Source: Stutzerimonas nosocomialis (GTDB lineage Bacteria; Pseudomonadota; Gammaproteobacteria; Pseudomonadales; Pseudomonadaceae). From it: 64,000 bases of DNA. Location of the stretch: NCBI RefSeq assembly GCF_005876855.1, contig NZ_QLAE01000004.1:1-64000 (forward strand), read 5' to 3'. The position numbers and the translations under genes were made by a program. This document shows positions 1 to 64,000 of the stretch, in pieces (positions within the stretch are counted from its first letter, which is position 1; each line of letters begins with the position of its first letter). The notes under the pieces are model-generated. The model saw only the letters and a list, made by a program, of their open reading frames with translations, was not told the DNA's origin and searched no databases.

Positions 1-22
1 GAACCATCGATTATTTCATCTC

Positions 23-40
23 ATAAAGAACGTTCTTTAT
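23..40. repeat. Perfect 18-bp palindrome upstream of rmlD
   Basis: ATAAAGAACGTTCTTTAT reads identically on both strands and lies 18 bases before the rmlD start. It could be a dimeric-regulator operator or the tail of an upstream intergenic hairpin. A second palindrome with the same GAACGTTC core lies at 1231-1244, on the other side of rmlD. No known regulator is assigned. Confidence 0.5.
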
Positions 41-58
41 TTCTCAAGAGCCCTGAAA

Positions 59-970
59 GTGAAGATATTAGTCACCGGTTGCAACGGTCAGGTAGGACGC
101 AATCTAGTCGAACAAGGCACCGAGTATGGGTGGAGCATTATCGGCATGTCTAAAGCCGAGCTTGATGTTGGCAACGGCCAGTCTGTCTTGGAGAAGATCG
201 AGCTACTGAAGCCAGACCTTATCGTCAATGCCGCCGCGTTTACCGGCGTCGACGCTGCTGAGACGAGTGTGGAAGCTGCCTATCGAGTTAACCGAGACGG
301 TGCAGGAAACTTGGCGCGACACGCTGACAGCCACGGTATTCCAATTTTCCATCTTTCCACCGACTACGTTTTCGACGGGAAGCACAGCCGCCCTTATGTG
401 GAGCACGACAAAACAGCCCCCCTCAGCGTCTATGGTGCGAGTAAACGTGATGGAGAGGCTCAGGTGCAGCAGGTGGAGAAGCACCTGATCTTAAGGACCA
501 GCTGGGTCTATGGGGCATATGGAAGCAACTTCCTGAACACGATGCTGCGTCTGACAGGCGAAAAGGAGCTGCGTATCGTCGATGACCAGGTAGGGTGCCC
601 AACCAGTAGCGAGCGTATCGCTTCGGTCCTGCTTGAACTCGCTCAGCGTTATCAATCAGACGGAAAGCTGCCATGGGGGCTCTATCACTTCAGCGGTCAG
701 TCACATTGCTCCTGGTTCGAGTTTGCTCAAGCCATATTCGATCATGTATCCAGAGCAGGAATTATTGGACGCTCTCCGCGATTGACGCCTATCACAACAG
801 AAGAATATCCAACGCCAGCCAAGCGCCCTGCCTGGTCCGTGCTGGACTGTCGCCTTTTTGAGAGCACATTTGGGATATCGCCGACGCCTTGGCGTGCCGA
901 TCTTCAGGCGACTCTCCAATCGTTAAAAGCGGATTCTGATCGGCTGCACATCTCATCGGTTCGCTGTTAA
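59..970 (+). CDS. rmlD: dTDP-4-dehydrorhamnose reductase
   Basis: NADPH-dependent reduction of dTDP-4-keto-L-rhamnose to dTDP-L-rhamnose, the last step of dTDP-rhamnose synthesis for O-antigen or other surface glycans (cytoplasmic). The 303-residue protein starts with the Rossmann motif GCNGQVG (residues 8-14), has the STDYVFDG segment near residue 100 typical of RmlD, and the catalytic YGASK (Tyr-xxx-Lys) near residue 126. Length fits the family (about 300). The start is GTG at 59; no better in-frame ATG agrees with the conserved N-terminus. The neighbouring rml genes would lie left of the window. Downstream acylation genes suggest a rhamnose-containing glycan locus. Confidence 0.95.
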   Translation: MKILVTGCNGQVGRNLVEQGTEYGWSIIGMSKAELDVGNGQSVLEKIELLKPDLIVNAAAFTGVDAAETSVEAAYRVNRDGAGNLARHADSHGIPIFHLSTDYVFDGKHSRPYVEHDKTAPLSVYGASKRDGEAQVQQVEKHLILRTSWVYGAYGSNFLNTMLRLTGEKELRIVDDQVGCPTSSERIASVLLELAQRYQSDGKLPWGLYHFSGQSHCSWFEFAQAIFDHVSRAGIIGRSPRLTPITTEEYPTPAKRPAWSVLDCRLFESTFGISPTPWRADLQATLQSLKADSDRLHISSVRC

Positions 971-1551
971 CGGCAATCGCTATCGAGAGGCACGGGCGCC
1001 AAGCATCACCTGCCGTAAGCCGCTGTCGATGTTGAGCAGCGGCTCGTCGACGGCGCCGCCGTCCTTGCGTTACAACCTCCGCGAATACTAGGGCGCGACT
1101 CGACTCTTCTTCGTACTTTATACGCGCGGCCTGAGCCGCTCCCTTCGTCGGAATTTGACCGGCGCTGAACGGTCGCCCGAACACGCCAGTAACTCGTTCG
1201 CGCTCAAATTTTCCGAGCCTTGAAAAATGCCGGGAACGTTCCCGACCGACGGAAATGGGCTGCAGGCCACGCCCGTCGCGGGCTTTTTTTCACCTGCGAC
1301 AATAAAGCGCTCAGTGGTTCAACAAACACTGAAACTTTTTTTTACACCGTCACGTCCGAGCCATAGGAGCTCAGGGGAAGCCGGCCAAGGTGGCCGAAAC
1401 CCGAGCGAGCAGCCACTGATGGACCGAGGATGTCGCAACGCCGACTAGGATGGATCGTCGGTCGCGTGACGCCAGGACTGAATGGATGACTCGCCCCGCC
1501 AAACGGCGGCCTGAGCAGCAATGCACGAACGCTGAGCAGGGAATAGGGAAG
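971..1551. other. Intergenic region, 581 bp, between rmlD and the acylation cassette
   Basis: No intact gene was found. About 980-1185 looks mildly coding on the minus strand but only with frame changes and stops, so it may be a decayed gene of unknown identity. It also holds the palindrome CGGGAACGTTCCCG (1231-1244) and a terminator at 1271-1290. The stretch 1293-1551 probably carries the promoter for the MBOAT cassette, but no convincing -35/-10 pair stands out. Confidence 0.5.
1271..1290 (+). terminator. Rho-independent terminator
   Basis: Stem GCCCG/CGGGC with a TCG loop (1271-1283) followed by seven T. It separates the rmlD side from the MBOAT cassette, implying the cassette has its own promoter downstream. 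Confidence 0.7.
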
Positions 1552-3090
1552 ATGCTTTTCAATTCGGTGGAATTCATCGCCGGCTTTCTTCCGGTGGTGC
1601 TGATTGGATTCTTCGTGCTGACCGGATCGGGCCGACAGCGGCTCGCGGTGATCTGGCTGACCGTCGTCTCGTTGGTGTTCTACGGCTGGTGGAACCCGGT
1701 CTACGTACCGCTGCTGGTCGGCAGCATGCTGGTCAACTATCTGCTCGGTGGCTACCTGCGCCGGCACCCCTCACGTCTGGTGCTCGGGCTGGCGGTCGCA
1801 GCCAACGTGTTGCTGCTGGTCTACTACAAATACACCGGCTTCCTGCTCGGCACGCTGGATGCGGCGCTGGATCTAGGTTGGCGGGTGGAAGACATCATCC
1901 TGCCGCTGGCGATCTCCTTCTTCACCTTCCAGCAGATCGCCTACCTGGTCGATGCTCATGACGGCGTGGTGGAAGAACACGACCTCGCCAACTACTGCCT
2001 GTTCATCAGTTTCTTTCCGCAGCTGATCGCCGGACCGATCACCCACCACGGTGAAATGCTTGCGCAGTTCAACGACCGCGACAGCTTCCGCGCGCGCATC
2101 GACAACCTGTCGCTGGGCGCCACGGTGTTCCTGCTCGGTCTGTTCAAGAAGGTGGTGATCGCCGACACCCTCGCGCTGAAAGCCACGCCGGTCTTCAGCC
2201 TGGCCGCCGACGGCACCATCCCGGCGTTCTACGATGCCTGGACCGGCGCGCTGACCTACACGCTGCAGATCTATTTCGACTTCTCCGGCTACAGCGACAT
2301 GGCCATCGGGCTGGCGCTGCTATTCGGCATCAGCCTACCGGCCAACTTCAACAGCCCGTTCAAGGCGCGCAACGTCATCGACTACTGGTCGCGCTGGCAC
2401 ATGACACTGACGCGTTTTCTCACCGCCTACATCTACAACCCCATCGTGCTGCGCGTGACCCGCGCGCGCATGGCGGCCGGCAAGCCGCAGCCGCGGCGGG
2501 GCAAGATGACCGCCGGCACTTTCTTTGCGCTGGTCGCCTACCCCACCGTCTTCACCATGTTCATCTCCGGAATCTGGCACGGCGCCGGCTGGCACTTCGT
2601 CGCCTTCGGCCTGCTGCACGGTTTCTACCTGGTGGTCGCCCACGGCTGGCGTGCCTGGAAGGCGCGTCAGGGCTGGAAGCTGGACAGCGACATCTGGTGG
2701 CACAAGGCTGCGGCCGTCGCGCTGACCTTTGGCTGCGTGGTCGTGGCGATGGTGTTCTTCCGCGCCAGCGACGTGCCGACCGCCATGGCGGTCCTCGCCG
2801 GCATGCTCGGCCTGAGCCCGACCAGCACGGCGATGGATCGCTCCGACTTCGTCTATATCGCCGCGTTGCTGGTCTTCGTCTGGGGCATGCCCAACGTGCA
2901 GCAGTGGATGGGCCATTTCCGCACCGCGCTCAACTTCCAGCCCCAGCCGCACTGGACCGAACGGCTGCTGCCGGTCAGCGCCTGGCGGCCGACGGCGATC
3001 CACGGCATGGCAGTAGGCGTGCTCGGTTTCTTCGCCCTGGCGATCGCCTTCTCCATGGCACCGACGGAGTTCCTCTACTTCCAGTTCTGA
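1552..3090 (+). CDS. MBOAT-family membrane-bound O-acyltransferase (AlgI-like)
   Basis: Integral inner-membrane enzyme that moves an acyl group across the membrane onto an extracytoplasmic acceptor, usually a polysaccharide. About 512 residues from the ATG at 1552, chosen because AGGGAA/TAGGGAAG precedes it and MLFNSVEF is the classic start of this family; the open frame continues upstream to 1450 without support. Multiple hydrophobic helices are present. Conserved MBOAT histidines are visible: SRWHMTLTRF (His283), SGIWHGAGWH (His343) and LLHGFY (His356). It is the first gene of a four-gene cassette with FkbH, ACP and SGNH genes, spaced 21 bp or overlapping, so the acyl donor is likely ACP-bound. 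Acceptor unknown; the adjacent rmlD suggests a rhamnose-containing glycan. Confidence 0.9.
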   Translation: MLFNSVEFIAGFLPVVLIGFFVLTGSGRQRLAVIWLTVVSLVFYGWWNPVYVPLLVGSMLVNYLLGGYLRRHPSRLVLGLAVAANVLLLVYYKYTGFLLGTLDAALDLGWRVEDIILPLAISFFTFQQIAYLVDAHDGVVEEHDLANYCLFISFFPQLIAGPITHHGEMLAQFNDRDSFRARIDNLSLGATVFLLGLFKKVVIADTLALKATPVFSLAADGTIPAFYDAWTGALTYTLQIYFDFSGYSDMAIGLALLFGISLPANFNSPFKARNVIDYWSRWHMTLTRFLTAYIYNPIVLRVTRARMAAGKPQPRRGKMTAGTFFALVAYPTVFTMFISGIWHGAGWHFVAFGLLHGFYLVVAHGWRAWKARQGWKLDSDIWWHKAAAVALTFGCVVVAMVFFRASDVPTAMAVLAGMLGLSPTSTAMDRSDFVYIAALLVFVWGMPNVQQWMGHFRTALNFQPQPHWTERLLPVSAWRPTAIHGMAVGVLGFFALAIAFSMAPTEFLYFQF

Positions 3091-3111
3091 CCACGACAAG
3101 GAGTCTCAGGT

Positions 3112-5013
3112 ATGCAACAGCTCTCCTGGCTGCCGACACACCCGGACCTATCCGGTGCCATCGGCCAAGCCAAACGCATCGAAGATCCGCTGCAGCGGCT
3201 GCATGAAGCCGTCAAGCTGGCCGCTCATCAACGGGATTTCACCCTGACCGCACGACTGGACAAGCTGGCTGCCGCCGGCATCGAGCAGCACGCCGCGGCG
3301 GCACGCCTGACTCCACTGCGGGTGGCACTGCTGTCCTCACATACGGTCGATCACCTGCTGCCGGCCATCCGCGTGGCTGGGCTGCAGCGGCGCCTGGCGC
3401 TGTCGCTGCATGTTGCGCCCTACGGCATGTATCGCCAGGCGCTGCTGGCCGATGACCCGGCGCTGAACGCCTTCGCCCCGCAACTGGTGCTGCTGGCGCT
3501 GGACGCCCATGACGCGCCGCTGCAACTGCCCCTGCAGGCAAGCCAGGCGGAGGTGGATGCCGCCGTGGCGGAGCGCGTCGAGGAGCTGCGCTTGCTCTGG
3601 CGCAGCGCCCGCGAGCGATATGCCGCGCAGGTGGTGCAGCAAACCCTGGTGCCAGCGGCGCCGCCATTGTTCGGTTCTTACGAAGCACTGGTGCCGGCTT
3701 CGCCGCGGGCAGTCATTGAACGGTTGAATGGCGCCATCCGAGCCGCTGCCCGAGAGGAAGGCGTGCTGCTGCTCGATCTGGCCTGGCAGTCGGCTGCCTA
3801 TGGCGACGGCCTGGCCGAGCCGGTGCGCTGGCACCAGGCCAAGCAGCTGATCAGCCCGACCCTGGCACCGCTATATGGCGAGCACTTTGCGCGTATCGCA
3901 GCGGCCACTGCCGGGCTGTCGCGCAAATGCCTGGTGCTGGATCTGGACAACACCCTATGGGGCGGTGTGATCGGTGATGACGGCATCGACGGTATCCAGC
4001 TCGGCCAGGGCAGCCCCAGCGGCGAGGCGTTTCTCGCCTTTCAGCGTTATGCCGCGCAATTGGCGCGCCGCGGGGTGATCCTTGCGGTGTGCAGCAAGAA
4101 CGACCTGCACGTTGCCGAAGCAGCCTTTGAACATACCGAGATGGCCCTCAAGCGCAGCGATATCGCGGCCTTCGTCGCCAACTGGGAAGACAAGGCCGGC
4201 AACCTGCGGCGCATCGCGAGCATGCTCGACATCGGTCTGGATAGCTTGGTGTTCGTCGACGACAACCCCGCCGAGCGCGACATCGTGCGCCGCGAGCTGC
4301 CGGAAGTCGCCGTACCGGAACTGCCCGAGGATGTCGCCGACTACCCCGCGCGCATCGCCGCGGCGGGCTATTTCGAGGCCGTATCCTTTACCTCGGACGA
4401 CGCCGAACGTGGCCGCAGCTATGCGCTGAATGCCGAACGCAAGGCCGCGCTGAACCAGGCCACGGACATGGACGGCTACCTGCGCGGGCTGCAGATGGTG
4501 CTGCGCGTCAGCCGCATCGGCACCGCCGAGCTGGCCCGCGCCACCCAGCTGATCAACAAGACCAATCAGTTCAACCTCACCACCCGCCGCTATACCGAAG
4601 CCGAAGTCGAGCGCATGGCCAGCGATCCGCAAACTATCGCGTTGGCCCTGCGGCTGGAGGACAAGTTCGGCGATAACGGCCTGATCAGCGTGGTGCTGGC
4701 GCGACCGGATACAGCTATCGAGGCTGACGAACTGCTGATCGACAGCTGGCTGATGAGCTGCCGCGTGCTGGGGCGTGAAGTCGAGATGGCCGTGCTGGAG
4801 GTGCTGGCCGATGCGGCAGCGGCCACCGGCTGGGGCGCACTGGTCGGCGAATACCGCCCCACCGAACGCAACGGCATGGTTGCCGAACACTATCCGCGGC
4901 TGGGCTTCGAGCAGCGCCCCGCCCCTGCCAACGCCGCTACCGATGCAAGTTTCTGGCGCTACGAGCTGGCCTCGCGCGCTCCCATCAACCATCACATCCA
5001 GGTGCAAGCATGA
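3112..5013 (+). CDS. FkbH-like HAD-superfamily (HAD-IIIC) glyceryl-ACP loading protein
   Basis: FkbH proteins take a phosphoglycerate unit, dephosphorylate it and load it as glyceryl thioester on an acyl carrier protein. Domains in this 633-residue protein: an N-terminal SGNH-like region (about 65-260), a HAD core with motif I LVLDLDNTLWGG (Asp277 and Asp279) and the later acidic motif VFVDDNP (Asp383/Asp384), then a C-terminal GNAT-like region (about 460-620, with NKTNQFNLTTRR and RNGMVAEHYPRLGF). The start ATG at 3112 follows AAGGAG. Its stop overlaps the ATG of the ACP gene (ATGA at 5010), consistent with translational coupling. Family is clear; the substrate (glyceryl or a related C3 unit) is inferred from characterised polyketide homologues. 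Confidence 0.88.
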   Translation: MQQLSWLPTHPDLSGAIGQAKRIEDPLQRLHEAVKLAAHQRDFTLTARLDKLAAAGIEQHAAAARLTPLRVALLSSHTVDHLLPAIRVAGLQRRLALSLHVAPYGMYRQALLADDPALNAFAPQLVLLALDAHDAPLQLPLQASQAEVDAAVAERVEELRLLWRSARERYAAQVVQQTLVPAAPPLFGSYEALVPASPRAVIERLNGAIRAAAREEGVLLLDLAWQSAAYGDGLAEPVRWHQAKQLISPTLAPLYGEHFARIAAATAGLSRKCLVLDLDNTLWGGVIGDDGIDGIQLGQGSPSGEAFLAFQRYAAQLARRGVILAVCSKNDLHVAEAAFEHTEMALKRSDIAAFVANWEDKAGNLRRIASMLDIGLDSLVFVDDNPAERDIVRRELPEVAVPELPEDVADYPARIAAAGYFEAVSFTSDDAERGRSYALNAERKAALNQATDMDGYLRGLQMVLRVSRIGTAELARATQLINKTNQFNLTTRRYTEAEVERMASDPQTIALALRLEDKFGDNGLISVVLARPDTAIEADELLIDSWLMSCRVLGREVEMAVLEVLADAAAATGWGALVGEYRPTERNGMVAEHYPRLGFEQRPAPANAATDASFWRYELASRAPINHHIQVQA

Positions 5014-5257
5014 ACGAAAGGAAATTCTCCAGGCGCTGAGCCAGGTCTTCCACGACGTGTTCGACGATGACGATATCGTCCTCACCTCCGAAACCACCGC
5101 CGACGACATCGATGGCTGGGACAGCCAGACCCATGTGCTGCTGATCGTGGCCGCAGAGCAACGCTTCGGCATCAAGTTCCGCACCGCAGAACTGGAATCG
5201 CTGAAGAACGTTGGCCACTTCGCGCAACTGATCCAGACCAAACTCGGAGGGCGTTGA
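5010..5257 (+). CDS. Acyl carrier protein, frame interrupted after the start codon
   Basis: A roughly 82-residue ACP with the four-helix pattern and the phosphopantetheine site GWDSQTH. The ATG at 5010 overlaps the FkbH stop and has AGGTG upstream, but its frame ends at 5037-5039. The ACP frame is offset by one base: adding a single A to the AAA run at 5017-5019 gives MNEKEILQALSQVF and then an uninterrupted ACP to 5257. In the sequence as given there is no ATG in the ACP frame before the core, only weak ATT/CTG options (5024, 5036). Either the base is a sequencing or assembly error, a real inactivating deletion, or a -1 recoding site. Three bases separate its stop from the next gene. Confidence 0.8.
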
Positions 5258-5260
5258 GTC

Positions 5261-6325
5261 ATGGCCAGATCCGTCGATACATGCCCGGACGGCGTTGCCG
5301 CCGGAGCCGAAGCAGACCAGCGGCGGATACGTGCCGGCTACCTGCTGGGAATGTTCGCCGGGCTGTTCGGGATGCTCGGCGGCTTTGCCGCCCTGCTCGC
5401 CTGGCTCAATCACACCGACAACCTGCCGCCACCGGCCTTCTCCAACAGCCTGTGTGTGGACGAAAAGCTACACTTTCTGCGGCACAACCCCATCGCCGAT
5501 CCGAACCTGCTGATCGTTGGTTCCTCGGTCGCCTGGCGCCATGTCGATGGTGACGTGCTGATCGAGCAGACGCCAGGCTTGCGTCCGCTCAACGGTGCGT
5601 TCTGCGGCCTGCACGCCAACCAGTCGACCTATGTCGCCAACTGGCTGCTGGATCGTGAACCGAGCGTCCGCCAAGTGGTGATGATCGTCGATCCGCTGGA
5701 CTTCGCCGGCTGCTGGAAAGTGCCGGATGCGGTGTTCGACCGCACTCACGCCGACCAGTACGTCTATCAGCAGGCCTCGCGCTGGGGCTACTACATGCGC
5801 TACTTCTCGCCGCGTTCGCTGCTGCGCAACGCGCAGACGGTCAAGGCGCAACGGGCCAACGAGATCGAATGGGACCCGCTGGTATTCACCCGCCATGGCG
5901 ACGGGCCGCTGGAGCCGCAGGGTGATCGCGGCCTGTTCTACGACAAACCGGACGCGCTGGATGACAGCTGCTTTGTCGCCCTGGGCGAACTGTCGAAACG
6001 CCTGAAGAACGAGCAACGCCAGCTGCTGGTGGTTTCCACGCCCCTGCACCCGCAGTGGAAAGCCAAGATCGATGCCGACGGCAGCTTCCTCACCCGTTTC
6101 GACGCCAAGCTGAACGCCGCCATCGCCGGGCATGACGGGGCTCAGTATTGGAACGCCGATCGCGAATGGGTCGCTCCACCAGCGGCCTTCGTAGATGCCA
6201 TCCACCTGCGCTGGTCAGCCGTGCAGGGCTTTTCCGTGGCGCTGGCCGAGCAACTGCGAGCGTGGGATCAGGCCAGACTCCAGAATTCCGTGCTCGCCGG
6301 CAACGATGCCTACGGCGAGCCATGA
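5261..6325 (+). CDS. Membrane-anchored SGNH/GDSL-like protein of the acylation cassette
   Basis: A 354-residue protein with one N-terminal membrane helix (about residues 25-48) and a periplasmic domain resembling SGNH hydrolases or AlgJ/AlgX-like O-acetylation factors. Block I is LLIVGSSVAW (Ser88 or Ser89 as nucleophile) and the C-terminal Asp-x-x-His is VDAIHL (Asp312, His315). It is last in the MBOAT-FkbH-ACP cassette, 3 bp after the ACP. In such systems the MBOAT delivers an acyl group through the membrane and a periplasmic SGNH protein places it on, or removes it from, the glycan. Transfer versus hydrolysis cannot be decided from sequence. Confidence 0.75.
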   Translation: MARSVDTCPDGVAAGAEADQRRIRAGYLLGMFAGLFGMLGGFAALLAWLNHTDNLPPPAFSNSLCVDEKLHFLRHNPIADPNLLIVGSSVAWRHVDGDVLIEQTPGLRPLNGAFCGLHANQSTYVANWLLDREPSVRQVVMIVDPLDFAGCWKVPDAVFDRTHADQYVYQQASRWGYYMRYFSPRSLLRNAQTVKAQRANEIEWDPLVFTRHGDGPLEPQGDRGLFYDKPDALDDSCFVALGELSKRLKNEQRQLLVVSTPLHPQWKAKIDADGSFLTRFDAKLNAAIAGHDGAQYWNADREWVAPPAAFVDAIHLRWSAVQGFSVALAEQLRAWDQARLQNSVLAGNDAYGEP

Positions 6326-6671
6326 TTCTCGGTAATGCTGGATAAGCGAGACCCTATACATGAGGTTCGGCCTTGCCCACCGAGTCGCATCATCATGCGC
6401 TCTATGGTATGGTCTGCCGCCTTATTCAGCTCTGACTGTTGAAAATCACTGACAGAATGAACGTTTTGACAATCTCTATCTGGCTGCCTACGCCGCCATA
6501 GCGCAACGCCCCCTCCCTTGAATCAGCCTACTGATAGCTGATTCGTCTTGCTGCGCCTGCAGCAATCCGACCATTCGAAAGAATCGTCACTCGATACCTA
6601 CAACTCGACTCGACACACTCGGCACGCCACTGCGGCACGGTGCCGTTGCGTCCATTGCCTTGGATTTACTG
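6326..6671. other. Intergenic region before sulP with an inverted repeat
   Basis: No gene was found in 346 bp. It contains an 8-bp perfect inverted repeat GAATCAGC/GCTGATTC (6520-6527 and 6537-6544, 9-base spacer) with no T-tract, so an operator or weak hairpin rather than a standard terminator. A TTGACA-like -35 element lies at 6466 but its -10 partner is poor. The sulP promoter presumably lies here. Confidence 0.45.
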
Positions 6672-8159
6672 ATGCTGCAAACAATCAAGCAAAACTGGCT
6701 GACCAATATACGTGGCGACATTCTCGCCGGCCTCGTCGTGGCACTGGCTCTGATCCCGGAGGCCATCGCCTTTTCGATCATCGCCGGAGTTGATCCTAAG
6801 GTTGGCCTCTACGCCTCTTTCTGCATCGCTGTGGTTATCGCTTTCGTAGGGGGGCGCCCGGGTATGATTTCGGCCGCCACAGGCGCTATGGCCCTGCTGA
6901 TGGTCACACTGGTGAAGAACCACGGCCTCGAATATCTCCTTGCTGCCACCTTGCTGTGTGGCGTGCTGCAGATCTTTGCTGGCTACCTGAAACTCGGCTC
7001 GCTGATGCGATTCGTCTCACGCTCAGTGGTTACAGGCTTCGTCAATGCTCTGGCAATCCTGATCTTCATGGCGCAGCTGCCCGAACTGACGAACGTCACC
7101 TGGCACGTCTATGCAATGACAGCCGCAGGCCTAGGGATCATCTATCTCTTTCCGTATCTCCCGAAGATTGGAAAGCTCATCCCATCGCCCCTGGTATGCA
7201 TCATCGTGCTGACGGCTGTTGCCATTGCAGTTGGATTGGATATTCGGACTGTAGGTGATATGGGGCAATTGCCCGATACGCTGCCAGTCTTTCTCTGGCC
7301 AGACGTGCCGCTGACGTTCGAGACGCTGGTAATCATCTTCCCGTACTCGGCAGCCCTGGCCGTCGTTGGACTACTAGAGTCGATGATGACCGCGACCATT
7401 GTGGACGACTTGACCGACACACCCAGCAATAAGAACCGTGAGTGCAAGGGTCAAGGTGTGGCTAACATCGCGTCCGGTCTGATCGGCGGTATGGCTGGTT
7501 GCGCGATGATTGGTCAGTCCATCATCAATGTTAAGTCCGGTGGACGTACTCGCCTTTCCTCCTTGGCTGCGGGCGTTTTCCTTTTGCTGATGGTGGTCTT
7601 CCTCGGTGATTGGCTGAAGCAAATTCCAATGGCCGCGCTCGTGGCAGTGATGATCATGGTCTCGATCGGTACCTTCAGCTGGGACTCGTTACGCAATCTG
7701 AAGAAACACCCATTGTCGACCAACATTGTCATGGTCGTAACCGTGGTGGTCGTGGTCGCAACCCACAACCTGGCCTACGGCGTACTCGCCGGCGTATTGC
7801 TAGCCGCGATGTTCTTCGCCAACAAGGTTGGCCATTACATGGATATCGCTTCGTCTTTGGACGAGGCAGGTGAACATCGAAGCTATACCGTCATCGGGCA
7901 GGTGTTCTTCAGCTCCGCTGACAAGTTCATCGCTGCATTCGATTTCAAGGAAGCAGTAGACAAGGTAACCATTGATCTGAGCCGTGCTCACTTCTGGGAT
8001 ATCACCGCAGTTGCCGCGCTGGACAAGGTAGTCATCAAGTTCCGCCGTGAGGGGACCGAGGTTGAGGTGCTGGGACTCAACGAAGCGAGCGCCACTATCG
8101 TTGACCGCTTTGGCGTGCACGATAAGCCGGACGCCATTGATCAACTAATGGGCCACTAA
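6672..8159 (+). CDS. SulP-family anion transporter with STAS domain
   Basis: Inner-membrane SLC26/SulP transporter for an anion such as sulfate or bicarbonate. About 495 residues: an N-terminal SulP membrane core (residues about 10-380, beginning [20 protein letters not shown], with repeated glycine/alanine helices) and a cytoplasmic STAS domain (about 395-490, [20 protein letters not shown]). The ATG at 6672 is preferred over the in-frame TTG at 6660 because GGA lies at the right distance. A universal stress protein (14 bp downstream) and a DksA-like gene follow in apparent operon order. Substrate is not determinable from sequence; bicarbonate or sulfate are the usual options. Confidence 0.9.
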
Positions 8160-8172
8160 AAGGAGAACAACA

Positions 8173-9024
8173 ATGACCAATGTAATCGCCTGCATCGACG
8201 GTTCCGCTTCGGCTCCAGCGGTTTGCGACTATGCAGCCTGGGCCAGTCGGAGTTTGCAAGCTCCGCTGACCTTTCTGCACGTATTAGATCAACAACAATA
8301 TCCGGTTGCAGCGAACCTGAGCGGCAATATCGGACTCGGCAGCCGCGAGCATCTCCTCGATGAACTTGCCTCTCTGGATGAACAGCGCAGCAAATTGGCG
8401 CTTGAACAAGGGCGAATCATGCTAGCGAACGCCAAAGAGCGCGCGATTGGAAACGGTGTTACCTCACCGGAATCCAAGCAGCGCCACGGCGAGTTGTTGG
8501 AAAGCCTCCAGGCATTGGAAGACGAGATACGGTTGCTGGTCATCGGCCGTCAGGGCGAATCCAGCGGTAGTCTGAGTCAGCACGTCGGAAGCCAGCTGGA
8601 AAGCGTGATTCGAATCATGCATCGGCCAGTTCTCGTTACTCCGACAGCATTCAAGGAGCCCAAAAGCGCGTTGGTGGCCTTCGATGGCAGCGCTACCACG
8701 CGAAAAGGCGTGGAGATGCTGGCGTCCAGCCCTCTGTTCAGGGGGCTGCCAGTCCACATTGTTATGGTCGGATCGGAAAACGAAGAATCGGTATCGCAGC
8801 TTGGCTGGGCACAAAAAGCCCTGCTCGACTCAGGGTTCACCGTTCATACCGCGATCCGTAGCGGTGAAGTTGAGCCCACCCTGCATGCCTATCAGAACGA
8901 GCATGCCATCGACCTACTTGTGATGGGCGCCTACGGTCATTCCCGTATTCGCCAGTTCCTGGTCGGTAGCACCACAACAAGTATGTTGCGTTCCACCACA
9001 AGTCCGCTGCTCCTGCTGCGCTGA
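8173..9024 (+). CDS. Tandem universal stress protein (UspA x2)
   Basis: Cytoplasmic stress protein made of two UspA domains (about residues 1-150 and 166-283). The second keeps the nucleotide-binding signature GAYGHSRIRQFLVGST (G-2x-G-9x-G-S/T) followed by the STTSPLLLLR strand; the first is more divergent in its loop. The start ATG at 8173 has AAGGAGAA seven bases upstream. It directly follows sulP and its stop is six bases before the DksA-like ATG, so the three are probably cotranscribed. A role tuning the transporter or sensing ATP is an inference from context. Confidence 0.9.
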   Translation: MTNVIACIDGSASAPAVCDYAAWASRSLQAPLTFLHVLDQQQYPVAANLSGNIGLGSREHLLDELASLDEQRSKLALEQGRIMLANAKERAIGNGVTSPESKQRHGELLESLQALEDEIRLLVIGRQGESSGSLSQHVGSQLESVIRIMHRPVLVTPTAFKEPKSALVAFDGSATTRKGVEMLASSPLFRGLPVHIVMVGSENEESVSQLGWAQKALLDSGFTVHTAIRSGEVEPTLHAYQNEHAIDLLVMGAYGHSRIRQFLVGSTTTSMLRSTTSPLLLLR

Positions 9025-9030
9025 TTGGTT

Positions 9031-9384
9031 ATGGATAAACCGCTGGATCTCGCCTATTTCAAAGCGCTGCTGGATCGAAAGGCGGCCGAGCTGGAGCGCC
9101 TGTTGGAAGGTGCCGAAGCACGGTCGCAATCGGTGGAGCTTGATCAGAGCAAAGTAGGTCGTATTTCGAGAATGGATGCACTCCAACAGCAAGCGATGAA
9201 CGATGCCATCCGCAGCCGCACGAAGCAGGAACGGGTGCGGCTGCAACTGGCGCTAAAACGCTGGCATGAGGGTGAGTATGGCTGGTGCGCTCAGTGCGGT
9301 GAGCCTATTGCTCCGGGCCGCCTGGAGTTCGACCCGGCTGCATCCCTATGTATTAGTTGTGCCAGTCTCGGTGAGTCAGGTTGA
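9031..9384 (+). CDS. TraR/DksA-family zinc-finger protein
   Basis: A 117-residue protein with an N-terminal helical region (about 5-80) and a C-terminal four-cysteine zinc finger (Cys86, Cys89, Cys107, Cys110). Family members enter the RNA polymerase secondary channel and alter promoter response, often with ppGpp. The protein is shorter than DksA (about 150) and lies nearer TraR/YbiI-like members. The ATG at 9031 is used; the TTG at 9025 directly after the upstream stop is an alternative. Third gene of the sulP-usp unit. Confidence 0.85.
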   Translation: MDKPLDLAYFKALLDRKAAELERLLEGAEARSQSVELDQSKVGRISRMDALQQQAMNDAIRSRTKQERVRLQLALKRWHEGEYGWCAQCGEPIAPGRLEFDPAASLCISCASLGESG

Positions 9385-9422
9385 AATCTCCGATTCGTCA
9401 CTCCCATTAATTGAGAATTTGA

Positions 9423-10385
9423 ATGTCGATAGGCAAGAAAAAAGGATCCACTAAAACGCGAAGAACCCACGTCTGGCTGTGGGTGGTGCTGTTCCTAGTA
9501 ATTTTCGCCATATTTCAAATCCGTACCAAGCATCTTGATGACCGGTTGTATTTTTGGGTAAAGACCTACTGGCACACCGACGACTGGAATGAGAGCTCAG
9601 TATGGCTGCCGGCTTATCAGGTCGAGCTGGATGCTAAGCCGGTTCCTGGTGTAGAGAACAACCTTTCCGGACTGACCTTCGACCCTGACCAGAATCTGTT
9701 GTGGGCAGTTACCAACGGACCTAATGAACTGCTGACTCTAAGTCGCGAAGGCGATTTGCTGAGACGCTACAGCCTGGACGGGTTCCATGATGTAGAGGCG
9801 GTGTCCTACGTTGGTAACGGCCAGCTGGCAATCGCTGAGGAGCGTCGTCAGAGTCTGGTCATCGTGGATGTGCCCTTGGAAGATAATGGCGAGCTTTCTT
9901 CAAATCGCTCGATAAGCCGCGAGAAGTATCCAGCTCTCACCTTGGCGCTGGGCAACCAGGACAACAAAAGTCTTGAGGGGCTTGCGTACGATCTGAAACG
10001 AGACCGTTTATTTCTCACGCGGGAGCGTGACCCCCGCCAGCTGCTGGAGGTGAGCGGACTACGTGCAAGTCTTGAAGGCGGCCTTTCCCTTCATGTGCGC
10101 GACATGTCGGACTTGGTAAATAGCAAGATTTTCGCGACTGACTTATCTTCGGTCGTGTTCGATCAACGAAGCGGTCATCTACTCCTACTCAGCGACGAGT
10201 CGAAGCTGCTGATTGAAATGACGGATGTGGGGAAAGTCGTGAGTTTTCGCTCCTTGGCCACCGGTTTTGCTGGGTTGCAGAAAGGTATTCCCCAGGCAGA
10301 GGGTGTAACGACCGACACGGACGGCTATTTATACATCGTCAGCGAACCAAATCTGTTTTACCGATTCACACGGGCGCAAGATTGA
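9423..10385 (+). CDS. SdiA-regulated (YjiK-like) beta-propeller protein
   Basis: A 320-residue protein with one N-terminal membrane helix (about residues 16-34) and an extracytoplasmic SdiA-regulated/phytase-like propeller domain, shown by NLSGLTFDPDQNLLWAVTN, the acidic LDGFHDVEAVSY and the NKSLEGLAYD and QAEGVTTDTDGYLYIVSEP repeats. The acidic repeats resemble calcium-binding sites of the family. The biochemical role is unknown. It is 38 bp after the DksA-like gene and may end that operon. Confidence 0.82.
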   Translation: MSIGKKKGSTKTRRTHVWLWVVLFLVIFAIFQIRTKHLDDRLYFWVKTYWHTDDWNESSVWLPAYQVELDAKPVPGVENNLSGLTFDPDQNLLWAVTNGPNELLTLSREGDLLRRYSLDGFHDVEAVSYVGNGQLAIAEERRQSLVIVDVPLEDNGELSSNRSISREKYPALTLALGNQDNKSLEGLAYDLKRDRLFLTRERDPRQLLEVSGLRASLEGGLSLHVRDMSDLVNSKIFATDLSSVVFDQRSGHLLLLSDESKLLIEMTDVGKVVSFRSLATGFAGLQKGIPQAEGVTTDTDGYLYIVSEPNLFYRFTRAQD

Positions 10386-10548
10386 CTTATAGGAGTAACT
10401 CCTCATCGCTGGGCGTTTCTCAACGCTCTTACAAGCTGACAGATTCTATGATTTACAATGGAAGGCAAATCTACCGTTTGGTGGGATTTGATCTGACCTT
10501 CGCTTTGGCCGATATCATCCATTGCAAAAACTCGTATCAGCCACTCGC

Positions 10549-11208
10549 CTAGTTGCACCGCACCACCCACAACTGATCCAGCTTGGTCGTGAAACTTTGG
10601 CTCATCATCTCCCGTCGCGTGCTCCAGTCCGGCGCGGTGGTTACGCGGCCGGGCCGGAGGGTGTTGCGGCCCCACTTGGCGTTGATTGCATCGAGCACGC
10701 CCATAACCCGCTCCGACGCAGCGGACTGGGTTTGAGCGAATAGATCGTCGGTGTACTCGCCACGCTGGCACAGATCCATTAGCAGGACCTCGGCCTTGCT
10801 GAACGAAAAGCCCTCGCGATAGATGTGCTCCAAACCGGCGATCGCCGCCCGGGTGATGTATCGGGTGTCGTCGGTGGGATACGGCAGCTCACACACCACG
10901 CCTTTTGCGAACTTGGGCTCGTCGGGATTGAACATGCCGGTACGGATGCTGATTCGGACACGCTTGCACAGTGACTGCTGTGCCCTCAGCTTCTCGCTGG
11001 CCCGGGCGGCGTACGCCGCCACTGCCTCCTTGATCGGCTCCAGCTCGCGCAAGCGCTTGCCGAACATCCGCGAGCAGCAGATTTCTTGTTTGGGTGACGC
11101 GACCCCGGACTGATTCTCCAGCTTGCCTTTGACCTGGAGCAGCTTCGAACCCATTAAGGCTGGCCTGTATCGCTCCGCAAGGTCTCGCCACACCACTACG
11201 TGGACCAT
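10549..11208 (-). pseudogene. Chimeric remnant: DnaE2 (ImuC) fragment joined to UmuC C-terminus
   Basis: A 219-codon open frame whose first 35 or so codons (11208 to about 11103) match the OB-fold end of the error-prone polymerase DnaE2/ImuC (MVHVVVWRDLAERYRPAL...KLLQVKGKL), while the rest matches the C-terminal part of UmuC/RulB (QEICCSRMFGKRL, KAEVLLMDLCQRGE, SQSFTTKLDQLW). UmuC's N-terminal palm and catalytic acids are missing, so it cannot be a polymerase. It probably arose by deletion between two SOS mutagenesis loci at an insertion hot spot. The recombinase gene lies 164 bp away on the same strand, in keeping with known integration into rulB/umuC in pseudomonads. Confidence 0.75.
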
Positions 11209-11328
11209 GCCGAACTCTTATGTCTGGGAGAATTTCCAGGTGGCAGCCAATGGAAATGGTGGATTACCCAGCCGCCAGGCGCTGCCCGCTTTTTGGCGTA
11301 GATTCGACTTATCACTAGCGTCCGCTAT

Positions 11329-11343
11329 TGGCCGGTTAGCGAC
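11329..11343 (+). repeat. 15-bp inverted repeat, left copy, beside the recombinase
   Basis: TGGCCGGTTAGCGAC; its exact reverse complement lies at 12044-12058, so the pair brackets the recombinase gene. It is part of a wider motif (TCCGCTATTGGCCGGTTAGC) that recurs in the window. Confidence 0.75.
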
Positions 11344-11372
11344 GGCCTGGCTTCGACCGTCGCTATGCATGG

Positions 11373-11993
11373 TCAAACCTCGGTCTGTTCCGCCATCTCT
11401 AGGGCATCATCGACCTCAATCCCCAGATATCGAACGGTGCTCTCCAGCTTCGTATGGCCGAGCAACAGTTGAACTGCCCGCAAGTTCTTCGTCCTGCGAT
11501 AGATCAGCGATGCCTTCGTACGTCTCATTGTGTGAGTGCCATACAGAGCTGGATCAAGGCCAATGGCTTTCACCCAACCTTTGACGATACGAGCGTATTG
11601 ACGAGTGGATAGATGGTCTGAGATATGCAGCCGGCTCGGAAAAAGGCAATCCTCGCTGCGGAGCTGGGCTTGATGTATCCAGGCCGCGAGAGCAGACCGT
11701 GTTTGCTCAGTGATCTCGAACTGCACCGGCCGCTGCGTTTTCTGCTGCATAACCATGGCTCGTGATGACACGTGCTCACCATGAGCAACGTCGCGCACAC
11801 GAAGTTTGGTTAAGTCGCAGGCTCGAAGCTTGCTGTCGATGGCCAGATCGAAGAGAGCCAGATCCCGTGTTTTTTCCGCAATTTGCAGCCTGACTCGGAT
11901 GGCCCAGATATCTCTAAGTCGGAGCGGGGTTTTCTGCCCGACCAGTTTTCCTTTGTTCCAGGGCTGACGGCTGCAGGTAGCGATGGCGTTCAT
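11373..11993 (-). CDS. Small tyrosine recombinase/integrase
   Basis: Site-specific recombinase of 206 residues, consisting almost only of a catalytic domain. The active-site set is complete: Arg57 (KLRACD), His154 and Arg157 (THTMRR), His180 (LLGH) and Tyr189 (TVRYLG). The start ATG at 11993 has GGAGG eight bases upstream; the open frame extends further but without support. Compact recombinases of this type occur next to umuC/rulB in pseudomonads, which fits the neighbouring UmuC remnant. It is flanked by a 15-bp inverted repeat and is the likely agent that brought in the arsenic genes to the right; direct att sites were not proven. Confidence 0.9.
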   Translation of the reverse strand: MNAIATCSRQPWNKGKLVGQKTPLRLRDIWAIRVRLQIAEKTRDLALFDLAIDSKLRACDLTKLRVRDVAHGEHVSSRAMVMQQKTQRPVQFEITEQTRSALAAWIHQAQLRSEDCLFPSRLHISDHLSTRQYARIVKGWVKAIGLDPALYGTHTMRRTKASLIYRRTKNLRAVQLLLGHTKLESTVRYLGIEVDDALEMAEQTEV

Positions 11994-12043
11994 GGCAAGT
12001 CCTCCACGTGTGGGAGGACAAGGATGGCTAGCCAGAGCAGTGG

Positions 12044-12058
12044 TCGCTAACCGGCCAG
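12044..12058 (-). repeat. 15-bp inverted repeat, right copy
   Basis: GTCGCTAACCGGCCA, the exact reverse complement of 11329-11343. It lies 51 bp upstream of the recombinase start. The extended sequence on the minus strand again resembles the dispersed TGGCCG motif. Confidence 0.75.
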
Positions 12059-12215
12059 GAGCAGCCATTGCCTTGGTTTCTTTACAGCTCGGCGGTGCTC
12101 TTTGAGACCTGAAATGAATGGTTACATGCGCACATTCGAATTAACGCATATTGTAACTTTTCTGAAATGATCTCCCTAGTAGATTGGTGGCTCCCACCAC
12201 TCAATAGGTAGCGCC

Positions 12216-12488
12216 ATGAAGAACCTCACCCTCTCAGCACTGCTCCTCTCTTCTCTGTTCACCGGCTCCGTTATGGCCAGCGAATTCGATAAGCCTGGTT
12301 TTGTTACCGAGGTTGAGGATGGTCGTCTCTGGGTTTTCCGCGAAGACTCTCAGGAACTGAAGGACTTCAAAGCCACTGGCGAGCCAGCCAAGCAGATCAC
12401 CGATATCGGTTCCGGCCCGAATGGCATGACGGTCAAAGCGGCTGACGAGAAAACCCTCAAGGATTACCTTGAGGTCATCAAGAAGTAA
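12216..12488 (+). CDS. Small exported protein of unknown function
   Basis: A 90-residue protein with a clear Sec signal peptide (basic MKN, hydrophobic core to residue 20, likely cleavage after VMA before SEF). The mature part of about 69 residues is charged and contains a VTEVEDGRLWVFRE segment and a lysine-rich tail, with no cysteine. No family is recognised. It stands alone between the recombinase and the convergent arsA gene and has its own terminator at 12505-12527. GGTAGCGCC precedes the ATG. It might be arsenic-island cargo or a resident gene. Confidence 0.7.
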   Translation: MKNLTLSALLLSSLFTGSVMASEFDKPGFVTEVEDGRLWVFREDSQELKDFKATGEPAKQITDIGSGPNGMTVKAADEKTLKDYLEVIKK

Positions 12489-12504
12489 GCGCTTTCAAGC
12501 AGAA

Positions 12505-12527
12505 GGCCCGCAGAATGCGGGCCTTTT
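12505..12527. terminator. Rho-independent terminator between convergent genes
   Basis: Stem GGCCCGC/GCGGGCC with loop AGAAT, followed by TTTT on the plus strand. It ends the small exported-protein gene and lies 12 bp beyond the arsA stop. Confidence 0.8.
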
Positions 12528-12539
12528 CATTGGTGCAGA

Positions 12540-14294
12540 TTACTTGCTGAGAGCGAGTAAACGCTCAACCCCAACCGGCTCCTCCGCCATGAGCGGGATG
12601 ACCGCATAGCGTTGCGCGTGCTCGGTCGCGACATGCTCAATATCCTTCAGCTCATTGACCGCCCGCTTATGTAATAGCGGTGATTCTGTACTTGCGGCTG
12701 CCACGCTATTGTTGATCACCCATGCCCAAGGCTCAATGCCGGCACGACGCAGATCAGCTTGCAGGCTCGCGGCCTCCAGCACGGGAGTGGTTTCAGCCAG
12801 GGTCACCAGCAGCACTTTGGTTTGCTTAGGATCCTGGAGTTGCATCATCGGCGTGGAAAAACGCATGTTGCTGCCCGACATCTGCCGAGCAATGTCGCGG
12901 TGATAAGCCCCGGTGGCATCCAGTAACAGCAAGGTATGGCCGGTCGGGGCCGTATCCATCACCACGAACTTTTTGCCGGCTTCACGGATGATTCGCGAGA
13001 AGGCCTGGAATACAGCGATCTCCTCGGTACAGGGTGAACGCAGATCCTCGGCCAGCAGCGCCCGAGCCTGCTCATCCAGGCCCGCGCCCTTGGTTTGCAT
13101 GACGTGATCACGATAGCGCTGTGTCTCGGCATGCGGGTCAATGCGGCTCAGCGTCAGGTGCTCAAGCGTGCCATCCAGTGTCTCGGCAAGGTGCGCGGCA
13201 GGATCAGAAGTAGTCAGGTGCACGGGCAGCCCACGTCGAGCCAATTCGACGGCAACCGCTGCGGCCAAAGTCGTTTTACCGACACCACCTTTGCCCATCA
13301 CCATGATCAGGCCATGACCATCGGCGGCGATCTCGTCGATCAGGGACTTGAGTCGTGGAGCGTTCAATTCAATCGGCGCACTGGCCGGTGCCTGCGTGCT
13401 GTCAGCAGAACCCTCAACCAAAAGTTGTCGCAGGGCATCCAATCCCACCAGGTTGAATGCTTTCAACGGCAACAGGTCGAGCGGCAGTGTTCGCAGCGCT
13501 GGCGGCATGGCAGCGACTGCGGCCTGTTCACGTTTATAGACGGCGGCGGCCAGTACATCCTTCTGCGCCTCACTCGCCGGCAGCACGCCGTTGATCACCA
13601 GGTACTGCTCTTGCAGCCCGATGGCTGCCAACTCCTCGCGTGTGCGGGCAGCCTCGCGCAGGGTGGCGGCCTGCGCCCTGGCAACCAGAACCAGACGGGT
13701 CTTGGCTGGATCAGAGAGTGCCTCTACCGCCTCGCGATACTGATCACGTTGTTTGTCCAAACCGGCCAGCGGGCCAAGACACGATGCATCACCTTGCCCC
13801 GCCTCCAGAAATCCACTCCAGGCACCCGGCAGTTGCAGCAGTCGAATCGTGTGCCCGGTCGGGGCGGTATCGAAAATGATGTGATCGAAGCGGGCCTTCA
13901 GTTCATCGTTGACCAGCAGTGACGTGAATTCGTCGAAGGCTGCGATCTCGGTCGTGCAGGCTCCCGATAATTGCTCCTCCATGCCTTTGACCACATCAGC
14001 AGGCATGACACCCCTCGCCGGGCCCACAATCCGATCCCGATAGGCTTGAGCTGCGCCCTGTGGGTCGATCTCCAGGGCCGCCAGGTTTTCCACGGCGGGT
14101 ACAGCGGTGATCTGATTGCCGATCTCCAGACCGAATACCTGCCCGACATTGGAGGCCGGATCGGTACTGACCAGCAGCACGCGCTTGCCCTGACGGGTCA
14201 GTTCCAGGGCTGTCGCGCAGGCAATGGAGGTCTTTCCGACCCCGCCCTTACCGGTGAAGAACAGGAAGCGTGGTGCATTGTCGATAAAGCGCAT
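12540..14294 (-). CDS. arsA: Arsenite-stimulated ATPase ArsA
   Basis: Cytosolic ATPase that docks on an arsenite channel and drives As(III)/Sb(III) export. The 584-residue protein has two homologous halves, each with a P-loop (GKGGVGKT at about 15-22 and 334-341) and a DTAPTGHT signal motif. The metalloid-binding cysteines fall at Cys113, Cys172 and Cys422, matching the classical plasmid R773 ArsA positions. It follows acr3 by 9 bp on the same strand. No arsD chaperone gene is in the window, which is unusual for arsA loci. Pairing with Acr3 rather than ArsB is inferred from adjacency. Confidence 0.96.
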   Translation of the reverse strand: MRFIDNAPRFLFFTGKGGVGKTSIACATALELTRQGKRVLLVSTDPASNVGQVFGLEIGNQITAVPAVENLAALEIDPQGAAQAYRDRIVGPARGVMPADVVKGMEEQLSGACTTEIAAFDEFTSLLVNDELKARFDHIIFDTAPTGHTIRLLQLPGAWSGFLEAGQGDASCLGPLAGLDKQRDQYREAVEALSDPAKTRLVLVARAQAATLREAARTREELAAIGLQEQYLVINGVLPASEAQKDVLAAAVYKREQAAVAAMPPALRTLPLDLLPLKAFNLVGLDALRQLLVEGSADSTQAPASAPIELNAPRLKSLIDEIAADGHGLIMVMGKGGVGKTTLAAAVAVELARRGLPVHLTTSDPAAHLAETLDGTLEHLTLSRIDPHAETQRYRDHVMQTKGAGLDEQARALLAEDLRSPCTEEIAVFQAFSRIIREAGKKFVVMDTAPTGHTLLLLDATGAYHRDIARQMSGSNMRFSTPMMQLQDPKQTKVLLVTLAETTPVLEAASLQADLRRAGIEPWAWVINNSVAAASTESPLLHKRAVNELKDIEHVATEHAQRYAVIPLMAEEPVGVERLLALSK

Positions 14295-14303
14295 GCTGAC
14301 CCC

Positions 14304-15383
14304 CTAGCGATTGTTGAGGCTGCTCTCGTACCAGTTGCGTGTGCTGTTGACCATGCGTACCAGCCATAGCATCACGGGCACTTCGATCAGTACGCCGACC
14401 ACGGTTGCCAGGGCGGCACCCGAGTTGAATCCGTACAAGACAATGGCCACGGCTACGGCCAGCTCGAAGAAGTTGGAGGCGCCGATCATGGTGGCCGGGC
14501 CCGCTATGTCGTGGCGCACTTTCAGTGTATGGCAGAGCCAGTAACCCAGTGCCGCGATGAACAGTGTCTGCACCAACAGAGGAATCGCGATGATGCCGAT
14601 GATCAGGGGTTGCTCGACGATGGACTCACCCTGGAAGGAGAACAACAGAACCAGAGTGGCCAGCAGAGCGATGATGGAAAATGGCGAAATCTTCGCCAGC
14701 ACATTCTCGAAATAGGCTTCGCCGCGCTTCATCAGTCGGGCCCGCAGAAACTGGGCGATGGCCAGCGGGATGACGATGTACATCACCACGGAAAGCAGCA
14801 GGGTGTCCCAAGGCACCGGGATCGAAGAAACGCCCAGCAACAGCGCCACGATAGGCGCAAAGGCAAACACCATGACCAGATCGTTCAGTGCCACCTGGGT
14901 CAGAGTGAAGTTGGCATTACCCTTACACAGGTTGCTCCAGACAAACACCATCGCCGTGCAGGGCGCCGCACCGAGCAGGATCAAGCCGGCCATGTAGCTA
15001 TCCAGCTCTTCGGCGGGCAGCCAGGGCGCAAACACCTGCTTGATAAAGAACCAGCCAATCAGCGCCATGGAAAACGGCTTGACCGCCCAGTTAACGAACA
15101 GCGTGACGAACATGCCGTTCTTCTGCTGGCGCACTTCGCTAATGGCGCTGAAGTCGATCTTCATCAGCATCGGAATGATCATCACCCAGATCAGCAGGCC
15201 AACCGGGATATTGACCTTCGCCACCTCCAGGGCGCCGACGGCCTGAGCCGCTTGCGGCACAACCAAGCCAAGCACGGTGCCTACCACGATGCACAGGAAC
15301 ACCCACAGGGTCAGGTAGCGCTCAAAAACTCCCAGTGGAGCCCCAGAGGCCTGCTTCATTGCGACTTCACACGCATTTGTCAT
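14304..15383 (-). CDS. acr3: Acr3-family arsenite efflux transporter
   Basis: Inner-membrane As(III) exporter of the ACR3 (BART) family, about ten helices in 359 residues. The conserved cysteine of the fourth helix is in GAAPCTAMVFVWSN (Cys142), and the late-helix glutamate in GASNFFELAVAVA is present. The start at 15383 has an AGGATAGG element upstream; a second Met at residue 9 is possible. It is the first gene of the minus-strand operon with arsA and faces the arsC::arsR gene across a 109-bp AT-rich divergent promoter. Confidence 0.95.
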   Translation of the reverse strand: MTNACEVAMKQASGAPLGVFERYLTLWVFLCIVVGTVLGLVVPQAAQAVGALEVAKVNIPVGLLIWVMIIPMLMKIDFSAISEVRQQKNGMFVTLFVNWAVKPFSMALIGWFFIKQVFAPWLPAEELDSYMAGLILLGAAPCTAMVFVWSNLCKGNANFTLTQVALNDLVMVFAFAPIVALLLGVSSIPVPWDTLLLSVVMYIVIPLAIAQFLRARLMKRGEAYFENVLAKISPFSIIALLATLVLLFSFQGESIVEQPLIIGIIAIPLLVQTLFIAALGYWLCHTLKVRHDIAGPATMIGASNFFELAVAVAIVLYGFNSGAALATVVGVLIEVPVMLWLVRMVNSTRNWYESSLNNR

Positions 15384-15492
15384 CTTTGCTGCCTATCCTC
15401 ATTCACTTGGCGCGCAACGCGCCGCATATTCAGTTTACTGCATATTCGAAAAATAATATATTTGCTCATGTGCATCTTTGATAGGGATCAAC
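15384..15492. promoter_or_regulatory. Divergent ars promoter/operator region
   Basis: AT-rich 109-bp spacer between acr3 (minus) and the arsC::arsR fusion (plus), with TAATAT at 15454-15459 and several ATAT-containing half-repeats around 15430-15460. ArsR repressors bind such AT-rich imperfect palindromes, so autoregulation by the fused ArsR is likely. The exact operator is not defined. Confidence 0.5.
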
Positions 15493-16275
15493 ATGAGCCA
15501 GAAAAAGCGCGTCCTGTTCCTCTGCGTCGCGAACTCCTCACGCTCGCAGATGGCCGAAGCCCTGCTGCGCCACACCGACTCAGAACATTTTGAAGTCTAC
15601 AGCGCAGGCTCCGCCCCCACTGAAGTCGACACCCGAGCCCGCAACGCATTGGAGCAGCTTGGTGTCCCCACTGATGGGCTTTACAGCAAGTCCATCGAAC
15701 AGGTCGCTGGCGAGCCTTTCGACTATGTGATCACCCTGTGTGACAAGTCCGCCCTGGAGTGCCAGGCACTGCCAGGGGCCGGTGAGTACATCGCCTGGAA
15801 CTTCGAAGACCCGGCGACCAGCTCGCAGAAAGATGCCTATCGCAAGACCCTGCATGAGATACATGAACGGATAAAGATGTTCGTGCTGATCAAAAGTAAA
15901 CCGGCGAATGAAGCTTCCACCCTGCATGCCATGTCGCCAACCGAGGTCTTCAAATGCCTGGCCGAGGAAACGCGGGCGCGAATCGCCTTGCTGGTGACCT
16001 TGGAACAGGAACTCTGTGTCTGCGAACTGACCTCGGCACTGGAAGAGGCGCAACCCAAGATCTCCCGGCACCTAGCCCTGCTGCGTGGCTGTGGCCTGCT
16101 GGAGGATCGACGCAATGGTCAGTGGGTGTACTACCGCCTGCACCCGCAGTTGCCGGAATGGGTGACCGATATCCTCAAACAGACCCTGGACAACAATGCC
16201 GAGTGGTTGCGCCAGGATGTGCAACGCCTCTGGCAAATGCGTGATCGCCCTGGGCGCAAGCCGGCCTGCGATTGA
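15493..16275 (+). CDS. ArsC-ArsR fusion: thioredoxin-type arsenate reductase plus As(III) repressor
   Basis: One 260-residue protein joins two usual separate proteins. Residues 1-140 form a low-molecular-weight phosphatase-fold arsenate reductase with the CX5R loop CVANSSR (Cys11, Arg17), general acid Asp106, and the relay cysteines Cys83 and Cys90, spaced as in the Staphylococcus thioredoxin-coupled ArsC (10/82/89). Residues 147-255 form an ArsR winged helix with the As(III) motif ELCVCEL (Cys175, Cys177) and helix-turn-helix PKISRHLALLRGCGLL. The ATG at 15493 follows AGGG; the TTG at 15478 is less likely. It opens the plus-strand ars operon and faces acr3. Confidence 0.93.
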   Translation: MSQKKRVLFLCVANSSRSQMAEALLRHTDSEHFEVYSAGSAPTEVDTRARNALEQLGVPTDGLYSKSIEQVAGEPFDYVITLCDKSALECQALPGAGEYIAWNFEDPATSSQKDAYRKTLHEIHERIKMFVLIKSKPANEASTLHAMSPTEVFKCLAEETRARIALLVTLEQELCVCELTSALEEAQPKISRHLALLRGCGLLEDRRNGQWVYYRLHPQLPEWVTDILKQTLDNNAEWLRQDVQRLWQMRDRPGRKPACD

Positions 16276-16297
16276 ATACCAGGCATTGGGGATGACC

Positions 16298-16768
16298 ATG
16301 AACGTTTTATTTCTCTGCACCGCCAATAGCTGCCGCAGCATCCTGTCGGAGGCTATCTTCAATGCGATGGCTCCCAAGGGCATGCGGGCCTTTAGCGCAG
16401 GCAGCTACCCCAAGGGGGAGGTCAATCCGCTGGCTTTGCAGGCACTGATTGATGCTGGATTCGATGTTGAAGGCCTTTACAGCAAATCAACCGATGCCCA
16501 TCAGGCTCTCGCCCCTGACATCGTCATTACCGTCTGCGACAAGGCAGCCGGAGAGGCCTGCCCGGTTTTCTTTGGCCCGGCGACTCGTTGTCACTGGGGA
16601 CTGAGTGACCCATCCGAAGTTAACGGATCTGAGGCAGAAATAAACGCCGCGTTTGCAGCCACCATCCAGCAGATCCAGAAGCGAGTGAGCGCATTTATCG
16701 CGCTGCCCTTTGCTCAACTCGACAGTGATGCGCTCAAGGCCGAGCTGAACAGGATCGGCTCGTTGTAG
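16298..16768 (+). CDS. arsC: Second arsenate reductase, low-molecular-weight phosphatase fold
   Basis: A 156-residue ArsC with the P-loop CTANSCR (Cys7, Arg13), additional cysteines Cys80 and Cys88, and DPSEVNGSEAEI carrying the catalytic aspartate. It reduces arsenate to arsenite in the cytoplasm; the different cysteine spacing from the fused ArsC suggests another thiol donor. GGGGA lies before the ATG at 16298; the ATG at 16292 is an alternative two codons earlier. It is 22 bp after the fusion gene and 18 bp before arsH. Confidence 0.92.
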   Translation: MNVLFLCTANSCRSILSEAIFNAMAPKGMRAFSAGSYPKGEVNPLALQALIDAGFDVEGLYSKSTDAHQALAPDIVITVCDKAAGEACPVFFGPATRCHWGLSDPSEVNGSEAEINAAFAATIQQIQKRVSAFIALPFAQLDSDALKAELNRIGSL

Positions 16769-16786
16769 CCCAAGAGGTAAGAACCC

Positions 16787-17497
16787 ATGATCGACAACCT
16801 GCCCAACGTCGCCGAGGAGCTTTTTGCCCGCTCTATCCCGACAAACCTGGGCCTCGCCGAAGGCGAGCACAAGCCGCGCATTCTGCTGCTGTATGGCTCC
16901 AATCGTGAGCGCTCCTACAGCCGTCTGCTGACCCAGGAAGCGGCGCGCTTGCTGGAAGCCTTCGGCGCGGAAACCCGAATATTCGATCCTTCCGGCCTGC
17001 CCATGCCGGACGATGCCGACAGCAGCCATCCCAAGGTCAAGGAACTCATCGACCTGGTGCTCTGGTCTGAAGGTCAGGTGTGGTGTTCACCCGAGCGCCA
17101 TGGCGCCATGACCGGCGTATTCAAGTCGCAGATCGACTGGATACCGCTGACCATGGGTGCCATCCGCCCCAGTCAGGGCAAGACCCTGGCCGTGATGCAG
17201 GTCTGTGGCGGCTCGCAATCCTTCAATGCGGTTAACCAAATGCGTGTGCTGGGGCGCTGGATGCGCATGTTCACCATCCCCAACCAGTCTTCAGTGCCCA
17301 AGGCCTACCTCGAATTCGACGAGGCCGGGCGCATGAAACCTTCCAGCTATTACGACCGCGTAGTGGACGTCATGGAGGAACTGGTCAAGTTCACCCTGCT
17401 GCTGCGCGGCCACAGCGACTATTTGGTCGACCGTTACTCGGAACGTAAAGAGTCCGCTGAAGAACTCTCCAAGCGCGTCAACCAGCGCGCCATCTGA
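16787..17497 (+). CDS. arsH: NADPH-dependent organoarsenical oxidoreductase ArsH
   Basis: Flavodoxin-like FMN protein of 236 residues that oxidises trivalent methyl- and aryl-arsenicals to less toxic pentavalent forms. The FMN phosphate loop is [13 protein letters not shown] (about residues 35-47). The [18 protein letters not shown] segment and the [14 protein letters not shown] loop are characteristic of ArsH. Length is typical. AAGAGGTAAG precedes the ATG. It lies between arsC and the phosphatase gene in the plus-strand operon. Confidence 0.95.
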
Positions 17498-17516
17498 CTG
17501 CCAGGAAACCCTCTCA

Positions 17517-18017
17517 ATGAATCACCCCTACGACCTGCTCAGCATTCCCGGCATCCAAGGCAAACTCATCTTCACGCCCTGTCCCGGCACCAAAGACAGC
17601 AGCCTTGTCGACTCGCTGGCCACGCTGAAACAGGCCGGTGCCTCTGCCGTGATCAGCCTGATGCCGGCAAGCGAACTGGCCTCCAACGGGGCCGAGGACA
17701 TCGGCAAGCAATGCCAGGCGCAGGACATGGCCTGGTTCCACCTGCCGGTGGCGGATGAGCAAGTACCGCTCGAAGATTTCGGCCAGGGCTGGAAAGCCTG
17801 CAAACAGAGCATCCTTGAGCGGCTCAATGCGGGCCAGGACATCGCCATCCACTGCAAGGGCGGCTCGGGACGCACCGGGCTGATTGCGGCGCGGATCATG
17901 ATCGAGGCCGGCATTCCCCGCGCCGATGCCATTGCCCTGGTGCAAGCCCTGCGTCCCAAGGCTATTCAACACCCTGCCCACATCAACTGGATCACCCAGT
18001 TCGATGCTGCCCACTAA
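17517..18017 (+). CDS. CDKN3-like dual-specificity phosphatase family protein in ars operon
   Basis: A 166-residue cysteine-phosphatase-fold protein with an intact signature [11 protein letters not shown] (His112, Cys113, Arg119) and a likely general acid Asp80 in LPVADEQVP. It is unrelated to the ArsC fold. It sits 20 bp after arsH and 24 bp before the GAPDH gene, so it is part of the operon. Its substrate is unknown; a phospho- or arseno-ester connected with the GAPDH/ArsJ pathway is a plausible inference, as is regulatory dephosphorylation. Confidence 0.85.
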
Positions 18018-18040
18018 CTCCAGTAGATGAGTCGAAAAAC

Positions 18041-19045
18041 ATGGCTATCAAAATTGGTATCAACGGTTTCGGTCGCATCGGTCGTTTGGCGCTGCGCGCC
18101 TCCTGGGACTGGCCCGAGTTCGAATTTGTCCGCATCAATGATCCGGCAGGCGATGCCGCCACCCATGCGCACCTGATCAACTTCGACTCGGTGCACGGTC
18201 GCTGGCACCACGAAGCCGGCAGCGAAGGCGATTGCGTGGTGATCGGCGGCAAGCGCATCCAGGTCACCGCCAACAAGGCGATTGCCGACACCGACTGGTC
18301 GGACTGCGATCTGGTGATCGAGGCCAGCGGCAAGATGAAGACCGTGGCGGTATTGCAGGCTTACCTGGATCAGGGCGTGAAGCGGGTCGTGGTCTGCGCG
18401 CCCGTGAAGGAGAAAGGCGCACTGAACGTGGTGATGGGTGTCAACCAGCAGCTGTTCAATTCAGCCGAGCACCGCATCGTCACCGCTGCCTCCTGTACCA
18501 CCAATTGCCTGGCTCCGGTGGTCAAGGTGATTCACGAGAACCTCGGCATCCGCCATGGCTCGATCACTACCATTCATGACCTGACCAACACCCAGAGCAT
18601 CCTCGACACCCCGCACAAGGATCTGCGCCGTGCACGCGCTAGCGGCATGAGCCTGATCCCGACCAGCACCGGTTCGGCCACCGCCATCGCCGAGATTTTC
18701 CCCGAGCTGCGCGGCAAGCTGAACGGCCATGCCGTGCGCGTGCCGCTGGCCAACGCCTCGCTGACCGACTGCGTGTTCGAAGTCGAACGGGCCACCACGG
18801 TGGAGGAAGTCAACCAACTGCTGAAGGCTGCTGCCGACAGCCAGCTGAAAGGCATCCTCGGCTACGAGGAACGCCCGCTGGTCTCCATCGATTACCGCAC
18901 CGACCCGCGCTCCTCGATCATCGATGCGCTGTCGACCATGGTCGTTAATGGCACTCAGGTGAAGCTCTATGCCTGGTACGACAACGAGTGGGGCTATGCC
19001 AACCGCACCGTGGAGCTGGCCAAGCTGGTCGGCCTGGCCGTTTAA
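18041..19045 (+). CDS. Arsenate-resistance glyceraldehyde-3-phosphate dehydrogenase
   Basis: A 334-residue GAPDH with NAD-binding [10 protein letters not shown] (7-16), catalytic Cys152 in ASCTTNC and His179 in TTIHDLT. GAPDH can use arsenate instead of phosphate, making the unstable 1-arseno-3-phosphoglycerate. Its position 18 bp before arsJ, inside an arsenic operon, matches the known gapdh-arsJ pair in which ArsJ exports that product. It is therefore probably specialised for detoxification rather than glycolysis, although catalysis is the same. Confidence 0.93.
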
Positions 19046-19063
19046 CCGAGTAGGGATGCAAGC

Positions 19064-20287
19064 ATGAAGGCGTTGTCAGCTCTGGCCCCGGAGGTCAAAC
19101 AGTACCTGCTGGTGACCGGCAATTACTGGGCATTCACCCTCACCGATGGCGCCCTGCGCATGTTGGTGGTGTTGCACTTCCATAGCCTGGGCTACAGCCC
19201 CTTGCAGATTGCCGCGCTGTTCCTTTTCTACGAGATTTTTGGCGTGCTCACCAACCTGGTCGGCGGCTACCTCGGTGCCCGGCTGGGCCTCAATCGCACA
19301 ATGAACATTGGCCTGGCCATGCAGGTGGTCGCACTGCTGATGCTCACCGTGCCCGCCGCCTGGCTGACCGTGCCCTGGGTTATGGGCGCACAGGCGCTGT
19401 CGGGGATCGCCAAAGACCTCAACAAGATGTCAGCAAAGAGCTCCATCAAGCTCCTGGTGCCCGATGCCCAGCAGGGCACGCTGTACAAGTGGGTGGCAAT
19501 CCTCACCGGCTCGAAGAATGCGCTCAAGGGCGTGGGCTTCTTCCTCGGCGGCGCCCTGCTGGCCGTGCTGGGTTTTGCCGGCGCGGTATTGACCATGGCC
19601 GGCGTGCTGGCGTTGATCTGGATCGCTAGCCTGTTCTTGTTGAAGAAAGATCTAGGCAAGGCCAAAGCCAAACCCAAGTTCAGGGACATCCTTTCCAAGA
19701 GCCGGGCGATCAACATCCTCTCTGCCGCCCGCCTGTTCCTATTTGGCGCCCGCGACGTCTGGTTCGTAGTCGCCCTGCCGGTGTACCTGAGCACGGTTTT
19801 CGGCTGGGACTTCTGGATGGTCGGCGGTTTTCTGGCGACCTGGATCATTGGCTACGGCATCGTGCAGTCCTTCGCGCCAGCCCTCACCGGCAAGCGCAGC
19901 GGGCATGTGCCCGATGGTCGCGCTGCGTTTATCTGGGCGGCGCTGCTGGCCGGCATTCCGGTTGTCATTGCCCTCGGCCTAGATAGCGACTGGCCTAAGC
20001 AAGCGGTGCTCGTGGGCGGACTGCTGATCTTCGGCGGCGTGTTTGCCATCAACTCGTCGCTGCACAGCTACCTGATCGTCAGCTACGCCAAGGAAGACGG
20101 CGTGTCGCTGGATGTCGGCTTCTACTACATGTCCAACGCGCTTGGCCGGCTGGTCGGGACACTGCTGTCTGGCTGGGTCTTCCAGCAATACGGTCTGGAA
20201 ACCTGCCTGTGGGTCTCCAGCGGATTTGTCGTGCTAGCTGCACTGATATCCATCGGCCTGCCCAGACACCAACAACCGACAACCTAA
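19064..20287 (+). CDS. arsJ: ArsJ, 1-arseno-3-phosphoglycerate exporter (MFS)
   Basis: Inner-membrane major facilitator of 407 residues with about 12 helices. The NYWAFTLTDGALRMLVVLHFH start and IAKDLNKMSAKSSIK loop are typical of ArsJ. With GAPDH it forms an arsenate efflux route: arsenate is incorporated into 1-arseno-3-phosphoglycerate and exported, then hydrolyses outside. It is the last gene of the plus-strand ars operon; about 490 bp of repeat-containing non-coding DNA follow. Confidence 0.93.
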   Translation: MKALSALAPEVKQYLLVTGNYWAFTLTDGALRMLVVLHFHSLGYSPLQIAALFLFYEIFGVLTNLVGGYLGARLGLNRTMNIGLAMQVVALLMLTVPAAWLTVPWVMGAQALSGIAKDLNKMSAKSSIKLLVPDAQQGTLYKWVAILTGSKNALKGVGFFLGGALLAVLGFAGAVLTMAGVLALIWIASLFLLKKDLGKAKAKPKFRDILSKSRAINILSAARLFLFGARDVWFVVALPVYLSTVFGWDFWMVGGFLATWIIGYGIVQSFAPALTGKRSGHVPDGRAAFIWAALLAGIPVVIALGLDSDWPKQAVLVGGLLIFGGVFAINSSLHSYLIVSYAKEDGVSLDVGFYYMSNALGRLVGTLLSGWVFQQYGLETCLWVSSGFVVLAALISIGLPRHQQPTT

Positions 20288-20356
20288 GCCAACAGGCTAG
20301 CTGATCCCTCGGCGAGCAAGATTGAGCTTATAACTGCACCGCAGAGCCTGATCGTT

Positions 20357-20383
20357 GATGTCCGCTAATGGCCGATAGCTGCC
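20357..20383 (+). repeat. Dispersed motif copy (TCCGCTAATGGCCGATAGC)
   Basis: Shares the core TCCGYTNNTGGCCGRTWGC with 11318-11340, the minus strand at 12036-12062 and the minus strand at 37044-37070. All copies lie outside intact genes. Confidence 0.6.
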
Positions 20384-20549
20384 GAATCTGGATAGGCTAA
20401 AAGCCTGGCGTTGCTTGGCCTTACTCCTTTCGCATGTCGCCCATGGATATAAAACGGGCGCAGGCCTCGGGAGTCGTCCGAGGAACCGCAATCGACGGGA
20501 ATCCCACGATCCAGCGGCCCTGGCGGCGCGGCTCTGTCGCCAATGTCAG

Positions 20550-20578
20550 ATTACACACTGAATTACACAGTGTGTAAT
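20550..20578. repeat. Inverted repeat with tandem ACACAGTG elements
   Basis: Perfect 11-bp arms ATTACACACTG and CAGTGTGTAAT around a 7-base loop. The sequence AATTACACAGT at 20561-20571 recurs at 20635-20645. Such a paired arrangement resembles a recombinase or regulator binding site; no T-tract follows. Confidence 0.6.
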
Positions 20579-20596
20579 TTCCACCAGAAAGGCAAA

Positions 20597-20618
20597 GCCC
20601 CGCTGTTGCGGGGCTTTT
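20597..20618 (+). terminator. Rho-independent terminator
   Basis: Stem GCCCCGC/GCGGGGC with loop TGTT, then TTTT. It lies 310 bp after arsJ and may end that transcript or an intervening remnant. Confidence 0.75.
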
Positions 20619-20775
20619 GTTCACTCATTCACTCAATTACACAGTATTTGCTATAAAGAGCGTCGAGCGGCCTTTTTCATCTGCAGCGCTCCGGAACTTG
20701 CCCGCCCGCGACGGATTCTGATTGATCAGGCCTGCCGCCTCTCCCTTGGCAGGCATTCGATGCAGGGGACTGGTC

Positions 20776-21630
20776 ATGCGCTGGAATCGGGGACGACGCA
20801 GCGACAACGTGGTGGACGCGCGTGGCCGCGGCGGCATGGTCGGCGGGCTGGGCATCGGCGGGATTCTGGTGGTGGTCGTGCTGAGCCTGGTGATGGGCGA
20901 AGACCCGCTGACCGTGCTCGACCAGCTGGGCGGCGGACAGGCCACCCGCGTCGACTCGCGCAGCGCCGTGCCGGCCGGCAGCGAAGACCCGCAGGTCGAT
21001 TTCGTCCGCGCGGTGCTTGGCGACACCGAGGACACTTGGCGCGAGCTGTTCCAGGGCGCCGGACGGCAATACCAGGACCCGACGCTGGTGCTCTTCAGGG
21101 GCGGCGTCCAGTCGGCCTGCGGCTTCGCCAGTTCGGCGGTCGGGCCCTTCTATTGCCCGGGCGACCAGCAGGTGTACCTGGACCTGCAATTCTTCGAGGA
21201 AATGGCCAGGCGCTTCTCCGCCGCCGGCGACTTCGCCCAGGCCTACGTGATCGCCCACGAGGTCGGTCACCACGTGCAGACCCTGCTCGGCGTCACCCAG
21301 CAGATGCAGGCCGCACGCCAGCGCGGCGCCCGGATGGAAGGCGACAACGGCCTGCTGGTGCGCCAGGAACTGCAGGCCGATTGCCTCGCCGGCGTCTGGG
21401 CCTATCACGCCCAGCAGCGCCACGACTGGCTCGAGGAAGGCGACCTGGAAGAAGCGCTCAACGCCGCCAGCGCCATTGGCGACGATCGTCTGCAGCAGCA
21501 ATCCCAGGGGCGCGTGGTGCCCGATGCCTTCACCCACGGCACCTCGGCGCAGCGCGTGCGCTGGTTCAAGACCGGCTTCGAAGGCGGCGACGTGAACCGC
21601 TGCGATACCTTCAACGCCCAGCGGCTGTGA
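20776..21630 (+). CDS. Putative neutral zinc metallopeptidase (YpfJ family)
   Basis: A 284-residue membrane-anchored protein of the KPN_02809/YpfJ zinc-peptidase family. It begins MRWNRGRRSDNVVDARG, then has one membrane helix (about 20-42). The zinc motif HEVGHH starts at His161, with a downstream QELQADCLAGVWA segment giving the third ligand. Function in cells is poorly known. The ATG at 20776 is chosen because RW-x-G-R-RS-x-NV is the conserved family start, so the frame before it is not used. It converges on the minus-strand HAD gene. Confidence 0.88.
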   Translation: MRWNRGRRSDNVVDARGRGGMVGGLGIGGILVVVVLSLVMGEDPLTVLDQLGGGQATRVDSRSAVPAGSEDPQVDFVRAVLGDTEDTWRELFQGAGRQYQDPTLVLFRGGVQSACGFASSAVGPFYCPGDQQVYLDLQFFEEMARRFSAAGDFAQAYVIAHEVGHHVQTLLGVTQQMQAARQRGARMEGDNGLLVRQELQADCLAGVWAYHAQQRHDWLEEGDLEEALNAASAIGDDRLQQQSQGRVVPDAFTHGTSAQRVRWFKTGFEGGDVNRCDTFNAQRL

Positions 21631-21637
21631 GGGCGGC

Positions 21638-22234
21638 CTAACCGCCCGCGAGGTGACGCAGCAGCGCCGCGCAGTCGGACATATGGAGGTCGGCCAGCTC
21701 CGGCCAGGGATTCTCCGGGGTGTTGACCAGCACGCCTCGCGCGCCGGCGGCGCGGGCGCATTCGAGGTCGAAGCGGTAGTCACCGACCATCACCAGTTCG
21801 CCGGGCCGAACGCCCCAGCGCTCCGCCAACAGCAACAGCCCGCCCGGATCGGGCTTGGGTGGCGCCTCGTCGCGACCGAGGATGTCCTCGGCGTCGAAAC
21901 AGTCCCCCATGCCCACCGCCTCCAGCGTCACCCGGGCGAGTTCCTGCGCATTGCGGGTCAGCACGCCGAGGCGGCAGCCGCGATCGCGCAGCGTGTGCAG
22001 CAGCTCGCGCGCACCGACCGCGGGCCTGGCCGCATAGGCCAGCTCGCGCTCGTGCTCGAGCAGCCAGGCGTGCTTGGCGGCGGCCTCGTCGGCCGGCAGC
22101 GCGGCCAGGTGATGCAGGATGTCGTCGCTCTCGGGGATATCCAGCGCCCGGCGAATGGCCTGGAAGTCGTGCACCGCGATGGTCAGGGTGCCGTCCATGT
22201 CGAACACCCAGTGACGCGCCTCGGCGAACCTCAT
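21638..22234 (-). CDS. HAD-superfamily hydrolase (phosphatase)
   Basis: Cytoplasmic phosphatase-like protein of 198 residues. HAD motif I is WVFDMDGTLT (nucleophile Asp at residue 12 or so), motif II is LGVLTRN, the lysine is in PPKPDPGG, and the acidic motif is MVGDYRFDLECA. A helical cap lies between motifs I and II. Substrate is unknown. Its ATG overlaps the tesB stop (ATGA at 22231-22234), so the two are coupled. Confidence 0.85.
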   Translation of the reverse strand: MRFAEARHWVFDMDGTLTIAVHDFQAIRRALDIPESDDILHHLAALPADEAAAKHAWLLEHERELAYAARPAVGARELLHTLRDRGCRLGVLTRNAQELARVTLEAVGMGDCFDAEDILGRDEAPPKPDPGGLLLLAERWGVRPGELVMVGDYRFDLECARAAGARGVLVNTPENPWPELADLHMSDCAALLRHLAGG

Positions 22235-23100
22235 GCCCAGTCGTCGCGCTTGCGCATCAGCCCTTCCTGGGCCACCGAGGCCACCAGCTGCCCGGCCTGG
22301 TTGAAAATGCTGCCGCGGGCGAAACCACGGCCGTTGCCGGCCCAGGGCGAGTCCATGCTGTAGAGCAGCCATTCGTCCATGCGCACCTCGCGGTGGAACC
22401 AGATCGCGTGGTCCAGGCTCGCCAGCTGCATGGAGCGCTGCCAGACGCTGACCCCGTGGGGCAGCATGGCGGTGCCGATGAAGCCGAAGTCCGAGGCGTA
22501 GGCCAGCAGGTATTTGTGCAGCGCCGGGTCGTCCGGCAGCATGCCGTCGGCCCGGAACCAGGCATGCCGGACGGGCTCCATCGGTTTGGGATCGAGCGGG
22601 TTCTGGAAGGTCACCGGGCGGATCTCGACCGGCTTGGGCAGCAGGATCTTTTCGCGCATCGGCTCGGGCAGCAGGTGCGACAGCTGGCCGGCAAGCTCCA
22701 GTTCGCTCGGCAGGTCCTCCGGTCCGACCACGTCGGGCATCTGCAGCTGGTGCTCGAAGCCTTCCTCGAAGGTCTGGAACGAGGCGCTGCAGGTGAAGAT
22801 GGTCTTGCCCTTCTGCACCGCCGTCACCCGGCGGGTGCTGAAACTGCCGCCGTCGCGCACCCGGTCCACCAGATAGACGACCGGCAGGCCCGCATCGCCG
22901 GGGCGCAGGAAGTAGCCGTGCAGCGAATGCACCTGGCGTTCGGGCTCGAGCGTCTGGCTCGCCGCCGACAGCGCCTGGCCGAGCACCTGCCCGCCGAACA
23001 GCTGGCGAAAGCCCAGGTCCTGGCTATTGCCGCGAAACAGGTTTTCTTCGATCGGTTCCAGCGTCAGCAGGTCGACCAGGGCCTGGAGTATCTGGCTCAT
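22231..23100 (-). CDS. tesB: Acyl-CoA thioesterase II
   Basis: Cytoplasmic hydrolase of fatty acyl-CoA to free acid and CoA; 289 residues forming a double hotdog. Typical TesB segments are ENLFRGNSQDLGFRQLFGGQVLGQAL near residue 18, LHGYFLRPGD near 60, the active-site region containing FGFIGTAMLPHG, and SLDHAIWFHREVRMDEWLLY. It is the middle of a minus-strand run from the SagB-type gene to the HAD gene. Confidence 0.95.
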   Translation of the reverse strand: MSQILQALVDLLTLEPIEENLFRGNSQDLGFRQLFGGQVLGQALSAASQTLEPERQVHSLHGYFLRPGDAGLPVVYLVDRVRDGGSFSTRRVTAVQKGKTIFTCSASFQTFEEGFEHQLQMPDVVGPEDLPSELELAGQLSHLLPEPMREKILLPKPVEIRPVTFQNPLDPKPMEPVRHAWFRADGMLPDDPALHKYLLAYASDFGFIGTAMLPHGVSVWQRSMQLASLDHAIWFHREVRMDEWLLYSMDSPWAGNGRGFARGSIFNQAGQLVASVAQEGLMRKRDDWA

Positions 23101-23130
23101 TCATCATTCCTTGTTCATCGAATGGCGACG

Positions 23131-24714
23131 TTACGGCGCTGGCCGTCGCGTCTGCACGTAGGCGGGTTGCGATGATAACCGCTCGTCCCACACCGCGCGG
23201 CCCAGCGTGAAATGGTAGAGGCTTTGCCAACGGCTGTCGGCAAGCCCGAGCAGCTCGTGCACCAGCGGATCGAAATAACAGCCGATGCCGGTGCCTGACA
23301 GCCCCGCGGCCTCGGCCTCCAGGTAGAGCAGCTGGCCGATCTGGCCGCATTCCCAGTAGAGCCGAGGATAGCGCCAGTCCCCGTCCTGCAGCGCCTCGTC
23401 GAAACGCGCCAGCATCGCCACGGCCAGGCAGCCGTCGCTGGCGATGTCCTGCCCGCACGAGAGCAACCCGGCCAGCTGCCGGGCATCGCCTTCCTCGAGC
23501 AGGTACAGCGGCAGCCTCTCGTCCACCCGGCGCCAGGCGAATTCGCGCAGGCCGGCCACCGGAGCGCCGTCGCCGCTGCGCGCCAGCCAGTAGAGCCCGG
23601 GCGAAAGGCCCTGCACCCGGTGGACGAACAGCAGGAGGTCGACCTGCGCCGGCTCGCCGCTGACCGCGAACGGCACCGGCGAGTCGGCCGGCATCAGCCG
23701 CGCGAGCCAGGCCCGCAGCAACTCGGCGGTGATGCCGGCGCGCCCGTCCATCGTCTGCGCGCTGCGTCGACGGTGCAACAGCGGACGCAGGGCGAGCCCC
23801 GGATTGGCGGGTTCGCTCATGCCGGGTGCAGCGCGCCAGTCATGGACGGGCAGCGCCGGCGCGCGGCATTGCCGGTGCACCTCGGCCAGGGCCGGCCAGT
23901 CGCGATAGCGGTCCGACAGCCTGTTCGGCTGGCCATGGTGCGTCGCGTTAGCCATGGCGTCGCGCAGCGCCTGGTCCAGCGTCGGTTCGCCCGACCGAGG
24001 TGAGCCGATCCAGAGCAGCGCATCGACATGTTCGGCTTCGGCAAAAGCCTCTCCGCCCAGCCCCATCAGCCGGTCCAGCTCAGGCTCGGCCAGCTGGCGC
24101 ATCAGCCGCACCTGCCAGCCCAGGGCGCTGGCCGCGATGGCGAGGCACGCCAGCGCGTGGCCCAGGTCATGCTGGCAATAGCGGTAGGCGCGCTCGCCGT
24201 ACTTCCAGGCCTCGCGCCAGGGGATGCTGCTCAGCGCCAGCAGGCAACCGTCTCCGGGCAGAGTCCGCAGGGCCGCCGGATCGAGTTCGGCGCGCACCTC
24301 GGCGGCGTGCAGGTCGGGCCGGTAATGCAGCAGCAGCCCTTCGGCCTGGAGGATGCCCGGCGGCACCACCAGATAGGCCTCGGTCGGGTGCAGGTTGCCG
24401 CTCGACGGATTGACCCGCAGCGCCCAGCGGCTTCCGCCCGACTCCTTCCAGGCCGAGAGCCCGAGGCTGTCGTAGAGCAGCTGGGAGATACTCGCCAGGT
24501 CGAGCGGCGCGGGCTCGCCGACCGGACCGGCGAACGCCTCGTCGTAGCCGGGCGACGCTTCCAGCGGGCGATGCCAGAGTTCGATCGTCCGCGCGCCGCG
24601 GTACTGGCGAAACGGCGCCGGCTGCGTCGCCCAGTCGAGCGCGCCCGGGCCCGGCGCGAAGCCGTCCGGGCGGTGCATGCTCAGCCGATGGTAGGCCCGC
24701 ACCCGTTCGCTCAT
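23131..24714 (-). CDS. SagB-type nitroreductase-family protein, two domains
   Basis: A 527-residue protein with two nitroreductase-like halves (about residues 80-270 and 330-520). The first has SGGSRWALRVNPSSGNLHPTEAY, the flavin-binding pattern of SagB/ThcOx-type dehydrogenases; the second has LHRRRSAQTMDGRAGI. Related enzymes oxidise azolines in thiazole/oxazole peptides, but no YcaO or precursor peptide gene is nearby, so a peptide role is not supported. The ATG at 24714 overlaps the upstream GNAT stop (ATGA), so the long frame before it is not used. Confidence 0.82.
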   Translation of the reverse strand: MSERVRAYHRLSMHRPDGFAPGPGALDWATQPAPFRQYRGARTIELWHRPLEASPGYDEAFAGPVGEPAPLDLASISQLLYDSLGLSAWKESGGSRWALRVNPSSGNLHPTEAYLVVPPGILQAEGLLLHYRPDLHAAEVRAELDPAALRTLPGDGCLLALSSIPWREAWKYGERAYRYCQHDLGHALACLAIAASALGWQVRLMRQLAEPELDRLMGLGGEAFAEAEHVDALLWIGSPRSGEPTLDQALRDAMANATHHGQPNRLSDRYRDWPALAEVHRQCRAPALPVHDWRAAPGMSEPANPGLALRPLLHRRRSAQTMDGRAGITAELLRAWLARLMPADSPVPFAVSGEPAQVDLLLFVHRVQGLSPGLYWLARSGDGAPVAGLREFAWRRVDERLPLYLLEEGDARQLAGLLSCGQDIASDGCLAVAMLARFDEALQDGDWRYPRLYWECGQIGQLLYLEAEAAGLSGTGIGCYFDPLVHELLGLADSRWQSLYHFTLGRAVWDERLSSQPAYVQTRRPAP

Positions 24715-25268
24715 GGCGTCCAGCCCCCGCGACGCGCGCGGTAAAGCACATGCGGCCGCAGGCGATGACCTTCGGGCAGGTCCGGGTGCTCGAAATCGTC
24801 GCGCGGATCGTGGGTCATTCCGACGGCCTCCATCACGCGCCGCGAGGGTTCGTTGATCACCGCGGTGTAGGCGATCACCTCGTCGATGCCGAGACGCCCG
24901 AAAGCGCATGCCAGCGACGCCTCGGCGGCTTCATGGGCGAAGCCTTCGCCCCACTGGTCCGGGGCCAGGCGCCAACCGATCTCGATCGCCGGGGTGAAGT
25001 GCGCGTCGAAACCGGTCCAGCCGAGCCCGGTGAAGCCGATGAAGCGGCCGTTGTCCTTGCGCTCCAGCGCCCACAGCCCGAAGCCGTGCTCGGCGAAGTG
25101 CGCGCGGCAGCGTCGGATGATCGCCGCGCTCTCCTCACGGGTGATGGGCGACGGAAAATAGCGCATCACCTCGGGGTCGGCGCTCATCTTCGCCAGGGGG
25201 TCCAGATCCTCGTCGCGCCAGGTGCGCAGCCACAGGCGCGGGGTTTCCAGTTCGATGGGTTCGCTCAT
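24711..25268 (-). CDS. GNAT-family N-acetyltransferase (RimJ/RimL type)
   Basis: An acetyl-CoA-dependent N-acetyltransferase of 185 residues. It begins with IELETPRLWLRTWRDEDLDPLA, typical of the RimJ/RimL subgroup, and has the acetyl-CoA pyrophosphate loop in QWGEGFAHEAA, then NEPSRRVMEAVGM. The acceptor is unknown. GGAGAG precedes the ATG at 25268. It is the first gene of the minus-strand run and is divergent from the HDAC-family gene. Confidence 0.88.
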   Translation of the reverse strand: MSEPIELETPRLWLRTWRDEDLDPLAKMSADPEVMRYFPSPITREESAAIIRRCRAHFAEHGFGLWALERKDNGRFIGFTGLGWTGFDAHFTPAIEIGWRLAPDQWGEGFAHEAAEASLACAFGRLGIDEVIAYTAVINEPSRRVMEAVGMTHDPRDDFEHPDLPEGHRLRPHVLYRARRGGWTP

Positions 25269-25336
25269 CGGCTCTCCTTGAGGGGCTCGCCGGGCCGGCC
25301 GCATACTGCGGGTCTATCCCGTCGAGCAGGTCATTC

Positions 25337-26257
25337 ATGCCGCTACCGCTGGTCTTTCACGACGACTACAGCCCGCCGCTGCCGCCCGGGCATCGTTTCC
25401 CGATGGAGAAATTCCGGTTGCTGCGCGACCACCTGGTAGCCAGCGGTTTGACCACGGACGAGACCCTGTTGCGCCCCGAGCTGTGCCCGACCGAGCTGCT
25501 CACCCTTGCCCACGACGCCGGCTATGTCGAGCGCTATTGCACCGGCGCCATGAGCCGCGAGGAGCTGCGCCGCCTTGGCCTGCCCTGGAGCGAAGCGCTG
25601 GCGCAACGCACCGTGCGCGCCGTCGGCGGCTCGCTGCTGGCCGCCGACCGGGCGCTGGAACACGGCCTGGCCTGCCACCTGGCAGGCGGCACCCACCATG
25701 CGCACCGCGACCACGCCTCGGGGTTCTGCATCTTCAACGACCTGGCCATCATCGCCCTGTCGCTGCTCGAAAGCGGGCGGGTCGGGCGGGTGCTGATCTT
25801 CGACTGCGACGTGCACCAGGGCGATGGCACCGCGCGCATCCTGGAAAACGTACCGGACGCGGTGACGGTCTCGCTGCACTGCGAAAAGAACTTCCCCGCC
25901 CGCAAGGCGCGCAGCGACTGGGACATCGGGCTGGCGCCGGGCCTGGGCGATGCGGACTACCTCGCCGTGGTCGACCAGACGCTGAATTATCTGCTGCCGC
26001 TCTATCAGCCGGACCTGGTGCTCTACGACGCCGGCGTGGACGTGCACCGCGACGATGCCCTGGGCCTGCTCGACCTCACCGATGCCGGCCTCAGAGCCCG
26101 CGACAGCGCGGTGATCGAACATTGCCTGGGGCGCGACATCCCGGTGGTCGGCCTGATCGGCGGCGGCTACGACAAGGACCGCGCCGCCGTCGCGCGCCGC
26201 CACGCCTCCCTGCACTTCAGCGCGGCCGAGGCCTGGCGCCGGCACGGCCTGCGCTAG
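25337..26257 (+). CDS. Histone-deacetylase-family (AcuC/HDAC-like) hydrolase
   Basis: A 306-residue zinc-dependent deacetylase-fold protein. Paired active-site histidines are in GGTHHAHRDHASGFC (His120, His121). Zinc ligands are Asp156, Asp158 and His160 in IFDCDVHQGDG, with a later aspartate in YDAGVDVHRDDALG, and the catalytic tyrosine loop is GGGYDKD. In bacteria such enzymes deacetylate proteins, polyamines or other amines; the substrate here is unknown. The start ATG at 25337 fits the family opening PLVFHDDY. Confidence 0.9.
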   Translation: MPLPLVFHDDYSPPLPPGHRFPMEKFRLLRDHLVASGLTTDETLLRPELCPTELLTLAHDAGYVERYCTGAMSREELRRLGLPWSEALAQRTVRAVGGSLLAADRALEHGLACHLAGGTHHAHRDHASGFCIFNDLAIIALSLLESGRVGRVLIFDCDVHQGDGTARILENVPDAVTVSLHCEKNFPARKARSDWDIGLAPGLGDADYLAVVDQTLNYLLPLYQPDLVLYDAGVDVHRDDALGLLDLTDAGLRARDSAVIEHCLGRDIPVVGLIGGGYDKDRAAVARRHASLHFSAAEAWRRHGLR

Positions 26258-26315
26258 GCTGCCGGTCGCACGGCCAACCGCTACAATGCCCGCCCCGCAA
26301 CCGATGGTCCGCACC

Positions 26316-27548
26316 ATGTCCCCTGCCCCTTTTCGCGTCGCCATCGTCGGCGGCGGCCCCGCCGGGCTGATGGCCGCCGAGGTGCTGAGCCAGGCCGGCG
26401 CGGCGGTCGACCTTTACGACGCCATGCCCTCGGTGGGCCGCAAGTTCCTGCTGGCCGGCGTCGGCGGCATGAACATCACCCATTCCGAAGCCTTCGAGCC
26501 CTTCGTCGCGCGCTACCGCGAGCGCGCCACCGAGCTGCGCCCGCTGCTCCAGGCATTCGACCCCGAGGCGCTGCGCGAGTGGATTCACGGGCTCGGCATC
26601 GACACCTTCGTCGGCACATCCGGGCGCGTGTTCCCCACCGACATGAAGGCCGCGCCGCTGCTGCGTGCCTGGCTCAAGCGACTGCGCGAAGCGGGCATCC
26701 AGCTGCACACCCGGCACCGCTGGCTCGGTTGGACCGACACCGGCGCCCTGCGCCTGCAGACGCCCGCCGGCGAGATCGAACGCGCTGCCGACGCCACGTT
26801 GCTCGCCCTGGGCGGCGGCAGCTGGGCACGCCTGGGCTCGGACGGTGCCTGGGTGCCGTTGCTCGAAGCGTGCGGCATCGCCATCGCCGAACTGCAGCCG
26901 GCCAATTGCGGCTTCGAGGTCGACGCCTGGAGCGATCACCTGCGCGAGAAGTTCGCTGGCGCGCCGCTCAAGACCGTCTCGCTCGCCCTGCCCGGCCAAC
27001 CGCCCCGCCGCGGTGAGTTCGTCCTCACCGCCACCGGCATCGAGGGAAGCCTGGTCTATGCGCTGTCGGCCGGGATTCGCGATGCGATCAACCGCGACGG
27101 CCAGGCCATCGTCGAACTCGACCTCCTCCCCGACCGCTCCCAGGCACAGATAGCCGCCGCATTGGCCAAACCCCGCGGCTCGCAGTCGATGGCCAAGCAC
27201 CTGCACCGCCAGCTGCGCCTGGAGGGCGCCAAGGCCGCCCTGCTGCGCGAACTGACCGACGCGGCCTGCTTCGCCGACCCACAGGCCCTGGCCAGGGCGA
27301 TCAAGGCGCTGCCGATCCGCCTCGTTCGCCCACGCCCGCTGGACGAAGCCATCAGCAGCGCAGGCGGCGTACCCTTCGAAGCCCTGGACGCGAACCTGAT
27401 GCTGCGCCAGCTGCCCGGCGTGTTCTGCGCGGGCGAAATGCTCGACTGGGAAGCCCCCACCGGCGGCTACCTGCTCACCGCCTGCTTCGCCAGCGGACGG
27501 GCGTCGGCAGAGGGCATCCTGCGCTGGTTGAAGAGCTCGCGGGCCTGA
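26316..27548 (+). CDS. TIGR03862-type NAD(P)/FAD-dependent flavoprotein
   Basis: A 410-residue FAD-binding oxidoreductase of the BaiN/HI0933-like group. FAD-binding GGGPAGLMAAEVL lies at about residues 10-22, then VGRKFLLAGVGGMNITHSE, LALGGGSWARLGSDG, and a C-terminal FAD contact FCAGEMLDWEAPTGGYLL. The substrate is unknown. ATG 26316 is preferred to ATG 26286 because TACAAT just before 26286 resembles a promoter -10 element. Confidence 0.88.
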   Translation: MSPAPFRVAIVGGGPAGLMAAEVLSQAGAAVDLYDAMPSVGRKFLLAGVGGMNITHSEAFEPFVARYRERATELRPLLQAFDPEALREWIHGLGIDTFVGTSGRVFPTDMKAAPLLRAWLKRLREAGIQLHTRHRWLGWTDTGALRLQTPAGEIERAADATLLALGGGSWARLGSDGAWVPLLEACGIAIAELQPANCGFEVDAWSDHLREKFAGAPLKTVSLALPGQPPRRGEFVLTATGIEGSLVYALSAGIRDAINRDGQAIVELDLLPDRSQAQIAAALAKPRGSQSMAKHLHRQLRLEGAKAALLRELTDAACFADPQALARAIKALPIRLVRPRPLDEAISSAGGVPFEALDANLMLRQLPGVFCAGEMLDWEAPTGGYLLTACFASGRASAEGILRWLKSSRA

Positions 27549-27555
27549 AGGCCGC

Positions 27556-28767
27556 TCACACGCCTTTGGTGGAAGGCAGCAGGATCGTCATGATTCCCAG
27601 CAGCGGCAGGTAGGAACAGAGCCGGTACACGTACTCGATGCCATGGATGTCCGCCAGGTGGCCGAGCAGCGCGGCGCCGATGCCGCCGAAGCCGAACATC
27701 AGCCCGAAGAACACGCCCGCGATCATCCCGACGTTGCCCGGCACCAGCTCCTGGGCGAACACCACGATGGCGGAGAACGCCGAGGCGAGGATGAAGCCGA
27801 TGATCATCGCCAGCACGCCCGTCCAGAACAGATCGACATAGGGCAGCGCCAGCGTGAAGGGCGCAACCCCGAGGATGGAAAACCAGATCACCGTCTTGCG
27901 GCCGATCCGGTCGCCGACCGGGCCGCCGAAGAAGGTGCCCGCCGCGACGGCCCCGAGGAACAGGAAAAGATAAAGCTGCGAATTGGCCACCGACAGGCCG
28001 AACTTCTCGATCAGGTAGAAGGTGAAGTAACTGGTGAAGCTCGCCATGTAGAAGTACTTGGAGAACACCAAGAGCGCCAGCACACCCAGCGCGAAGCTCA
28101 CCCGCCGTCTGGACAGCCCGTGGGTCGCCTGCCCGCCCTGCTTGAGCTTGAACAGGTTGAGGTGGTTGCGATACCAGCGGCTCAGGCCGTAGAGCACCAG
28201 GATCGCGAACACCGCGAACAGCCCGAACCAGGCGACGCTGCCCTGGCCATAGGGCACCACGATGGCCGCTGCCAGCAGCGGGCCGAAGGCGCTGCCGGCG
28301 TTGCCGCCGACCTGGAAGGTCGACTGCGCCAGACCATAGCGCCCGCCCGAGGCGAGCCGCGCCACCCGCGAGGTTTCCGGGTGGAAGGTCGACGAGCCGA
28401 TCCCGACCAGCGCCGAGGCCAGGAGAATCGCCGGGAAGCTTCCGACGAACGCCAGCATCAGGATGCCCACCAGCGTGCAGACCATGCCGGCCGGCAGCAG
28501 CCAGGGCTTGGGATGGCGGTCGGTGTGGTAGCCCACCCAGGGCTGCAGCAACGATGCGGTGAGCTGGAACGTCAGGGTGATCAGCCCCACCTGGGTGAAG
28601 GTCAGGCCGTAGTTGGCCTTGAGCATCGGATAGATGGCCGGGAGCACGGCCTGGATCAGGTCATTGATCAGATGCGCCAGCGCGCAGGCGCCGATCACGC
28701 GCATGACCAAGGGGCTGGCTTGGCTGGCGACCGAAGCGGTCGTCGAGGGGGTCGCAACGCTGGTCAT
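27556..28767 (-). CDS. fsr: MFS exporter, fosmidomycin-resistance (Fsr) family
   Basis: Inner-membrane major facilitator of 403 residues, about 12 helices. It has features of the fosmidomycin-resistance group: FHPETSRVARLASGGRYGLAQS in the fifth-helix region and VGDRIGRKTV as loop 8-9 motif A. It is probably a proton-driven drug or metabolite exporter; substrate not proven. The ATG at 28767 is chosen over an in-frame Met 27 codons earlier. A divergent AraC regulator gene starts 183 bp away. Confidence 0.88.
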   Translation of the reverse strand: MTSVATPSTTASVASQASPLVMRVIGACALAHLINDLIQAVLPAIYPMLKANYGLTFTQVGLITLTFQLTASLLQPWVGYHTDRHPKPWLLPAGMVCTLVGILMLAFVGSFPAILLASALVGIGSSTFHPETSRVARLASGGRYGLAQSTFQVGGNAGSAFGPLLAAAIVVPYGQGSVAWFGLFAVFAILVLYGLSRWYRNHLNLFKLKQGGQATHGLSRRRVSFALGVLALLVFSKYFYMASFTSYFTFYLIEKFGLSVANSQLYLFLFLGAVAAGTFFGGPVGDRIGRKTVIWFSILGVAPFTLALPYVDLFWTGVLAMIIGFILASAFSAIVVFAQELVPGNVGMIAGVFFGLMFGFGGIGAALLGHLADIHGIEYVYRLCSYLPLLGIMTILLPSTKGV

Positions 28768-28949
28768 GCAGGTCGTCCAGGGCAGAAAAAAGAGGGAAGC
28801 GCGAGTACCGACAAGACCTCGCGATATTGGAAAGCTCATGGCTGCCATTCCCTTCCAGGGGCGCCAACCGGGCTCCGGCGCTATCCTAGATACCCATGAA
28901 ATTGCCTGTCTTGCTCGATATGGGCGAACACTCTCGCGAAAAGGGAATC

Positions 28950-29723
28950 ATGCTCAGGCCGTTGGATGAATTGCTGGCTGAAGTGGACGAAGTGCCTTGG
29001 GCCGTCATCAGCAGCGCCACCGATTACCCGGAAGGCTGGCTCATCGAGCCCCATTGCCACGCAAAGCATCAACTGATCTACGCCATCGAAGGCGTGATGG
29101 TGGTGCACTCCGCCTCGAGCCAGTGGACCGTCCCACCCAGCCGGGGGATATGGATGCCCAGCGGCCACGTGCACTCGATTCGCTGCGTAGGCTCGGTGAA
29201 GATGCGCAGCGTTTTCGTGCGCGCAGACGAATCTCCCGAACTGCCGAACGAGATCAGAGCCGTGAGCATCTCTGCGTTGCTGAGCGAGCTGATCAAGGCC
29301 TCTGTCTCGATAAAGGCGTCCTACGAGCCGAACTCGCGCGAGGCCAGGATCATGCGTTTGATCCTGGACGAACTCACCCTCCTGCCGACCTTGCCCCTGC
29401 GCCTGCCTCAGCCGGTCGACCAACGAATCAGAACGATCTGTTCGGCCCTGCAATCGGATCCGGGTGATCGTTCGTCGCTCTCGGACTGGAGCGACCGGCT
29501 GAACCTCGACGAGAAGACGATTCAGCGGCTCTTTCACAAGGAAACGGGCATGACGTTCGGTCGTTGGCGGCAGCAGGCCCGATTGCTGCTGGCCTTGGAG
29601 CGTATTGCAGTCGGCGAGAAGATCATCGACGTCGCGGGTGCGCTGGGGTACGACAGCCCAAGCGCGTTCACGACCATGTTCAAGAAACAGTTCGGGAAGA
29701 CACCGAGCCACTTCTTCAAGTGA
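28950..29723 (+). CDS. AraC-family regulator divergent from the MFS exporter
   Basis: A 257-residue regulator with an N-terminal cupin sensor (HCHAKHQLIYAIEGVMVV, VPPSRGIWMPSGHVHSI) and a C-terminal double helix-turn-helix (about 170-255, ending DVAGALGYDSPSAFTTMFKKQFGKTPSHFF). The architecture fits NimR/RipA-like regulators that control a divergent exporter, so it likely controls the adjacent fsr gene. The ATG at 28950 has AAAGGGAA upstream; an ATG at 28896 in the same frame has no ribosome site. Confidence 0.87.
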   Translation: MLRPLDELLAEVDEVPWAVISSATDYPEGWLIEPHCHAKHQLIYAIEGVMVVHSASSQWTVPPSRGIWMPSGHVHSIRCVGSVKMRSVFVRADESPELPNEIRAVSISALLSELIKASVSIKASYEPNSREARIMRLILDELTLLPTLPLRLPQPVDQRIRTICSALQSDPGDRSSLSDWSDRLNLDEKTIQRLFHKETGMTFGRWRQQARLLLALERIAVGEKIIDVAGALGYDSPSAFTTMFKKQFGKTPSHFFK

Positions 29724-29752
29724 CGCTCAGAACGGCTTGGGGCGCTATCGGC

Positions 29753-30448
29753 TCACGTGGCCACGGAACTCGCCGGCCCTGCGCGCAAGCGCTGCGCCTG
29801 GATGTAGGCATCCCGGGATGGCAGGAGGTGGGCGCGGCAGAGCTCGACGAGGGTTTCCACGTCGCCGCCCCTGAGGGTTTCGATCAGTTGCCAGTGCTCC
29901 TGCCGCGAGCGTTCGAGCTGGGCCGGCATGGCAATGGTCGATGAGCGTATCGAGTGGGCCCGCTGGGCATGGTTGCTGATCGCCTCGACCAGCACGGGGT
30001 TGTCGGCCAGGCCGAACAGCTCGCGGTGAAAGCGCACGTTCAGGCGAAACACCCGCCGCAGATCGCCCTGCGCCACGGCTTCGTCGTGGGCGTACTGGAT
30101 CGCCAACAGCGCCTGTAGCCGCTCCTCGGCCACCGGGAGCGGGATCTGCCGGACGCAATGGGTCTCGAGCAGTTCGCGTACCTCGTACAGGTGCTCGACC
30201 TCCTCGACCGTGTACGCCTTGACCAGCGCGCCGATGTTGCGCTTTCGCTCGACCAGGCCCATCTGCTCGAGTTCGGCGAGGACGTTGCGCACCACGTGGC
30301 GCTTCAGGCCAAAGCGCGCCATGAGGTCGTCTTCGACCAGCCGCTCGCGCGGATGCAGCATGCCGAGCACGATCTCTTCTTCCAGGGTCTCGATCACCGA
30401 CGCAGGGCTATGGGACCCCTGCACCGGCTCTCTCTGCGATTCGTTCAA
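29753..30448 (-). CDS. GntR-family (FadR/VanR-like) transcriptional regulator
   Basis: A winged-helix regulator of about 231 residues with an N-terminal GntR DNA-binding domain (VIETLEEEIVLGMLHPRERLVEDDLMARFG...VRNVLAELEQMGLVERK) and a C-terminal FCD ligand domain (YEVRELLETHCVRQ, VRFHRELFGLADNPVLVEAI, with metal-site-like histidines). The start is uncertain: TTG at 30448 with GGAG upstream is used; GTG at 30424 is also possible. It is divergent from the dehydratase/permease pair at 30605 and probably represses it in response to a sugar acid. Confidence 0.85.
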   Translation of the reverse strand: MNESQREPVQGSHSPASVIETLEEEIVLGMLHPRERLVEDDLMARFGLKRHVVRNVLAELEQMGLVERKRNIGALVKAYTVEEVEHLYEVRELLETHCVRQIPLPVAEERLQALLAIQYAHDEAVAQGDLRRVFRLNVRFHRELFGLADNPVLVEAISNHAQRAHSIRSSTIAMPAQLERSRQEHWQLIETLRGGDVETLVELCRAHLLPSRDAYIQAQRLRAGPASSVAT

Positions 30449-30604
30449 GTCGTTCCAAGCTCCAGCCCAGCGAACCTGCAGGACTATAAAGAGGTTTTCC
30501 GGCCGCCTCAAACCAGCCCAAAGGCCGGGTTGCCAGCGCCGTCATCTCATGGCTAAATGCATCCACAAGATTATTGATAATAATATCGACAAAAGGTGGA
30601 TCTG

Positions 30605-32359
30605 ATGACGGACAAGAAAACGGACGACGCCGTGGTCGTGCCCACAGGCCTGCGCAAGGGCCTGACCAACTATGGCGACACCGGCTTCTCGCTCTTCCTA
30701 CGCAAGGCGTTCATCAAGGGCGCCGGCTACACCGATGACGCGCTGGACCGCACCATCGTCGGCATCATCAATACCGGCAGCGGCTACAACCCCTGCCATG
30801 GTAACGCCCCGCAGCTGATCGAGGCGGTCAAGCGTGGCGTCATGCTCGCCGGCGGCCTTGCCATAGACTTCCCCACCATCTCCATCGGCGAAAGTTTCTC
30901 CACGCCGACCAGCATGTACCTGCGCAACCTGATGTCGATGGACACCGAGGAGATGATCCGCGCGCAGCCCATGGACGCCGTGGTGCTCATCGGCGGATGC
31001 GACAAGACCGTGCCGGCCCAGCTGATGGGCGCCGCCTCGGCGAACATCCCGACCGTGCAATTGATCACCGGCTCCATGCTCACCGGCGGCCATCGTGGCG
31101 TACGCGTCGGCGCCTGCACCGACTGCCGTCGCTATTGGGGCCAGTACCGCGGCCAGGAAATCGACGAGGCGGAAATCGTCGAGGTCAACTCCAAGCTGGT
31201 CGCCAGCGTCGGCACCTGCTCGGTGATGGGCACCGCCAGCACCATGGCCTGCATCGGCGAGGCGCTGGGCATCGTCATGCCCGGCGGCGCGACGCCGCCG
31301 GCCGTCACCTCCGACCGCATGCGCATCGCCGAACTCACCGGCAAGCAGGCCGTCGAGATGGCGCGCACCGGGCTCACCCCGGACAAGATCCTCACCCCCA
31401 AGGCCTTCGAGAATGCCCTGCGCGTGCTGCTCGCCATCGGCGGTTCCACCAACGGCATCGTGCACCTGACCGCCATCGCCGGGCGCATGGGCTACGACAT
31501 CGACCTGGAAGCCTTCGACCGCATGAGCCGCGAAACGCCGGTGCTGGTCGACCTCAAGCCGTCCGGCCAGCACTACATGGAAGACCTGCACCGCGCCGGT
31601 GGCCTGCAGACGGTGCTGCGCGAACTGCGCCCGCTGCTGCACCTCGACGCGCTCACCGTCACCGGCCGCACCCTCGGCGAAGAGCTCGATGACGTGCCGG
31701 CCTTCACCCAGGACGTGGTGCGCAGCGTGAAGGACCCGATCTACCCGTACGGCGGCATCGCCTTCCTGCGCGGCAGCCTCGCCCCCGAGGGCGCGATCAT
31801 CAAGCAGTCGGCGGCCGATGCCACGCTCATGGAACACGAAGGTCGCGCCGTCGTCTTCGAGAACTCCGAAGACCTGGCCCGCCGCCTGGACGACCCGGAC
31901 CTGGACGTGAACGCCGACGACATCCTGGTGCTCAAGAACATCGGCCCCATCGGCGCCCCCGGGATGCCGGAAGCCGGTTACCTGCCGATCCCGAAGAAGC
32001 TCGCCCGTGCCGGCGTGAAGGACATGGTGCGGATCTCCGACGGCCGCATGAGTGGTACCGCCGCCGGCACCATCGTCCTGCACGTGACGCCCGAAGCCGC
32101 CCTGGGCGGTCCGCTGGCGCTGGTGCAGAGCGGCGACCGCATCCGCCTGAGCGTGTCGGAGCGCAGCATCGACCTGCTGGTGGCCGAGGACGAACTGGAG
32201 CGCCGCCGCGCCGCCCTGGTGCTGCCGACTCCGAAGAACGCCGAGCGCGGCTACCGCAAGCTGTTCTTCGAGCAGATCACCCAGGCGGACAAGGGCTGCG
32301 ATTTCGACTTCCTGCGCCCGCCGACCATGCAGGGACGGATCCCCACCCGCAACGACTGA
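30605..32359 (+). CDS. IlvD/Edd-family sugar-acid (dihydroxy-acid) dehydratase
   Basis: A 584-residue Fe-S dehydratase that removes water from a sugar acid to a 2-keto-3-deoxy acid, or acts on a dihydroxy acid. Cluster cysteines are in NPCHGN (Cys64), GGCDKT (Cys132) and GTCSVMGT (Cys205), and the end has GRMSGTAAGTIVLHVTPEAALGGPL. AAAGGTGGA precedes the ATG at 30605. The GntR regulator and the GntP permease on either side point to catabolism of an aldonate such as gluconate, xylonate or galactonate rather than branched-chain amino acid synthesis. Confidence 0.9.
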   Translation: MTDKKTDDAVVVPTGLRKGLTNYGDTGFSLFLRKAFIKGAGYTDDALDRTIVGIINTGSGYNPCHGNAPQLIEAVKRGVMLAGGLAIDFPTISIGESFSTPTSMYLRNLMSMDTEEMIRAQPMDAVVLIGGCDKTVPAQLMGAASANIPTVQLITGSMLTGGHRGVRVGACTDCRRYWGQYRGQEIDEAEIVEVNSKLVASVGTCSVMGTASTMACIGEALGIVMPGGATPPAVTSDRMRIAELTGKQAVEMARTGLTPDKILTPKAFENALRVLLAIGGSTNGIVHLTAIAGRMGYDIDLEAFDRMSRETPVLVDLKPSGQHYMEDLHRAGGLQTVLRELRPLLHLDALTVTGRTLGEELDDVPAFTQDVVRSVKDPIYPYGGIAFLRGSLAPEGAIIKQSAADATLMEHEGRAVVFENSEDLARRLDDPDLDVNADDILVLKNIGPIGAPGMPEAGYLPIPKKLARAGVKDMVRISDGRMSGTAAGTIVLHVTPEAALGGPLALVQSGDRIRLSVSERSIDLLVAEDELERRRAALVLPTPKNAERGYRKLFFEQITQADKGCDFDFLRPPTMQGRIPTRND

Positions 32360-32430
32360 CACCCACACCCTGATGTGCGCCGGGCAACCGGCGCATCTGC
32401 ACGCTCCCAACAATAACAATCGGAGTCCGC

Positions 32431-33783
32431 ATGGAAAGTAATGCCCTCATCTTGACGGTCACCGCGTCATCGATCGTCGCGCTCCTGTTCCTGATCGTGA
32501 AACTCAAGTTCCAACCCTTCCTCGCCCTGATCCTGGTCAGCCTGGGCGCGGGCCTGGCCATCGGCATGGCGCCGCAGGACCTGCTGGATTTCGTCGTCAA
32601 ATCCATGGGCGGAACCCTCGGTTTCGTCGCCCTGATCATCGGCCTCGGCTCGATGTTCGGCGAGATGCTGCGCGTCTCCGGCGGCTCCGAGCGGCTGGCG
32701 CTGACGCTGATCCACAAGTGCGGCGACCGCAGCGTGCCCTGGGCCCTGGGGCTGGTGGGCTTCCTGGTATCGATCGCGGTGTTCATCGACGTCGCCATCG
32801 TCATCCTGGTGCCGCTGATCTATGGCATCGCCCGGCGCACGGGCAAGTCGCTGCTCTATTACGGCATCCCGCTGTGCGCGGGCCTGAGCGTGACCCACAC
32901 CTTCCTGCCGCCCACCCCCGGCCCCATCGCGACCGCCAGCATCCTCGGCGCGGACCTGGGCTGGGTGATCATCTGGGGCGTGATCGCCGGGCTGCCGGCG
33001 ATGGCGGTCGGCGGGCCGCTGTTCGGCAAGTTCATCTCCAACCGCATCTTCGTGCCGGTGCCCGAGTACATGGTGCAGGGCGAAAGCAAGTTCGATGACC
33101 CGAGCAAGCTGCCGGCCTTCCGCGGCGTGGTCCTCACCCTGCTGCTGCCGCTGGTGCTGATCCTCGGCAATACCTCGGCGGAAATGCTGCTGGCCGAAGG
33201 CAACCTGCTGCGTGACGTGCTGATGTTCATCGGCAACCCCATCATCGCCCTGCTGCTGACCACGCTGCTGACCTTCTGGGTGTTCGGCCACAACCGCGGC
33301 TTCACCGCCGATCAGCTGCAGAAGATCGCCACCAAGGCGCTGGAGCCGGCGGGCATCATCATCCTGATCACCGGTGCCGGCGGCGTGTTCGGCAAGGTGC
33401 TGGTCGAGTCCGGGGTCGGCAAGATCCTCGCCGACGCGATGCAGGACATGAACATGCCGCTGGTCCTGTTCGGCTTCGCGACGGCCGCCATCATGCGCAT
33501 CTCCCAGGGCTCGGGCACGGTGGCGATGATCACCGGCGCGAGCCTGACCGCCCCGGTGGCCCAGCTGCTGGGCGCCAGCCCGCAGATGCTCGCCCTGTGC
33601 ACCATCGCGATCGCCTGCGGCGGCGCCGCCTTCTCCCACGTCAACGACTCGGGCTTCTGGATGGCCAACCGCTACTTCGGCATGAGCGTGTCCGATACGC
33701 TCAAGTCCTGGACGGTGATGAAGACCCTCGTGGGGCTGACGGGCCTGGCGATCTGCCTGGTGATCAGCCTGTTCATCCAGTGA
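32431..33783 (+). CDS. GntP-family gluconate/organic-acid permease
   Basis: Inner-membrane proton symporter of 450 residues with about 12 hydrophobic segments. GntP hallmarks include FLALILVSLGAGLAIGM, FGEMLRVSGG, the substrate-region loop THTFLPPTPGPIA, and AFSHVNDSGFWMANRYFG near the end. CGGAG precedes the ATG. It lies 71 bp after the dehydratase and is followed by a strong terminator, so it likely brings in the acid that the dehydratase uses. Confidence 0.93.
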   Translation: MESNALILTVTASSIVALLFLIVKLKFQPFLALILVSLGAGLAIGMAPQDLLDFVVKSMGGTLGFVALIIGLGSMFGEMLRVSGGSERLALTLIHKCGDRSVPWALGLVGFLVSIAVFIDVAIVILVPLIYGIARRTGKSLLYYGIPLCAGLSVTHTFLPPTPGPIATASILGADLGWVIIWGVIAGLPAMAVGGPLFGKFISNRIFVPVPEYMVQGESKFDDPSKLPAFRGVVLTLLLPLVLILGNTSAEMLLAEGNLLRDVLMFIGNPIIALLLTTLLTFWVFGHNRGFTADQLQKIATKALEPAGIIILITGAGGVFGKVLVESGVGKILADAMQDMNMPLVLFGFATAAIMRISQGSGTVAMITGASLTAPVAQLLGASPQMLALCTIAIACGGAAFSHVNDSGFWMANRYFGMSVSDTLKSWTVMKTLVGLTGLAICLVISLFIQ

Positions 33784-33802
33784 TGCACCGCTGACGCGAC
33801 AA

Positions 33803-33830
33803 AAAGAGGCGCCCTTGCGGCGCCTCTTTT
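33803..33830. terminator. Strong bidirectional terminator
   Basis: An 11-bp perfect stem AAAGAGGCGCC/GGCGCCTCTTT with a CTTGC loop and a T-tract on both strands. It ends gntP on the plus strand and the RidA gene on the minus strand. Confidence 0.85.
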
Positions 33831-33874
33831 CGTTTTCACGTGCCTGCGCTCGCGCCCATCGCGTCGAGCCCCGA

Positions 33875-34270
33875 TCACTCCGGCAGCTTGGCGATCACCT
33901 TGATCTCGAACTGGAAGCCGTAGAGCCAGGTCACGCCGACGGCGGTCACCGTCGGGTGCGGCGCCTCGCCCCAGAACTCGGACATCACCAGATTCCAGAC
34001 CCGTTCGAAGATCGCCTCGGGATCGACCATGAAGAGGGTCACATCGACCACGTCGTCGAAGGTACAACCCGCCGCTTTCAGCACTGCATTCAGGTTCTCG
34101 AACGCGAGACGAACCTGCGCCTCCAATTCCGGCTCGGGCGAGCCGTCCTCGCGGCTGCCTACCTGCCCGGACACGAACAGCAAACCGTTGGAGCGGACCG
34201 CCGGCGAATAGCGATGGCGCTCATACAGCGCGTGGCGCCCGGCTGGGAAAACGACGTCTCGTGTGGCCAT
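33875..34270 (-). CDS. RidA/YjgF-family protein
   Basis: A 131-residue RidA-type protein, a family that hydrolyses reactive enamine/imine intermediates. FVSGQVGSREDGSPEPELEAQVRLAFENL is the usual core and AAGCTFDDVVDVTLFMVD follows. The arginine of the canonical deaminase motif near the C-terminus (R in CxERA in true RidA) is not seen, so this is likely a Rid2-7-type relative without proven activity. It is divergent from the LysR gene at 34412. Confidence 0.86.
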   Translation of the reverse strand: MATRDVVFPAGRHALYERHRYSPAVRSNGLLFVSGQVGSREDGSPEPELEAQVRLAFENLNAVLKAAGCTFDDVVDVTLFMVDPEAIFERVWNLVMSEFWGEAPHPTVTAVGVTWLYGFQFEIKVIAKLPE

Positions 34271-34411
34271 GAGAATTACTCCGATGTAGGACCATGCCGG
34301 CCCGTGAGTTGACGATGGAAGGACTGTAGGCCCGCTGCGCCACTGGATAAACTCGCAAGCTCACCCAACACTGTTTGCAAACTCCAAACAATCATCCCGT
34401 CAGGAGTCTCG

Positions 34412-35338
34412 ATGGACCGTTTCGACGCGATGCAGGCCTTCGCCCGCGTGGTGGAAACCGGCGGCTTCACCAAGGCGGCCGAGACCCTGCACATGAGCAA
34501 GACCAGCGTCACCCAGCTGATCCAGCAGTTGGAAGCACGCCTGCGCGTCCGCCTGCTCAACCGCACCACGCGCAAGGTCAACGTGACCGCCGACGGCGCC
34601 GCCTACTACGAACGCGTGGTGCGCCTGCTGGCCGACATGGACGACGCCGAGACCAGCCTGTCCAGCGCCTCGACCGCGCCCAGGGGCCGGCTGCGGGTGG
34701 ACGTGCCCAGCCCGTTCGCGCGCATGATCCTGGTACCGGCGCTGCCGGCCTTCCACGCGCGCTATCCCGACATCCAGTTCGACATGGGCGTGAGCGACCG
34801 CCGGGTCGACCTGATCGGCGAGAACGTCGACTGCGTGGTACGCGGCGGGGAAATCACCGACCAGTCGCTGGTGGCCCGCCACGTCGGCGACCTGCGCCTG
34901 GGCGTCTACGCCGCGCCGAGCTACCTGGAGCGCGCCGGCAGGCCCCTGCATCCGGGGGAACTGGAAGACACCCACCACCGCATCGTCGGCTTTCTCTGGG
35001 CGCGCTCCGGCAAGGTCTTCCCCTACGCCATGCATGGCCAGGGCGAACGCGTCGAGGTGCTCGGCCGCTACGTGCTCGCCGTCGACGACGGCAACGCCTA
35101 CCTCGCCGCGGGCCTGGCCGGCCTCGGCATCCTCTGGCTACCGGACTACATGGCCCGCGAGCATCTGGCCCGGGGCGAGCTCGCGCCGCTGTTCGAAGAC
35201 TGGCAACTGGACCCGATGCCCATGTACGTGGCCTACCCGCCGAACCGGCACGTGAGCGCCAAGCTGCGGGTGTTCATCGACTGGATCGTCGAGCTGATGG
35301 GCGAGCACGGGCCCGTGCTCGATCGGCGGGGTTCGTGA
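34412..35338 (+). CDS. LysR-family transcriptional regulator
   Basis: A 308-residue LysR regulator with N-terminal winged helix (AFARVVETGGFTKAAETLHMSKTSVTQLIQQLE) and a C-terminal periplasmic-binding-like effector domain (RGRLRVDVPSPFARMILVPALPAF). Its divergent partner is the RidA-family gene, 141 bp away, the probable target. The effector is unknown. Confidence 0.9.
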   Translation: MDRFDAMQAFARVVETGGFTKAAETLHMSKTSVTQLIQQLEARLRVRLLNRTTRKVNVTADGAAYYERVVRLLADMDDAETSLSSASTAPRGRLRVDVPSPFARMILVPALPAFHARYPDIQFDMGVSDRRVDLIGENVDCVVRGGEITDQSLVARHVGDLRLGVYAAPSYLERAGRPLHPGELEDTHHRIVGFLWARSGKVFPYAMHGQGERVEVLGRYVLAVDDGNAYLAAGLAGLGILWLPDYMAREHLARGELAPLFEDWQLDPMPMYVAYPPNRHVSAKLRVFIDWIVELMGEHGPVLDRRGS

Positions 35339-35546
35339 GCGGGGCGGATGCGGCAGGGCCTGACGCTGCGAATCGCTTCGGCTGGTGACCAGCGGCCCGG
35401 CGGCAAACGGGCCAGGAGCGGACGGATTTTTGAAGGATCGGCCAACTCTACTCAAGCCATCTATAGGAAGTGCGATTTCCAGCATGCTAGGTGTCGTGGC
35501 GCGATGCGGAGTGCTTTACGGGCGTTCCCGCAATCGCAGAGCACTC

Positions 35547-35963
35547 TCAGCGCGCGAACACCTCTTTGCTCATGAGTATGTCTAATCGATAGACATGAGC
35601 CGGATAGGCGAGTATCGAATTCATTCGCGTGATGTCTCTGAATATTTTTCCACCTCCACCTTCCACATGGGCCTGCCTTCCTGCCAGATTCGGGAACGCT
35701 TCGAATACGCCGAAAGTCGTCTGCGAGTACCGCACGCCATACCAAGGTCCGGTTGCCGGCTCCTGTTCAACACAGGCGAGAATGTCCCTTAGCATCTGCA
35801 CGACCTGATCCTCGCTGCCAGGGATTGCCTCAATGTGAATGTAGAAGGCTTTGCGACCCTCATCGCCCTGTTCGCCATTAACCTGGACGCCGTGATGGGG
35901 CAGTACTGGTGTGGACGGAGCCGGGAATAGAACAGGGCCTGGTAGGGTTGTGTTGTCAGTCAT
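35547..35963 (-). CDS. Antibiotic-biosynthesis-monooxygenase (ABM)-domain protein
   Basis: A 138-residue protein with a ferredoxin-like ABM fold in the C-terminal two thirds (FYIHIEAIPGSEDQVVQMLRDILACVEQEPATGPWYGVRYSQTTFGVFEAFPN). Related proteins are quinol monooxygenases or heme-degrading-like enzymes without cofactors. An ideal AGGAGG lies five bases before the ATG at 35963. It is divergent from the AraC gene at 36093, its probable regulator. Confidence 0.8.
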   Translation of the reverse strand: MTDNTTLPGPVLFPAPSTPVLPHHGVQVNGEQGDEGRKAFYIHIEAIPGSEDQVVQMLRDILACVEQEPATGPWYGVRYSQTTFGVFEAFPNLAGRQAHVEGGGGKIFRDITRMNSILAYPAHVYRLDILMSKEVFAR

Positions 35964-36092
35964 GATCACCTCCTGTCGAGAGGCTTCAAATATAGAATCG
36001 GCATGGCTGGGCGGAGCGCTGGATTCATCCGTTTTCTAGCCTGATCATCCAGAATCAACTCACGTCGCTCAGTCCGTATGGCAGGATCAGGT

Positions 36093-36977
36093 ATGGCCGA
36101 GACGCTACTTGAAATTGTTCGCCGCCATACCGAAGGCGCGTGTGCACGTGACGGTGTTGCATCTACCGCTTGCGGGCTTATTGCTATTCGCAAAACCGCG
36201 ACTACTTCATTGGAGCATACGCTGCCACGGCCGCTGTTGTGCCTGGTGCTGCAGGGCAGCAAGCGCGTTTCCATTGGTAACCAGCAGCTGGATTACGCTG
36301 CTGGCGACTCCATGCTGATCACAGCCAACCAGCCAATGGTCAGCCAGATCATGCAGGCGAGTGCGAGCACGCCTTATCTGTCGCTCGCACTTGATCTGGA
36401 CCTTTGCATAATCGCCGATCTGGTGCTGGAAATGCAGGCGCAGGCGTTAAGCGTCAAACCTCATGAACATACTTCAACATCCGAGCAAGTCGCCGACACC
36501 GCGTTGCGCTTGATGCAGCTGCTTGACCGTCCGGCCGCATTGGCCCTGCTACATCAGCAATTGCTGCGCGAAATCCACTACTGGCTACTCACGGGTATGC
36601 ACGGCGCAGCGATACGCCAACTCGGCACGCCTGACAGTCATGTTCATCGCATAGCCCGCTCCGTTGCGGTACTGCGAGCCGAGTACGCCAACGCGCTGCC
36701 GGCCGAACGGCTGGCTGCCGTGGCGGGTATGAGCCGCTCTTCGTTTCACCAACATTTCAGGGCAGTCACTTCACTCACACCGTTGCAATTCCAGAAGCAA
36801 TTACGATTGATCGAGGCACGGCGCTTGATCGTGTCTGAAGGCAGGTCATCCAGTAGCGCAGCGTTCGAGGTTGGTTATGAAGGCGCTTCACACTTTGCAA
36901 GAGACTACCTACGCATGTTTGGCATATTGCCTGGCAAGGATCGGCTAGAAACCAGCAGACCGCGTCGCCAGAAATAA
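36093..36977 (+). CDS. AraC-family regulator (AraC_N / YqhC-like)
   Basis: A 294-residue regulator: N-terminal AraC_N arm (TSLEHTLPRPLLCLVLQGSKRV, DYAAGDSMLITANQPMVSQI) and C-terminal helix-turn-helix pair (about 190-285, LAAVAGMSRSSFHQHFRAVTSLTPLQFQKQLRLIEARRLI). Members control divergent oxidoreductase or monooxygenase genes, here the ABM-domain gene. ATG 36093 with AGGATCAGGT upstream is preferred to ATG 36078. Confidence 0.87.
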   Translation: MAETLLEIVRRHTEGACARDGVASTACGLIAIRKTATTSLEHTLPRPLLCLVLQGSKRVSIGNQQLDYAAGDSMLITANQPMVSQIMQASASTPYLSLALDLDLCIIADLVLEMQAQALSVKPHEHTSTSEQVADTALRLMQLLDRPAALALLHQQLLREIHYWLLTGMHGAAIRQLGTPDSHVHRIARSVAVLRAEYANALPAERLAAVAGMSRSSFHQHFRAVTSLTPLQFQKQLRLIEARRLIVSEGRSSSSAAFEVGYEGASHFARDYLRMFGILPGKDRLETSRPRRQK

Positions 36978-37043
36978 CGCCAATTGTCGCTAGATGCGGG
37001 AAGGATGCCCCGCCATCTGCCGCTCTTGCCGATAGCCGTGACA

Positions 37044-37070
37044 GTCAGCTATCGGCCAGGAACGGACATT
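37044..37070 (-). repeat. Dispersed motif copy (minus strand)
   Basis: Reading the minus strand, TGTCCGTTCCTGGCCGATAG matches the motif at 20357-20383 and near the recombinase. It lies between the AraC and esterase genes. Confidence 0.55.
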
Positions 37071-37098
37071 CGAGATCGGATCGCTGCGCGTCCAGGCG

Positions 37099-37953
37099 TC
37101 AGAAACGCCGGGTAGTGAGCAACTCCTCCAGCACCCGCCCGGGCACCCGGAACGGTATCGACATGTGATCCTCACCCGCTTCGACCTGGAAGTCGCTGCG
37201 CAGGCCGTACTGCGAGAGGTTTTGCAGGCGTATCTGCAGGGCGCGCACATCCTGGATTTCCTGGGGCATTTCGCGGTCGCCGACCAGCATCGTCAGGCTG
37301 CTGTGGGTCAGATTCAGCGCTCCGGCATGGGCCTGTCGGGTGAACGTGCGTTCGTGTTCCAGCAGATAGCGGTCACGCCACCACAGGCTCGGGCTGATCG
37401 CGACCACGTGCTGGAACAGCGCCGGTCGGGTGAACAGCGCGTAGACGCCGAACATGCCTCCGAAGGACCAGCCGACCAGGCTGCGCTGGTCCTGGTCGAC
37501 CTTGAAGCGCTCGTTGACCTCGGGCATCAGGCGTTTCTCGATGAAGTCGAGGAACAGGTCCTGCCCACCCTGCGGCGGGTCGTTGCGCTCCGGCAGCTGC
37601 GGTGGCGAGAGGTCGAAGGCGCGGCGGTCGTAGTCGTATGGCGTGTCGCTCGGGTAGCCGATGGCGACCATGATCGACTTCCTGAAGCGGTCCTGCGCCC
37701 GCTTGGCGGCGTGAAAGGCCGGAAAGAAGGCATTGCCATCGACGATGTAGATCACCGGATAGCCGCCGGTATACGGCACGTCGCCTTCCGGCAGGCTGAT
37801 CATGATGCGGTACTCGCGCCCTTGCGCACTCGTCATCATCCATTGCTCGGTACCGTCCAGCGTCACCGGTTCGGCCTGGGCAACCGACAGGCCGCCGAGC
37901 AGACCGAAGCCCAGTACCGTCGCTGCCGCGCGCAGCCAGCTCACGCCGATCAC
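37099..37953 (-). CDS. Periplasmic alpha/beta esterase (IroE/BesA-like)
   Basis: A 284-residue exported hydrolase: signal peptide to about residue 27 (LGGLSVAQA before EPV), then a PF00756-type esterase fold. The nucleophile elbow is VGWSFGGMFG and the catalytic histidine is in AGEDHMSIPF. IroE- and BesA-type enzymes cleave or trim ferric siderophores. Its start overlaps the end of the TonB receptor gene (ATGA at 37950), linking it to siderophore use. The preferred siderophore is unknown. Confidence 0.85.
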   Translation of the reverse strand: MIGVSWLRAAATVLGFGLLGGLSVAQAEPVTLDGTEQWMMTSAQGREYRIMISLPEGDVPYTGGYPVIYIVDGNAFFPAFHAAKRAQDRFRKSIMVAIGYPSDTPYDYDRRAFDLSPPQLPERNDPPQGGQDLFLDFIEKRLMPEVNERFKVDQDQRSLVGWSFGGMFGVYALFTRPALFQHVVAISPSLWWRDRYLLEHERTFTRQAHAGALNLTHSSLTMLVGDREMPQEIQDVRALQIRLQNLSQYGLRSDFQVEAGEDHMSIPFRVPGRVLEELLTTRRF

Positions 37954-40337
37954 CAGCGGTAGCTCAGGCTGGTGATCACGCTGCGCGCCTCACCGCGATA
38001 GCAGTAGCCGTCCTGGCAGTTGATGTAGCGCTTGTCGGTGAGATTGCGCGCGTTGAGCGCCAGGCGGACGCCGTCCATTGCGCCGCCGAAGTCGTAGTGC
38101 ACACCGGCGTCGACCAGGGTATAGCCCTCGTTCTTCACCGCATTGGCGCCGTCGCCATAGGTGCTGCCGGTATAGCGCGCGCCGCCGGATACGCCGAGCC
38201 CCAGGGGCAGGCGGTAGTCCAGCCACAGCGAGGCCAGATGGCGCGGGACGTTCTTCGGTGCCTTGCCCTTGAAGTCGCTGTCCTTGGTGACCTCGGCATC
38301 GTTGAAGCTGTAGCTGGCCACCATCCGCAGGCGATCGCTCAGATCGGACACGGCCTCCAGTTCCATCCCGCGGGAAACCTGCTCGCCGGTCTGCACGCTG
38401 AAGCCGAGATTGCTCCGGTCGCGAGTCTGCACATTGGTTTGCGTCAGGTGGTAGAGCGAGGCGGTCAACAGGGTGCTGCTCCCCGGCGGCTGATACTTCA
38501 GGCCGACTTCGTACTGCTCGCCTTCTGAGGGTTTGAACGGGCTGCCACTCGCGTCGGTACCGCTCTCCGGCAGGAACGAGGTCGCGTAGCTGGCATAGGG
38601 CGCCAGGCCATTGTCGAACAGATAGAGCGCACCGATCTGGCCGGTGGTCGCCGATTCGCTGTCCTTGGTGTTGCCTGCATTGCCGCCGAGGTTGTCGTCA
38701 AAACGTACGTGTACCCAGTCGCGGCGCAGCCCGGCGGACAGCCGCCAGCGGTCGAGCTCGATCTGGTCCTGCAGATAGACGCCGCTGCGATGCTCCAGGC
38801 CGTCCCGGTCCATCAACGGGGTGCCTGGACGGGCGACGGGCTGGTGATAATCCGGGGCGTAGAGATCGATGGAGGGACCGGGACCGGTGGCGTACAGCAG
38901 GGCGGTATCGATCCAGGCGTAATCGAAACCCGTGACCAGGGTGTGGCGCAGGTCGCCCGTGTCGAAGCGGCTGACCAGTCGCGTGTCGGTAGTCAACGAC
39001 TCCAGGTCTTCGTAGAGCCCCACCGCGTAGCGCTCGAGCGTGCGGCCATTGGTGAGCGTGGTGGGTTGCAGGTACTGGTTGGTGGTATCTACCTGGCCGT
39101 AGCGCAGGTTCTGCTGGAGGGTGAAGGTCTCGTTGAGGACATGTTCGAACTCGTAGCCAAGCGTCCATTGACGTTGCTCGAGCTTGTCGAAGTATTCGTC
39201 GCCCTGCCAGAAGTCGGTCAGGCGATTGCCGTCGTGATACAGCATGGGCGAGGCGGCCGTCTCGCGCTCCTGGTACTGGGCCAGCAGCGTCAGACGGGTA
39301 TCGGGGTCGATCTGCCAGGTCAGCGAGGGCGCCAGCAGGCGGGAGTCGTTGTTCATCTGCTCGATCGAATGCTCCGCATCGCGGAACAGGCCGACCGCGC
39401 GCACCAGCACGTCGCCGTCTTCATCCAGCTGGCCGCCCAGGTCGAACTGCGCCTGGCGGTGATCGTGGTTACCGGCCTGCACCTGCACCTCGTTCTTCGC
39501 CAGCAGGCTGGGACGCTTGCTCACGCGGTTGACCATCCCGCCCGGGCTGATCTGCCCGTAGAGCACCGATGCCGGCCCCTTGAGCACCTCGATGCGTTCC
39601 AGGTTGTAGGCCTCGGTGGAGTAAAGCGCCAGCATGCCGCTGTAGGGCTGGCGCAGCCCATCCAGGAAGTCGGCAGACATGGTGGTGTCGAAACCCCGCA
39701 CCTGGATCATGTCGAAACGCGGGTCCAGCCCCGAGCTGCCAACCCGCACGCCGGCGCTGTAGGCGACGGCATCCTCGACCTTGTTCACCTTGCGATCGGC
39801 GATCTGTTCAGCGGTCACCACGCTGACGCTCTGTGCGGTTTCGAGAATCGGCCGGTCGCTCTTGGTGGCCGTGCTGGCGTTGCCGGCGAAGTAACCCGGA
39901 ACCGGCGCGAAGGCGCTCTGTAACATCGGCGCTTCGATGATGGTGGGTTCCAGCTCATAGCGGGTTTCGGTCGCGCCGGGCCGCACCACATAGCCCGATG
40001 GCGTCTTGTCGGCAACCAGACCGCTGCCGGCCAACAGCGACGTCAACCCGTCCTCAAGCGAACCGCCGCCCACCAGGCCCGGGCTGCTCAAGCCGCGCAC
40101 CGCCTGTGGAGAATACGACAGCGTGATGCCGGCGCGTTCGGCGAACAGGCTGAGCGCCTGCTCCATCGGGCCGGCCGGGATGCTCGGGGCGGCAACCGCA
40201 GCGGCCGGGGACGCAGCCTGCGCCGTCAGGCTCGCCGCGCCGCCGATCAAGGCCAGAGCCAGGCAGATGGCGCCTGGCAAGGTGCGGGGTTGTAGTTGAA
40301 ACGGCAGGAAGCTGGCAGAACGCATGACGGTATCCAT
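37950..40337 (-). CDS. TonB-dependent siderophore receptor with N-terminal signalling domain
   Basis: Outer-membrane transducer receptor of 795 residues. It has a signal peptide (about 1-41), an STN signalling domain (about 52-110, IPAGPMEQALSLFAERAGITLSY), a plug with a KGPASVLYGQISPGG motif, and a 22-strand barrel ending in SLSYRW with the terminal aromatic. The STN domain and adjacent fecR/fecI genes indicate surface signalling: ligand binding triggers FecR, then the sigma factor. The ATG at 40337 is the first in frame after the FecR gene; the open frame before it overlaps fecR and is not used. It likely takes up a ferric siderophore, possibly an ester-containing one in view of the coupled esterase. 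Confidence 0.93.
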   Translation of the reverse strand: MDTVMRSASFLPFQLQPRTLPGAICLALALIGGAASLTAQAASPAAAVAAPSIPAGPMEQALSLFAERAGITLSYSPQAVRGLSSPGLVGGGSLEDGLTSLLAGSGLVADKTPSGYVVRPGATETRYELEPTIIEAPMLQSAFAPVPGYFAGNASTATKSDRPILETAQSVSVVTAEQIADRKVNKVEDAVAYSAGVRVGSSGLDPRFDMIQVRGFDTTMSADFLDGLRQPYSGMLALYSTEAYNLERIEVLKGPASVLYGQISPGGMVNRVSKRPSLLAKNEVQVQAGNHDHRQAQFDLGGQLDEDGDVLVRAVGLFRDAEHSIEQMNNDSRLLAPSLTWQIDPDTRLTLLAQYQERETAASPMLYHDGNRLTDFWQGDEYFDKLEQRQWTLGYEFEHVLNETFTLQQNLRYGQVDTTNQYLQPTTLTNGRTLERYAVGLYEDLESLTTDTRLVSRFDTGDLRHTLVTGFDYAWIDTALLYATGPGPSIDLYAPDYHQPVARPGTPLMDRDGLEHRSGVYLQDQIELDRWRLSAGLRRDWVHVRFDDNLGGNAGNTKDSESATTGQIGALYLFDNGLAPYASYATSFLPESGTDASGSPFKPSEGEQYEVGLKYQPPGSSTLLTASLYHLTQTNVQTRDRSNLGFSVQTGEQVSRGMELEAVSDLSDRLRMVASYSFNDAEVTKDSDFKGKAPKNVPRHLASLWLDYRLPLGLGVSGGARYTGSTYGDGANAVKNEGYTLVDAGVHYDFGGAMDGVRLALNARNLTDKRYINCQDGYCYRGEARSVITSLSYRW

Positions 40338-40461
40338 TGGGGACTGATCTTCCCTAACCGGATGAGCCCCGAAAGTCCGACAAAAAAAGCAGCATGAGCT
40401 GCCACTCGGCTGACCGCCCCCAAGCGCCGCCCGCCGCAGTGCCTTTCGCGTGGTCGTTGTT

Positions 40462-41385
40462 TCAGGCTGGAACGATGCGTACCCACCAGCGCGAGCGCTC
40501 GACGACCCGGACGGGCAGCAGGTGCGTGATGTTCTGCAACATCGCCGCGGGCTCGTCCAGACGGAATACGCCGGAAAGACGCAGGTCAGCCACCGCCGGG
40601 TCGCATCCCAGCCAGCCCTGGCGATAGCGCCCCGCCTCGGCCAGGAAGTCGGCGAGGCGGATGTCGTGGACCACCAGCAGGCCGCGCGCCCAGGCAAATG
40701 GGTCGATCGAAGGCTTGCCTAGCAGCGTCATGGCCACCGCCGAAACACCCAGCCCTTCACCGGCACGCAACCAGTGTTGTCCGAGCCTGGAGGAAACCAG
40801 CGCTTCGCCGCGCTCGACACGGATCTCGCTGTAGTCGTCACGCTCACGCAGCAGCACCCGCGCCTGATGCCCCTCGCAGTCGGCGAATCGGCAGCGCACG
40901 CGCCACTTGGCTCCATCGACCAGCACCTCGCCGGTACGCAGCAGCAAGTCCCGGCCTTGTACATCCACGGCGCTCGCGGTGTTGAGCAACACCTGCGTGT
41001 CATCTCCCAGGCCTACGCGACGACGTTCACCGGTGGTGGTGGCAAAGTCGGAATGCCAGGCTGGCGGTGCATGGGTCGCCAACAGCGTCGCGCTTCCCGC
41101 CACCAGGCCAAGGCCAAGCAGCTTCAGCGTACGCCGGCGACTCAGATCGGCCTCGGCGCGTTGCAACAGGGGGATGGTGTGCGCGGCGTCGGGCAGCGGG
41201 CTGGCCTGGAACACCCCGCCCATCTGCTGCAAACGTTGCCAGGCCACTTGATGTCGCGCGTCGTCACGCAGCCACTTCTCGAACTGCCGATGCAGCTCGG
41301 CATCCCCGGCATTGCCACGCAGGCGCATCTGCCACTCGATCGCCGTACGCACAATGGACTCGGGCAGACGCTCGACCGTGCTCAT
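40462..41385 (-). CDS. FecR-type anti-sigma/transmembrane signal transducer
   Basis: A 307-residue FecR protein: an N-terminal cytoplasmic region with a DUF4880-like segment (WQMRLRGNAGDAELHRQFEKWLRDDARHQVAWQRLQQM), one membrane helix (about 86-105, TLKLLGLGLVAGSATLLATHAP) and a periplasmic FecR domain (RRRVGLGDDTQVLLNTASAVDV). It receives a signal from the STN domain of the next gene's receptor and controls the sigma factor. Its ATG overlaps the fecI stop (ATGA). Confidence 0.92.
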   Translation of the reverse strand: MSTVERLPESIVRTAIEWQMRLRGNAGDAELHRQFEKWLRDDARHQVAWQRLQQMGGVFQASPLPDAAHTIPLLQRAEADLSRRRTLKLLGLGLVAGSATLLATHAPPAWHSDFATTTGERRRVGLGDDTQVLLNTASAVDVQGRDLLLRTGEVLVDGAKWRVRCRFADCEGHQARVLLRERDDYSEIRVERGEALVSSRLGQHWLRAGEGLGVSAVAMTLLGKPSIDPFAWARGLLVVHDIRLADFLAEAGRYRQGWLGCDPAVADLRLSGVFRLDEPAAMLQNITHLLPVRVVERSRWWVRIVPA

Positions 41386-41894
41386 TGCTCGTAACAAACG
41401 CGATAGCAGTGCAACAGGGCGGCGGCCACATGGCGCTCGACGGTGCGGCTGGAAACGCCCAGCTCCAGCGCGATCTGGACATGGGTCAGGCCGCCGAGCT
41501 GATACAGGAGGAAGGCTTCGCGCACGGCCGGCTTGAGGCCATCGAGCAGCTGCGCGATGCGCTCCAGACACCGCAGCGCCTCATCGCGAACATCCGGCGA
41601 GGGATAACTGGATTCGGGCAACTGCGCCAGCGCCTCGAGGTAGGCACGCTCCAGCGCATCACGTCGCCAGTGGTCGATCACCAGACCGCGGGCGATTCGC
41701 GCTAGCAAGGCACGAGGCGCGCGGTCGCTGATCGGCTTGCCACGCACCAGCAAACGCAGAAAGGTGTCCTGGGTCAGATCCGCCGCCTGCTGCGAACAGC
41801 CGACCGAACGCCGCAGCCAGCCCTGCAGCCAGCCGTGGTGCATGCCGTACAGTTCATCGAGAGAAACGACCGAATCCCGTTCATGTAGCGACAT
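41382..41894 (-). CDS. FecI-type ECF sigma factor
   Basis: A 170-residue iron-starvation sigma factor: region 2 (LDELYGMHHGWLQGWLRRSVGCSQQAADLTQDTFLRLL) and region 4 (LKPAVREAFLLYQLGGLTHVQIALELGVSSRTVERHVAAAL). It heads the fecI-fecR-receptor-esterase unit on the minus strand and should direct transcription of the receptor. A weak Fur-box candidate lies about 65 bp upstream. Confidence 0.94.
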   Translation of the reverse strand: MSLHERDSVVSLDELYGMHHGWLQGWLRRSVGCSQQAADLTQDTFLRLLVRGKPISDRAPRALLARIARGLVIDHWRRDALERAYLEALAQLPESSYPSPDVRDEALRCLERIAQLLDGLKPAVREAFLLYQLGGLTHVQIALELGVSSRTVERHVAAALLHCYRVCYEQ

Positions 41895-41956
41895 GGCTCG
41901 CTCCGGACCCAGAGTGCGAAAACGCCATGGATGAGCACGGCGACCGCGCGCACCTT

Positions 41957-41977
41957 AATCGCGAATCATTCCCATTA
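41957..41977 (-). promoter_or_regulatory. Candidate Fur box upstream of fecI
   Basis: The minus strand reads TAATGGGAATGATTCGCGATT, which matches part of the Fur consensus of repeated NAT-A/T-AT hexamers but with several mismatches. FecI genes are usually Fur-repressed, so the position is apt; the match is weak. Confidence 0.35.
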
Positions 41978-42074
41978 CAAGCCTTCCGGCCATACAGGTC
42001 GCGAGCGCCGTACCAAGAGGTCGCCCGGCCGGCGTGCGGCAAGCGCGCCCGGTGCTCCGCCCCGCACGGAGCGC

Positions 42075-42917
42075 CTAGCGGCGAGATTCCTGACGCAGCA
42101 TCTCCTTCAGTTCGGCGATTTCGCCGCGCAGCGAGCGGACCTCGTCGTGCAGGTCGGTTTCGATGTGATCCCGCGCGGCGTCGATGCTCGACTGCGTGGC
42201 TTCGCGGTCCGCCTCGGTCACCGTCTGCATGGCATTGACGATGATCGCGATGAAGAGGTTCAGCATGGTGAAGGTGGCGATCAGGATGAACGGGATGAAG
42301 AACACCCAGGCATAGGGGAAGACCTCCATCACCGGGCGCACGATACCCATCGACCAGCTTTCCAGCGTCATCACCTGGAACAGCGTGTACACCGAACGAC
42401 CGAGGGTGCCGAACCACTCGGGGAACTCGGCCGAGAACAGCCCGGTCGCGATCACCGCCGACACGTAGAACACCAGCCCCAGGACCATCGCGATCGAGCC
42501 CAGGCCGGGAATCGCGGACAACAGCGCGCTGACCACGCGACGCATCGACGGCACCATGGTCACCATTCGCATCACCCGCAGCACACGCAGCGCCCGCAGG
42601 ATGCTGAGCTGGCCACTGGCAGGCACCAGGGCGATGGCGACGACCGCGAAGTCGAACAGACTCCAGGGATCGCGGAAGAAACCCGCGCGATGCACGTAGA
42701 TGCGCGCCGTGATTTCGGCCACGAAGACCGCCAGGATGATCGTATCGAGCAGATGAAGCATCCCGCCCCAGCGATCGACCACCGAAGCGGAGGTCTGCAT
42801 GCCGAGGATGACCGCGTTGATCACGATCAACAGCAAAATGGTCCGCTGAACGGCCAGGCGCTCGATGAACTGTCCCAGGCGACTGCGCGTACCCGTGTCT
42901 GGCTTTACTACCTGCAT
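42075..42917 (-). CDS. Voltage-gated sodium channel homologue (BacNav)
   Basis: Single-domain six-helix ion channel of 280 residues. The S4 voltage sensor carries arginines every third residue (Arg108, Arg111, Arg114, Arg117), the pore has the TLESWSM selectivity filter (184-190) as in NaChBac-type sodium channels, and a charged C-terminal coiled coil (about 236-280) supports tetramer formation. In other bacteria the channel serves pH or sodium homeostasis and motility. It stands alone between fecI and the bacteriocin operon. ATG 42917 is used. Confidence 0.92.
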   Translation of the reverse strand: MQVVKPDTGTRSRLGQFIERLAVQRTILLLIVINAVILGMQTSASVVDRWGGMLHLLDTIILAVFVAEITARIYVHRAGFFRDPWSLFDFAVVAIALVPASGQLSILRALRVLRVMRMVTMVPSMRRVVSALLSAIPGLGSIAMVLGLVFYVSAVIATGLFSAEFPEWFGTLGRSVYTLFQVMTLESWSMGIVRPVMEVFPYAWVFFIPFILIATFTMLNLFIAIIVNAMQTVTEADREATQSSIDAARDHIETDLHDEVRSLRGEIAELKEMLRQESRR

Positions 42918-43221
42918 GGTGCCTACCCGTTTCTGACTGACGTTGCCCCGGCGCCGCACGGCTTGCGCCCGCGCACCGAATTCTCGCGGGCGCGAGTATG
43001 GCGTTGCGGGGCGGACGGGGGAAGAGATGGCATTTGGTGGTCAGAGCGTCTGCCATGAGCCTTAACAGTGCCTGGCGAAGGATGAGATGTACGCTCTGAG
43101 TGGAGTAACAACGGCCCCGGACAGCCCGGGCGGCAGGCTCGTCGGGCTCATGGCCAGCTAGCCAGGCCGGCGCTTTCGAAGCGGGTGGTGCAGTGGGCCG
43201 GAAGTAATTTGACTCACAAAA

Positions 43222-43262
43222 AAAAGGGGCAGATCTGTTCTTAAGACAAATCTGCTCCTTTT
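43222..43262. repeat. Long hairpin (REP-like), arm AAAAGGGGCAGAT
   Basis: Arms of about 17 bp with one G-T pair and one mismatch, around TTAAG. The arm sequence resembles GGGG(A)CAG hairpins dispersed in gamma-proteobacterial intergenic DNA. Two relatives occur in the window (43412-43447, 49296-49322). Confidence 0.65.
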
Positions 43263-43411
43263 GCTTCCCTGAGATCCTACGGCAATACGTTTTCGTACGG
43301 CCTAAACCGGGTTGGTATCGGCAAAGGCAGGTTGCCCGTTAGCACGGCACCACTCTTTAATAGCCCCCTCTGGTAATCGTCCGCGAGCTTCCGGGTAAAA
43401 CAGCCAAGCAG

Positions 43412-43447
43412 AAAAGGGACAGGCTCGAATAAAGCCTGCCCCCTTAT
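43412..43447 (-). terminator. Terminator hairpin after the bacteriocin immunity gene
   Basis: On the minus strand a stem containing CAGGCT/AGCCTG extends to GGG/CCC and ends in TTTT, three bases beyond the immunity-gene stop. It doubles as a member of the GGGRCAG hairpin group. Confidence 0.65.
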
Positions 43448-43449
43448 CT

Positions 43450-43704
43450 TTAGGACTTGAAGCCCGGCAGGCCTTGGTTAGCGCGCCACTGTTTGACAGC
43501 TTGCAAGACGCCCTCAGGGCTGTCGTCGGCGCCGCTGTTGGGGTAGTAAATCAAATCAGAGCCATCCGGATGCCCAGTCACTACGATAAAATGCTCAAGC
43601 AACTCATCTTGACGCTCTTCACTACCTTTCGCGTCGAATATCTCAGTAATAAGATGTAGAAACTCAGCCTCAGTGTATTCCGGCAGGCTTTTGAAAGGAC
43701 TCAT
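43450..43704 (-). CDS. Colicin E2/E9-type DNase immunity protein
   Basis: An 84-residue acidic immunity protein that binds and blocks the DNase domain of the partner bacteriocin. It shows the family pattern: TEAEFLHLITEIFDA helix, LLEHFIVVTGHPDGSDLIYYP (the conserved Tyr-Tyr that contacts the nuclease) and DDSPEGVLQAVKQWRANQGLPGFK. The ATG overlaps the bacteriocin stop (ATGA), ensuring co-production. Confidence 0.95.
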   Translation of the reverse strand: MSPFKSLPEYTEAEFLHLITEIFDAKGSEERQDELLEHFIVVTGHPDGSDLIYYPNSGADDSPEGVLQAVKQWRANQGLPGFKS

Positions 43705-45008
43705 TTGTTGCCCCGATGCGTGTCTATATGATGTTTGGGTGTCATTGCGCGAATGTTATCGACATTGTAGATCTCGCCCTGCTGCGCGACGGGTGTTTCG
43801 TGATGCAACTCGAATGACCGGCGCTCGCCAATAGTTTCGGCGAACTGGGCTCGCGGTGCTAAGCCCTGCGCCATCCTTGCCTTGTTACCGCCGTTAAATC
43901 GCCCACTGAGATCAGCGTCTTGGCTCACCGCAAGCCAGAATGCTCTTCTGAATTGATCAAAGCTGCTAAAGGATTTTCCCCTCAGCACTTCTGCGATCTG
44001 TGATGGAACGGGGGCTCCTCGTCCAACACCAGCGTTTTCGAGCCATTTATCTCCTATAGTCTCGCCAATGCCAGTTACCACCCCTGGGTCATTCCTGACA
44101 CTCAAAACTATGTAGATCGGCTTAACGTCCGCGACCGGGAACCAGATGATTGCGTCTTTGAATTCAGGCGGGAGCTCGGGATAACCGAGGATTCCGTCCG
44201 CTTTTTCGCTTGGCGGATGGACCCACACGGTAGCCACTTGCGGAGCGCTTTCTAAGGCTGGGATGCCCAGGGTGCCCGCTGGGTCGGCAGCCGGTGTCCA
44301 GATGAGCCCCAGACCATTGCCAAGGTCGGCGACGTACGATTCGCCGCGGGGCTTTGCCTGGATTACAGGGACCATCTCCCAGGCTGGATTTTTTCCCGTG
44401 TACATTCCATAGGCGCTGACAGATCCATCCGGGAGCTGCTTCACGTTGATTCGCACCCGGGTACGGCCCGCGCTCATGGTCCTGATCTGCTCGTCCGTGT
44501 AGAACACATCGTCGTCGGCAGTCGCCCGTGGAATAAGCAAGGCCACGAGCCCCATCAGCGTTCCCGCTGCCACACCCGTGGTAACGAATCCTGCAGTTGC
44601 AGAGCCCCCGGCTACCGCCCCTGGAGTAGCTAACGCACCGGTGAGGGATAGCGAGCCGCCGCCGAAGTAGCTGGTAAGGGTGGATGCTCTGGCTGCGCCG
44701 GCGATCCAGCCAAGACCAACGGTCCCCGAGCTGTCTGAGTCGCGTCCGCCCAGAATGGCCCAGTCGCCATACTGGCTCAGGCTGTCCACCGGAACGAAGC
44801 CGGATGGGCTCGAGTAGTCGATGACGCCGTTTGGCAGGTTGCAGGACTTGGCAAACACACAGCCCATGCGCGGCGGCTTCTCTGCCGGCGCTTCTTTTTG
44901 CGTCTCGACGATCAAAGGGCGCGGGGGCTGTTTGTCGAAGTCACCGTTGTAGGGTTTGCTCTGCGGAACGGGGCGCCTGCCCCTGTCATTAGCTACGTAT
45001 CCGCTCAC
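43701..45008 (-). CDS. Short S-type pyocin-like bacteriocin with HNH DNase domain
   Basis: A 435-residue toxin. The C-terminus is a colicin-E9-like nuclease: FELHHETPVAQQGE with His402/His403, Asn418, His427 and His431, the same spacing as E9 residues 102/103/118/127/131. Before it lies an S-type pyocin translocation-like domain (about 200-300) and a Gly/Ala-rich hydrophobic stretch (about 110-160). The N-terminus (1-60) has a CVFAKSC dicysteine motif but no long receptor-binding region, so it is shorter than typical S pyocins (600 or more). Start is GTG at 45008 with AAGGA upstream. No LexA-type box was seen in the 250 bp upstream. Delivery route is therefore open. Confidence 0.9.
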   Translation of the reverse strand: MSGYVANDRGRRPVPQSKPYNGDFDKQPPRPLIVETQKEAPAEKPPRMGCVFAKSCNLPNGVIDYSSPSGFVPVDSLSQYGDWAILGGRDSDSSGTVGLGWIAGAARASTLTSYFGGGSLSLTGALATPGAVAGGSATAGFVTTGVAAGTLMGLVALLIPRATADDDVFYTDEQIRTMSAGRTRVRINVKQLPDGSVSAYGMYTGKNPAWEMVPVIQAKPRGESYVADLGNGLGLIWTPAADPAGTLGIPALESAPQVATVWVHPPSEKADGILGYPELPPEFKDAIIWFPVADVKPIYIVLSVRNDPGVVTGIGETIGDKWLENAGVGRGAPVPSQIAEVLRGKSFSSFDQFRRAFWLAVSQDADLSGRFNGGNKARMAQGLAPRAQFAETIGERRSFELHHETPVAQQGEIYNVDNIRAMTPKHHIDTHRGNK

Positions 45009-45214
45009 GCATCATTCCTTCGATGTAGGTCGAGCGGCAATGCTACGTACACGATGAGTTTCGCCATATGCCAGAGTCCACATAACGAATCGTGAACACT
45101 GGAGGCATCCCTGCTGGCTAGGCGCTTTGCCAGAAATACTCTTCGGGCAGCAGGCCTGGCCAACTACCAACCCAACGGTGACGCCAGTCATCCTGAAGCC
45201 AGTCCAACCACGAC

Positions 45215-45243
45215 CCGCATGCCGCTCGATGAGCGGCATGCGG
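45215..45243. terminator. Perfect 13-bp hairpin after the YcaC-type gene
   Basis: CCGCATGCCGCTC and its exact complement around a 3-base loop, 17 bp beyond the minus-strand gene stop at 45261. No T-tract follows, so it may be a transcript-end hairpin or a processed 3' structure rather than a classic terminator. Confidence 0.5.
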
Positions 45244-45260
45244 CCTCTACCTGTCCCGTC

Positions 45261-45875
45261 TTACTTCTGGCTGAAGCTCTGGATCAGGTTGGCATAGGCC
45301 GGCAAGTGGCCGCCCAGGATGCCGCCGAAGCCCTCGACATCGTTGCGCCAGTCACGATGCAACTCACCACCGACACTGAACCAGTTGACCAGTTGCGCAC
45401 CGGCATGAGCCATGCGCGCCAGCGCCGCGTCGCGCACGGCGGTGTTGAAGGTGCCGGAGGCATCCGTCACCACGAAGACGTCATAACCCGCCTCCAACGC
45501 CGAGAGCGTCGGGAACGCCACGCAGACGTCGGTCACCACCCCGGCGATGATCAGCTGCTTGCGCCCGGTGGCCTTGATCGCGTTGACGAAGTCCTCGTTA
45601 TCCCAGGCATTGATCTGCCCCGGACGGGCGATATAGGGGGCATCGGGGAACATCGCCTTGAGCTCCGGCACCATCGGACCATTGGGGCCCTCCTCGAAGC
45701 TGGTGGTGAGAATGGTAGGCAGCTTGAAGAACCTGGCGATATCCGCGAGTGCCAGCACGTTGTTCTTGAACTCGTCCGGCGAGTAATCGCGCACCAGCGA
45801 AAGAAGCCCCGCCTGGTGGTCGATCAACAAAACGACGGCATCATTCTTGTCCAGACGCGTGTAAGTGAATGCCAT
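45261..45875 (-). CDS. Isochorismatase-family hydrolase (YcaC-like)
   Basis: A 204-residue cysteine-hydrolase-fold protein. Active-site elements are Asp19 (LLIDHQAGL), a lysine near residue 84 and the cysteine in AGVVTDVCVAFPTLSALEAGYDVFVVTDA. YcaC-like enzymes are octameric with undefined substrate. It is divergent from the LysR gene at 46065, its probable regulator. Confidence 0.9.
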   Translation of the reverse strand: MAFTYTRLDKNDAVVLLIDHQAGLLSLVRDYSPDEFKNNVLALADIARFFKLPTILTTSFEEGPNGPMVPELKAMFPDAPYIARPGQINAWDNEDFVNAIKATGRKQLIIAGVVTDVCVAFPTLSALEAGYDVFVVTDASGTFNTAVRDAALARMAHAGAQLVNWFSVGGELHRDWRNDVEGFGGILGGHLPAYANLIQSFSQK

Positions 45876-46064
45876 GCAAAAAACTCCTGTTCGAGTGAGG
45901 ACCTTGGGGCACGGGAATCCGCTTCACCCCGATGGAGTCCTGATCGTAGTGAGCAACGGCACGGGCAATCGACCACGCGGTGGGAAAATAGCTTTTCGAC
46001 AGAATCGAACAACCGCTCATCCGTCCAGGCATTACCCTCATGGCGTCGAATCAGGAAGCCAGAC

Positions 46065-46979
46065 ATGAAGCTCGATCTGCAGGAAATCGAAACCTATCTG
46101 CGCGTGGTGGAGCTGGGCGGGGTCAGCCGGGCGGCAGAAGACCTGGCCTTGTCGAAATCCGTGGTGAGCAAGCGCCTGAGCGATCTCGAGCAACGCCTGG
46201 GCGCCAAGCTGTTGCACCGTTCGACACGCAGGGTCGCGCCAACCGACAGCGGCATGGCCTTTTACACTCAGGCCAAGGAAGCGCTCTTCAACCTGGGCGA
46301 AGCGGCAGAAGCCGCGGCCTTCAACGACAGCGGCCTGCGCGGACGCCTCCACGTGCTGGCGCCGATGAGTTTCGGTACGTTGTGGCTGGCGCCATTGATC
46401 GCCGAGTTCATGCACCAGCACTCCCAACTGGAAATCAGCCTGCACCTGGAAGACCGGATCAGCGACTTCGAACGCGAGGGTTATGACCTCTGCGTGCGTA
46501 TTTCACGCATTGGCGATAGCGCCCTCATCGCCCGCAAGCTGGCGAGCAGTGCACGGATACTCTGCGCCAGCCCCGACTATCTACAACGGCATGGAGCCCC
46601 TGAGACAGTCGAGGCGCTGCGCGGACACGAGTGCATCGGCTACAGCAACGTTTCTTCCCGACAATTCTGGTCATTCGAGAGCACCGACGAGCGGGGCGAA
46701 CTGGCAAACATCGCGCCACGGGGGCGCTTCTCCAGCAACAACGGCGAAGTGATGCGCGAGGTGGTGCTGGCTGGCCTGGGCCTGGCACTGCTACCCAGCT
46801 TTCTCGTCCACCACCATCTCAAGGCCGGCTCGCTGATCGAAGTCCTGCCCCACGCACGCCCCAAGCCCTACTCCATCTACGCCATGTACCCGCGCTCCAG
46901 CCGAGCCTCACGCAAGGTCGCGGCCCTGTGCGACTTCCTGCAACAACGCCTGTTCGAGCCGCCCTGGGAACAGCACTGA
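46065..46979 (+). CDS. LysR-family regulator divergent from the YcaC-like gene
   Basis: A 304-residue LysR regulator with N-terminal helix-turn-helix (ETYLRVVELGGVSRAAEDLALSKSVVSKRLSDLEQRLG) and an effector domain (RGRLHVLAPMSFGTLWLAPLIAEF). The ATG at 46065 follows AGGAAG; the frame before it is open but overlaps the divergent promoter region. Confidence 0.9.
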   Translation: MKLDLQEIETYLRVVELGGVSRAAEDLALSKSVVSKRLSDLEQRLGAKLLHRSTRRVAPTDSGMAFYTQAKEALFNLGEAAEAAAFNDSGLRGRLHVLAPMSFGTLWLAPLIAEFMHQHSQLEISLHLEDRISDFEREGYDLCVRISRIGDSALIARKLASSARILCASPDYLQRHGAPETVEALRGHECIGYSNVSSRQFWSFESTDERGELANIAPRGRFSSNNGEVMREVVLAGLGLALLPSFLVHHHLKAGSLIEVLPHARPKPYSIYAMYPRSSRASRKVAALCDFLQQRLFEPPWEQH

Positions 46980-47114
46980 CATCTGGGCGAAATGGGGTCG
47001 TTCGTCACCAGCCAGCGTGACTGCCGCGGGCGACGCCGGCTCCAGCGACGCCATTACCGCACAGCGTGAGCAGGGAAAATATCTGCCCCAGTCCATGTCT
47101 CACCCTCATATAAT

Positions 47115-47129
47115 TGTTATGTTATAACA
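47115..47129. promoter_or_regulatory. Zur box candidate
   Basis: TGTTATGTTATAACA matches the Zur consensus TGTTATANTATAACA at 13 of 14 fixed positions. It directly follows a TATAAT (47109-47114) and ends 21 bp before the receptor ATG, a position suited to repression when zinc is plentiful. Confidence 0.65.
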
Positions 47130-47149
47130 AATACTATAGAGAGAGCGTC

Positions 47150-49258
47150 ATGTACGGATTTGCACGTTGCGGCAGGATTTGGCTTCTTGGTAGCGCAGCA
47201 CTCACGAGCGGTATCGTCTCGTGTGCAACCGCTTTGGCCGCGGAGCCGGAGAGGGTCGATGTAACAGAGCTGGAGACAATCGAAGTAGTAGGCCAAAGGA
47301 CGAATGCGGAACGTATCGAACCGCTGGCTCGCACCAAGGTCAGCACCGCTCCGGAAAGCCTGCCGGCTGCAGTGTCCACCATCAGCGCTGAAGAGATCGG
47401 CACGCTCAACGTCGGCCGCGACATCTCCAACATCTACCGCCGGGTGCCGGGCGTGGTGGCCAACAACATCGATCAGGGCGACACGGGCAACGGCTTTCGC
47501 ATGCGTGGCTTCGCAACCAACGGCACCCACGGTGCCGACGTGGCGGTGTACGTCGATGGTGTGCCCCAGAACATTCCGTCGAGCCAGGGCGGTGCCGGAC
47601 ACGGCCCGGTGTTCATGGAGTGGCTGACGCCGCAGATGATCAAGCGCGTGGACGTCATCAAAGGCCCGGTATCGGCGCTGTACGGCGACCAGAACCGGGC
47701 AGGCTCGGTGAATATCGAAACCCTCGATGGCGGCGACGTGGCCTCGAGCATCGGCCTGGATATCGCCAGCTTCGACGGCCGCCGCGCCGATCTGGTGCTG
47801 GCCGGCGAACATGAAGGGTTCGAATCGCTGTTCGTAGCGGACCTCTACAAGACCAACGGCTATCGCAAGGCCGCCGAGACCAATCGCGACAACTACTTCT
47901 GGAAGCTCTCCAAGGTCATCGACGACGCCAGGTATTCGGCCCGGTTCAGCCACTACGCGTCGGACTTCAAGAACGATGGCTACCTGAACCTGCCCGCCCT
48001 CAGGGCCGGCACGATCAGCCGCCGCGACACCGACAACCTGTACGGTTTCGGCAATGCCAACCGCAACACCTACGTCATCAACCGCTCACCGGCCGATGGC
48101 GAAGCCGGCCTGTACTACACCGCCTACTACGAGAACTTCAGACGTGTACGCGGCATCGCCAATGGCGCCGACACCCACAACTACGGAAAGGATGATCGGG
48201 ACATCTACGGCGGCCGCCTGGCCTACAACTTCGTGCACGAAGACACAGCGGCGCTGATGGTCGGTGCCGATGTACGGCGTGACAAGGGCGATGCCTACCG
48301 CCAGCAATATCGCAACTTCGAGCCGACGCCGAACTTCTACTACGACTTCGACATGGACCTGATCACCTACGGCGTGTTCGCCCAGGGCCAGTACAAGCCG
48401 TTCGACTCGCTGAAGCTACTGGGCGGTGTCCGCTACGATCGCTTCGATTACGACATCGAGAACCTCAAGTTCCGCAATGCCGACACCGGCTACCACAGCT
48501 CGGTCACCACGCCGAAGTTCGGCCTGGTGTGGACGCCGATAACGCAGCTGGAGTTGTTCACCAACGTCGCCCAGGGCTTCCGCTCGCCCGCGGCGGAGTA
48601 CATCAGCGCCGGCAGCGGCAGCGCACTGCCGCCGAGCGAGACCGGCGGACAGATCAACGGCAACGTTCGCCCGAGCAAGGTCAAGTCCTACGACGTTGGC
48701 TTCACCGTACGGCCGACCGATCGCCTCTCCAACACCACCGAGTTCTATTACATCCAGAACGACAGCGAGACGATCCAGACCTCGCCGGGCGTCTACGAGC
48801 AAGTCAGCGACACCACCCGAAAGGGCGTGGAAACAAGCTTCAACTACCAGGCCACGTCCACCGTCAGCACCTACGCCAGCTACGGGCGGATCATCGATGC
48901 GGTGATCGACAACCCGGCACCGGGCACGGGCGCGCGGCTGGTCGTGCCCGAGCACACCTACAAGGCTGGTGTTCAGTACCGCGACGCATTCATGGGTGGC
49001 CAGCTGACGCTCAACGCCGATGCCTATCACCTGGGGGGCATCCCCTACTACGTGGGCACAGAGAAAAAGGAAATGCCGCCCTACACCCGTTACGACCTGC
49101 GCGCCACTTACGATTACAGCGCCTATCAGTTCAGCGTCTACAGCACCTTCCAGCCCCACCGCTACGGCAGCGAAGTGGCCTACGGCACGAACAGCGGGCT
49201 GGTCATCGTGCCGCAGCCATCCACCACCCTGGGCGCATCGGTCAGGTATTTCTTCTGA
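47150..49258 (+). CDS. TonB-dependent receptor under predicted Zur control
   Basis: Outer-membrane receptor of 702 residues. It has a signal peptide (about 1-31, to TALAAEP), a plug domain with the TonB-box-like ETIEVVGQ, RMRGFATNG and KGPVSALYGDQNRAGS, and a barrel that ends in GASVRYFF with C-terminal phenylalanine. There is no STN domain. The upstream Zur box suggests uptake of zinc or a zinc-chelator complex rather than iron. The ATG at 47150 with AGAGAG before it is used. A terminator hairpin follows. Confidence 0.9.
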   Translation: MYGFARCGRIWLLGSAALTSGIVSCATALAAEPERVDVTELETIEVVGQRTNAERIEPLARTKVSTAPESLPAAVSTISAEEIGTLNVGRDISNIYRRVPGVVANNIDQGDTGNGFRMRGFATNGTHGADVAVYVDGVPQNIPSSQGGAGHGPVFMEWLTPQMIKRVDVIKGPVSALYGDQNRAGSVNIETLDGGDVASSIGLDIASFDGRRADLVLAGEHEGFESLFVADLYKTNGYRKAAETNRDNYFWKLSKVIDDARYSARFSHYASDFKNDGYLNLPALRAGTISRRDTDNLYGFGNANRNTYVINRSPADGEAGLYYTAYYENFRRVRGIANGADTHNYGKDDRDIYGGRLAYNFVHEDTAALMVGADVRRDKGDAYRQQYRNFEPTPNFYYDFDMDLITYGVFAQGQYKPFDSLKLLGGVRYDRFDYDIENLKFRNADTGYHSSVTTPKFGLVWTPITQLELFTNVAQGFRSPAAEYISAGSGSALPPSETGGQINGNVRPSKVKSYDVGFTVRPTDRLSNTTEFYYIQNDSETIQTSPGVYEQVSDTTRKGVETSFNYQATSTVSTYASYGRIIDAVIDNPAPGTGARLVVPEHTYKAGVQYRDAFMGGQLTLNADAYHLGGIPYYVGTEKKEMPPYTRYDLRATYDYSAYQFSVYSTFQPHRYGSEVAYGTNSGLVIVPQPSTTLGASVRYFF

Positions 49259-49295
49259 CGGTTAGCGTTCTCGACTGGAGCAAAAGTGAACGACC

Positions 49296-49325
49296 AAAGG
49301 GGACAGACTGACTGTCCCCTTTTTG
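49296..49325 (+). terminator. Rho-independent terminator after the receptor
   Basis: Stem AAAGGGGACAG/CTGTCCCCTTT with loop ACTGA, then a T run. It belongs to the same GGGG(A)CAG hairpin type as those at 43.2-43.4 kb. Confidence 0.8.
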
Positions 49326-49391
49326 CTGACGGCGCGGCGAACGGGTGCCATGGTTCAAGCTGGGACCAGCAGCCTTGAGCGCCCAGACGTC

Positions 49392-50336
49392 TCAGTCCGA
49401 CGCTCTGGCCGACGTCCTTGGACGCCGCGACACCAGGTATTGCTCGCCTAGCAAGACCACCAACCCGCTCAGCACGATGATGAAGGTGCCGATGCAGCTC
49501 CACAGATTCGGCAGCTCGGAAAAAAGCAGGTACCCCAGCAGGCTCGCGCCGACGATTTGCAGGTAAGTGAACGGAGCGACGAAGGGTGCAGGGGCCACCT
49601 CGAAGGCACGCACCAGGCAGTAGTGCCCGCAACCACCGAGGATGCCCATGCTGACCAGCAACCCGACATGCATCAGGCTTTCCGGCGACTGCCAGAAGAA
49701 TGGAAGCATCAGGCTGGTCAACACGAACCCGGCGGCGGCCATGTAGGTGTTGGACGTTTCCGGCGTGTCGTGACTGGCGAGCTTGCGCGACAGGATCTGC
49801 GTAAGCGCCGAGGTACAAGCGCTCAGGAGCACCAGTAGCACGGCAGGATGAAAGGCATCGCCGCCCGGCTGGATGACGAACAGCGCCCCAGCGAAGCCAC
49901 TGATTGCCGCGACTGTCTTCAGCAGGCCTACCGTCTCGCCCAGCATGAAGGGTGACAGCGCCAGGACCACCATAGGCGCCGTGAAACTCACCGCCGCCGC
50001 GGTCCCCACCGGCACGTACTGCAGCGCACAGAACATCAGGAAGGAGGTGAGGCAGAACAGCAACGACCGCACGATTTGCAACCAGGGGCGCCGAGAGCGA
50101 AACAGCGCCGTCCCTTTGCGCGGCGCGAATACCACAAGCATGAACACCACATGGCCGAAGTAGCGGCACCAGAGCAACTGAATGACCGGGTAGAACAGGC
50201 CGAGGTACTTAACTTCCGCATTCAGTAGCGGAATCAGAATCGCCGCCGCCAGCATGAATGCCACCGCTGTCACCAACGGGCTGCGCTTCGGCTCCAACTG
50301 CTCCTCGAGGACTTCATCTTCCCGTGCCGCCAACAT
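49392..50336 (-). CDS. DMT-superfamily (EamA) exporter
   Basis: Inner-membrane protein of 314 residues with ten predicted helices forming two EamA halves (about 20-155 and 165-300), e.g. LLWCRYFGHVVFMLVV and LLGYLLFSELPNLWSCIGTFIIVLSG. Substrate is unknown. It is convergent with the Zur-box receptor. EamA proteins export zincophores such as pseudopaline in some pseudomonads, but no zincophore synthesis genes lie here, so that link is only speculative. AAGGGAG precedes the ATG at 50336. Confidence 0.87.
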   Translation of the reverse strand: MLAAREDEVLEEQLEPKRSPLVTAVAFMLAAAILIPLLNAEVKYLGLFYPVIQLLWCRYFGHVVFMLVVFAPRKGTALFRSRRPWLQIVRSLLFCLTSFLMFCALQYVPVGTAAAVSFTAPMVVLALSPFMLGETVGLLKTVAAISGFAGALFVIQPGGDAFHPAVLLVLLSACTSALTQILSRKLASHDTPETSNTYMAAAGFVLTSLMLPFFWQSPESLMHVGLLVSMGILGGCGHYCLVRAFEVAPAPFVAPFTYLQIVGASLLGYLLFSELPNLWSCIGTFIIVLSGLVVLLGEQYLVSRRPRTSARASD

Positions 50337-50531
50337 CAGGTGCTCCCTTGATCAGCTTGTTGTTGTCAGCCAGTTCCGCATCGGACTGCCAACGCAGGCT
50401 CCACGTTCGAACGGATGCAGATGGCCGATCGACCGAGGTGTATCGCAGCTTACTCCTATCAGTTGCCCACTCGGCCGGAGAAAGGCCCTTTGACCGCAGG
50501 CGTCACCGTCTGCAATCGGCCGAAACAGACA

Positions 50532-51431
50532 CTAATCGTCAGGCCCCGGAGTCCCGCTCTCCAACCGCGGCCCCGCCCACTCCACGAACGCCCTCACCCG
50601 CGGCGAAAGCTGCAACGAGTGCGGATAGACCAGCTGGATCGGCAGGTCCACCGGCTCGAACGCCCTGAGTATCCGGACCAGGCGCCCGTCTGCCAGCTCG
50701 TCCGCCACCTGGTAGTGCATCAGGCGCGTGATGCCCAGGCCCTGCACGCAGGCGAGGCTGGCGGTGCGGATCTGGTTGCATACCAGCCGTGGCGCGATGG
50801 GTTCGGCGACTTCCTTGCCGCCGTGGCGGTAGTACCAGTGCCGGCCCTGGGAGGCGAGCGTGATGCAGGCGTGGTCGCGCAGCGCCGCCGGGCTGTCGAT
50901 GGACGGGACGCTGCGCAGGTAGTCGGGGCTGGCGCAGGTCACCAGTCGGGTGGCGCCGACCTGACGCGCCACCATGGCCGAGTCGGGAAGGTGGCCAATG
51001 CGCAGGGCGAGGTCCAGGCGCTCATCGAGCAGCGGCAACATCTGGTCGTTCAGGCTCAGCTCGATGCGCAGCTCGGGATGCTCCTTTAGAAAGGCGTTCA
51101 CCATGGGCGCGACGTAGCGCTGGCCGAACTCGACCGGTGCGGTCAGGCGGAGCAGGCCGCGAACGACGCCGTCGCGCGCCGCCAGGCGCTGCTCCATGTC
51201 GTCGAAGTCCGCGAGCATGCGGCGGCTCCAGGCCAGGTACTCCTGGCCCTCGTCGGTCAGAGCCATGCGCCGGGTGCTGCGGTTCAGCAGTCGAACCCCG
51301 AGATGGCGCTCCAGCGCCGCCAGCGAGCGGACGAGCGACGCCACGGATTGACCCGTCGCCTCGGCCGCCGAGCTCAGGCTGCCGTTTTCGACGATCCGGA
51401 CGAAATTGGCCATTGCCTTGAGCCTGTCCAT
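50532..51431 (-). CDS. LysR-family regulator divergent from VOC/GST genes
   Basis: A 299-residue LysR protein with N-terminal winged helix (MANFVRIVENGSLSSAAEATGQSVASLVRSLAALERHLG) and effector domain (RGLLRLTAPVEFGQRYVAPMVNAF). The ATG at 51431 is chosen because MDRLKAMANFVRI is the usual start. It is divergent, 112 bp, from the VOC-GST pair. Confidence 0.9.
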   Translation of the reverse strand: MDRLKAMANFVRIVENGSLSSAAEATGQSVASLVRSLAALERHLGVRLLNRSTRRMALTDEGQEYLAWSRRMLADFDDMEQRLAARDGVVRGLLRLTAPVEFGQRYVAPMVNAFLKEHPELRIELSLNDQMLPLLDERLDLALRIGHLPDSAMVARQVGATRLVTCASPDYLRSVPSIDSPAALRDHACITLASQGRHWYYRHGGKEVAEPIAPRLVCNQIRTASLACVQGLGITRLMHYQVADELADGRLVRILRAFEPVDLPIQLVYPHSLQLSPRVRAFVEWAGPRLESGTPGPDD

Positions 51432-51543
51432 TGCCACCTTCGATCTGTGCGTTCGGTGCACAAGTATTGTCAGGTTCGGGCCATAGGTGAAACGGGTAGA
51501 TCGGCAGACACTTCGGCTATCGATCTTTACCGGAGCGACTGCC

Positions 51544-51972
51544 ATGACCGAACGACCCAGCCCTGCGCGCATTCTTTCCTACGACCACATCGGCATCCGT
51601 GTCAGCGACAAGCCCCGGGCGATGGCCTTCTACCAGGCGCTCGGGTTCATGGAGACCGCGAGCTTTCCGCTGTTCGAGGCCAACGAGATGCTCAGCGCCG
51701 ATGGGGTGCGTATCAACCTGATCTTCAACGGTACCCGCGTACCGGATGCCCGCAACGTGCTGCTGGATGCGCCGGTGAAGCTGCCGGGCATGACCCACCC
51801 GGCCTTCATCGTCGATGACCTGGAGGTGCTTCAAAGCTGGCTGGGCGAACGGGGCATCGTCATCACCGAGGGGCCACACCCCATCGGCCCCCGAAGGGTC
51901 GCGCTGTTCATCCGCGACCCGGACGGCAACGTCCTGGAATTCAATCAACTCGTCGAAGGAGATGCCCAATGA
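51544..51972 (+). CDS. VOC/glyoxalase-family protein
   Basis: A 142-residue vicinal-oxygen-chelate protein with two beta-alpha-beta-beta-beta modules: DHIGIRVSDKPRAMAFYQALGF and HPAFIVDDLEVLQSWLGERG. The C-terminal FIRDPDGNVLEFNQLVE carries the likely metal-ligand glutamate. Substrate is unknown. It overlaps the GST gene by ATGA, suggesting a paired detoxification function. Confidence 0.88.
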   Translation: MTERPSPARILSYDHIGIRVSDKPRAMAFYQALGFMETASFPLFEANEMLSADGVRINLIFNGTRVPDARNVLLDAPVKLPGMTHPAFIVDDLEVLQSWLGERGIVITEGPHPIGPRRVALFIRDPDGNVLEFNQLVEGDAQ

Positions 51973-52556
51973 AACTCTACGATCTGGATGCGTCCGGCAA
52001 CTGCTACAAGGTCAGGCTCTTCGCGGCGCTGGCCCGTATCGAACTCGAACGCATCCCGGTGGATATCCCGGGCGGCGAGCACAAGCGCCCCCCGCTGGCG
52101 GACCTCAATCCGCTGGGGCAGCTGCCGATTCTGCAAGACGGCGCCCATGTCGTGTGGGACTCCCAGGCGATCCTGGTGTACCTCGCGGGCAAGTACGGCG
52201 GGCTGGCATGGTGGCCGGCGCACCCGCTGGGGCAGGCGGAGATCGTCCAGTGGCTGTCGTTCGCCACCAACGAGGTCCAGCACAGCCTCTGCGCGGCGCG
52301 GCTGGTGGAGAAGTTCGGCTACGCGCTGGACAAGGACGCGGCGCTGGCGAAGTCGCCGGCCGTGCTCTCGATCCTCGACAGGCATCTGGAGCGCCATGAC
52401 TGGCTGGCGATGGGCCGCCCCACGATCGCCGATTGCGCGGTCTACCCCTACGTCGCGCTGGCCCCGGAAGGCAGCGTGGACCTCGAACCCTACGGGCACG
52501 TCGCGCGCTGGATGAAACGGATGGAAGAGCTGCCCGGTTATTTGCCCAAGCCTTGA
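51969..52556 (+). CDS. Glutathione S-transferase family protein
   Basis: A 195-residue GST with thioredoxin-fold N-terminus (MKLYDLDASGNCYKVRLFAALARIELERIPVDI...NPLGQLPILQDGAHVVWDSQAIL) and an alpha-helical C-terminal domain. The serine in DASGNCYK is placed like the catalytic residue of beta/theta-type enzymes. It is coupled to the VOC gene and ends the unit. Confidence 0.9.
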   Translation: MKLYDLDASGNCYKVRLFAALARIELERIPVDIPGGEHKRPPLADLNPLGQLPILQDGAHVVWDSQAILVYLAGKYGGLAWWPAHPLGQAEIVQWLSFATNEVQHSLCAARLVEKFGYALDKDAALAKSPAVLSILDRHLERHDWLAMGRPTIADCAVYPYVALAPEGSVDLEPYGHVARWMKRMEELPGYLPKP

Positions 52557-52919
52557 GGGCCTCGGGCGGGCAGTCCTAGCGATATTCTCTGCAACCGCCA
52601 CCGAGGCACGCTGGAAGCCCGACAGCGCCAGCCTGCTGGAATCGGCCGAAAGACGTGGCCTTACGCCCGCATTCAGCCGTGGTGGCCGTGCGGGACGTGT
52701 GACGCCCCGCGCGGCATTTTCGGCTCACCGTGGCAGACCGTGAACAGCGCTCTGAGCCGCAGAGGCGCGCCGGCGACTTCCGGGCAGCGGCCTGTCCGTC
52801 CGATGCGTACGCCCTGCCAGATGCATCGGACAACCGAAGACAAGCCTTTTGCTTAAGTTGAATAATTCTCAATATCATGCATAGACTCGTCTCAACTAAC
52901 CACGACTCGTTCATTGCCC
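52557..52919. other. Intergenic region carrying a Fur box
   Basis: No gene was found in 363 bp. An 8-bp inverted repeat TCCGATGC/GCATCGGA spans 52799-52830. A Fur box lies at 52858-52876, just before the siderophore reductase gene. Confidence 0.5.
52858..52876. promoter_or_regulatory. Fur box upstream of siderophore uptake genes
   Basis: The minus strand reads GATATTGAGAATTATTCAA, close to the canonical GATAATGAGAATTATTATC. It ends 43 bp before the reductase ATG, so the reductase-permease-binding protein operon is probably iron-repressed. Confidence 0.65.
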
Positions 52920-53669
52920 ATGCCCCAGCATTGCCGCGATCTCCCCGAGTTGCTGCGTATTGCGGCCCAGGCATTGCCTGGGCTGAACGGTGAAGTCGGT
53001 CCGGCCGAAAGGCACCAGCTCACGTGTGGCCGGCCGGGCAACATTGCGCAGGTCGCCGCGCTGCATGCGCATTGGCAGCGGGCCCATCCCGAGGCAGGAC
53101 CGCATTACTGGTCGGCGCGCAGCTGGTCATTGCTGATCTGGCAGCCGATATACCTCAGCGTGCTCGCTGTCTATCTATGCCGCAACGCGCCCTGCCTGGC
53201 AGAGATGGGCCAGTCGATGAACGAAGGCTCAGTGCACGGCTTTCGCCTGCCCGCCCACTGCCCTTATCGGGGTGACCGCACGGCCCTGATAGGTTGTGCC
53301 AGCGAGCAGTTGACGGCCTTCGTCGAGGGCCAACTCGCGGAATTCCACGCGGTCGCCTCGATCTACCCAAAGATGGCGCGCCTGCTGGTCGCCGACTGCG
53401 TGCGGGCAGCCCTGCTCCTCGCGCAACGCAACGAACCGATCGCCGATGAAGTCCTGCTCGAAGCCGAGCGCGACTGGCTCGCGGCATTGGCCCTGCCCGG
53501 TGGCGGCGCGCTGACCGTGGTGGATCTGGACGACGGTCGCACCTGCCTCGGCATGGGGCGCAAGGCGTGCTGCCAGCACTTTCGACGCGCCGATGGGGAG
53601 CTCTGCGACAGCTGCCCGAAACTCGACCGAGACGCGCGGCTGCAACGCTTGCGGGCCCTGGCATGCTGA
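52920..53669 (+). CDS. Siderophore ferric-iron reductase (FhuF-like)
   Basis: Cytoplasmic [2Fe-2S] protein of 249 residues that reduces ferric hydroxamate siderophores to free iron. The C-terminal cluster motif is Cys217-Cys218-x10-Cys229-x2-Cys232, the FhuF signature, and the SARSWSLLIWQPIYLSVLAVYL segment is typical of the family. ATG 52920 is used; TTG 52914 is also in frame. A Fur box precedes it and the FhuB-like permease gene follows after 37 bp. Confidence 0.88.
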   Translation: MPQHCRDLPELLRIAAQALPGLNGEVGPAERHQLTCGRPGNIAQVAALHAHWQRAHPEAGPHYWSARSWSLLIWQPIYLSVLAVYLCRNAPCLAEMGQSMNEGSVHGFRLPAHCPYRGDRTALIGCASEQLTAFVEGQLAEFHAVASIYPKMARLLVADCVRAALLLAQRNEPIADEVLLEAERDWLAALALPGGGALTVVDLDDGRTCLGMGRKACCQHFRRADGELCDSCPKLDRDARLQRLRALAC

Positions 53670-53706
53670 GCCTGCACGGCATCGCCGTGGTGAACTAGTG
53701 CAGGCG

Positions 53707-55704
53707 ATGCCCCTGTCCACCCGGCTTTCGCGGCCCGCGCCCGTGCCGCTGCGCTACCTGCTCGCCCTCGCGGCCATCGCTCTGCTCACACCGCTGCACC
53801 TGAACCTGGGCATGACGCACTGGACGCCCGCGCAATGGTCGCTGAGCCCGCCGGCGGACGGCAGTTTCGATGCCCTGGAGTTCGGCCTGTCGGCGTTGCC
53901 CCGGCTGGTCATGGCGCTGCTCGTCGGCGCCGCGCTGGGGCTGTCCGGCAGCGTGCTGCAACAGCTGACGCAGAACCGCCTGGCTTCGCCGATGACGCTG
54001 GGGGCCGCCGCCGGCGCCTGGCTCGGGCTGACGGCTACCGCCCTGTTCGCCCCGTCCCTGGCAGCCACGCAGGGTCACTGGGCGGCGCTTGGCGGTGCTC
54101 TGGGCGCGGTCGGCCTGGCCTTGCTGATCGCCGGTCGCAACGGCGCTTCGGGGTTGCCGGTGATCCTTGCCGGCATGGCGCTGAACCTGCTGCTCGGCGC
54201 CATCGCCACCGCCATCCTGTTGGTTCATACCAAGCAGAATCGCGGCCTGTTCCTCTGGGGCGCGGGCGACCTGGCGCAGATCGACTGGCACTGGGTGCAA
54301 TGGCTGGGGCCGAAGCTGCTGGTCGGCCTGGCACTGATCGTCCTGGCGCCGCGCCCACTGACGTTGCTGCAGCTCGGCACTGCCGGTGCGCGGGCACGGG
54401 GGCTGTCGCTGTTGCCGGTGATGCTGGCGTTGTTCCTGGCTTGCCTGTGGCTGACTTCGGTGGCGATTACCGCGGTCGGGCTGATCGGCTTCATCGGCCT
54501 GATCACGCCGAACCTGGCACGGCTCGGCGGCGCCCGTACCGCGCGGGACGAACTGCTGTTCAGCGCCCTGCTCGGCGCGCTGCTGCTGCTCGGCGCCGAT
54601 GCCATCACCCTGGCGCTGAACCGCTGGTTTTCCGAGCTGATCCCGAGCGGCGCGGCGGCCGCCTTGATCGGCGCACCGGCACTGCTTTGGCTTTTACACC
54701 GCCAGCTTGGTGCGCAGGATCGCCAGGGCCTGACGCTGCCGCCGGGCGCGCCATCGCTGAACGTCCGGCGCCTGGCATGGCTGCTCCTCGCCGGTGGCGC
54801 GGTGGTGGCGCTCACCCTGTTACTGCAGCGCGGCCCGGGCGGCTGGCAGCTGGGCTGGCCCTCGGCGGTGCTCTGGTCGCTGCGCTGGCCACGCCTGCTG
54901 GCGGCCGTTGCGGCGGGCTGCGGATTGGGGGTCGCCGGCATGATGCTGCAGCGTCTGCTGCGCAACCCGCTGGCGAGCCCGGACATCCTTGGCCTGACGG
55001 CCGGCGCGACCCTGGCCGTGGTCGCCGCGGTGACGCTGTTCGGTGCCGGCATGATGCAGCTGGTCGCGCCCATCGCCGCCTTCGGCGGCAGCCTGCTGGT
55101 GCTCGGCCTGCTTTTGCTGTTCGGCCGCCGCCACCACTATTCGCCGGGGATCATGGTGCTGGTTGGCGTGTCGCTGGCGGCCCTGCTGAACACTGCGCTG
55201 CAAATCGGCCTGACGCGAGGCGAAGCGGACGCCCTGGCACTGCTCGGCTGGCTGGCCGGCTCGACCTACCGGATCGAAGCGGGCGAGGCGGTGATGCTGA
55301 GTCTGGCGGTCACCGCCCTGGTAGCGCTCAGCCTGATCTTCCATCGCGCGCTGACCCTGGTCTCAATCAGTGACGGCGTGGCACTGAGCCGCGGGCTGCA
55401 CGTAGCCCGCGCGCGGCTGGCGTTGCTGCTCCTGGTGTCGCTGCTCTGCGCCGTGGTCACCAGCATGCTCGGGCCGGTGGCCTTTCTCGGCCTGCTGGCG
55501 CCGCACATGGCGGCGCTGCTCGGCGCCCGGCGGGTGCTGCCGCAACTCTGGCTCGCCGCCCTGCTCGGCGGCTGGCTGATGCTGGTCTCCGACTGGCTCG
55601 GCCGCTCGGCGCTCTACCCGCTGGAGGTGCCGGTCGGGCTGGTCGCCTCGATCCTCTGCGGGCTTTACTTCCTCTATCTGCTCATCCGGCAGCGCATCGC
55701 ATGA
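53707..55704 (+). CDS. Fused iron-siderophore ABC transporter permease (FhuB-like)
   Basis: Inner-membrane permease of 665 residues formed by two FecCD-type halves in tandem (about 20-330 and 345-665), each with about ten helices, as in FhuB. Both halves carry the cytoplasmic-loop glycine motif for ATPase contact (SPMTLGAAAGAWLGL; ASPDILGLTAGATLAV). It is coupled by ATGA to the binding-protein gene. No FhuC-type ATPase gene is in the window, so the ATPase must be encoded elsewhere. Confidence 0.9.
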   Translation: MPLSTRLSRPAPVPLRYLLALAAIALLTPLHLNLGMTHWTPAQWSLSPPADGSFDALEFGLSALPRLVMALLVGAALGLSGSVLQQLTQNRLASPMTLGAAAGAWLGLTATALFAPSLAATQGHWAALGGALGAVGLALLIAGRNGASGLPVILAGMALNLLLGAIATAILLVHTKQNRGLFLWGAGDLAQIDWHWVQWLGPKLLVGLALIVLAPRPLTLLQLGTAGARARGLSLLPVMLALFLACLWLTSVAITAVGLIGFIGLITPNLARLGGARTARDELLFSALLGALLLLGADAITLALNRWFSELIPSGAAAALIGAPALLWLLHRQLGAQDRQGLTLPPGAPSLNVRRLAWLLLAGGAVVALTLLLQRGPGGWQLGWPSAVLWSLRWPRLLAAVAAGCGLGVAGMMLQRLLRNPLASPDILGLTAGATLAVVAAVTLFGAGMMQLVAPIAAFGGSLLVLGLLLLFGRRHHYSPGIMVLVGVSLAALLNTALQIGLTRGEADALALLGWLAGSTYRIEAGEAVMLSLAVTALVALSLIFHRALTLVSISDGVALSRGLHVARARLALLLLVSLLCAVVTSMLGPVAFLGLLAPHMAALLGARRVLPQLWLAALLGGWLMLVSDWLGRSALYPLEVPVGLVASILCGLYFLYLLIRQRIA

Positions 55705-56582
55705 AGGCTTGGCTCACCCTCTCCTTCCTTTTGCTGATCCTTATCGGCGCACCGGTGCGTGCTGACGATCCGCCGCGCATCGCCGCACTGAGCTGGGAAC
55801 CGATCGAGCATCTGTTGATGCTTGGCGTCACGCCCGTGGCGGTCGCCGACAGCGCCGACTACCGCGCCTGGGTGGTGCGCCCGACACTTCCCGACTCGGT
55901 AATCGATGTCAGCACCCGTACCGAGCCGAACCTGGAGCTGCTCGCCCAACTCGACCTCGACCTGATCGTCATCACCCCGCTGCTGGAAGACCTGCGTCAC
56001 AAGCTCGAACGCATCGCACCGGTGGTCGCTTACGGTGACTTCACCCAGGCACGCGACAACCATCAGATGCAACGGGAGAACTACCTTGCGCTCGCCGCAC
56101 GCATCGGCCGGCTCGACCGGGCTCGTGAGACGCTGGAGGCGATGGACGCCCGCCTGGACGACCTGCGCGCCCAGCTGCACGCACACTTCGGCGAACGCCT
56201 GCCGAACGTGACGGTGGTGCGCTTCTCGACGCCGACTGCGGTGCTGGTCTACGGGCCGAACTCCATGCCCTGGCATGCGCTGGACCTGCTGGGACTGGGC
56301 AGCGCCTACGACACGCCGGCCAGCCGCTGGGGCAATTTGCAGTTGCCGGTGACGGTGCTCAGCGGGATCGACGAAGGCGTGGTGCTGCACATCGAACCCT
56401 TCCCCGCTGGCGAGCGATTGTTCAACAGCCAGCTGTGGAAGGGTATGCCGGTGGTGCGCGGCGGGCGCTTTGCCGGCATGCGCCCGGCCTGGACCCACGG
56501 CGGCGTGTTCTGCGTGCAGTTCCTCGCTGAAGCGATCACCGAGGCGCTGCAAAAGATTCCGACTACGGCTGTAGAGCCATAA
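55701..56582 (+). CDS. Periplasmic iron-siderophore-binding protein (FhuD-like)
   Basis: A 293-residue substrate-binding protein. A signal peptide covers about 1-21 (VRADDP), then a class III binding-protein fold: RIAALSWEPIEHLLMLGVTPVAVADSADYRAWV, LDLDLIVITPLLEDLRHKLERIAPVV and a long backbone helix near 150. It delivers hydroxamate-iron complexes to the adjacent FhuB-like permease. Its stop codon falls inside the first GCCATAA heptamer. Confidence 0.88.
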   Translation: MKAWLTLSFLLLILIGAPVRADDPPRIAALSWEPIEHLLMLGVTPVAVADSADYRAWVVRPTLPDSVIDVSTRTEPNLELLAQLDLDLIVITPLLEDLRHKLERIAPVVAYGDFTQARDNHQMQRENYLALAARIGRLDRARETLEAMDARLDDLRAQLHAHFGERLPNVTVVRFSTPTAVLVYGPNSMPWHALDLLGLGSAYDTPASRWGNLQLPVTVLSGIDEGVVLHIEPFPAGERLFNSQLWKGMPVVRGGRFAGMRPAWTHGGVFCVQFLAEAITEALQKIPTTAVEP

Positions 56583-56634
56583 GCCATAAGCCATAAGCCA
56601 TAAGCCATAAGCTTCCAGCTTCCAGCTTCAAGCT
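56574..56634. repeat. Heptanucleotide tandem repeats between convergent genes
   Basis: Five perfect GCCATAA units (56576-56610) run straight into GCTTCCA, GCTTCCA and GCTTCAA (56611-56631). They fill the 56-bp gap between the binding-protein stop and the receptor stop. The array is prone to slippage but lies at gene ends. Confidence 0.9.
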
Positions 56635-56638
56635 GCTC

Positions 56639-58828
56639 TTAGTACTCCCACGTCAGCGTCACCATCGCGTTGCGCGGCGCCGCGTAGTAGGTCTGCTCCC
56701 AGTACAGGCTGGTGTAGTACTTCTCGTCGAACAGGTTGTTGACGTTCAGCGCCACCTTGAAGTGCTCGTCGATGTCGTAGCTGGCCATGGCATTGACCAC
56801 CGCATAGTCGTCCTGGCGGGTGACGATAGTGTCGCCGGCGGCCGTGGTGCCCTGCTCGCGGGAAATGTCGTCCTGCCAGGTGACGCTGCCGCCGACCTTC
56901 AGCCCCTGCACCACCGGGACCTTATAGGTGGTCGCCAGGTACAGGTAGTTGCGCGGCACGTAGGTGCGCACCGTGCGACCCTCCTCGTCCTCAAGCGAGA
57001 ACAGATGGGTGAAGCCTGCGCTGGCTTCCCAGTTGTCGGTCAGTTGTCCGGCCAGGGCCAGCTCGTAACCCTTCGAGAGGGCATCGACGGTGTTGTAGTA
57101 GGACACCCCGGCATCGGCGTCGAAGCCGCCGTATTCGGGCGTGTTCTGCTGCTTGGTGCGGAAGACTCCGGCGCTGGCGTTCAGCCGGCCACCGAGCCAC
57201 TCGCCCTTGACCCCGCCCTCGGCGCTGTGACCCTCGATCGGGTCGAGCCGCGTCAGGTTCGCGCCCAGCAAGTGCTGCGGGCTGAAGATCTTGGTGTAGC
57301 TGGCGTAGGCCGAATAGTGCTCGCCGAAGTCGTAGGTGGCGCCAGCGTAGGGCGTCGTTTTCGACTCGGCATACTCGTGCGTGTCGCCGACCTGGTAACC
57401 GTTGCTGGCGAGCCGGGTGTGGTTGGCGCCGAGGATCAGCTTGAGGCGGTCGGTCACGCTGAAGTGCCCGGCGCTATAGACGCTGCGGCGATAGGTGGTG
57501 TAGTCCGCGCCGCTGGTCAGGCCGTTGTCGAAGCCGGGACGCGGGTAGTCGCCGTCGAAACCGGGCGGCAGCGGGATGCTGAAGGCGTCGTCATAAGAGG
57601 ACCAGCGTGCAGTCGAGCGCGACCAGTTGGCCCCGATCACCGCCTCGTGCGTGCGGCCGAACAGCGTGAACGGTCCCTTCACATAGGCGTCGCCCAGCAG
57701 TTGCCGCTCGATGCGGTCGTACTTGGAGGCGTAGGTGAACAGGCCCTCCCCGGTATCCGCATCCGGCACGCCGCTGGCGAGGAACTGCTCGGCATCGGCG
57801 CTGATCTCGCGGTAGTTCAGCGAGAGGCGCGAATGCCAGCCGCCGCCCCATTGCGTGGTCAGCTCGGCGAAGGCCTGCTTGTCCTTCGTGTCCCAATAGG
57901 TCCAGTCCGGCGAATAGCTCTTCGAGCGGCTGTAGTCGATCGGATTGCCTTCGCTGTCGTACACCGACAGCGCGCCCCACATGATGCCGTTGGGCCGGTT
58001 GCGCTGTTCCGAATAGCCGAACAGCGCCGTGTTGCGGTCGTTCAGGTCCGCCTCGAGCATGGCGGAGAAGACGGTCTTTTCGAGCGAATAACGGTCCAGG
58101 TAGGAGTTGCCGTCCTGCTGCACGGCGAGCACGCGGCCACGTATCCGGCCGGCCTCGTCCAGCGGGCCGGAGACGTCCAGTTCGCCGCGCGCGGTGTCCC
58201 AGGAGCCATAGCTCAGCGACGCCTCGGCCTGAAAATCGCGTGTCGGGCGCTTGCGTACGAAGTTAACGGTCGCCGCCGGGTTGCCCGGGTTGGCGGTCAG
58301 GCCGTTGGCGCCCTTGAGCACGTCTATGTGGTCATAGAGGAAGGTGTCGATGTCGCCCATCTGCTCTTCGGAGCTGAACGGCAGGCCGAGGCCGTCGACC
58401 TGGAAGTTCGACACGTCGAAACCGCGCACCGAGTAGTAGGTGCGGTCGGTCTCGACCCGCTGCACGTTGACGCCGGCCGCCTGCAGCGCGCCGGTGGCGT
58501 TGGTCAGGTCGAAATCGTCGAGCTGCTCACGGGTCAGGGTGATGGTGGTCTGCGGCGTTTCACGCGGAGCCAGATCCAGGCGCGTCGCGGTGCTGATCGC
58601 GCCGATGGTGTAGGAGTCGCTGCGTTCGGTCACGCTCGGTGCCGGCTCGCGTTCGGCGGTGACGTTCACCGGCTCGAGCTGCAGCGGGTCTTCGGTTTCC
58701 TGGGCGAGCGCCAGCGGCGAGGCGAGCAGGAGCGTGATCGGCGCCAGCCGGCAGGCCAACGTTAGAGCGGACGGACGCGAGACGCGGATGCCGGCACGTG
58801 CCGACAGGTAGGGGATCACTTCGGTCAT
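56639..58828 (-). CDS. TonB-dependent siderophore receptor (FauA-like)
   Basis: Outer-membrane ferric-hydroxamate receptor of 729 residues. It has an extended N-terminal export signal (to about residue 42, SPLALAQE), no STN domain, and a plug with YYSVRGFDVSNFQVDGLGLPF and HIDVLKGANGLTANPGNPAATVNF. The barrel ends NAMVTLTWEY with the terminal aromatic. Its position after the NIS siderophore genes and its size match FauA, the ferric-alcaligin receptor. It is the last gene of the minus-strand biosynthetic arm. Confidence 0.92.
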   Translation of the reverse strand: MTEVIPYLSARAGIRVSRPSALTLACRLAPITLLLASPLALAQETEDPLQLEPVNVTAEREPAPSVTERSDSYTIGAISTATRLDLAPRETPQTTITLTREQLDDFDLTNATGALQAAGVNVQRVETDRTYYSVRGFDVSNFQVDGLGLPFSSEEQMGDIDTFLYDHIDVLKGANGLTANPGNPAATVNFVRKRPTRDFQAEASLSYGSWDTARGELDVSGPLDEAGRIRGRVLAVQQDGNSYLDRYSLEKTVFSAMLEADLNDRNTALFGYSEQRNRPNGIMWGALSVYDSEGNPIDYSRSKSYSPDWTYWDTKDKQAFAELTTQWGGGWHSRLSLNYREISADAEQFLASGVPDADTGEGLFTYASKYDRIERQLLGDAYVKGPFTLFGRTHEAVIGANWSRSTARWSSYDDAFSIPLPPGFDGDYPRPGFDNGLTSGADYTTYRRSVYSAGHFSVTDRLKLILGANHTRLASNGYQVGDTHEYAESKTTPYAGATYDFGEHYSAYASYTKIFSPQHLLGANLTRLDPIEGHSAEGGVKGEWLGGRLNASAGVFRTKQQNTPEYGGFDADAGVSYYNTVDALSKGYELALAGQLTDNWEASAGFTHLFSLEDEEGRTVRTYVPRNYLYLATTYKVPVVQGLKVGGSVTWQDDISREQGTTAAGDTIVTRQDDYAVVNAMASYDIDEHFKVALNVNNLFDEKYYTSLYWEQTYYAAPRNAMVTLTWEY

Positions 58829-58925
58829 GGTGTCTTCGTTTCATGTCGATTGACGTTCGGGTGCTTGCGGGAAAGGCGTCGAGTCAGCTCATGGAATCCG
58901 TTCCTGTATGGGTAAAAGGGTGGCG

Positions 58926-60095
58926 TCATGCCGGGGTCGTCTGGGTCCGCATGACCGCGCGATACCAGCCGTGGAAGTGCTGCATGCCTTCTTCCAGGGG
59001 CACCTGGTAGGGGCCGCGGTCGTCCTCGCCACGGCGGTAGAGCGCTCGGCGGCCGGCATCGGTGCGCTCGGCGATCTCGTCGTCCTCCAGGGCGGTCTCC
59101 AGGTAGGCGGCGCGATGCGCCTCGCACAGCGCGCGGTTGGTCTGGCGCAGTTCGGCGGGGTAGTAGAACTCGATGACGTTGAGCGTCTCGTGCACGCCCT
59201 GCGGGTACAGCGTCGAGAGCACCAGCGCGTGCGGGAACACCTCGATCATGTGGGTCGGGTAGTAGCTGGCCCAGATCGCGCCGAAGTCCGGCGAGCGGCC
59301 ACTGAAATGCGCCATCAGCCCCTCATGCCAGGCGCGGTAGGCCTCGGTGCCGGCGCGCGCGAGGTTGGGCGCCACCGCGATGCGCTGCAGGCTGTACCAG
59401 TCGCCGTACTCCCAGCTCAGCCCGCCGCTGTGCACGTAGCGTCGCAGGCCGGGATGGAAGGAGGCGATGTGGTAGTCGTCGTTGTAGATCTCGATGAACG
59501 TCTTCCAGTTGCACTGGCAGGGATGCGCCTCGACGTGATCGAGCTCGTAGCCGGCGAAGTCCATTTCCGCGCGGTCGAACAGCCGGCCGATGTCGGCGGC
59601 GGGGTCGCGCTCACCCTCGAAGAGAAAGCCGCCGACGTTGAACAGCGGGTAACGCGGCAGGTTGCGGCAGGGCCGCTCGGGGAATTTCGGGGCGCCGACG
59701 ATCAGGCCGTGGCTGTCGTAGGTCCAGGCGTGCAACGGGCAGAGGATGCGCCCGCCGGTGGCGCGCAGGTTGCCGCGGCGGATGGCGCAAGGGTCGCTGT
59801 CGAGGCTGTGGTCGCCGAGCATCAGCGCCTGGCGGTGCCGGCAGACGTTGGAGATCAGCTCCACGCCGTTCTCGTTGCGCACGAGGATGCGACTGTGCGC
59901 GTCCTGCGGCAGCGCGTACCAGTCGCCGGGGCTCGGGACCATCTTTTCGTGCCCGACATAGCGCGCGCTGCGGCGGAAGATCAGCGCCTGCTCGCGCTCG
60001 TAGACGGCCGGGTCGCAATAGTCACGCACGGTCAGTTGCGGCAGGTCGTCGGCCAGGCGCAGCGGGGGTTCGGTCAGTCGGTTCGGGTTGAACAT
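58926..60095 (-). CDS. Rieske-type oxygenase of the siderophore operon (AlcE-like)
   Basis: A 389-residue Rieske non-heme-iron oxygenase alpha-subunit homologue. The [2Fe-2S] ligands are Cys85, His87, Cys119 and His122 (CRH...CPLH) and the mononuclear iron site has His209 and His214 in YNDDYHIASFHPG. In the Bordetella alcaligin operon alcE encodes such a protein, thought to hydroxylate the diamine backbone carbon. Here it lies between the NIS synthetase and the receptor, so the product is probably an alcaligin-like C-hydroxylated dihydroxamate. ATG 60095 is used. Confidence 0.88.
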   Translation of the reverse strand: MFNPNRLTEPPLRLADDLPQLTVRDYCDPAVYEREQALIFRRSARYVGHEKMVPSPGDWYALPQDAHSRILVRNENGVELISNVCRHRQALMLGDHSLDSDPCAIRRGNLRATGGRILCPLHAWTYDSHGLIVGAPKFPERPCRNLPRYPLFNVGGFLFEGERDPAADIGRLFDRAEMDFAGYELDHVEAHPCQCNWKTFIEIYNDDYHIASFHPGLRRYVHSGGLSWEYGDWYSLQRIAVAPNLARAGTEAYRAWHEGLMAHFSGRSPDFGAIWASYYPTHMIEVFPHALVLSTLYPQGVHETLNVIEFYYPAELRQTNRALCEAHRAAYLETALEDDEIAERTDAGRRALYRRGEDDRGPYQVPLEEGMQHFHGWYRAVMRTQTTPA

Positions 60096-60200
60096 GCAAG
60101 GCTCCTTGATACCGACACCCGGCGCACCGCGTTCGGTCGAACACGGGCGGCGAGGCGGCATGGGCTTCTCGAGTTCACCGGCCAGGGGCCGGTCGCGGGA

Positions 60201-62060
60201 CTACACCGTCAGCGCGGATTCACCGCTGGTTTCGCGGCGCTGCCGGGCCGGCCCGTAGGGCGCCACCGGGTTATCCAGCGGATCGGCCATGATCAGGCTG
60301 CCGGCCGGGTTGGCCAGGTCCACCATCTGCAGGTTGTTCTTCAGCTGCAGCCGGTTGAGGCACGAGTGCAGGAAGGTCGGCGCGAAGAAGTCGTAGCGCG
60401 CGAAGCGCTCGGCCAGCTCCGGGTGCGCACGCTGGTAGTCGAGCACCGACTCGGCCACGGTGCGCCAGAACCGCACCTCCTCCAGCGTGCCGCTGTCGTC
60501 CAGCAGCTGGCCCATGTGGCGGAACACGCCGTCAAAGATATCGATGAAGATGCCGAGGATCTTGAAGTCCTCCGGCACGTCGACCGCCAGGCGCTCGAGT
60601 CCTTCGGGCATCGGCGCGTCCTTGTCGAGGATGGCCGACTCCTCGGCGATGTCTTTCATGAACACCCGGGTCGGCACATGGCCTTCGAGGACCAGGATGA
60701 GGTTTTCGCCGTGCGGCATGAAGACCAGGTGATGGGCATAGAAACAGTGCACCACCGGAATCAGGAAGGCCTCCAGGTAGCGCCGCAACCAGGCCGTCGC
60801 GGTGAGCCCGGAGCGGCGGATCAGTTCCGGCAGCAAGGGCGCGCCCTGCGGATCGACGTGCAGCAGCGCGGCCATGGTCATCAGCCGCTCGCCCGGTTGC
60901 AGCCGCGGGATGGGGCTTTCCCGCCAGAGCGCCGAGAGCATCTTCTTGTAGGGGCTGTCGGTCTGTAACGCCGCCTCGTAATAGCGGTTGCGATAGCCGA
61001 CCGAGGCCACCTCGCGCAGGATGCCGAAGCCGTACGCCTGCAGCACCGGGTCGGCGCTGATCAGCCCGTCGAGGTAGGCATTGATCGCCGGCGTGCCGGC
61101 CATGTAGTACGGCGACAGCCCGCGCATGAAGCCCATGTTGAGCACCGACAGCGAGGTCTTCACGTAGCAGCGTTCGGGCACGGAGACGTTGAAGTAGGTA
61201 CGCACCGACTGCTGCGCGCAGTAGCGATCCTCGCCGAGCCCGAGCGGCACGATGCGGCGCTCGGCGATATCGGCGGCGAACATGATCGACAGCTTGTTGA
61301 ACCACTGCCAGGGATGAGCCGGCATGAACAGGTAGTCGGCCGGGTCCAGGCCCTCGCCGGCCAGCTGCTGGCGGAACGCGATGGGCTGCCGCTCGCCCAG
61401 CTCCTGGCGCAGCAGCGTCTCGTGGTCGAGCCCGGGCACGGCGGCGAAATGTGCGTTGTCCCGATGCACCGCCAGCCAGACGATGGCGAAACGGCCGCCG
61501 GTCTCAGGCGCGTAGGCGTGGTAGTCGAGCGCATCGAAGCCCAGCCGCCCGTTGTTGGCGACGAACCCCGGGTGGCCTTCGATCATCGCCGCCTCGAGCG
61601 TCTGGTAGTCGGCATCGGCCAGCTCGGCGCTGCTCAAGGCGGGGCGCGAATGCTTGTAGGCGGCGCCGAACAGCGTGCTGCTGATCTCGTCGAGGTACAC
61701 CGGCAGCTTGTCAGCAGGGATACCCAGGGTGCGCTTGAAGTCGATGACGAAGGTCAGCGCATCGAGCGGCTGCAGCTGGCCGTCCAGTTCCCGTTCGATG
61801 CTGGCGGCATCCACATGCCAGTGACGCAACGCCATGCGCCGGGCCTTGAAGCGGTAGCGGCAACCGGGCGTGTCACCGACCAGCTCGTACCGGCTCCAGG
61901 CCCCGGCCGCCTCGTCCAGGCACGCCGGCGTGAAGACCTGCTCGTGGGCGAACTCGGCGATGGCCTTGCGCACCAGCAGCCGGTTGACCTTGCGCCAGAC
62001 GTCGGGGTGCAGATGCGTGACCGCTGAAGCGGGGCGATCGAGGCTCGGGGACATCGTCAT
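60201..62060 (-). CDS. NRPS-independent siderophore synthetase (IucA/IucC family, AlcC/DesD-like)
   Basis: A 619-residue ATP-dependent synthetase that joins N-hydroxy-N-succinyl-diamine units by amide bonds to form a macrocyclic hydroxamate. Family hallmarks include the nucleotide-site KHSRP (HSRPAL) motif, MPAHPWQWFNK near residue 250, and the C-terminal domain (HHLVFMPHGENLILVLEG, PTRVFMKDIAEESAILDKD). Sequence type resembles AlcC/DesD, which use succinyl-hydroxamate monomers. The start overlaps the acyltransferase stop (ATGA at 62057). Confidence 0.94.
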   Translation of the reverse strand: MTMSPSLDRPASAVTHLHPDVWRKVNRLLVRKAIAEFAHEQVFTPACLDEAAGAWSRYELVGDTPGCRYRFKARRMALRHWHVDAASIERELDGQLQPLDALTFVIDFKRTLGIPADKLPVYLDEISSTLFGAAYKHSRPALSSAELADADYQTLEAAMIEGHPGFVANNGRLGFDALDYHAYAPETGGRFAIVWLAVHRDNAHFAAVPGLDHETLLRQELGERQPIAFRQQLAGEGLDPADYLFMPAHPWQWFNKLSIMFAADIAERRIVPLGLGEDRYCAQQSVRTYFNVSVPERCYVKTSLSVLNMGFMRGLSPYYMAGTPAINAYLDGLISADPVLQAYGFGILREVASVGYRNRYYEAALQTDSPYKKMLSALWRESPIPRLQPGERLMTMAALLHVDPQGAPLLPELIRRSGLTATAWLRRYLEAFLIPVVHCFYAHHLVFMPHGENLILVLEGHVPTRVFMKDIAEESAILDKDAPMPEGLERLAVDVPEDFKILGIFIDIFDGVFRHMGQLLDDSGTLEEVRFWRTVAESVLDYQRAHPELAERFARYDFFAPTFLHSCLNRLQLKNNLQMVDLANPAGSLIMADPLDNPVAPYGPARQRRETSGESALTV

Positions 62061-62632
62061 GGGGCCTGTTCCTCCAGTGAGTGAGCGAAATCATGGGGCG
62101 AGCAGAACGCCAGCCGGGCGGTCTTGCCCGGCAGCTGGACGGTGCCGGCGTCGACGAAGCCGACCAGCCGGTTGAGGCGGTGTACCCGTTCGTTGCGCGC
62201 ATCCGGCTCGACCACCACCCGCTGCGCGCCGAGCGCATCGAAGAGGAAGGCCATGACGGTGCGCAGCACGTCGCGGGTGTAATGGCGGATCGGCCGCTCG
62301 GCCGGGCCGACGAAGAAGTGCATGCCGATGTCGCCGGGCTGGACCGGGTAGCAGTCGCCGAGCGGGTCGCGGCCCGGGTCGTAGCACTCCATGACGAACG
62401 CCGGGCGGCCCTCATGGAACCCGAGGTAGGCCTGCAGGCCGTGGGCCGCGGCGTCGCGGTAGAACTCGGCGGTCGCCTCGACGCTCATGTTCTGCATGTT
62501 CCAGAAATGCGCGTAGTCCATCTGGTACCAGGGCTGGATGATCGCTGCGTCCTGCTCCAGACGCAGCGGACGCAGGCCGAAGGCCGGGTTCAGCGCGGCG
62601 CGGTTGTCCGCCGGCATGATCAGTTCAGGCAT
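62057..62632 (-). CDS. Siderophore acyltransferase (AlcB/RhbD/IucB-like GNAT)
   Basis: A 191-residue GNAT acyltransferase that acylates the N-hydroxylated diamine, most likely with succinyl-CoA, before NIS condensation. It shows LRPLRLEQDAAIIQPWYQMDYAHFWNMQNMS at the start and DIGMHFFVGPAERPIRHYTRDVL with DARNERVHRLNRLVGF in the acyl-CoA region, typical of siderophore GNATs. It overlaps the MFS gene upstream by 8 bp and the synthetase downstream by 4 bp, so the operon is tightly coupled. Confidence 0.93.
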   Translation of the reverse strand: MPELIMPADNRAALNPAFGLRPLRLEQDAAIIQPWYQMDYAHFWNMQNMSVEATAEFYRDAAAHGLQAYLGFHEGRPAFVMECYDPGRDPLGDCYPVQPGDIGMHFFVGPAERPIRHYTRDVLRTVMAFLFDALGAQRVVVEPDARNERVHRLNRLVGFVDAGTVQLPGKTARLAFCSPHDFAHSLEEQAP

Positions 62633-63821
62633 GGCAGGCCTCCGCGGGTGCGCGGTGGCGGCTGTCGACGCCGAACCAGCCGCGGTCGATGGCGGCGGTC
62701 AGCAACATGCCGGCCGCGGCGATGGCGAAGCTGGCGGGCACGCCGACCCAGTCGACCAGGTAGCCGGCACTGAACGACGAGAGCAGCACACCGAGGTTCT
62801 GGAAGAAATTGGTCACGCCGAAATCGCGCGCATACATTGGCGGTGTGCTGACCTTGAACAGCGTGACTTCGAGCTTGACGATCACCTGATACAACGCCCA
62901 GCCGTACAGGCAGCGCCCCAGCACGATCAGCCACGCCGAATCGCTCGCCTGCAGCGCCAGCCCCGCCGCGCCGAGCAGCAGGTTGAGCAGGGTGTGATCC
63001 ACCCAGCGCGGCTGGCTCGCCATGCGATGGCGCAGCGCCAGGGCGACCAGCGCGACGATGCCGGGAATGGCGAACACCACGCCGGTGAGCATCTGCTCGG
63101 CGAGGCCGGTGCGCGCCTCCCAGTACACCGTGAAGAACGGCCGCACCAGGTAGGCGCTGAAGTCGAACAGGAACATCAGCAGGCTCAGCTTGAGCAGGGC
63201 AGACAGCGCCTCCGGCGTGCGCCGCGGGGCGGGTGCGGCGCGCTCGGCCGCATCCTCCGACAGCACCCGCACCACCCGTCCGCTGCGGATCAGGTAGGTG
63301 CACAGGGCGAACTGCACGAGATCGCCCGCCGCCATCAGCGCCACGCAGAAGCGCGGGCCGAATTCCTGCAGCGCCAGGCCGCCAACCGCGGCACCGAAAA
63401 TGGCGCCGATGTGCACCACCACCGAGAGCAGCCCGATGGTCACACTGTGCCGCTCGGCCGGTTCCAGGCGCATCAGGTAGGGAAACATCAGCAGGTAGCT
63501 GGCCTTGGTCATGAACATCAGCATGGTCAGCAGCCAGTACGCCTCGACTGTCGGCGCCCAGATCGCCAGCAGGCAGAAACTGGTGGCGGCCAGTTGCGTC
63601 CAGGCCAGCAGATGCATGGTCTCGACACGCCGCGCAACGCGGGCCCAGACCGGCAGCATGCACATCACCGCGATGGAGATGGCGGCGATGTAGGCGCCCA
63701 CGTGCACCGAGCTGGTCAGGCCATAGCGCAGCTCGAAGAACTGCGGGTAGAAGGCGATGAGGATCGAGTCGCTGATCACGCCGAAGGCGGACATGATCAG
63801 GATGGTGGTACGCAGCGTCAC
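62625..63821 (-). CDS. MFS siderophore exporter (AlcS-like)
   Basis: Inner-membrane major facilitator of 398 residues with 11-12 helices, from a GTG start at 63821 that overlaps the upstream stop (GTGA). No better ATG exists near the conserved first helix TLRTTILIMSAFGVISDSIL. It resides inside the hydroxamate siderophore operon, so it probably secretes the finished siderophore, as AlcS does for alcaligin. Confidence 0.85.
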   Translation of the reverse strand: MTLRTTILIMSAFGVISDSILIAFYPQFFELRYGLTSSVHVGAYIAAISIAVMCMLPVWARVARRVETMHLLAWTQLAATSFCLLAIWAPTVEAYWLLTMLMFMTKASYLLMFPYLMRLEPAERHSVTIGLLSVVVHIGAIFGAAVGGLALQEFGPRFCVALMAAGDLVQFALCTYLIRSGRVVRVLSEDAAERAAPAPRRTPEALSALLKLSLLMFLFDFSAYLVRPFFTVYWEARTGLAEQMLTGVVFAIPGIVALVALALRHRMASQPRWVDHTLLNLLLGAAGLALQASDSAWLIVLGRCLYGWALYQVIVKLEVTLFKVSTPPMYARDFGVTNFFQNLGVLLSSFSAGYLVDWVGVPASFAIAAAGMLLTAAIDRGWFGVDSRHRAPAEACHA

Positions 63822-64000
63822 GAGCCGACGGCCTCCCGCTCCAGCGCGATGAAGCCGCTGTCCTCGCCGGGCACGAAGTCCTGGAACGCCGTGCGCGGCT
63901 CGCTCGGGTAGTGGTCGTGGCCGGTCAGCTCGGCCAACAACCGGCTGTTGCGAAAGCACGCCAGGCCCAGGTCGGGGTTGGTCAGGCCATGACTCTGCAG
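63818..64000 (-). CDS. Siderophore diamine N-monooxygenase, C-terminal part (IucD/AlcA-like), cut by the window edge
   Basis: The last 60 residues of a larger protein, ending at 63818. The segment LTNPDLGLACFRNSRLLAELTG and HYPSEPRTAFQDF matches the C-terminus of lysine/ornithine/putrescine N-monooxygenases (IucD, AlcA, RhbE). It would make the N-hydroxy-diamine used by the acyltransferase. It overlaps the MFS start by GTGA, so it is probably an earlier gene of the same operon. Confidence 0.75.
   Translation of the reverse strand: MQSHGLTNPDLGLACFRNSRLLAELTGHDHYPSEPRTAFQDFVPGEDSGFIALEREAVGS

Follow-up and report, generated by a model that had tools for sequence, protein, structure and literature searches.

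What supplies, and what receives, the acyl group handled by a membrane acyltransferase that is encoded together with an FkbH-type protein and an acyl carrier protein (ACP)? The locus that raises this question lies in Stutzerimonas nosocomialis, in a stretch of 64,000 nucleotides that we call the window (contig NZ_QLAE01000004.1, positions 1 to 64,000). Four genes on its + strand (1552–6325) follow one another in the order MBOAT, FkbH, ACP and membrane-anchored SGNH protein. At a probability of about 0.6, we read this cassette as a carrier-fed transmembrane acyl-transfer machine in which FkbH primes the ACP with a glyceryl group drawn from a glycolytic C3 phosphoacid. No paper on an FkbH-MBOAT cassette was found in the literature searched, which misses most subscription papers; two cyanobacterial natural-product papers contain both terms.

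Components and conservation of the cassette

The first gene (1552–3090) encodes an MBOAT membrane acyltransferase of 512 residues, which matches PF03062 at 78.6 bits (cut-off 27) and is the sole match to that family in the genome. Its closest solved MBOAT sequences are those of DltB (6bug and 8jem, E 2e-33). Alignment places His283 (2398–2400) opposite DltB His289 and also aligns with DltB the conserved catalytic-type histidine His343 in WHGAGW (2578–2580), and both histidines are invariant in the MBOAT alignment. The C-terminus carries FLYFQF with Tyr509 (3070–3087), an instance of the FxYxxF acyl-shuttle hexapeptide described in the accessible part of PMC12148441, and FLYFQF itself is kept in all nine aligned cassette MBOATs. 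The DltB equivalog model TIGR04091 gives the cassette MBOAT 192.8 bits, below its cut-off of 375, and gives seven other MBOATs 148 to 195 bits. We rejected "DltB-like" as a class label because the same model also matches an MBOAT with an LGG loop (L117), so that a match to it does not discriminate.

The second gene (3112–5013) encodes an FkbH-type protein of 633 residues with FkbH_N/SGNH-like, HAD and C-terminal GNAT-like parts, scoring 289.7 bits against TIGR01686 (cut-off 146.65). Its best solved relative is BF1531 of Bacteroides fragilis (3slr, E 3.7e-60), which shares the FkbH_N-like and HAD parts, is 34% identical in the Foldseek alignment, and in its solved part ends before the GNAT-like part seen in the cassette protein. 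As the predicted structure of the cassette FkbH is weak overall (pLDDT 58.2, pTM 0.41), we used only its confident C-terminal part, which is matched by GNAT folds. The DxDxT motif (Asp277, Asp279 and Thr281; 3940–3954) belongs to a well conserved HAD site: D277, D279, K361, D383 and D384 occur in every one of the 87 FkbH sequences aligned and Thr281 in 84. Ser549, Cys550 and Arg551 are likewise found in all 87, and Cys550 of this SCR motif (4759–4761) is a candidate thioester residue.

The third frame (5012–5257) is ACP-like, with NCBIfam ACP matches below cut-off. Ser40 (5123–5125), the expected phosphopantetheine site, stands in GWDSQ, of which GWDS is invariant in the ACP alignment. The best, and nearest, solved relative is 2lml (E 9.3e-28 with the family profile), which we take to be GmACP3 of Geobacter metallireducens. 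The fourth gene (5261–6325) encodes an SGNH protein of 354 residues anchored by a helix at residues 16–51 in the predicted model. Its G87-S88-S89 (Ser88/Ser89, 5522–5527) and Asp312-x-x-His315 (6194–6205) are invariant in an alignment of 12 sequences that includes the window's own. The best Foldseek matches of this model are DltD; the top VIA-align rows are generic SGNH hydrolases, DltD being absent from the 50 rows listed. We did not assign the protein to the DltD family, as it has no PF04914 profile match and the likeness is one of fold only. At E 0.1 neither PF04914 nor the ALGX-type SGNH family PF16822 was found in the genome.

These results agree with a first-pass annotation of the same DNA, which had named an MBOAT, an FkbH protein with intact DxDxT and an anchored SGNH protein with Ser, Asp and His elements. 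Its fourth component, a dedicated ACP, stands as a frame with Ser40 but lacks an ordinary start in the window copy. The gene order that it had proposed to look for in other genomes recurs: among 67 rows, namely the window and 66 loci fetched by FkbH or SGNH similarity, several of which duplicate one place, all four genes are present in 58, more than by chance. Four rows are truncated by a contig end and five have a masked stretch of FkbH. The ACP was detected in 65 rows, and the remaining two end before its position. As a single unit the cassette was seen in Stutzerimonas and, outside that genus, in one genome of Coralloluteibacterium, and matches to phage records were short (at most 5% of the query).

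Proposed carrier feeding of the MBOAT

According to the accessible text of PMC11035591, the carrier protein DltC docks on helix HC of DltB. MBOAT residues 293–312 (2428–2487) align opposite this helix and are without the GG loop that most of the MBOATs compared have there. By that alignment N296, V299, L300, T303, R306 and K311 stand opposite DltB Met302, Val305, Ile306, Met309, Lys312 and Arg317, respectively. The same text describes salt bridges from a DltC glutamate to DltB; the cassette ACP has no glutamate at that place, which speaks against the carrier-fed reading.

The GG loop is absent in 16 of 16 MBOATs that have FkbH and ACP on their own strand, or more safely in 15 of 15 as one segment (L111) looks mis-anchored, and is kept in 52 of 55 readable other MBOATs with one true exception; identical segments were collapsed in these counts, and in nine further MBOATs the segment could not be read. 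Absence of the loop thus correlates with FkbH/ACP linkage. A tree of the MBOATs requires at least five changes of this linkage, in a quick build that left the docking-segment columns in and used a linkage label blind to strand. A sign test on independent pairs gave 3 to 0 (p 0.25), five pairs being available on starred branches and three of them informative. The nearest SGNH-MBOAT pairs among those found to have neither FkbH nor ACP, two from Skermanella, retain LGG.

Linkage of FkbH to an MBOAT is also seen outside the cassette. Within about 6 kb of FkbH an MBOAT occurs in 18 of 94 neighbourhoods against 0.65 expected, a figure whose true value is somewhat higher since it was derived from PF03062 matches at E 1e-10 and the observed count from a looser profile at E 1e-3. 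Fifteen of the 18 belong to one class. FkbH-ACP-MBOAT linkage recurs across unrelated MBOAT lineages. Three of 95 FkbH rows were left unfetched (the own genome, one genome of the same genus and one at a contig edge), and some fetched neighbourhoods overlap. A second FkbH survey (the class of G478) returned 48 genomes, all from earlier samples.

These observations bear on whether the MBOAT and SGNH proteins might instead form an ordinary pair fed by acyl-CoA, presumably with acetyl groups, with FkbH and ACP serving elsewhere and being neighbours by history. The shuttle fused to the MBOAT is the arrangement of the acyl-CoA type (PMC12148441, in its accessible part), no MBOAT was seen in 76 of the 94 FkbH neighbourhoods, and the one true exception above also speaks for such a pair: the MBOAT of L255, which in the tree is the closest outgroup to that of the cassette, adjoins two AlgX-type genes and lacks the GG loop although the DNA covered around it has no FkbH or ACP. 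Against this, MBOAT and SGNH flank FkbH and ACP in all 58 complete rows, and the same linkage recurs with unrelated MBOATs. Acyl-CoA-fed MBOAT/SGNH pairs are described as having no carrier protein in the available portion of PMC12148441, and a dedicated ACP in the cassette argues against a donor of that kind. We therefore regard an acyl-CoA-fed pair as quite improbable here.

PatA/PatB and other acyl-CoA-fed AlgI-type pairs resemble the cassette in having FxYxxF fused to the MBOAT C-terminus and a separate SGNH protein, and differ from it in that the cassette comes with a dedicated ACP and an FkbH protein and has no GG loop. Probably the cassette originated when an ordinary pair of this kind gained FkbH and ACP and lost the GG loop. 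We extend this only tentatively, at somewhat less than even odds, to the broader proposal that bacteria repeatedly rewired acyl-CoA-fed MBOAT/SGNH proteins to carriers through changes in the cytoplasmic docking helix, in this case to glyceryl-ACP made by FkbH from 1,3-bisphosphoglycerate. If so, the glycolytic acyl phosphate would pay for activation and no ligase step would be needed, surface glyceryl-esterification would be coupled to glycolytic flux, and GG-loop loss would be a readable though imperfect sign of carrier-fed MBOATs, helping to separate them by sequence from CoA-fed ones.

Proposed route of the acyl group

In the carrier-fed scheme, FkbH would start from a C3 phosphoacid of glycolysis (most likely 1,3-bisphosphoglycerate) and take its acyl phosphate, the HAD site of FkbH would remove the other phosphate, and glyceryl would pass onto the phosphopantetheine arm of the ACP; we infer this loading by analogy with other FkbH proteins. 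Glyceryl-ACP would then dock on the cytoplasmic MBOAT helix that matches helix HC of DltB, and the MBOAT may hand the group over to Tyr509 in the shuttle at its own C-terminus. The active serine of the anchored SGNH protein would receive the group and esterify a hydroxyl of an envelope polymer, for which lipopolysaccharide, peptidoglycan, a periplasmic glucan or an exopolysaccharide are candidates.

Two known kinds of system frame this proposal. The Dlt pathway (DltA, DltB, DltC, DltX and DltD; D-alanylation of teichoic acids) also combines a carrier protein, an MBOAT, an SGNH protein and an acyl-tyrosine shuttle motif. Its shuttle resides on DltX, whereas that of the cassette is fused to the MBOAT; its acyl group is D-alanyl, against a presumed glyceryl; and FkbH stands where the Dlt pathway has the DltA ligase. 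The best score for the DltA equivalog TIGR01734 in the genome is 91.3 bits, below the cut-off of 559.85. To our knowledge, a carrier-fed supply of such an acyl-transfer machine was previously clear from this one other pathway only, and the cassette, if our reading is right, would be a second way to prime one. The Mad7/Mad8 and Mad14/Mad12 pairs of polyketide/tetronate pathways resemble the cassette in joining FkbH to a stand-alone ACP, and are proposed to give glyceryl-ACP (PMC7489565, in the part available). Their product goes to a polyketide synthase, whereas that of the cassette would go to a membrane acyltransferase. If our reading is right, this would suggest a role for FkbH beyond polyketide and peptide pathways and add a kind of glycan decoration with hydroxyacyl groups to those of Gram-negative bacteria.

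The first-pass annotation had anticipated much of this route, from a C3 acid on the ACP through the MBOAT to the SGNH protein, and it is supported by the FxYxxF motif, by the likeness to DltB and DltD, by the altered docking segment and by the linkage elsewhere. The glyceryl identity of the acyl group rests on family knowledge, FkbH proteins being said to yield glyceryl on a carrier (PMC7489565 and PMC8949500, both in part). It is conceivable that the same carrier-fed machine moves another C3 acid, or a glyceryl altered on the ACP before transfer. Such a change would fit the MaoC-type dehydratase near FkbH, ACP and MBOAT in two related loci (L132 and L123), as well as the further oxidation of glyceryl-ACP proposed for a polyketide pathway (accessible part of PMC7489565). 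In Stutzerimonas none of the four cassette genes encodes a modifying enzyme. We consider a non-glyceryl group unlikely, and retain glyceryl as the preferred identity.

The putative glycan acceptor and the ACP start in the window

An rmlD gene (59–970) precedes the cassette in the window, and it had been suggested from this that a rhamnose-containing O-antigen is the acceptor, with rmlD taking part. Of 27 distinct loci, five have an rmlD gene nearby; their contexts are of three kinds, one of them with a polysaccharide pyruvyl transferase. On a P. luteola plasmid an RmlD fragment adjoins an SGNH remnant. At the other 22 loci, however, rmlD was not found within roughly 4 to 10 kb per side. The window rmlD is separated from the MBOAT gene by 581 bases that contain a terminator-like hairpin, which makes its membership in the cassette operon unlikely, and two further rmlD genes score over cut-off elsewhere in the genome. 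The gene may even be mobile cargo, since in L068 it lies downstream of DUF3275 and DUF6094 genes, presumably of an integrative element. The suggestion of a rhamnose or O-antigen target is thus weakly supported, and we consider it very unlikely. We also rejected the cassette as an O-antigen locus: its neighbour genes vary across many contexts, so that at most of the loci compared it does not form part of a cluster for glycan synthesis.

Whether the machine operates in the window strain depends on the ACP. In the 58 relative rows with a readable junction, an ATG that overlaps the FkbH stop is in the ACP frame. The window alone has this start out of frame: its ATG at 5010, which overlaps the stop codon of FkbH, opens a frame that differs from that of the ACP and closes after nine codons. 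This could reflect a broken ACP start in a decaying unit, which would leave the cassette idle, or an error of sequencing or assembly. The patchy presence of the cassette within the genus, where FkbH occurs in 34 of 55 other genomes, also points this way; the other three genes are nevertheless open and well conserved. We consider an idle cassette possible but doubtful. In the ACP frame the nearest start codons lie at 4943 (an ATG within FkbH that would lengthen the protein by about 21 residues) and at 5057 (a GTG with which the first helix would be lost), so that some ACP might still be made.

Cassette layout and the start of the ACP gene

The window sequence bears out four plus-strand genes encoding an MBOAT (1552–3090), an FkbH protein (3112–5013), an ACP (frame to 5257) and a membrane-anchored SGNH protein (5261–6325). 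They are as tightly spaced as the first-pass annotation had described, with gaps of 21 bases between MBOAT and FkbH and 3 bases between ACP and SGNH, and with the usual ACP start overlapped by the FkbH stop. We read this cassette as carrier-fed MBOAT/SGNH acylation, and for that step alone our confidence is about 0.8. A terminator-like hairpin at 1271–1283 separates the MBOAT gene from rmlD (59–970), which lies at the contig edge where the window begins; such patterns occur about as often as in shuffled sequence, with 4 found versus 3.5 expected. The genome measures 4.76 Mb, and among named organisms its nearest relatives are Stutzerimonas.

The ACP ATG overlaps the FkbH stop in all 58 relative rows with a readable junction. 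Unlike every readable relative, the window (5006–5060) has this ATG in another frame that stops after nine codons, which reflects either a real lesion or a sequencing error. The cassette could accordingly be idle in this strain. However, the ACP frame has two other candidate start codons, one at 4943 that falls inside FkbH and one at 5057 in the ACP itself; these alternatives make an idle cassette slightly less likely, and we do not favor it. ACP copies with an ordinary start are present in relatives.

FkbH and the putative docking segment of the MBOAT

The cassette protein matches the FkbH model at 289.7 bits. Its DxDxT motif is intact, as had been claimed, with Asp277 and Asp279 invariant across 87 aligned FkbH sequences (its own and 86 others); Lys361, Asp383, Asp384 and Ser549-Cys550-Arg551 are likewise invariant in 87/87. 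This invariance fits a protein that couples a HAD phosphatase with an acyl transferase part, and GNAT folds match the C-terminal part of the FkbH model, itself a weak one. Passages of two papers describe FkbH forming a glyceryl thioester from 1,3-bisphosphoglycerate in polyketide and peptide pathways (PMC7489565, PMC8949500). Glyceryl is probably the acyl group here.

The MBOAT ends in FLYFQF, with the tyrosine at position 509. In the Dlt pathway and PatA the FxYxxF hexapeptide is a shuttle that bears the acyl group on its tyrosine, as stated in part of PMC12148441; in the cassette MBOAT the same motif is fused at the C-terminus and is combined with a dedicated carrier protein. Helix HC of DltB contacts DltC through Met302, Val305, Ile306 and Met309, with further contacts from Lys312, at the end of HC, and from Arg317 in the helix that follows, according to a section of PMC11035591. 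In a profile alignment these six contacts pair, with no gap, with N296, V299, L300, T303, R306 and K311 in the MBOAT studied here. This putative docking segment (cassette residues 293–312) reads approximately DYLYIPLGGNR in most other MBOATs compared.

We compared the GG of this segment among MBOATs of 94 FkbH neighbourhoods, 60 MBOAT neighbourhoods picked by hand and two cassette loci, collapsing identical segments before counting and calling an MBOAT linked when FkbH and ACP lay on its strand within 6 kb. GG was absent in 16/16 linked MBOATs, one of which (locus L111) looks mis-anchored, versus 52 with GG, 3 without and 9 unreadable among unlinked MBOATs (Fisher p 3e-13, kinship ignored). 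Of the three unlinked losses, L123 has FkbH and ACP on the opposite strand, and L254 stops with its contig and has a linked MBOAT as its sister in the tree. The third, L255 (3598–7305), is a true exception with two adjoining AlgX-type genes, where FkbH and ACP were not found; a quick tree places its MBOAT as nearest outgroup to that of the cassette. L117 keeps LGG, has its FkbH on the opposite strand and yielded no ACP. On this tree the linkage label has to change 7 times, and well supported branches force at least 5 of these changes; of the independent pairs on such branches 3 favor the association, none goes against it and 2 are uninformative (p 0.25). The association of GG loss with linkage is thus strong in number and moderate in independence.

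A plasmid search with the cassette SGNH protein returned three records. Two Skermanella plasmids carry overlapping SGNH and MBOAT genes (32% and 43–46% identity), and nothing in the 15–17 kb read of them matched FkbH or ACP of the cassette; one also encodes a Pls/PosA peptide synthetase further down. Their MBOATs have a YIRLGGNR segment and end in FIYFNF. The simplest history would be that an acyl-CoA pair took in FkbH and ACP and that its docking segment was altered. The third record, from P. luteola (L259, 7001–8315), holds only a broken SGNH remnant, 52% identical, beside an RmlD fragment.

Spread of FkbH-MBOAT linkage

FkbH occurs in 58/398 Pseudomonadota genomes, the window's own included. 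The 94 neighbourhoods fetched comprise 92 of the 95 rows of this survey and two from another search. In 18/94 an MBOAT lies within ~6 kb of FkbH, versus 0.65 expected given the MBOAT density of the respective genome, a figure computed with a stricter MBOAT search than the observed count. Fifteen of the 18 come from one Pseudomonadota class, that of genome G478, in which 39/48 genomes have FkbH, often several copies; the remaining three come from other groups.

Eight of these loci (L112, L115, L121, L123, L129, L136, L138, L139) also encode a DxxH protein beside an MBOAT ending in FIYFQF. In seven of them the DxxH protein shows a GxS motif early on, and in the eighth, L112, a few letters around that position are unread; the ACP match is weak in L121, L136 and L139 (E 2e-6 to 4e-5). 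Five linked MBOATs (L111, L142, L144, L145, L173) lack an FxYxxF end, and therefore the shuttle mechanism does not fit every linked MBOAT. MaoC-type dehydratase genes accompany FkbH, ACP and MBOAT in L132 (4436–5869) and L123 (7074–8528), which suggests acyl groups other than glyceryl there.

Genomic settings and candidate acceptors

Relatives of FkbH (E 1e-30 or better) occur in 34/55 other genomes of the genus. The four proteins were searched for in 67 rows, made up of the window and 66 loci, with several places represented more than once. All four genes are present in 58/67 rows; contig ends truncate 4 others, and masking covers the FkbH stretch in 5. Three genomes (G001, G022, G038) have two full-length FkbH copies each, all six within complete cassettes, and a Coralloluteibacterium locus has the same cassette at 67, 69, 64 and 56% identity. 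Neighbours vary, including LpxR with a sigma-54 regulator and flavin oxidoreductase, a BrkB/glycosyltransferase group, two-component systems and short-chain fatty acid genes. Given so many different contexts, the cassette is a self-contained accessory unit.

The first-pass annotation linked the cassette to a rhamnose-containing surface glycan. In the DNA examined, an rmlD gene accompanies 5/27 distinct loci: it is upstream at three of these (the window, L032, L068) and downstream at two (L038, L069), and at L069 a polysaccharide pyruvyl transferase gene is present as well. This is suggestive, but rmlD was not found in the DNA examined around the remaining 22/27, and two further rmlD genes exceed the cut-off in the window's own genome. 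A rhamnose O-antigen is one of several candidate acceptors and an improbable one. In 12/28 rows compared, a gene for the lipid A deacylase LpxR comes after SGNH on the same strand (L050 11143–12126 and equivalents), a hint of LPS as a possible target.

Beyond the cassette, the window has a block of SulP permease, universal stress protein, DksA/TraR zinc finger and SdiA-regulated genes (6660–10385), whose first part also adjoins the cassette in L068 and which is present, inverted, in L069. The stretch 10549–12068, several kb away from the cassette, contains a phage-integrase-family gene and the C-terminal part of a UmuC-type polymerase (IMS_C, DUF4113), which hint at a mobile-element edge. What looks like an arsenic-resistance group follows at 12540–20287, with ArsA-type ATPase, SBF transporter and FMN reductase genes, as well as ArsC-like, GAPDH and MFS genes judged from translations alone.
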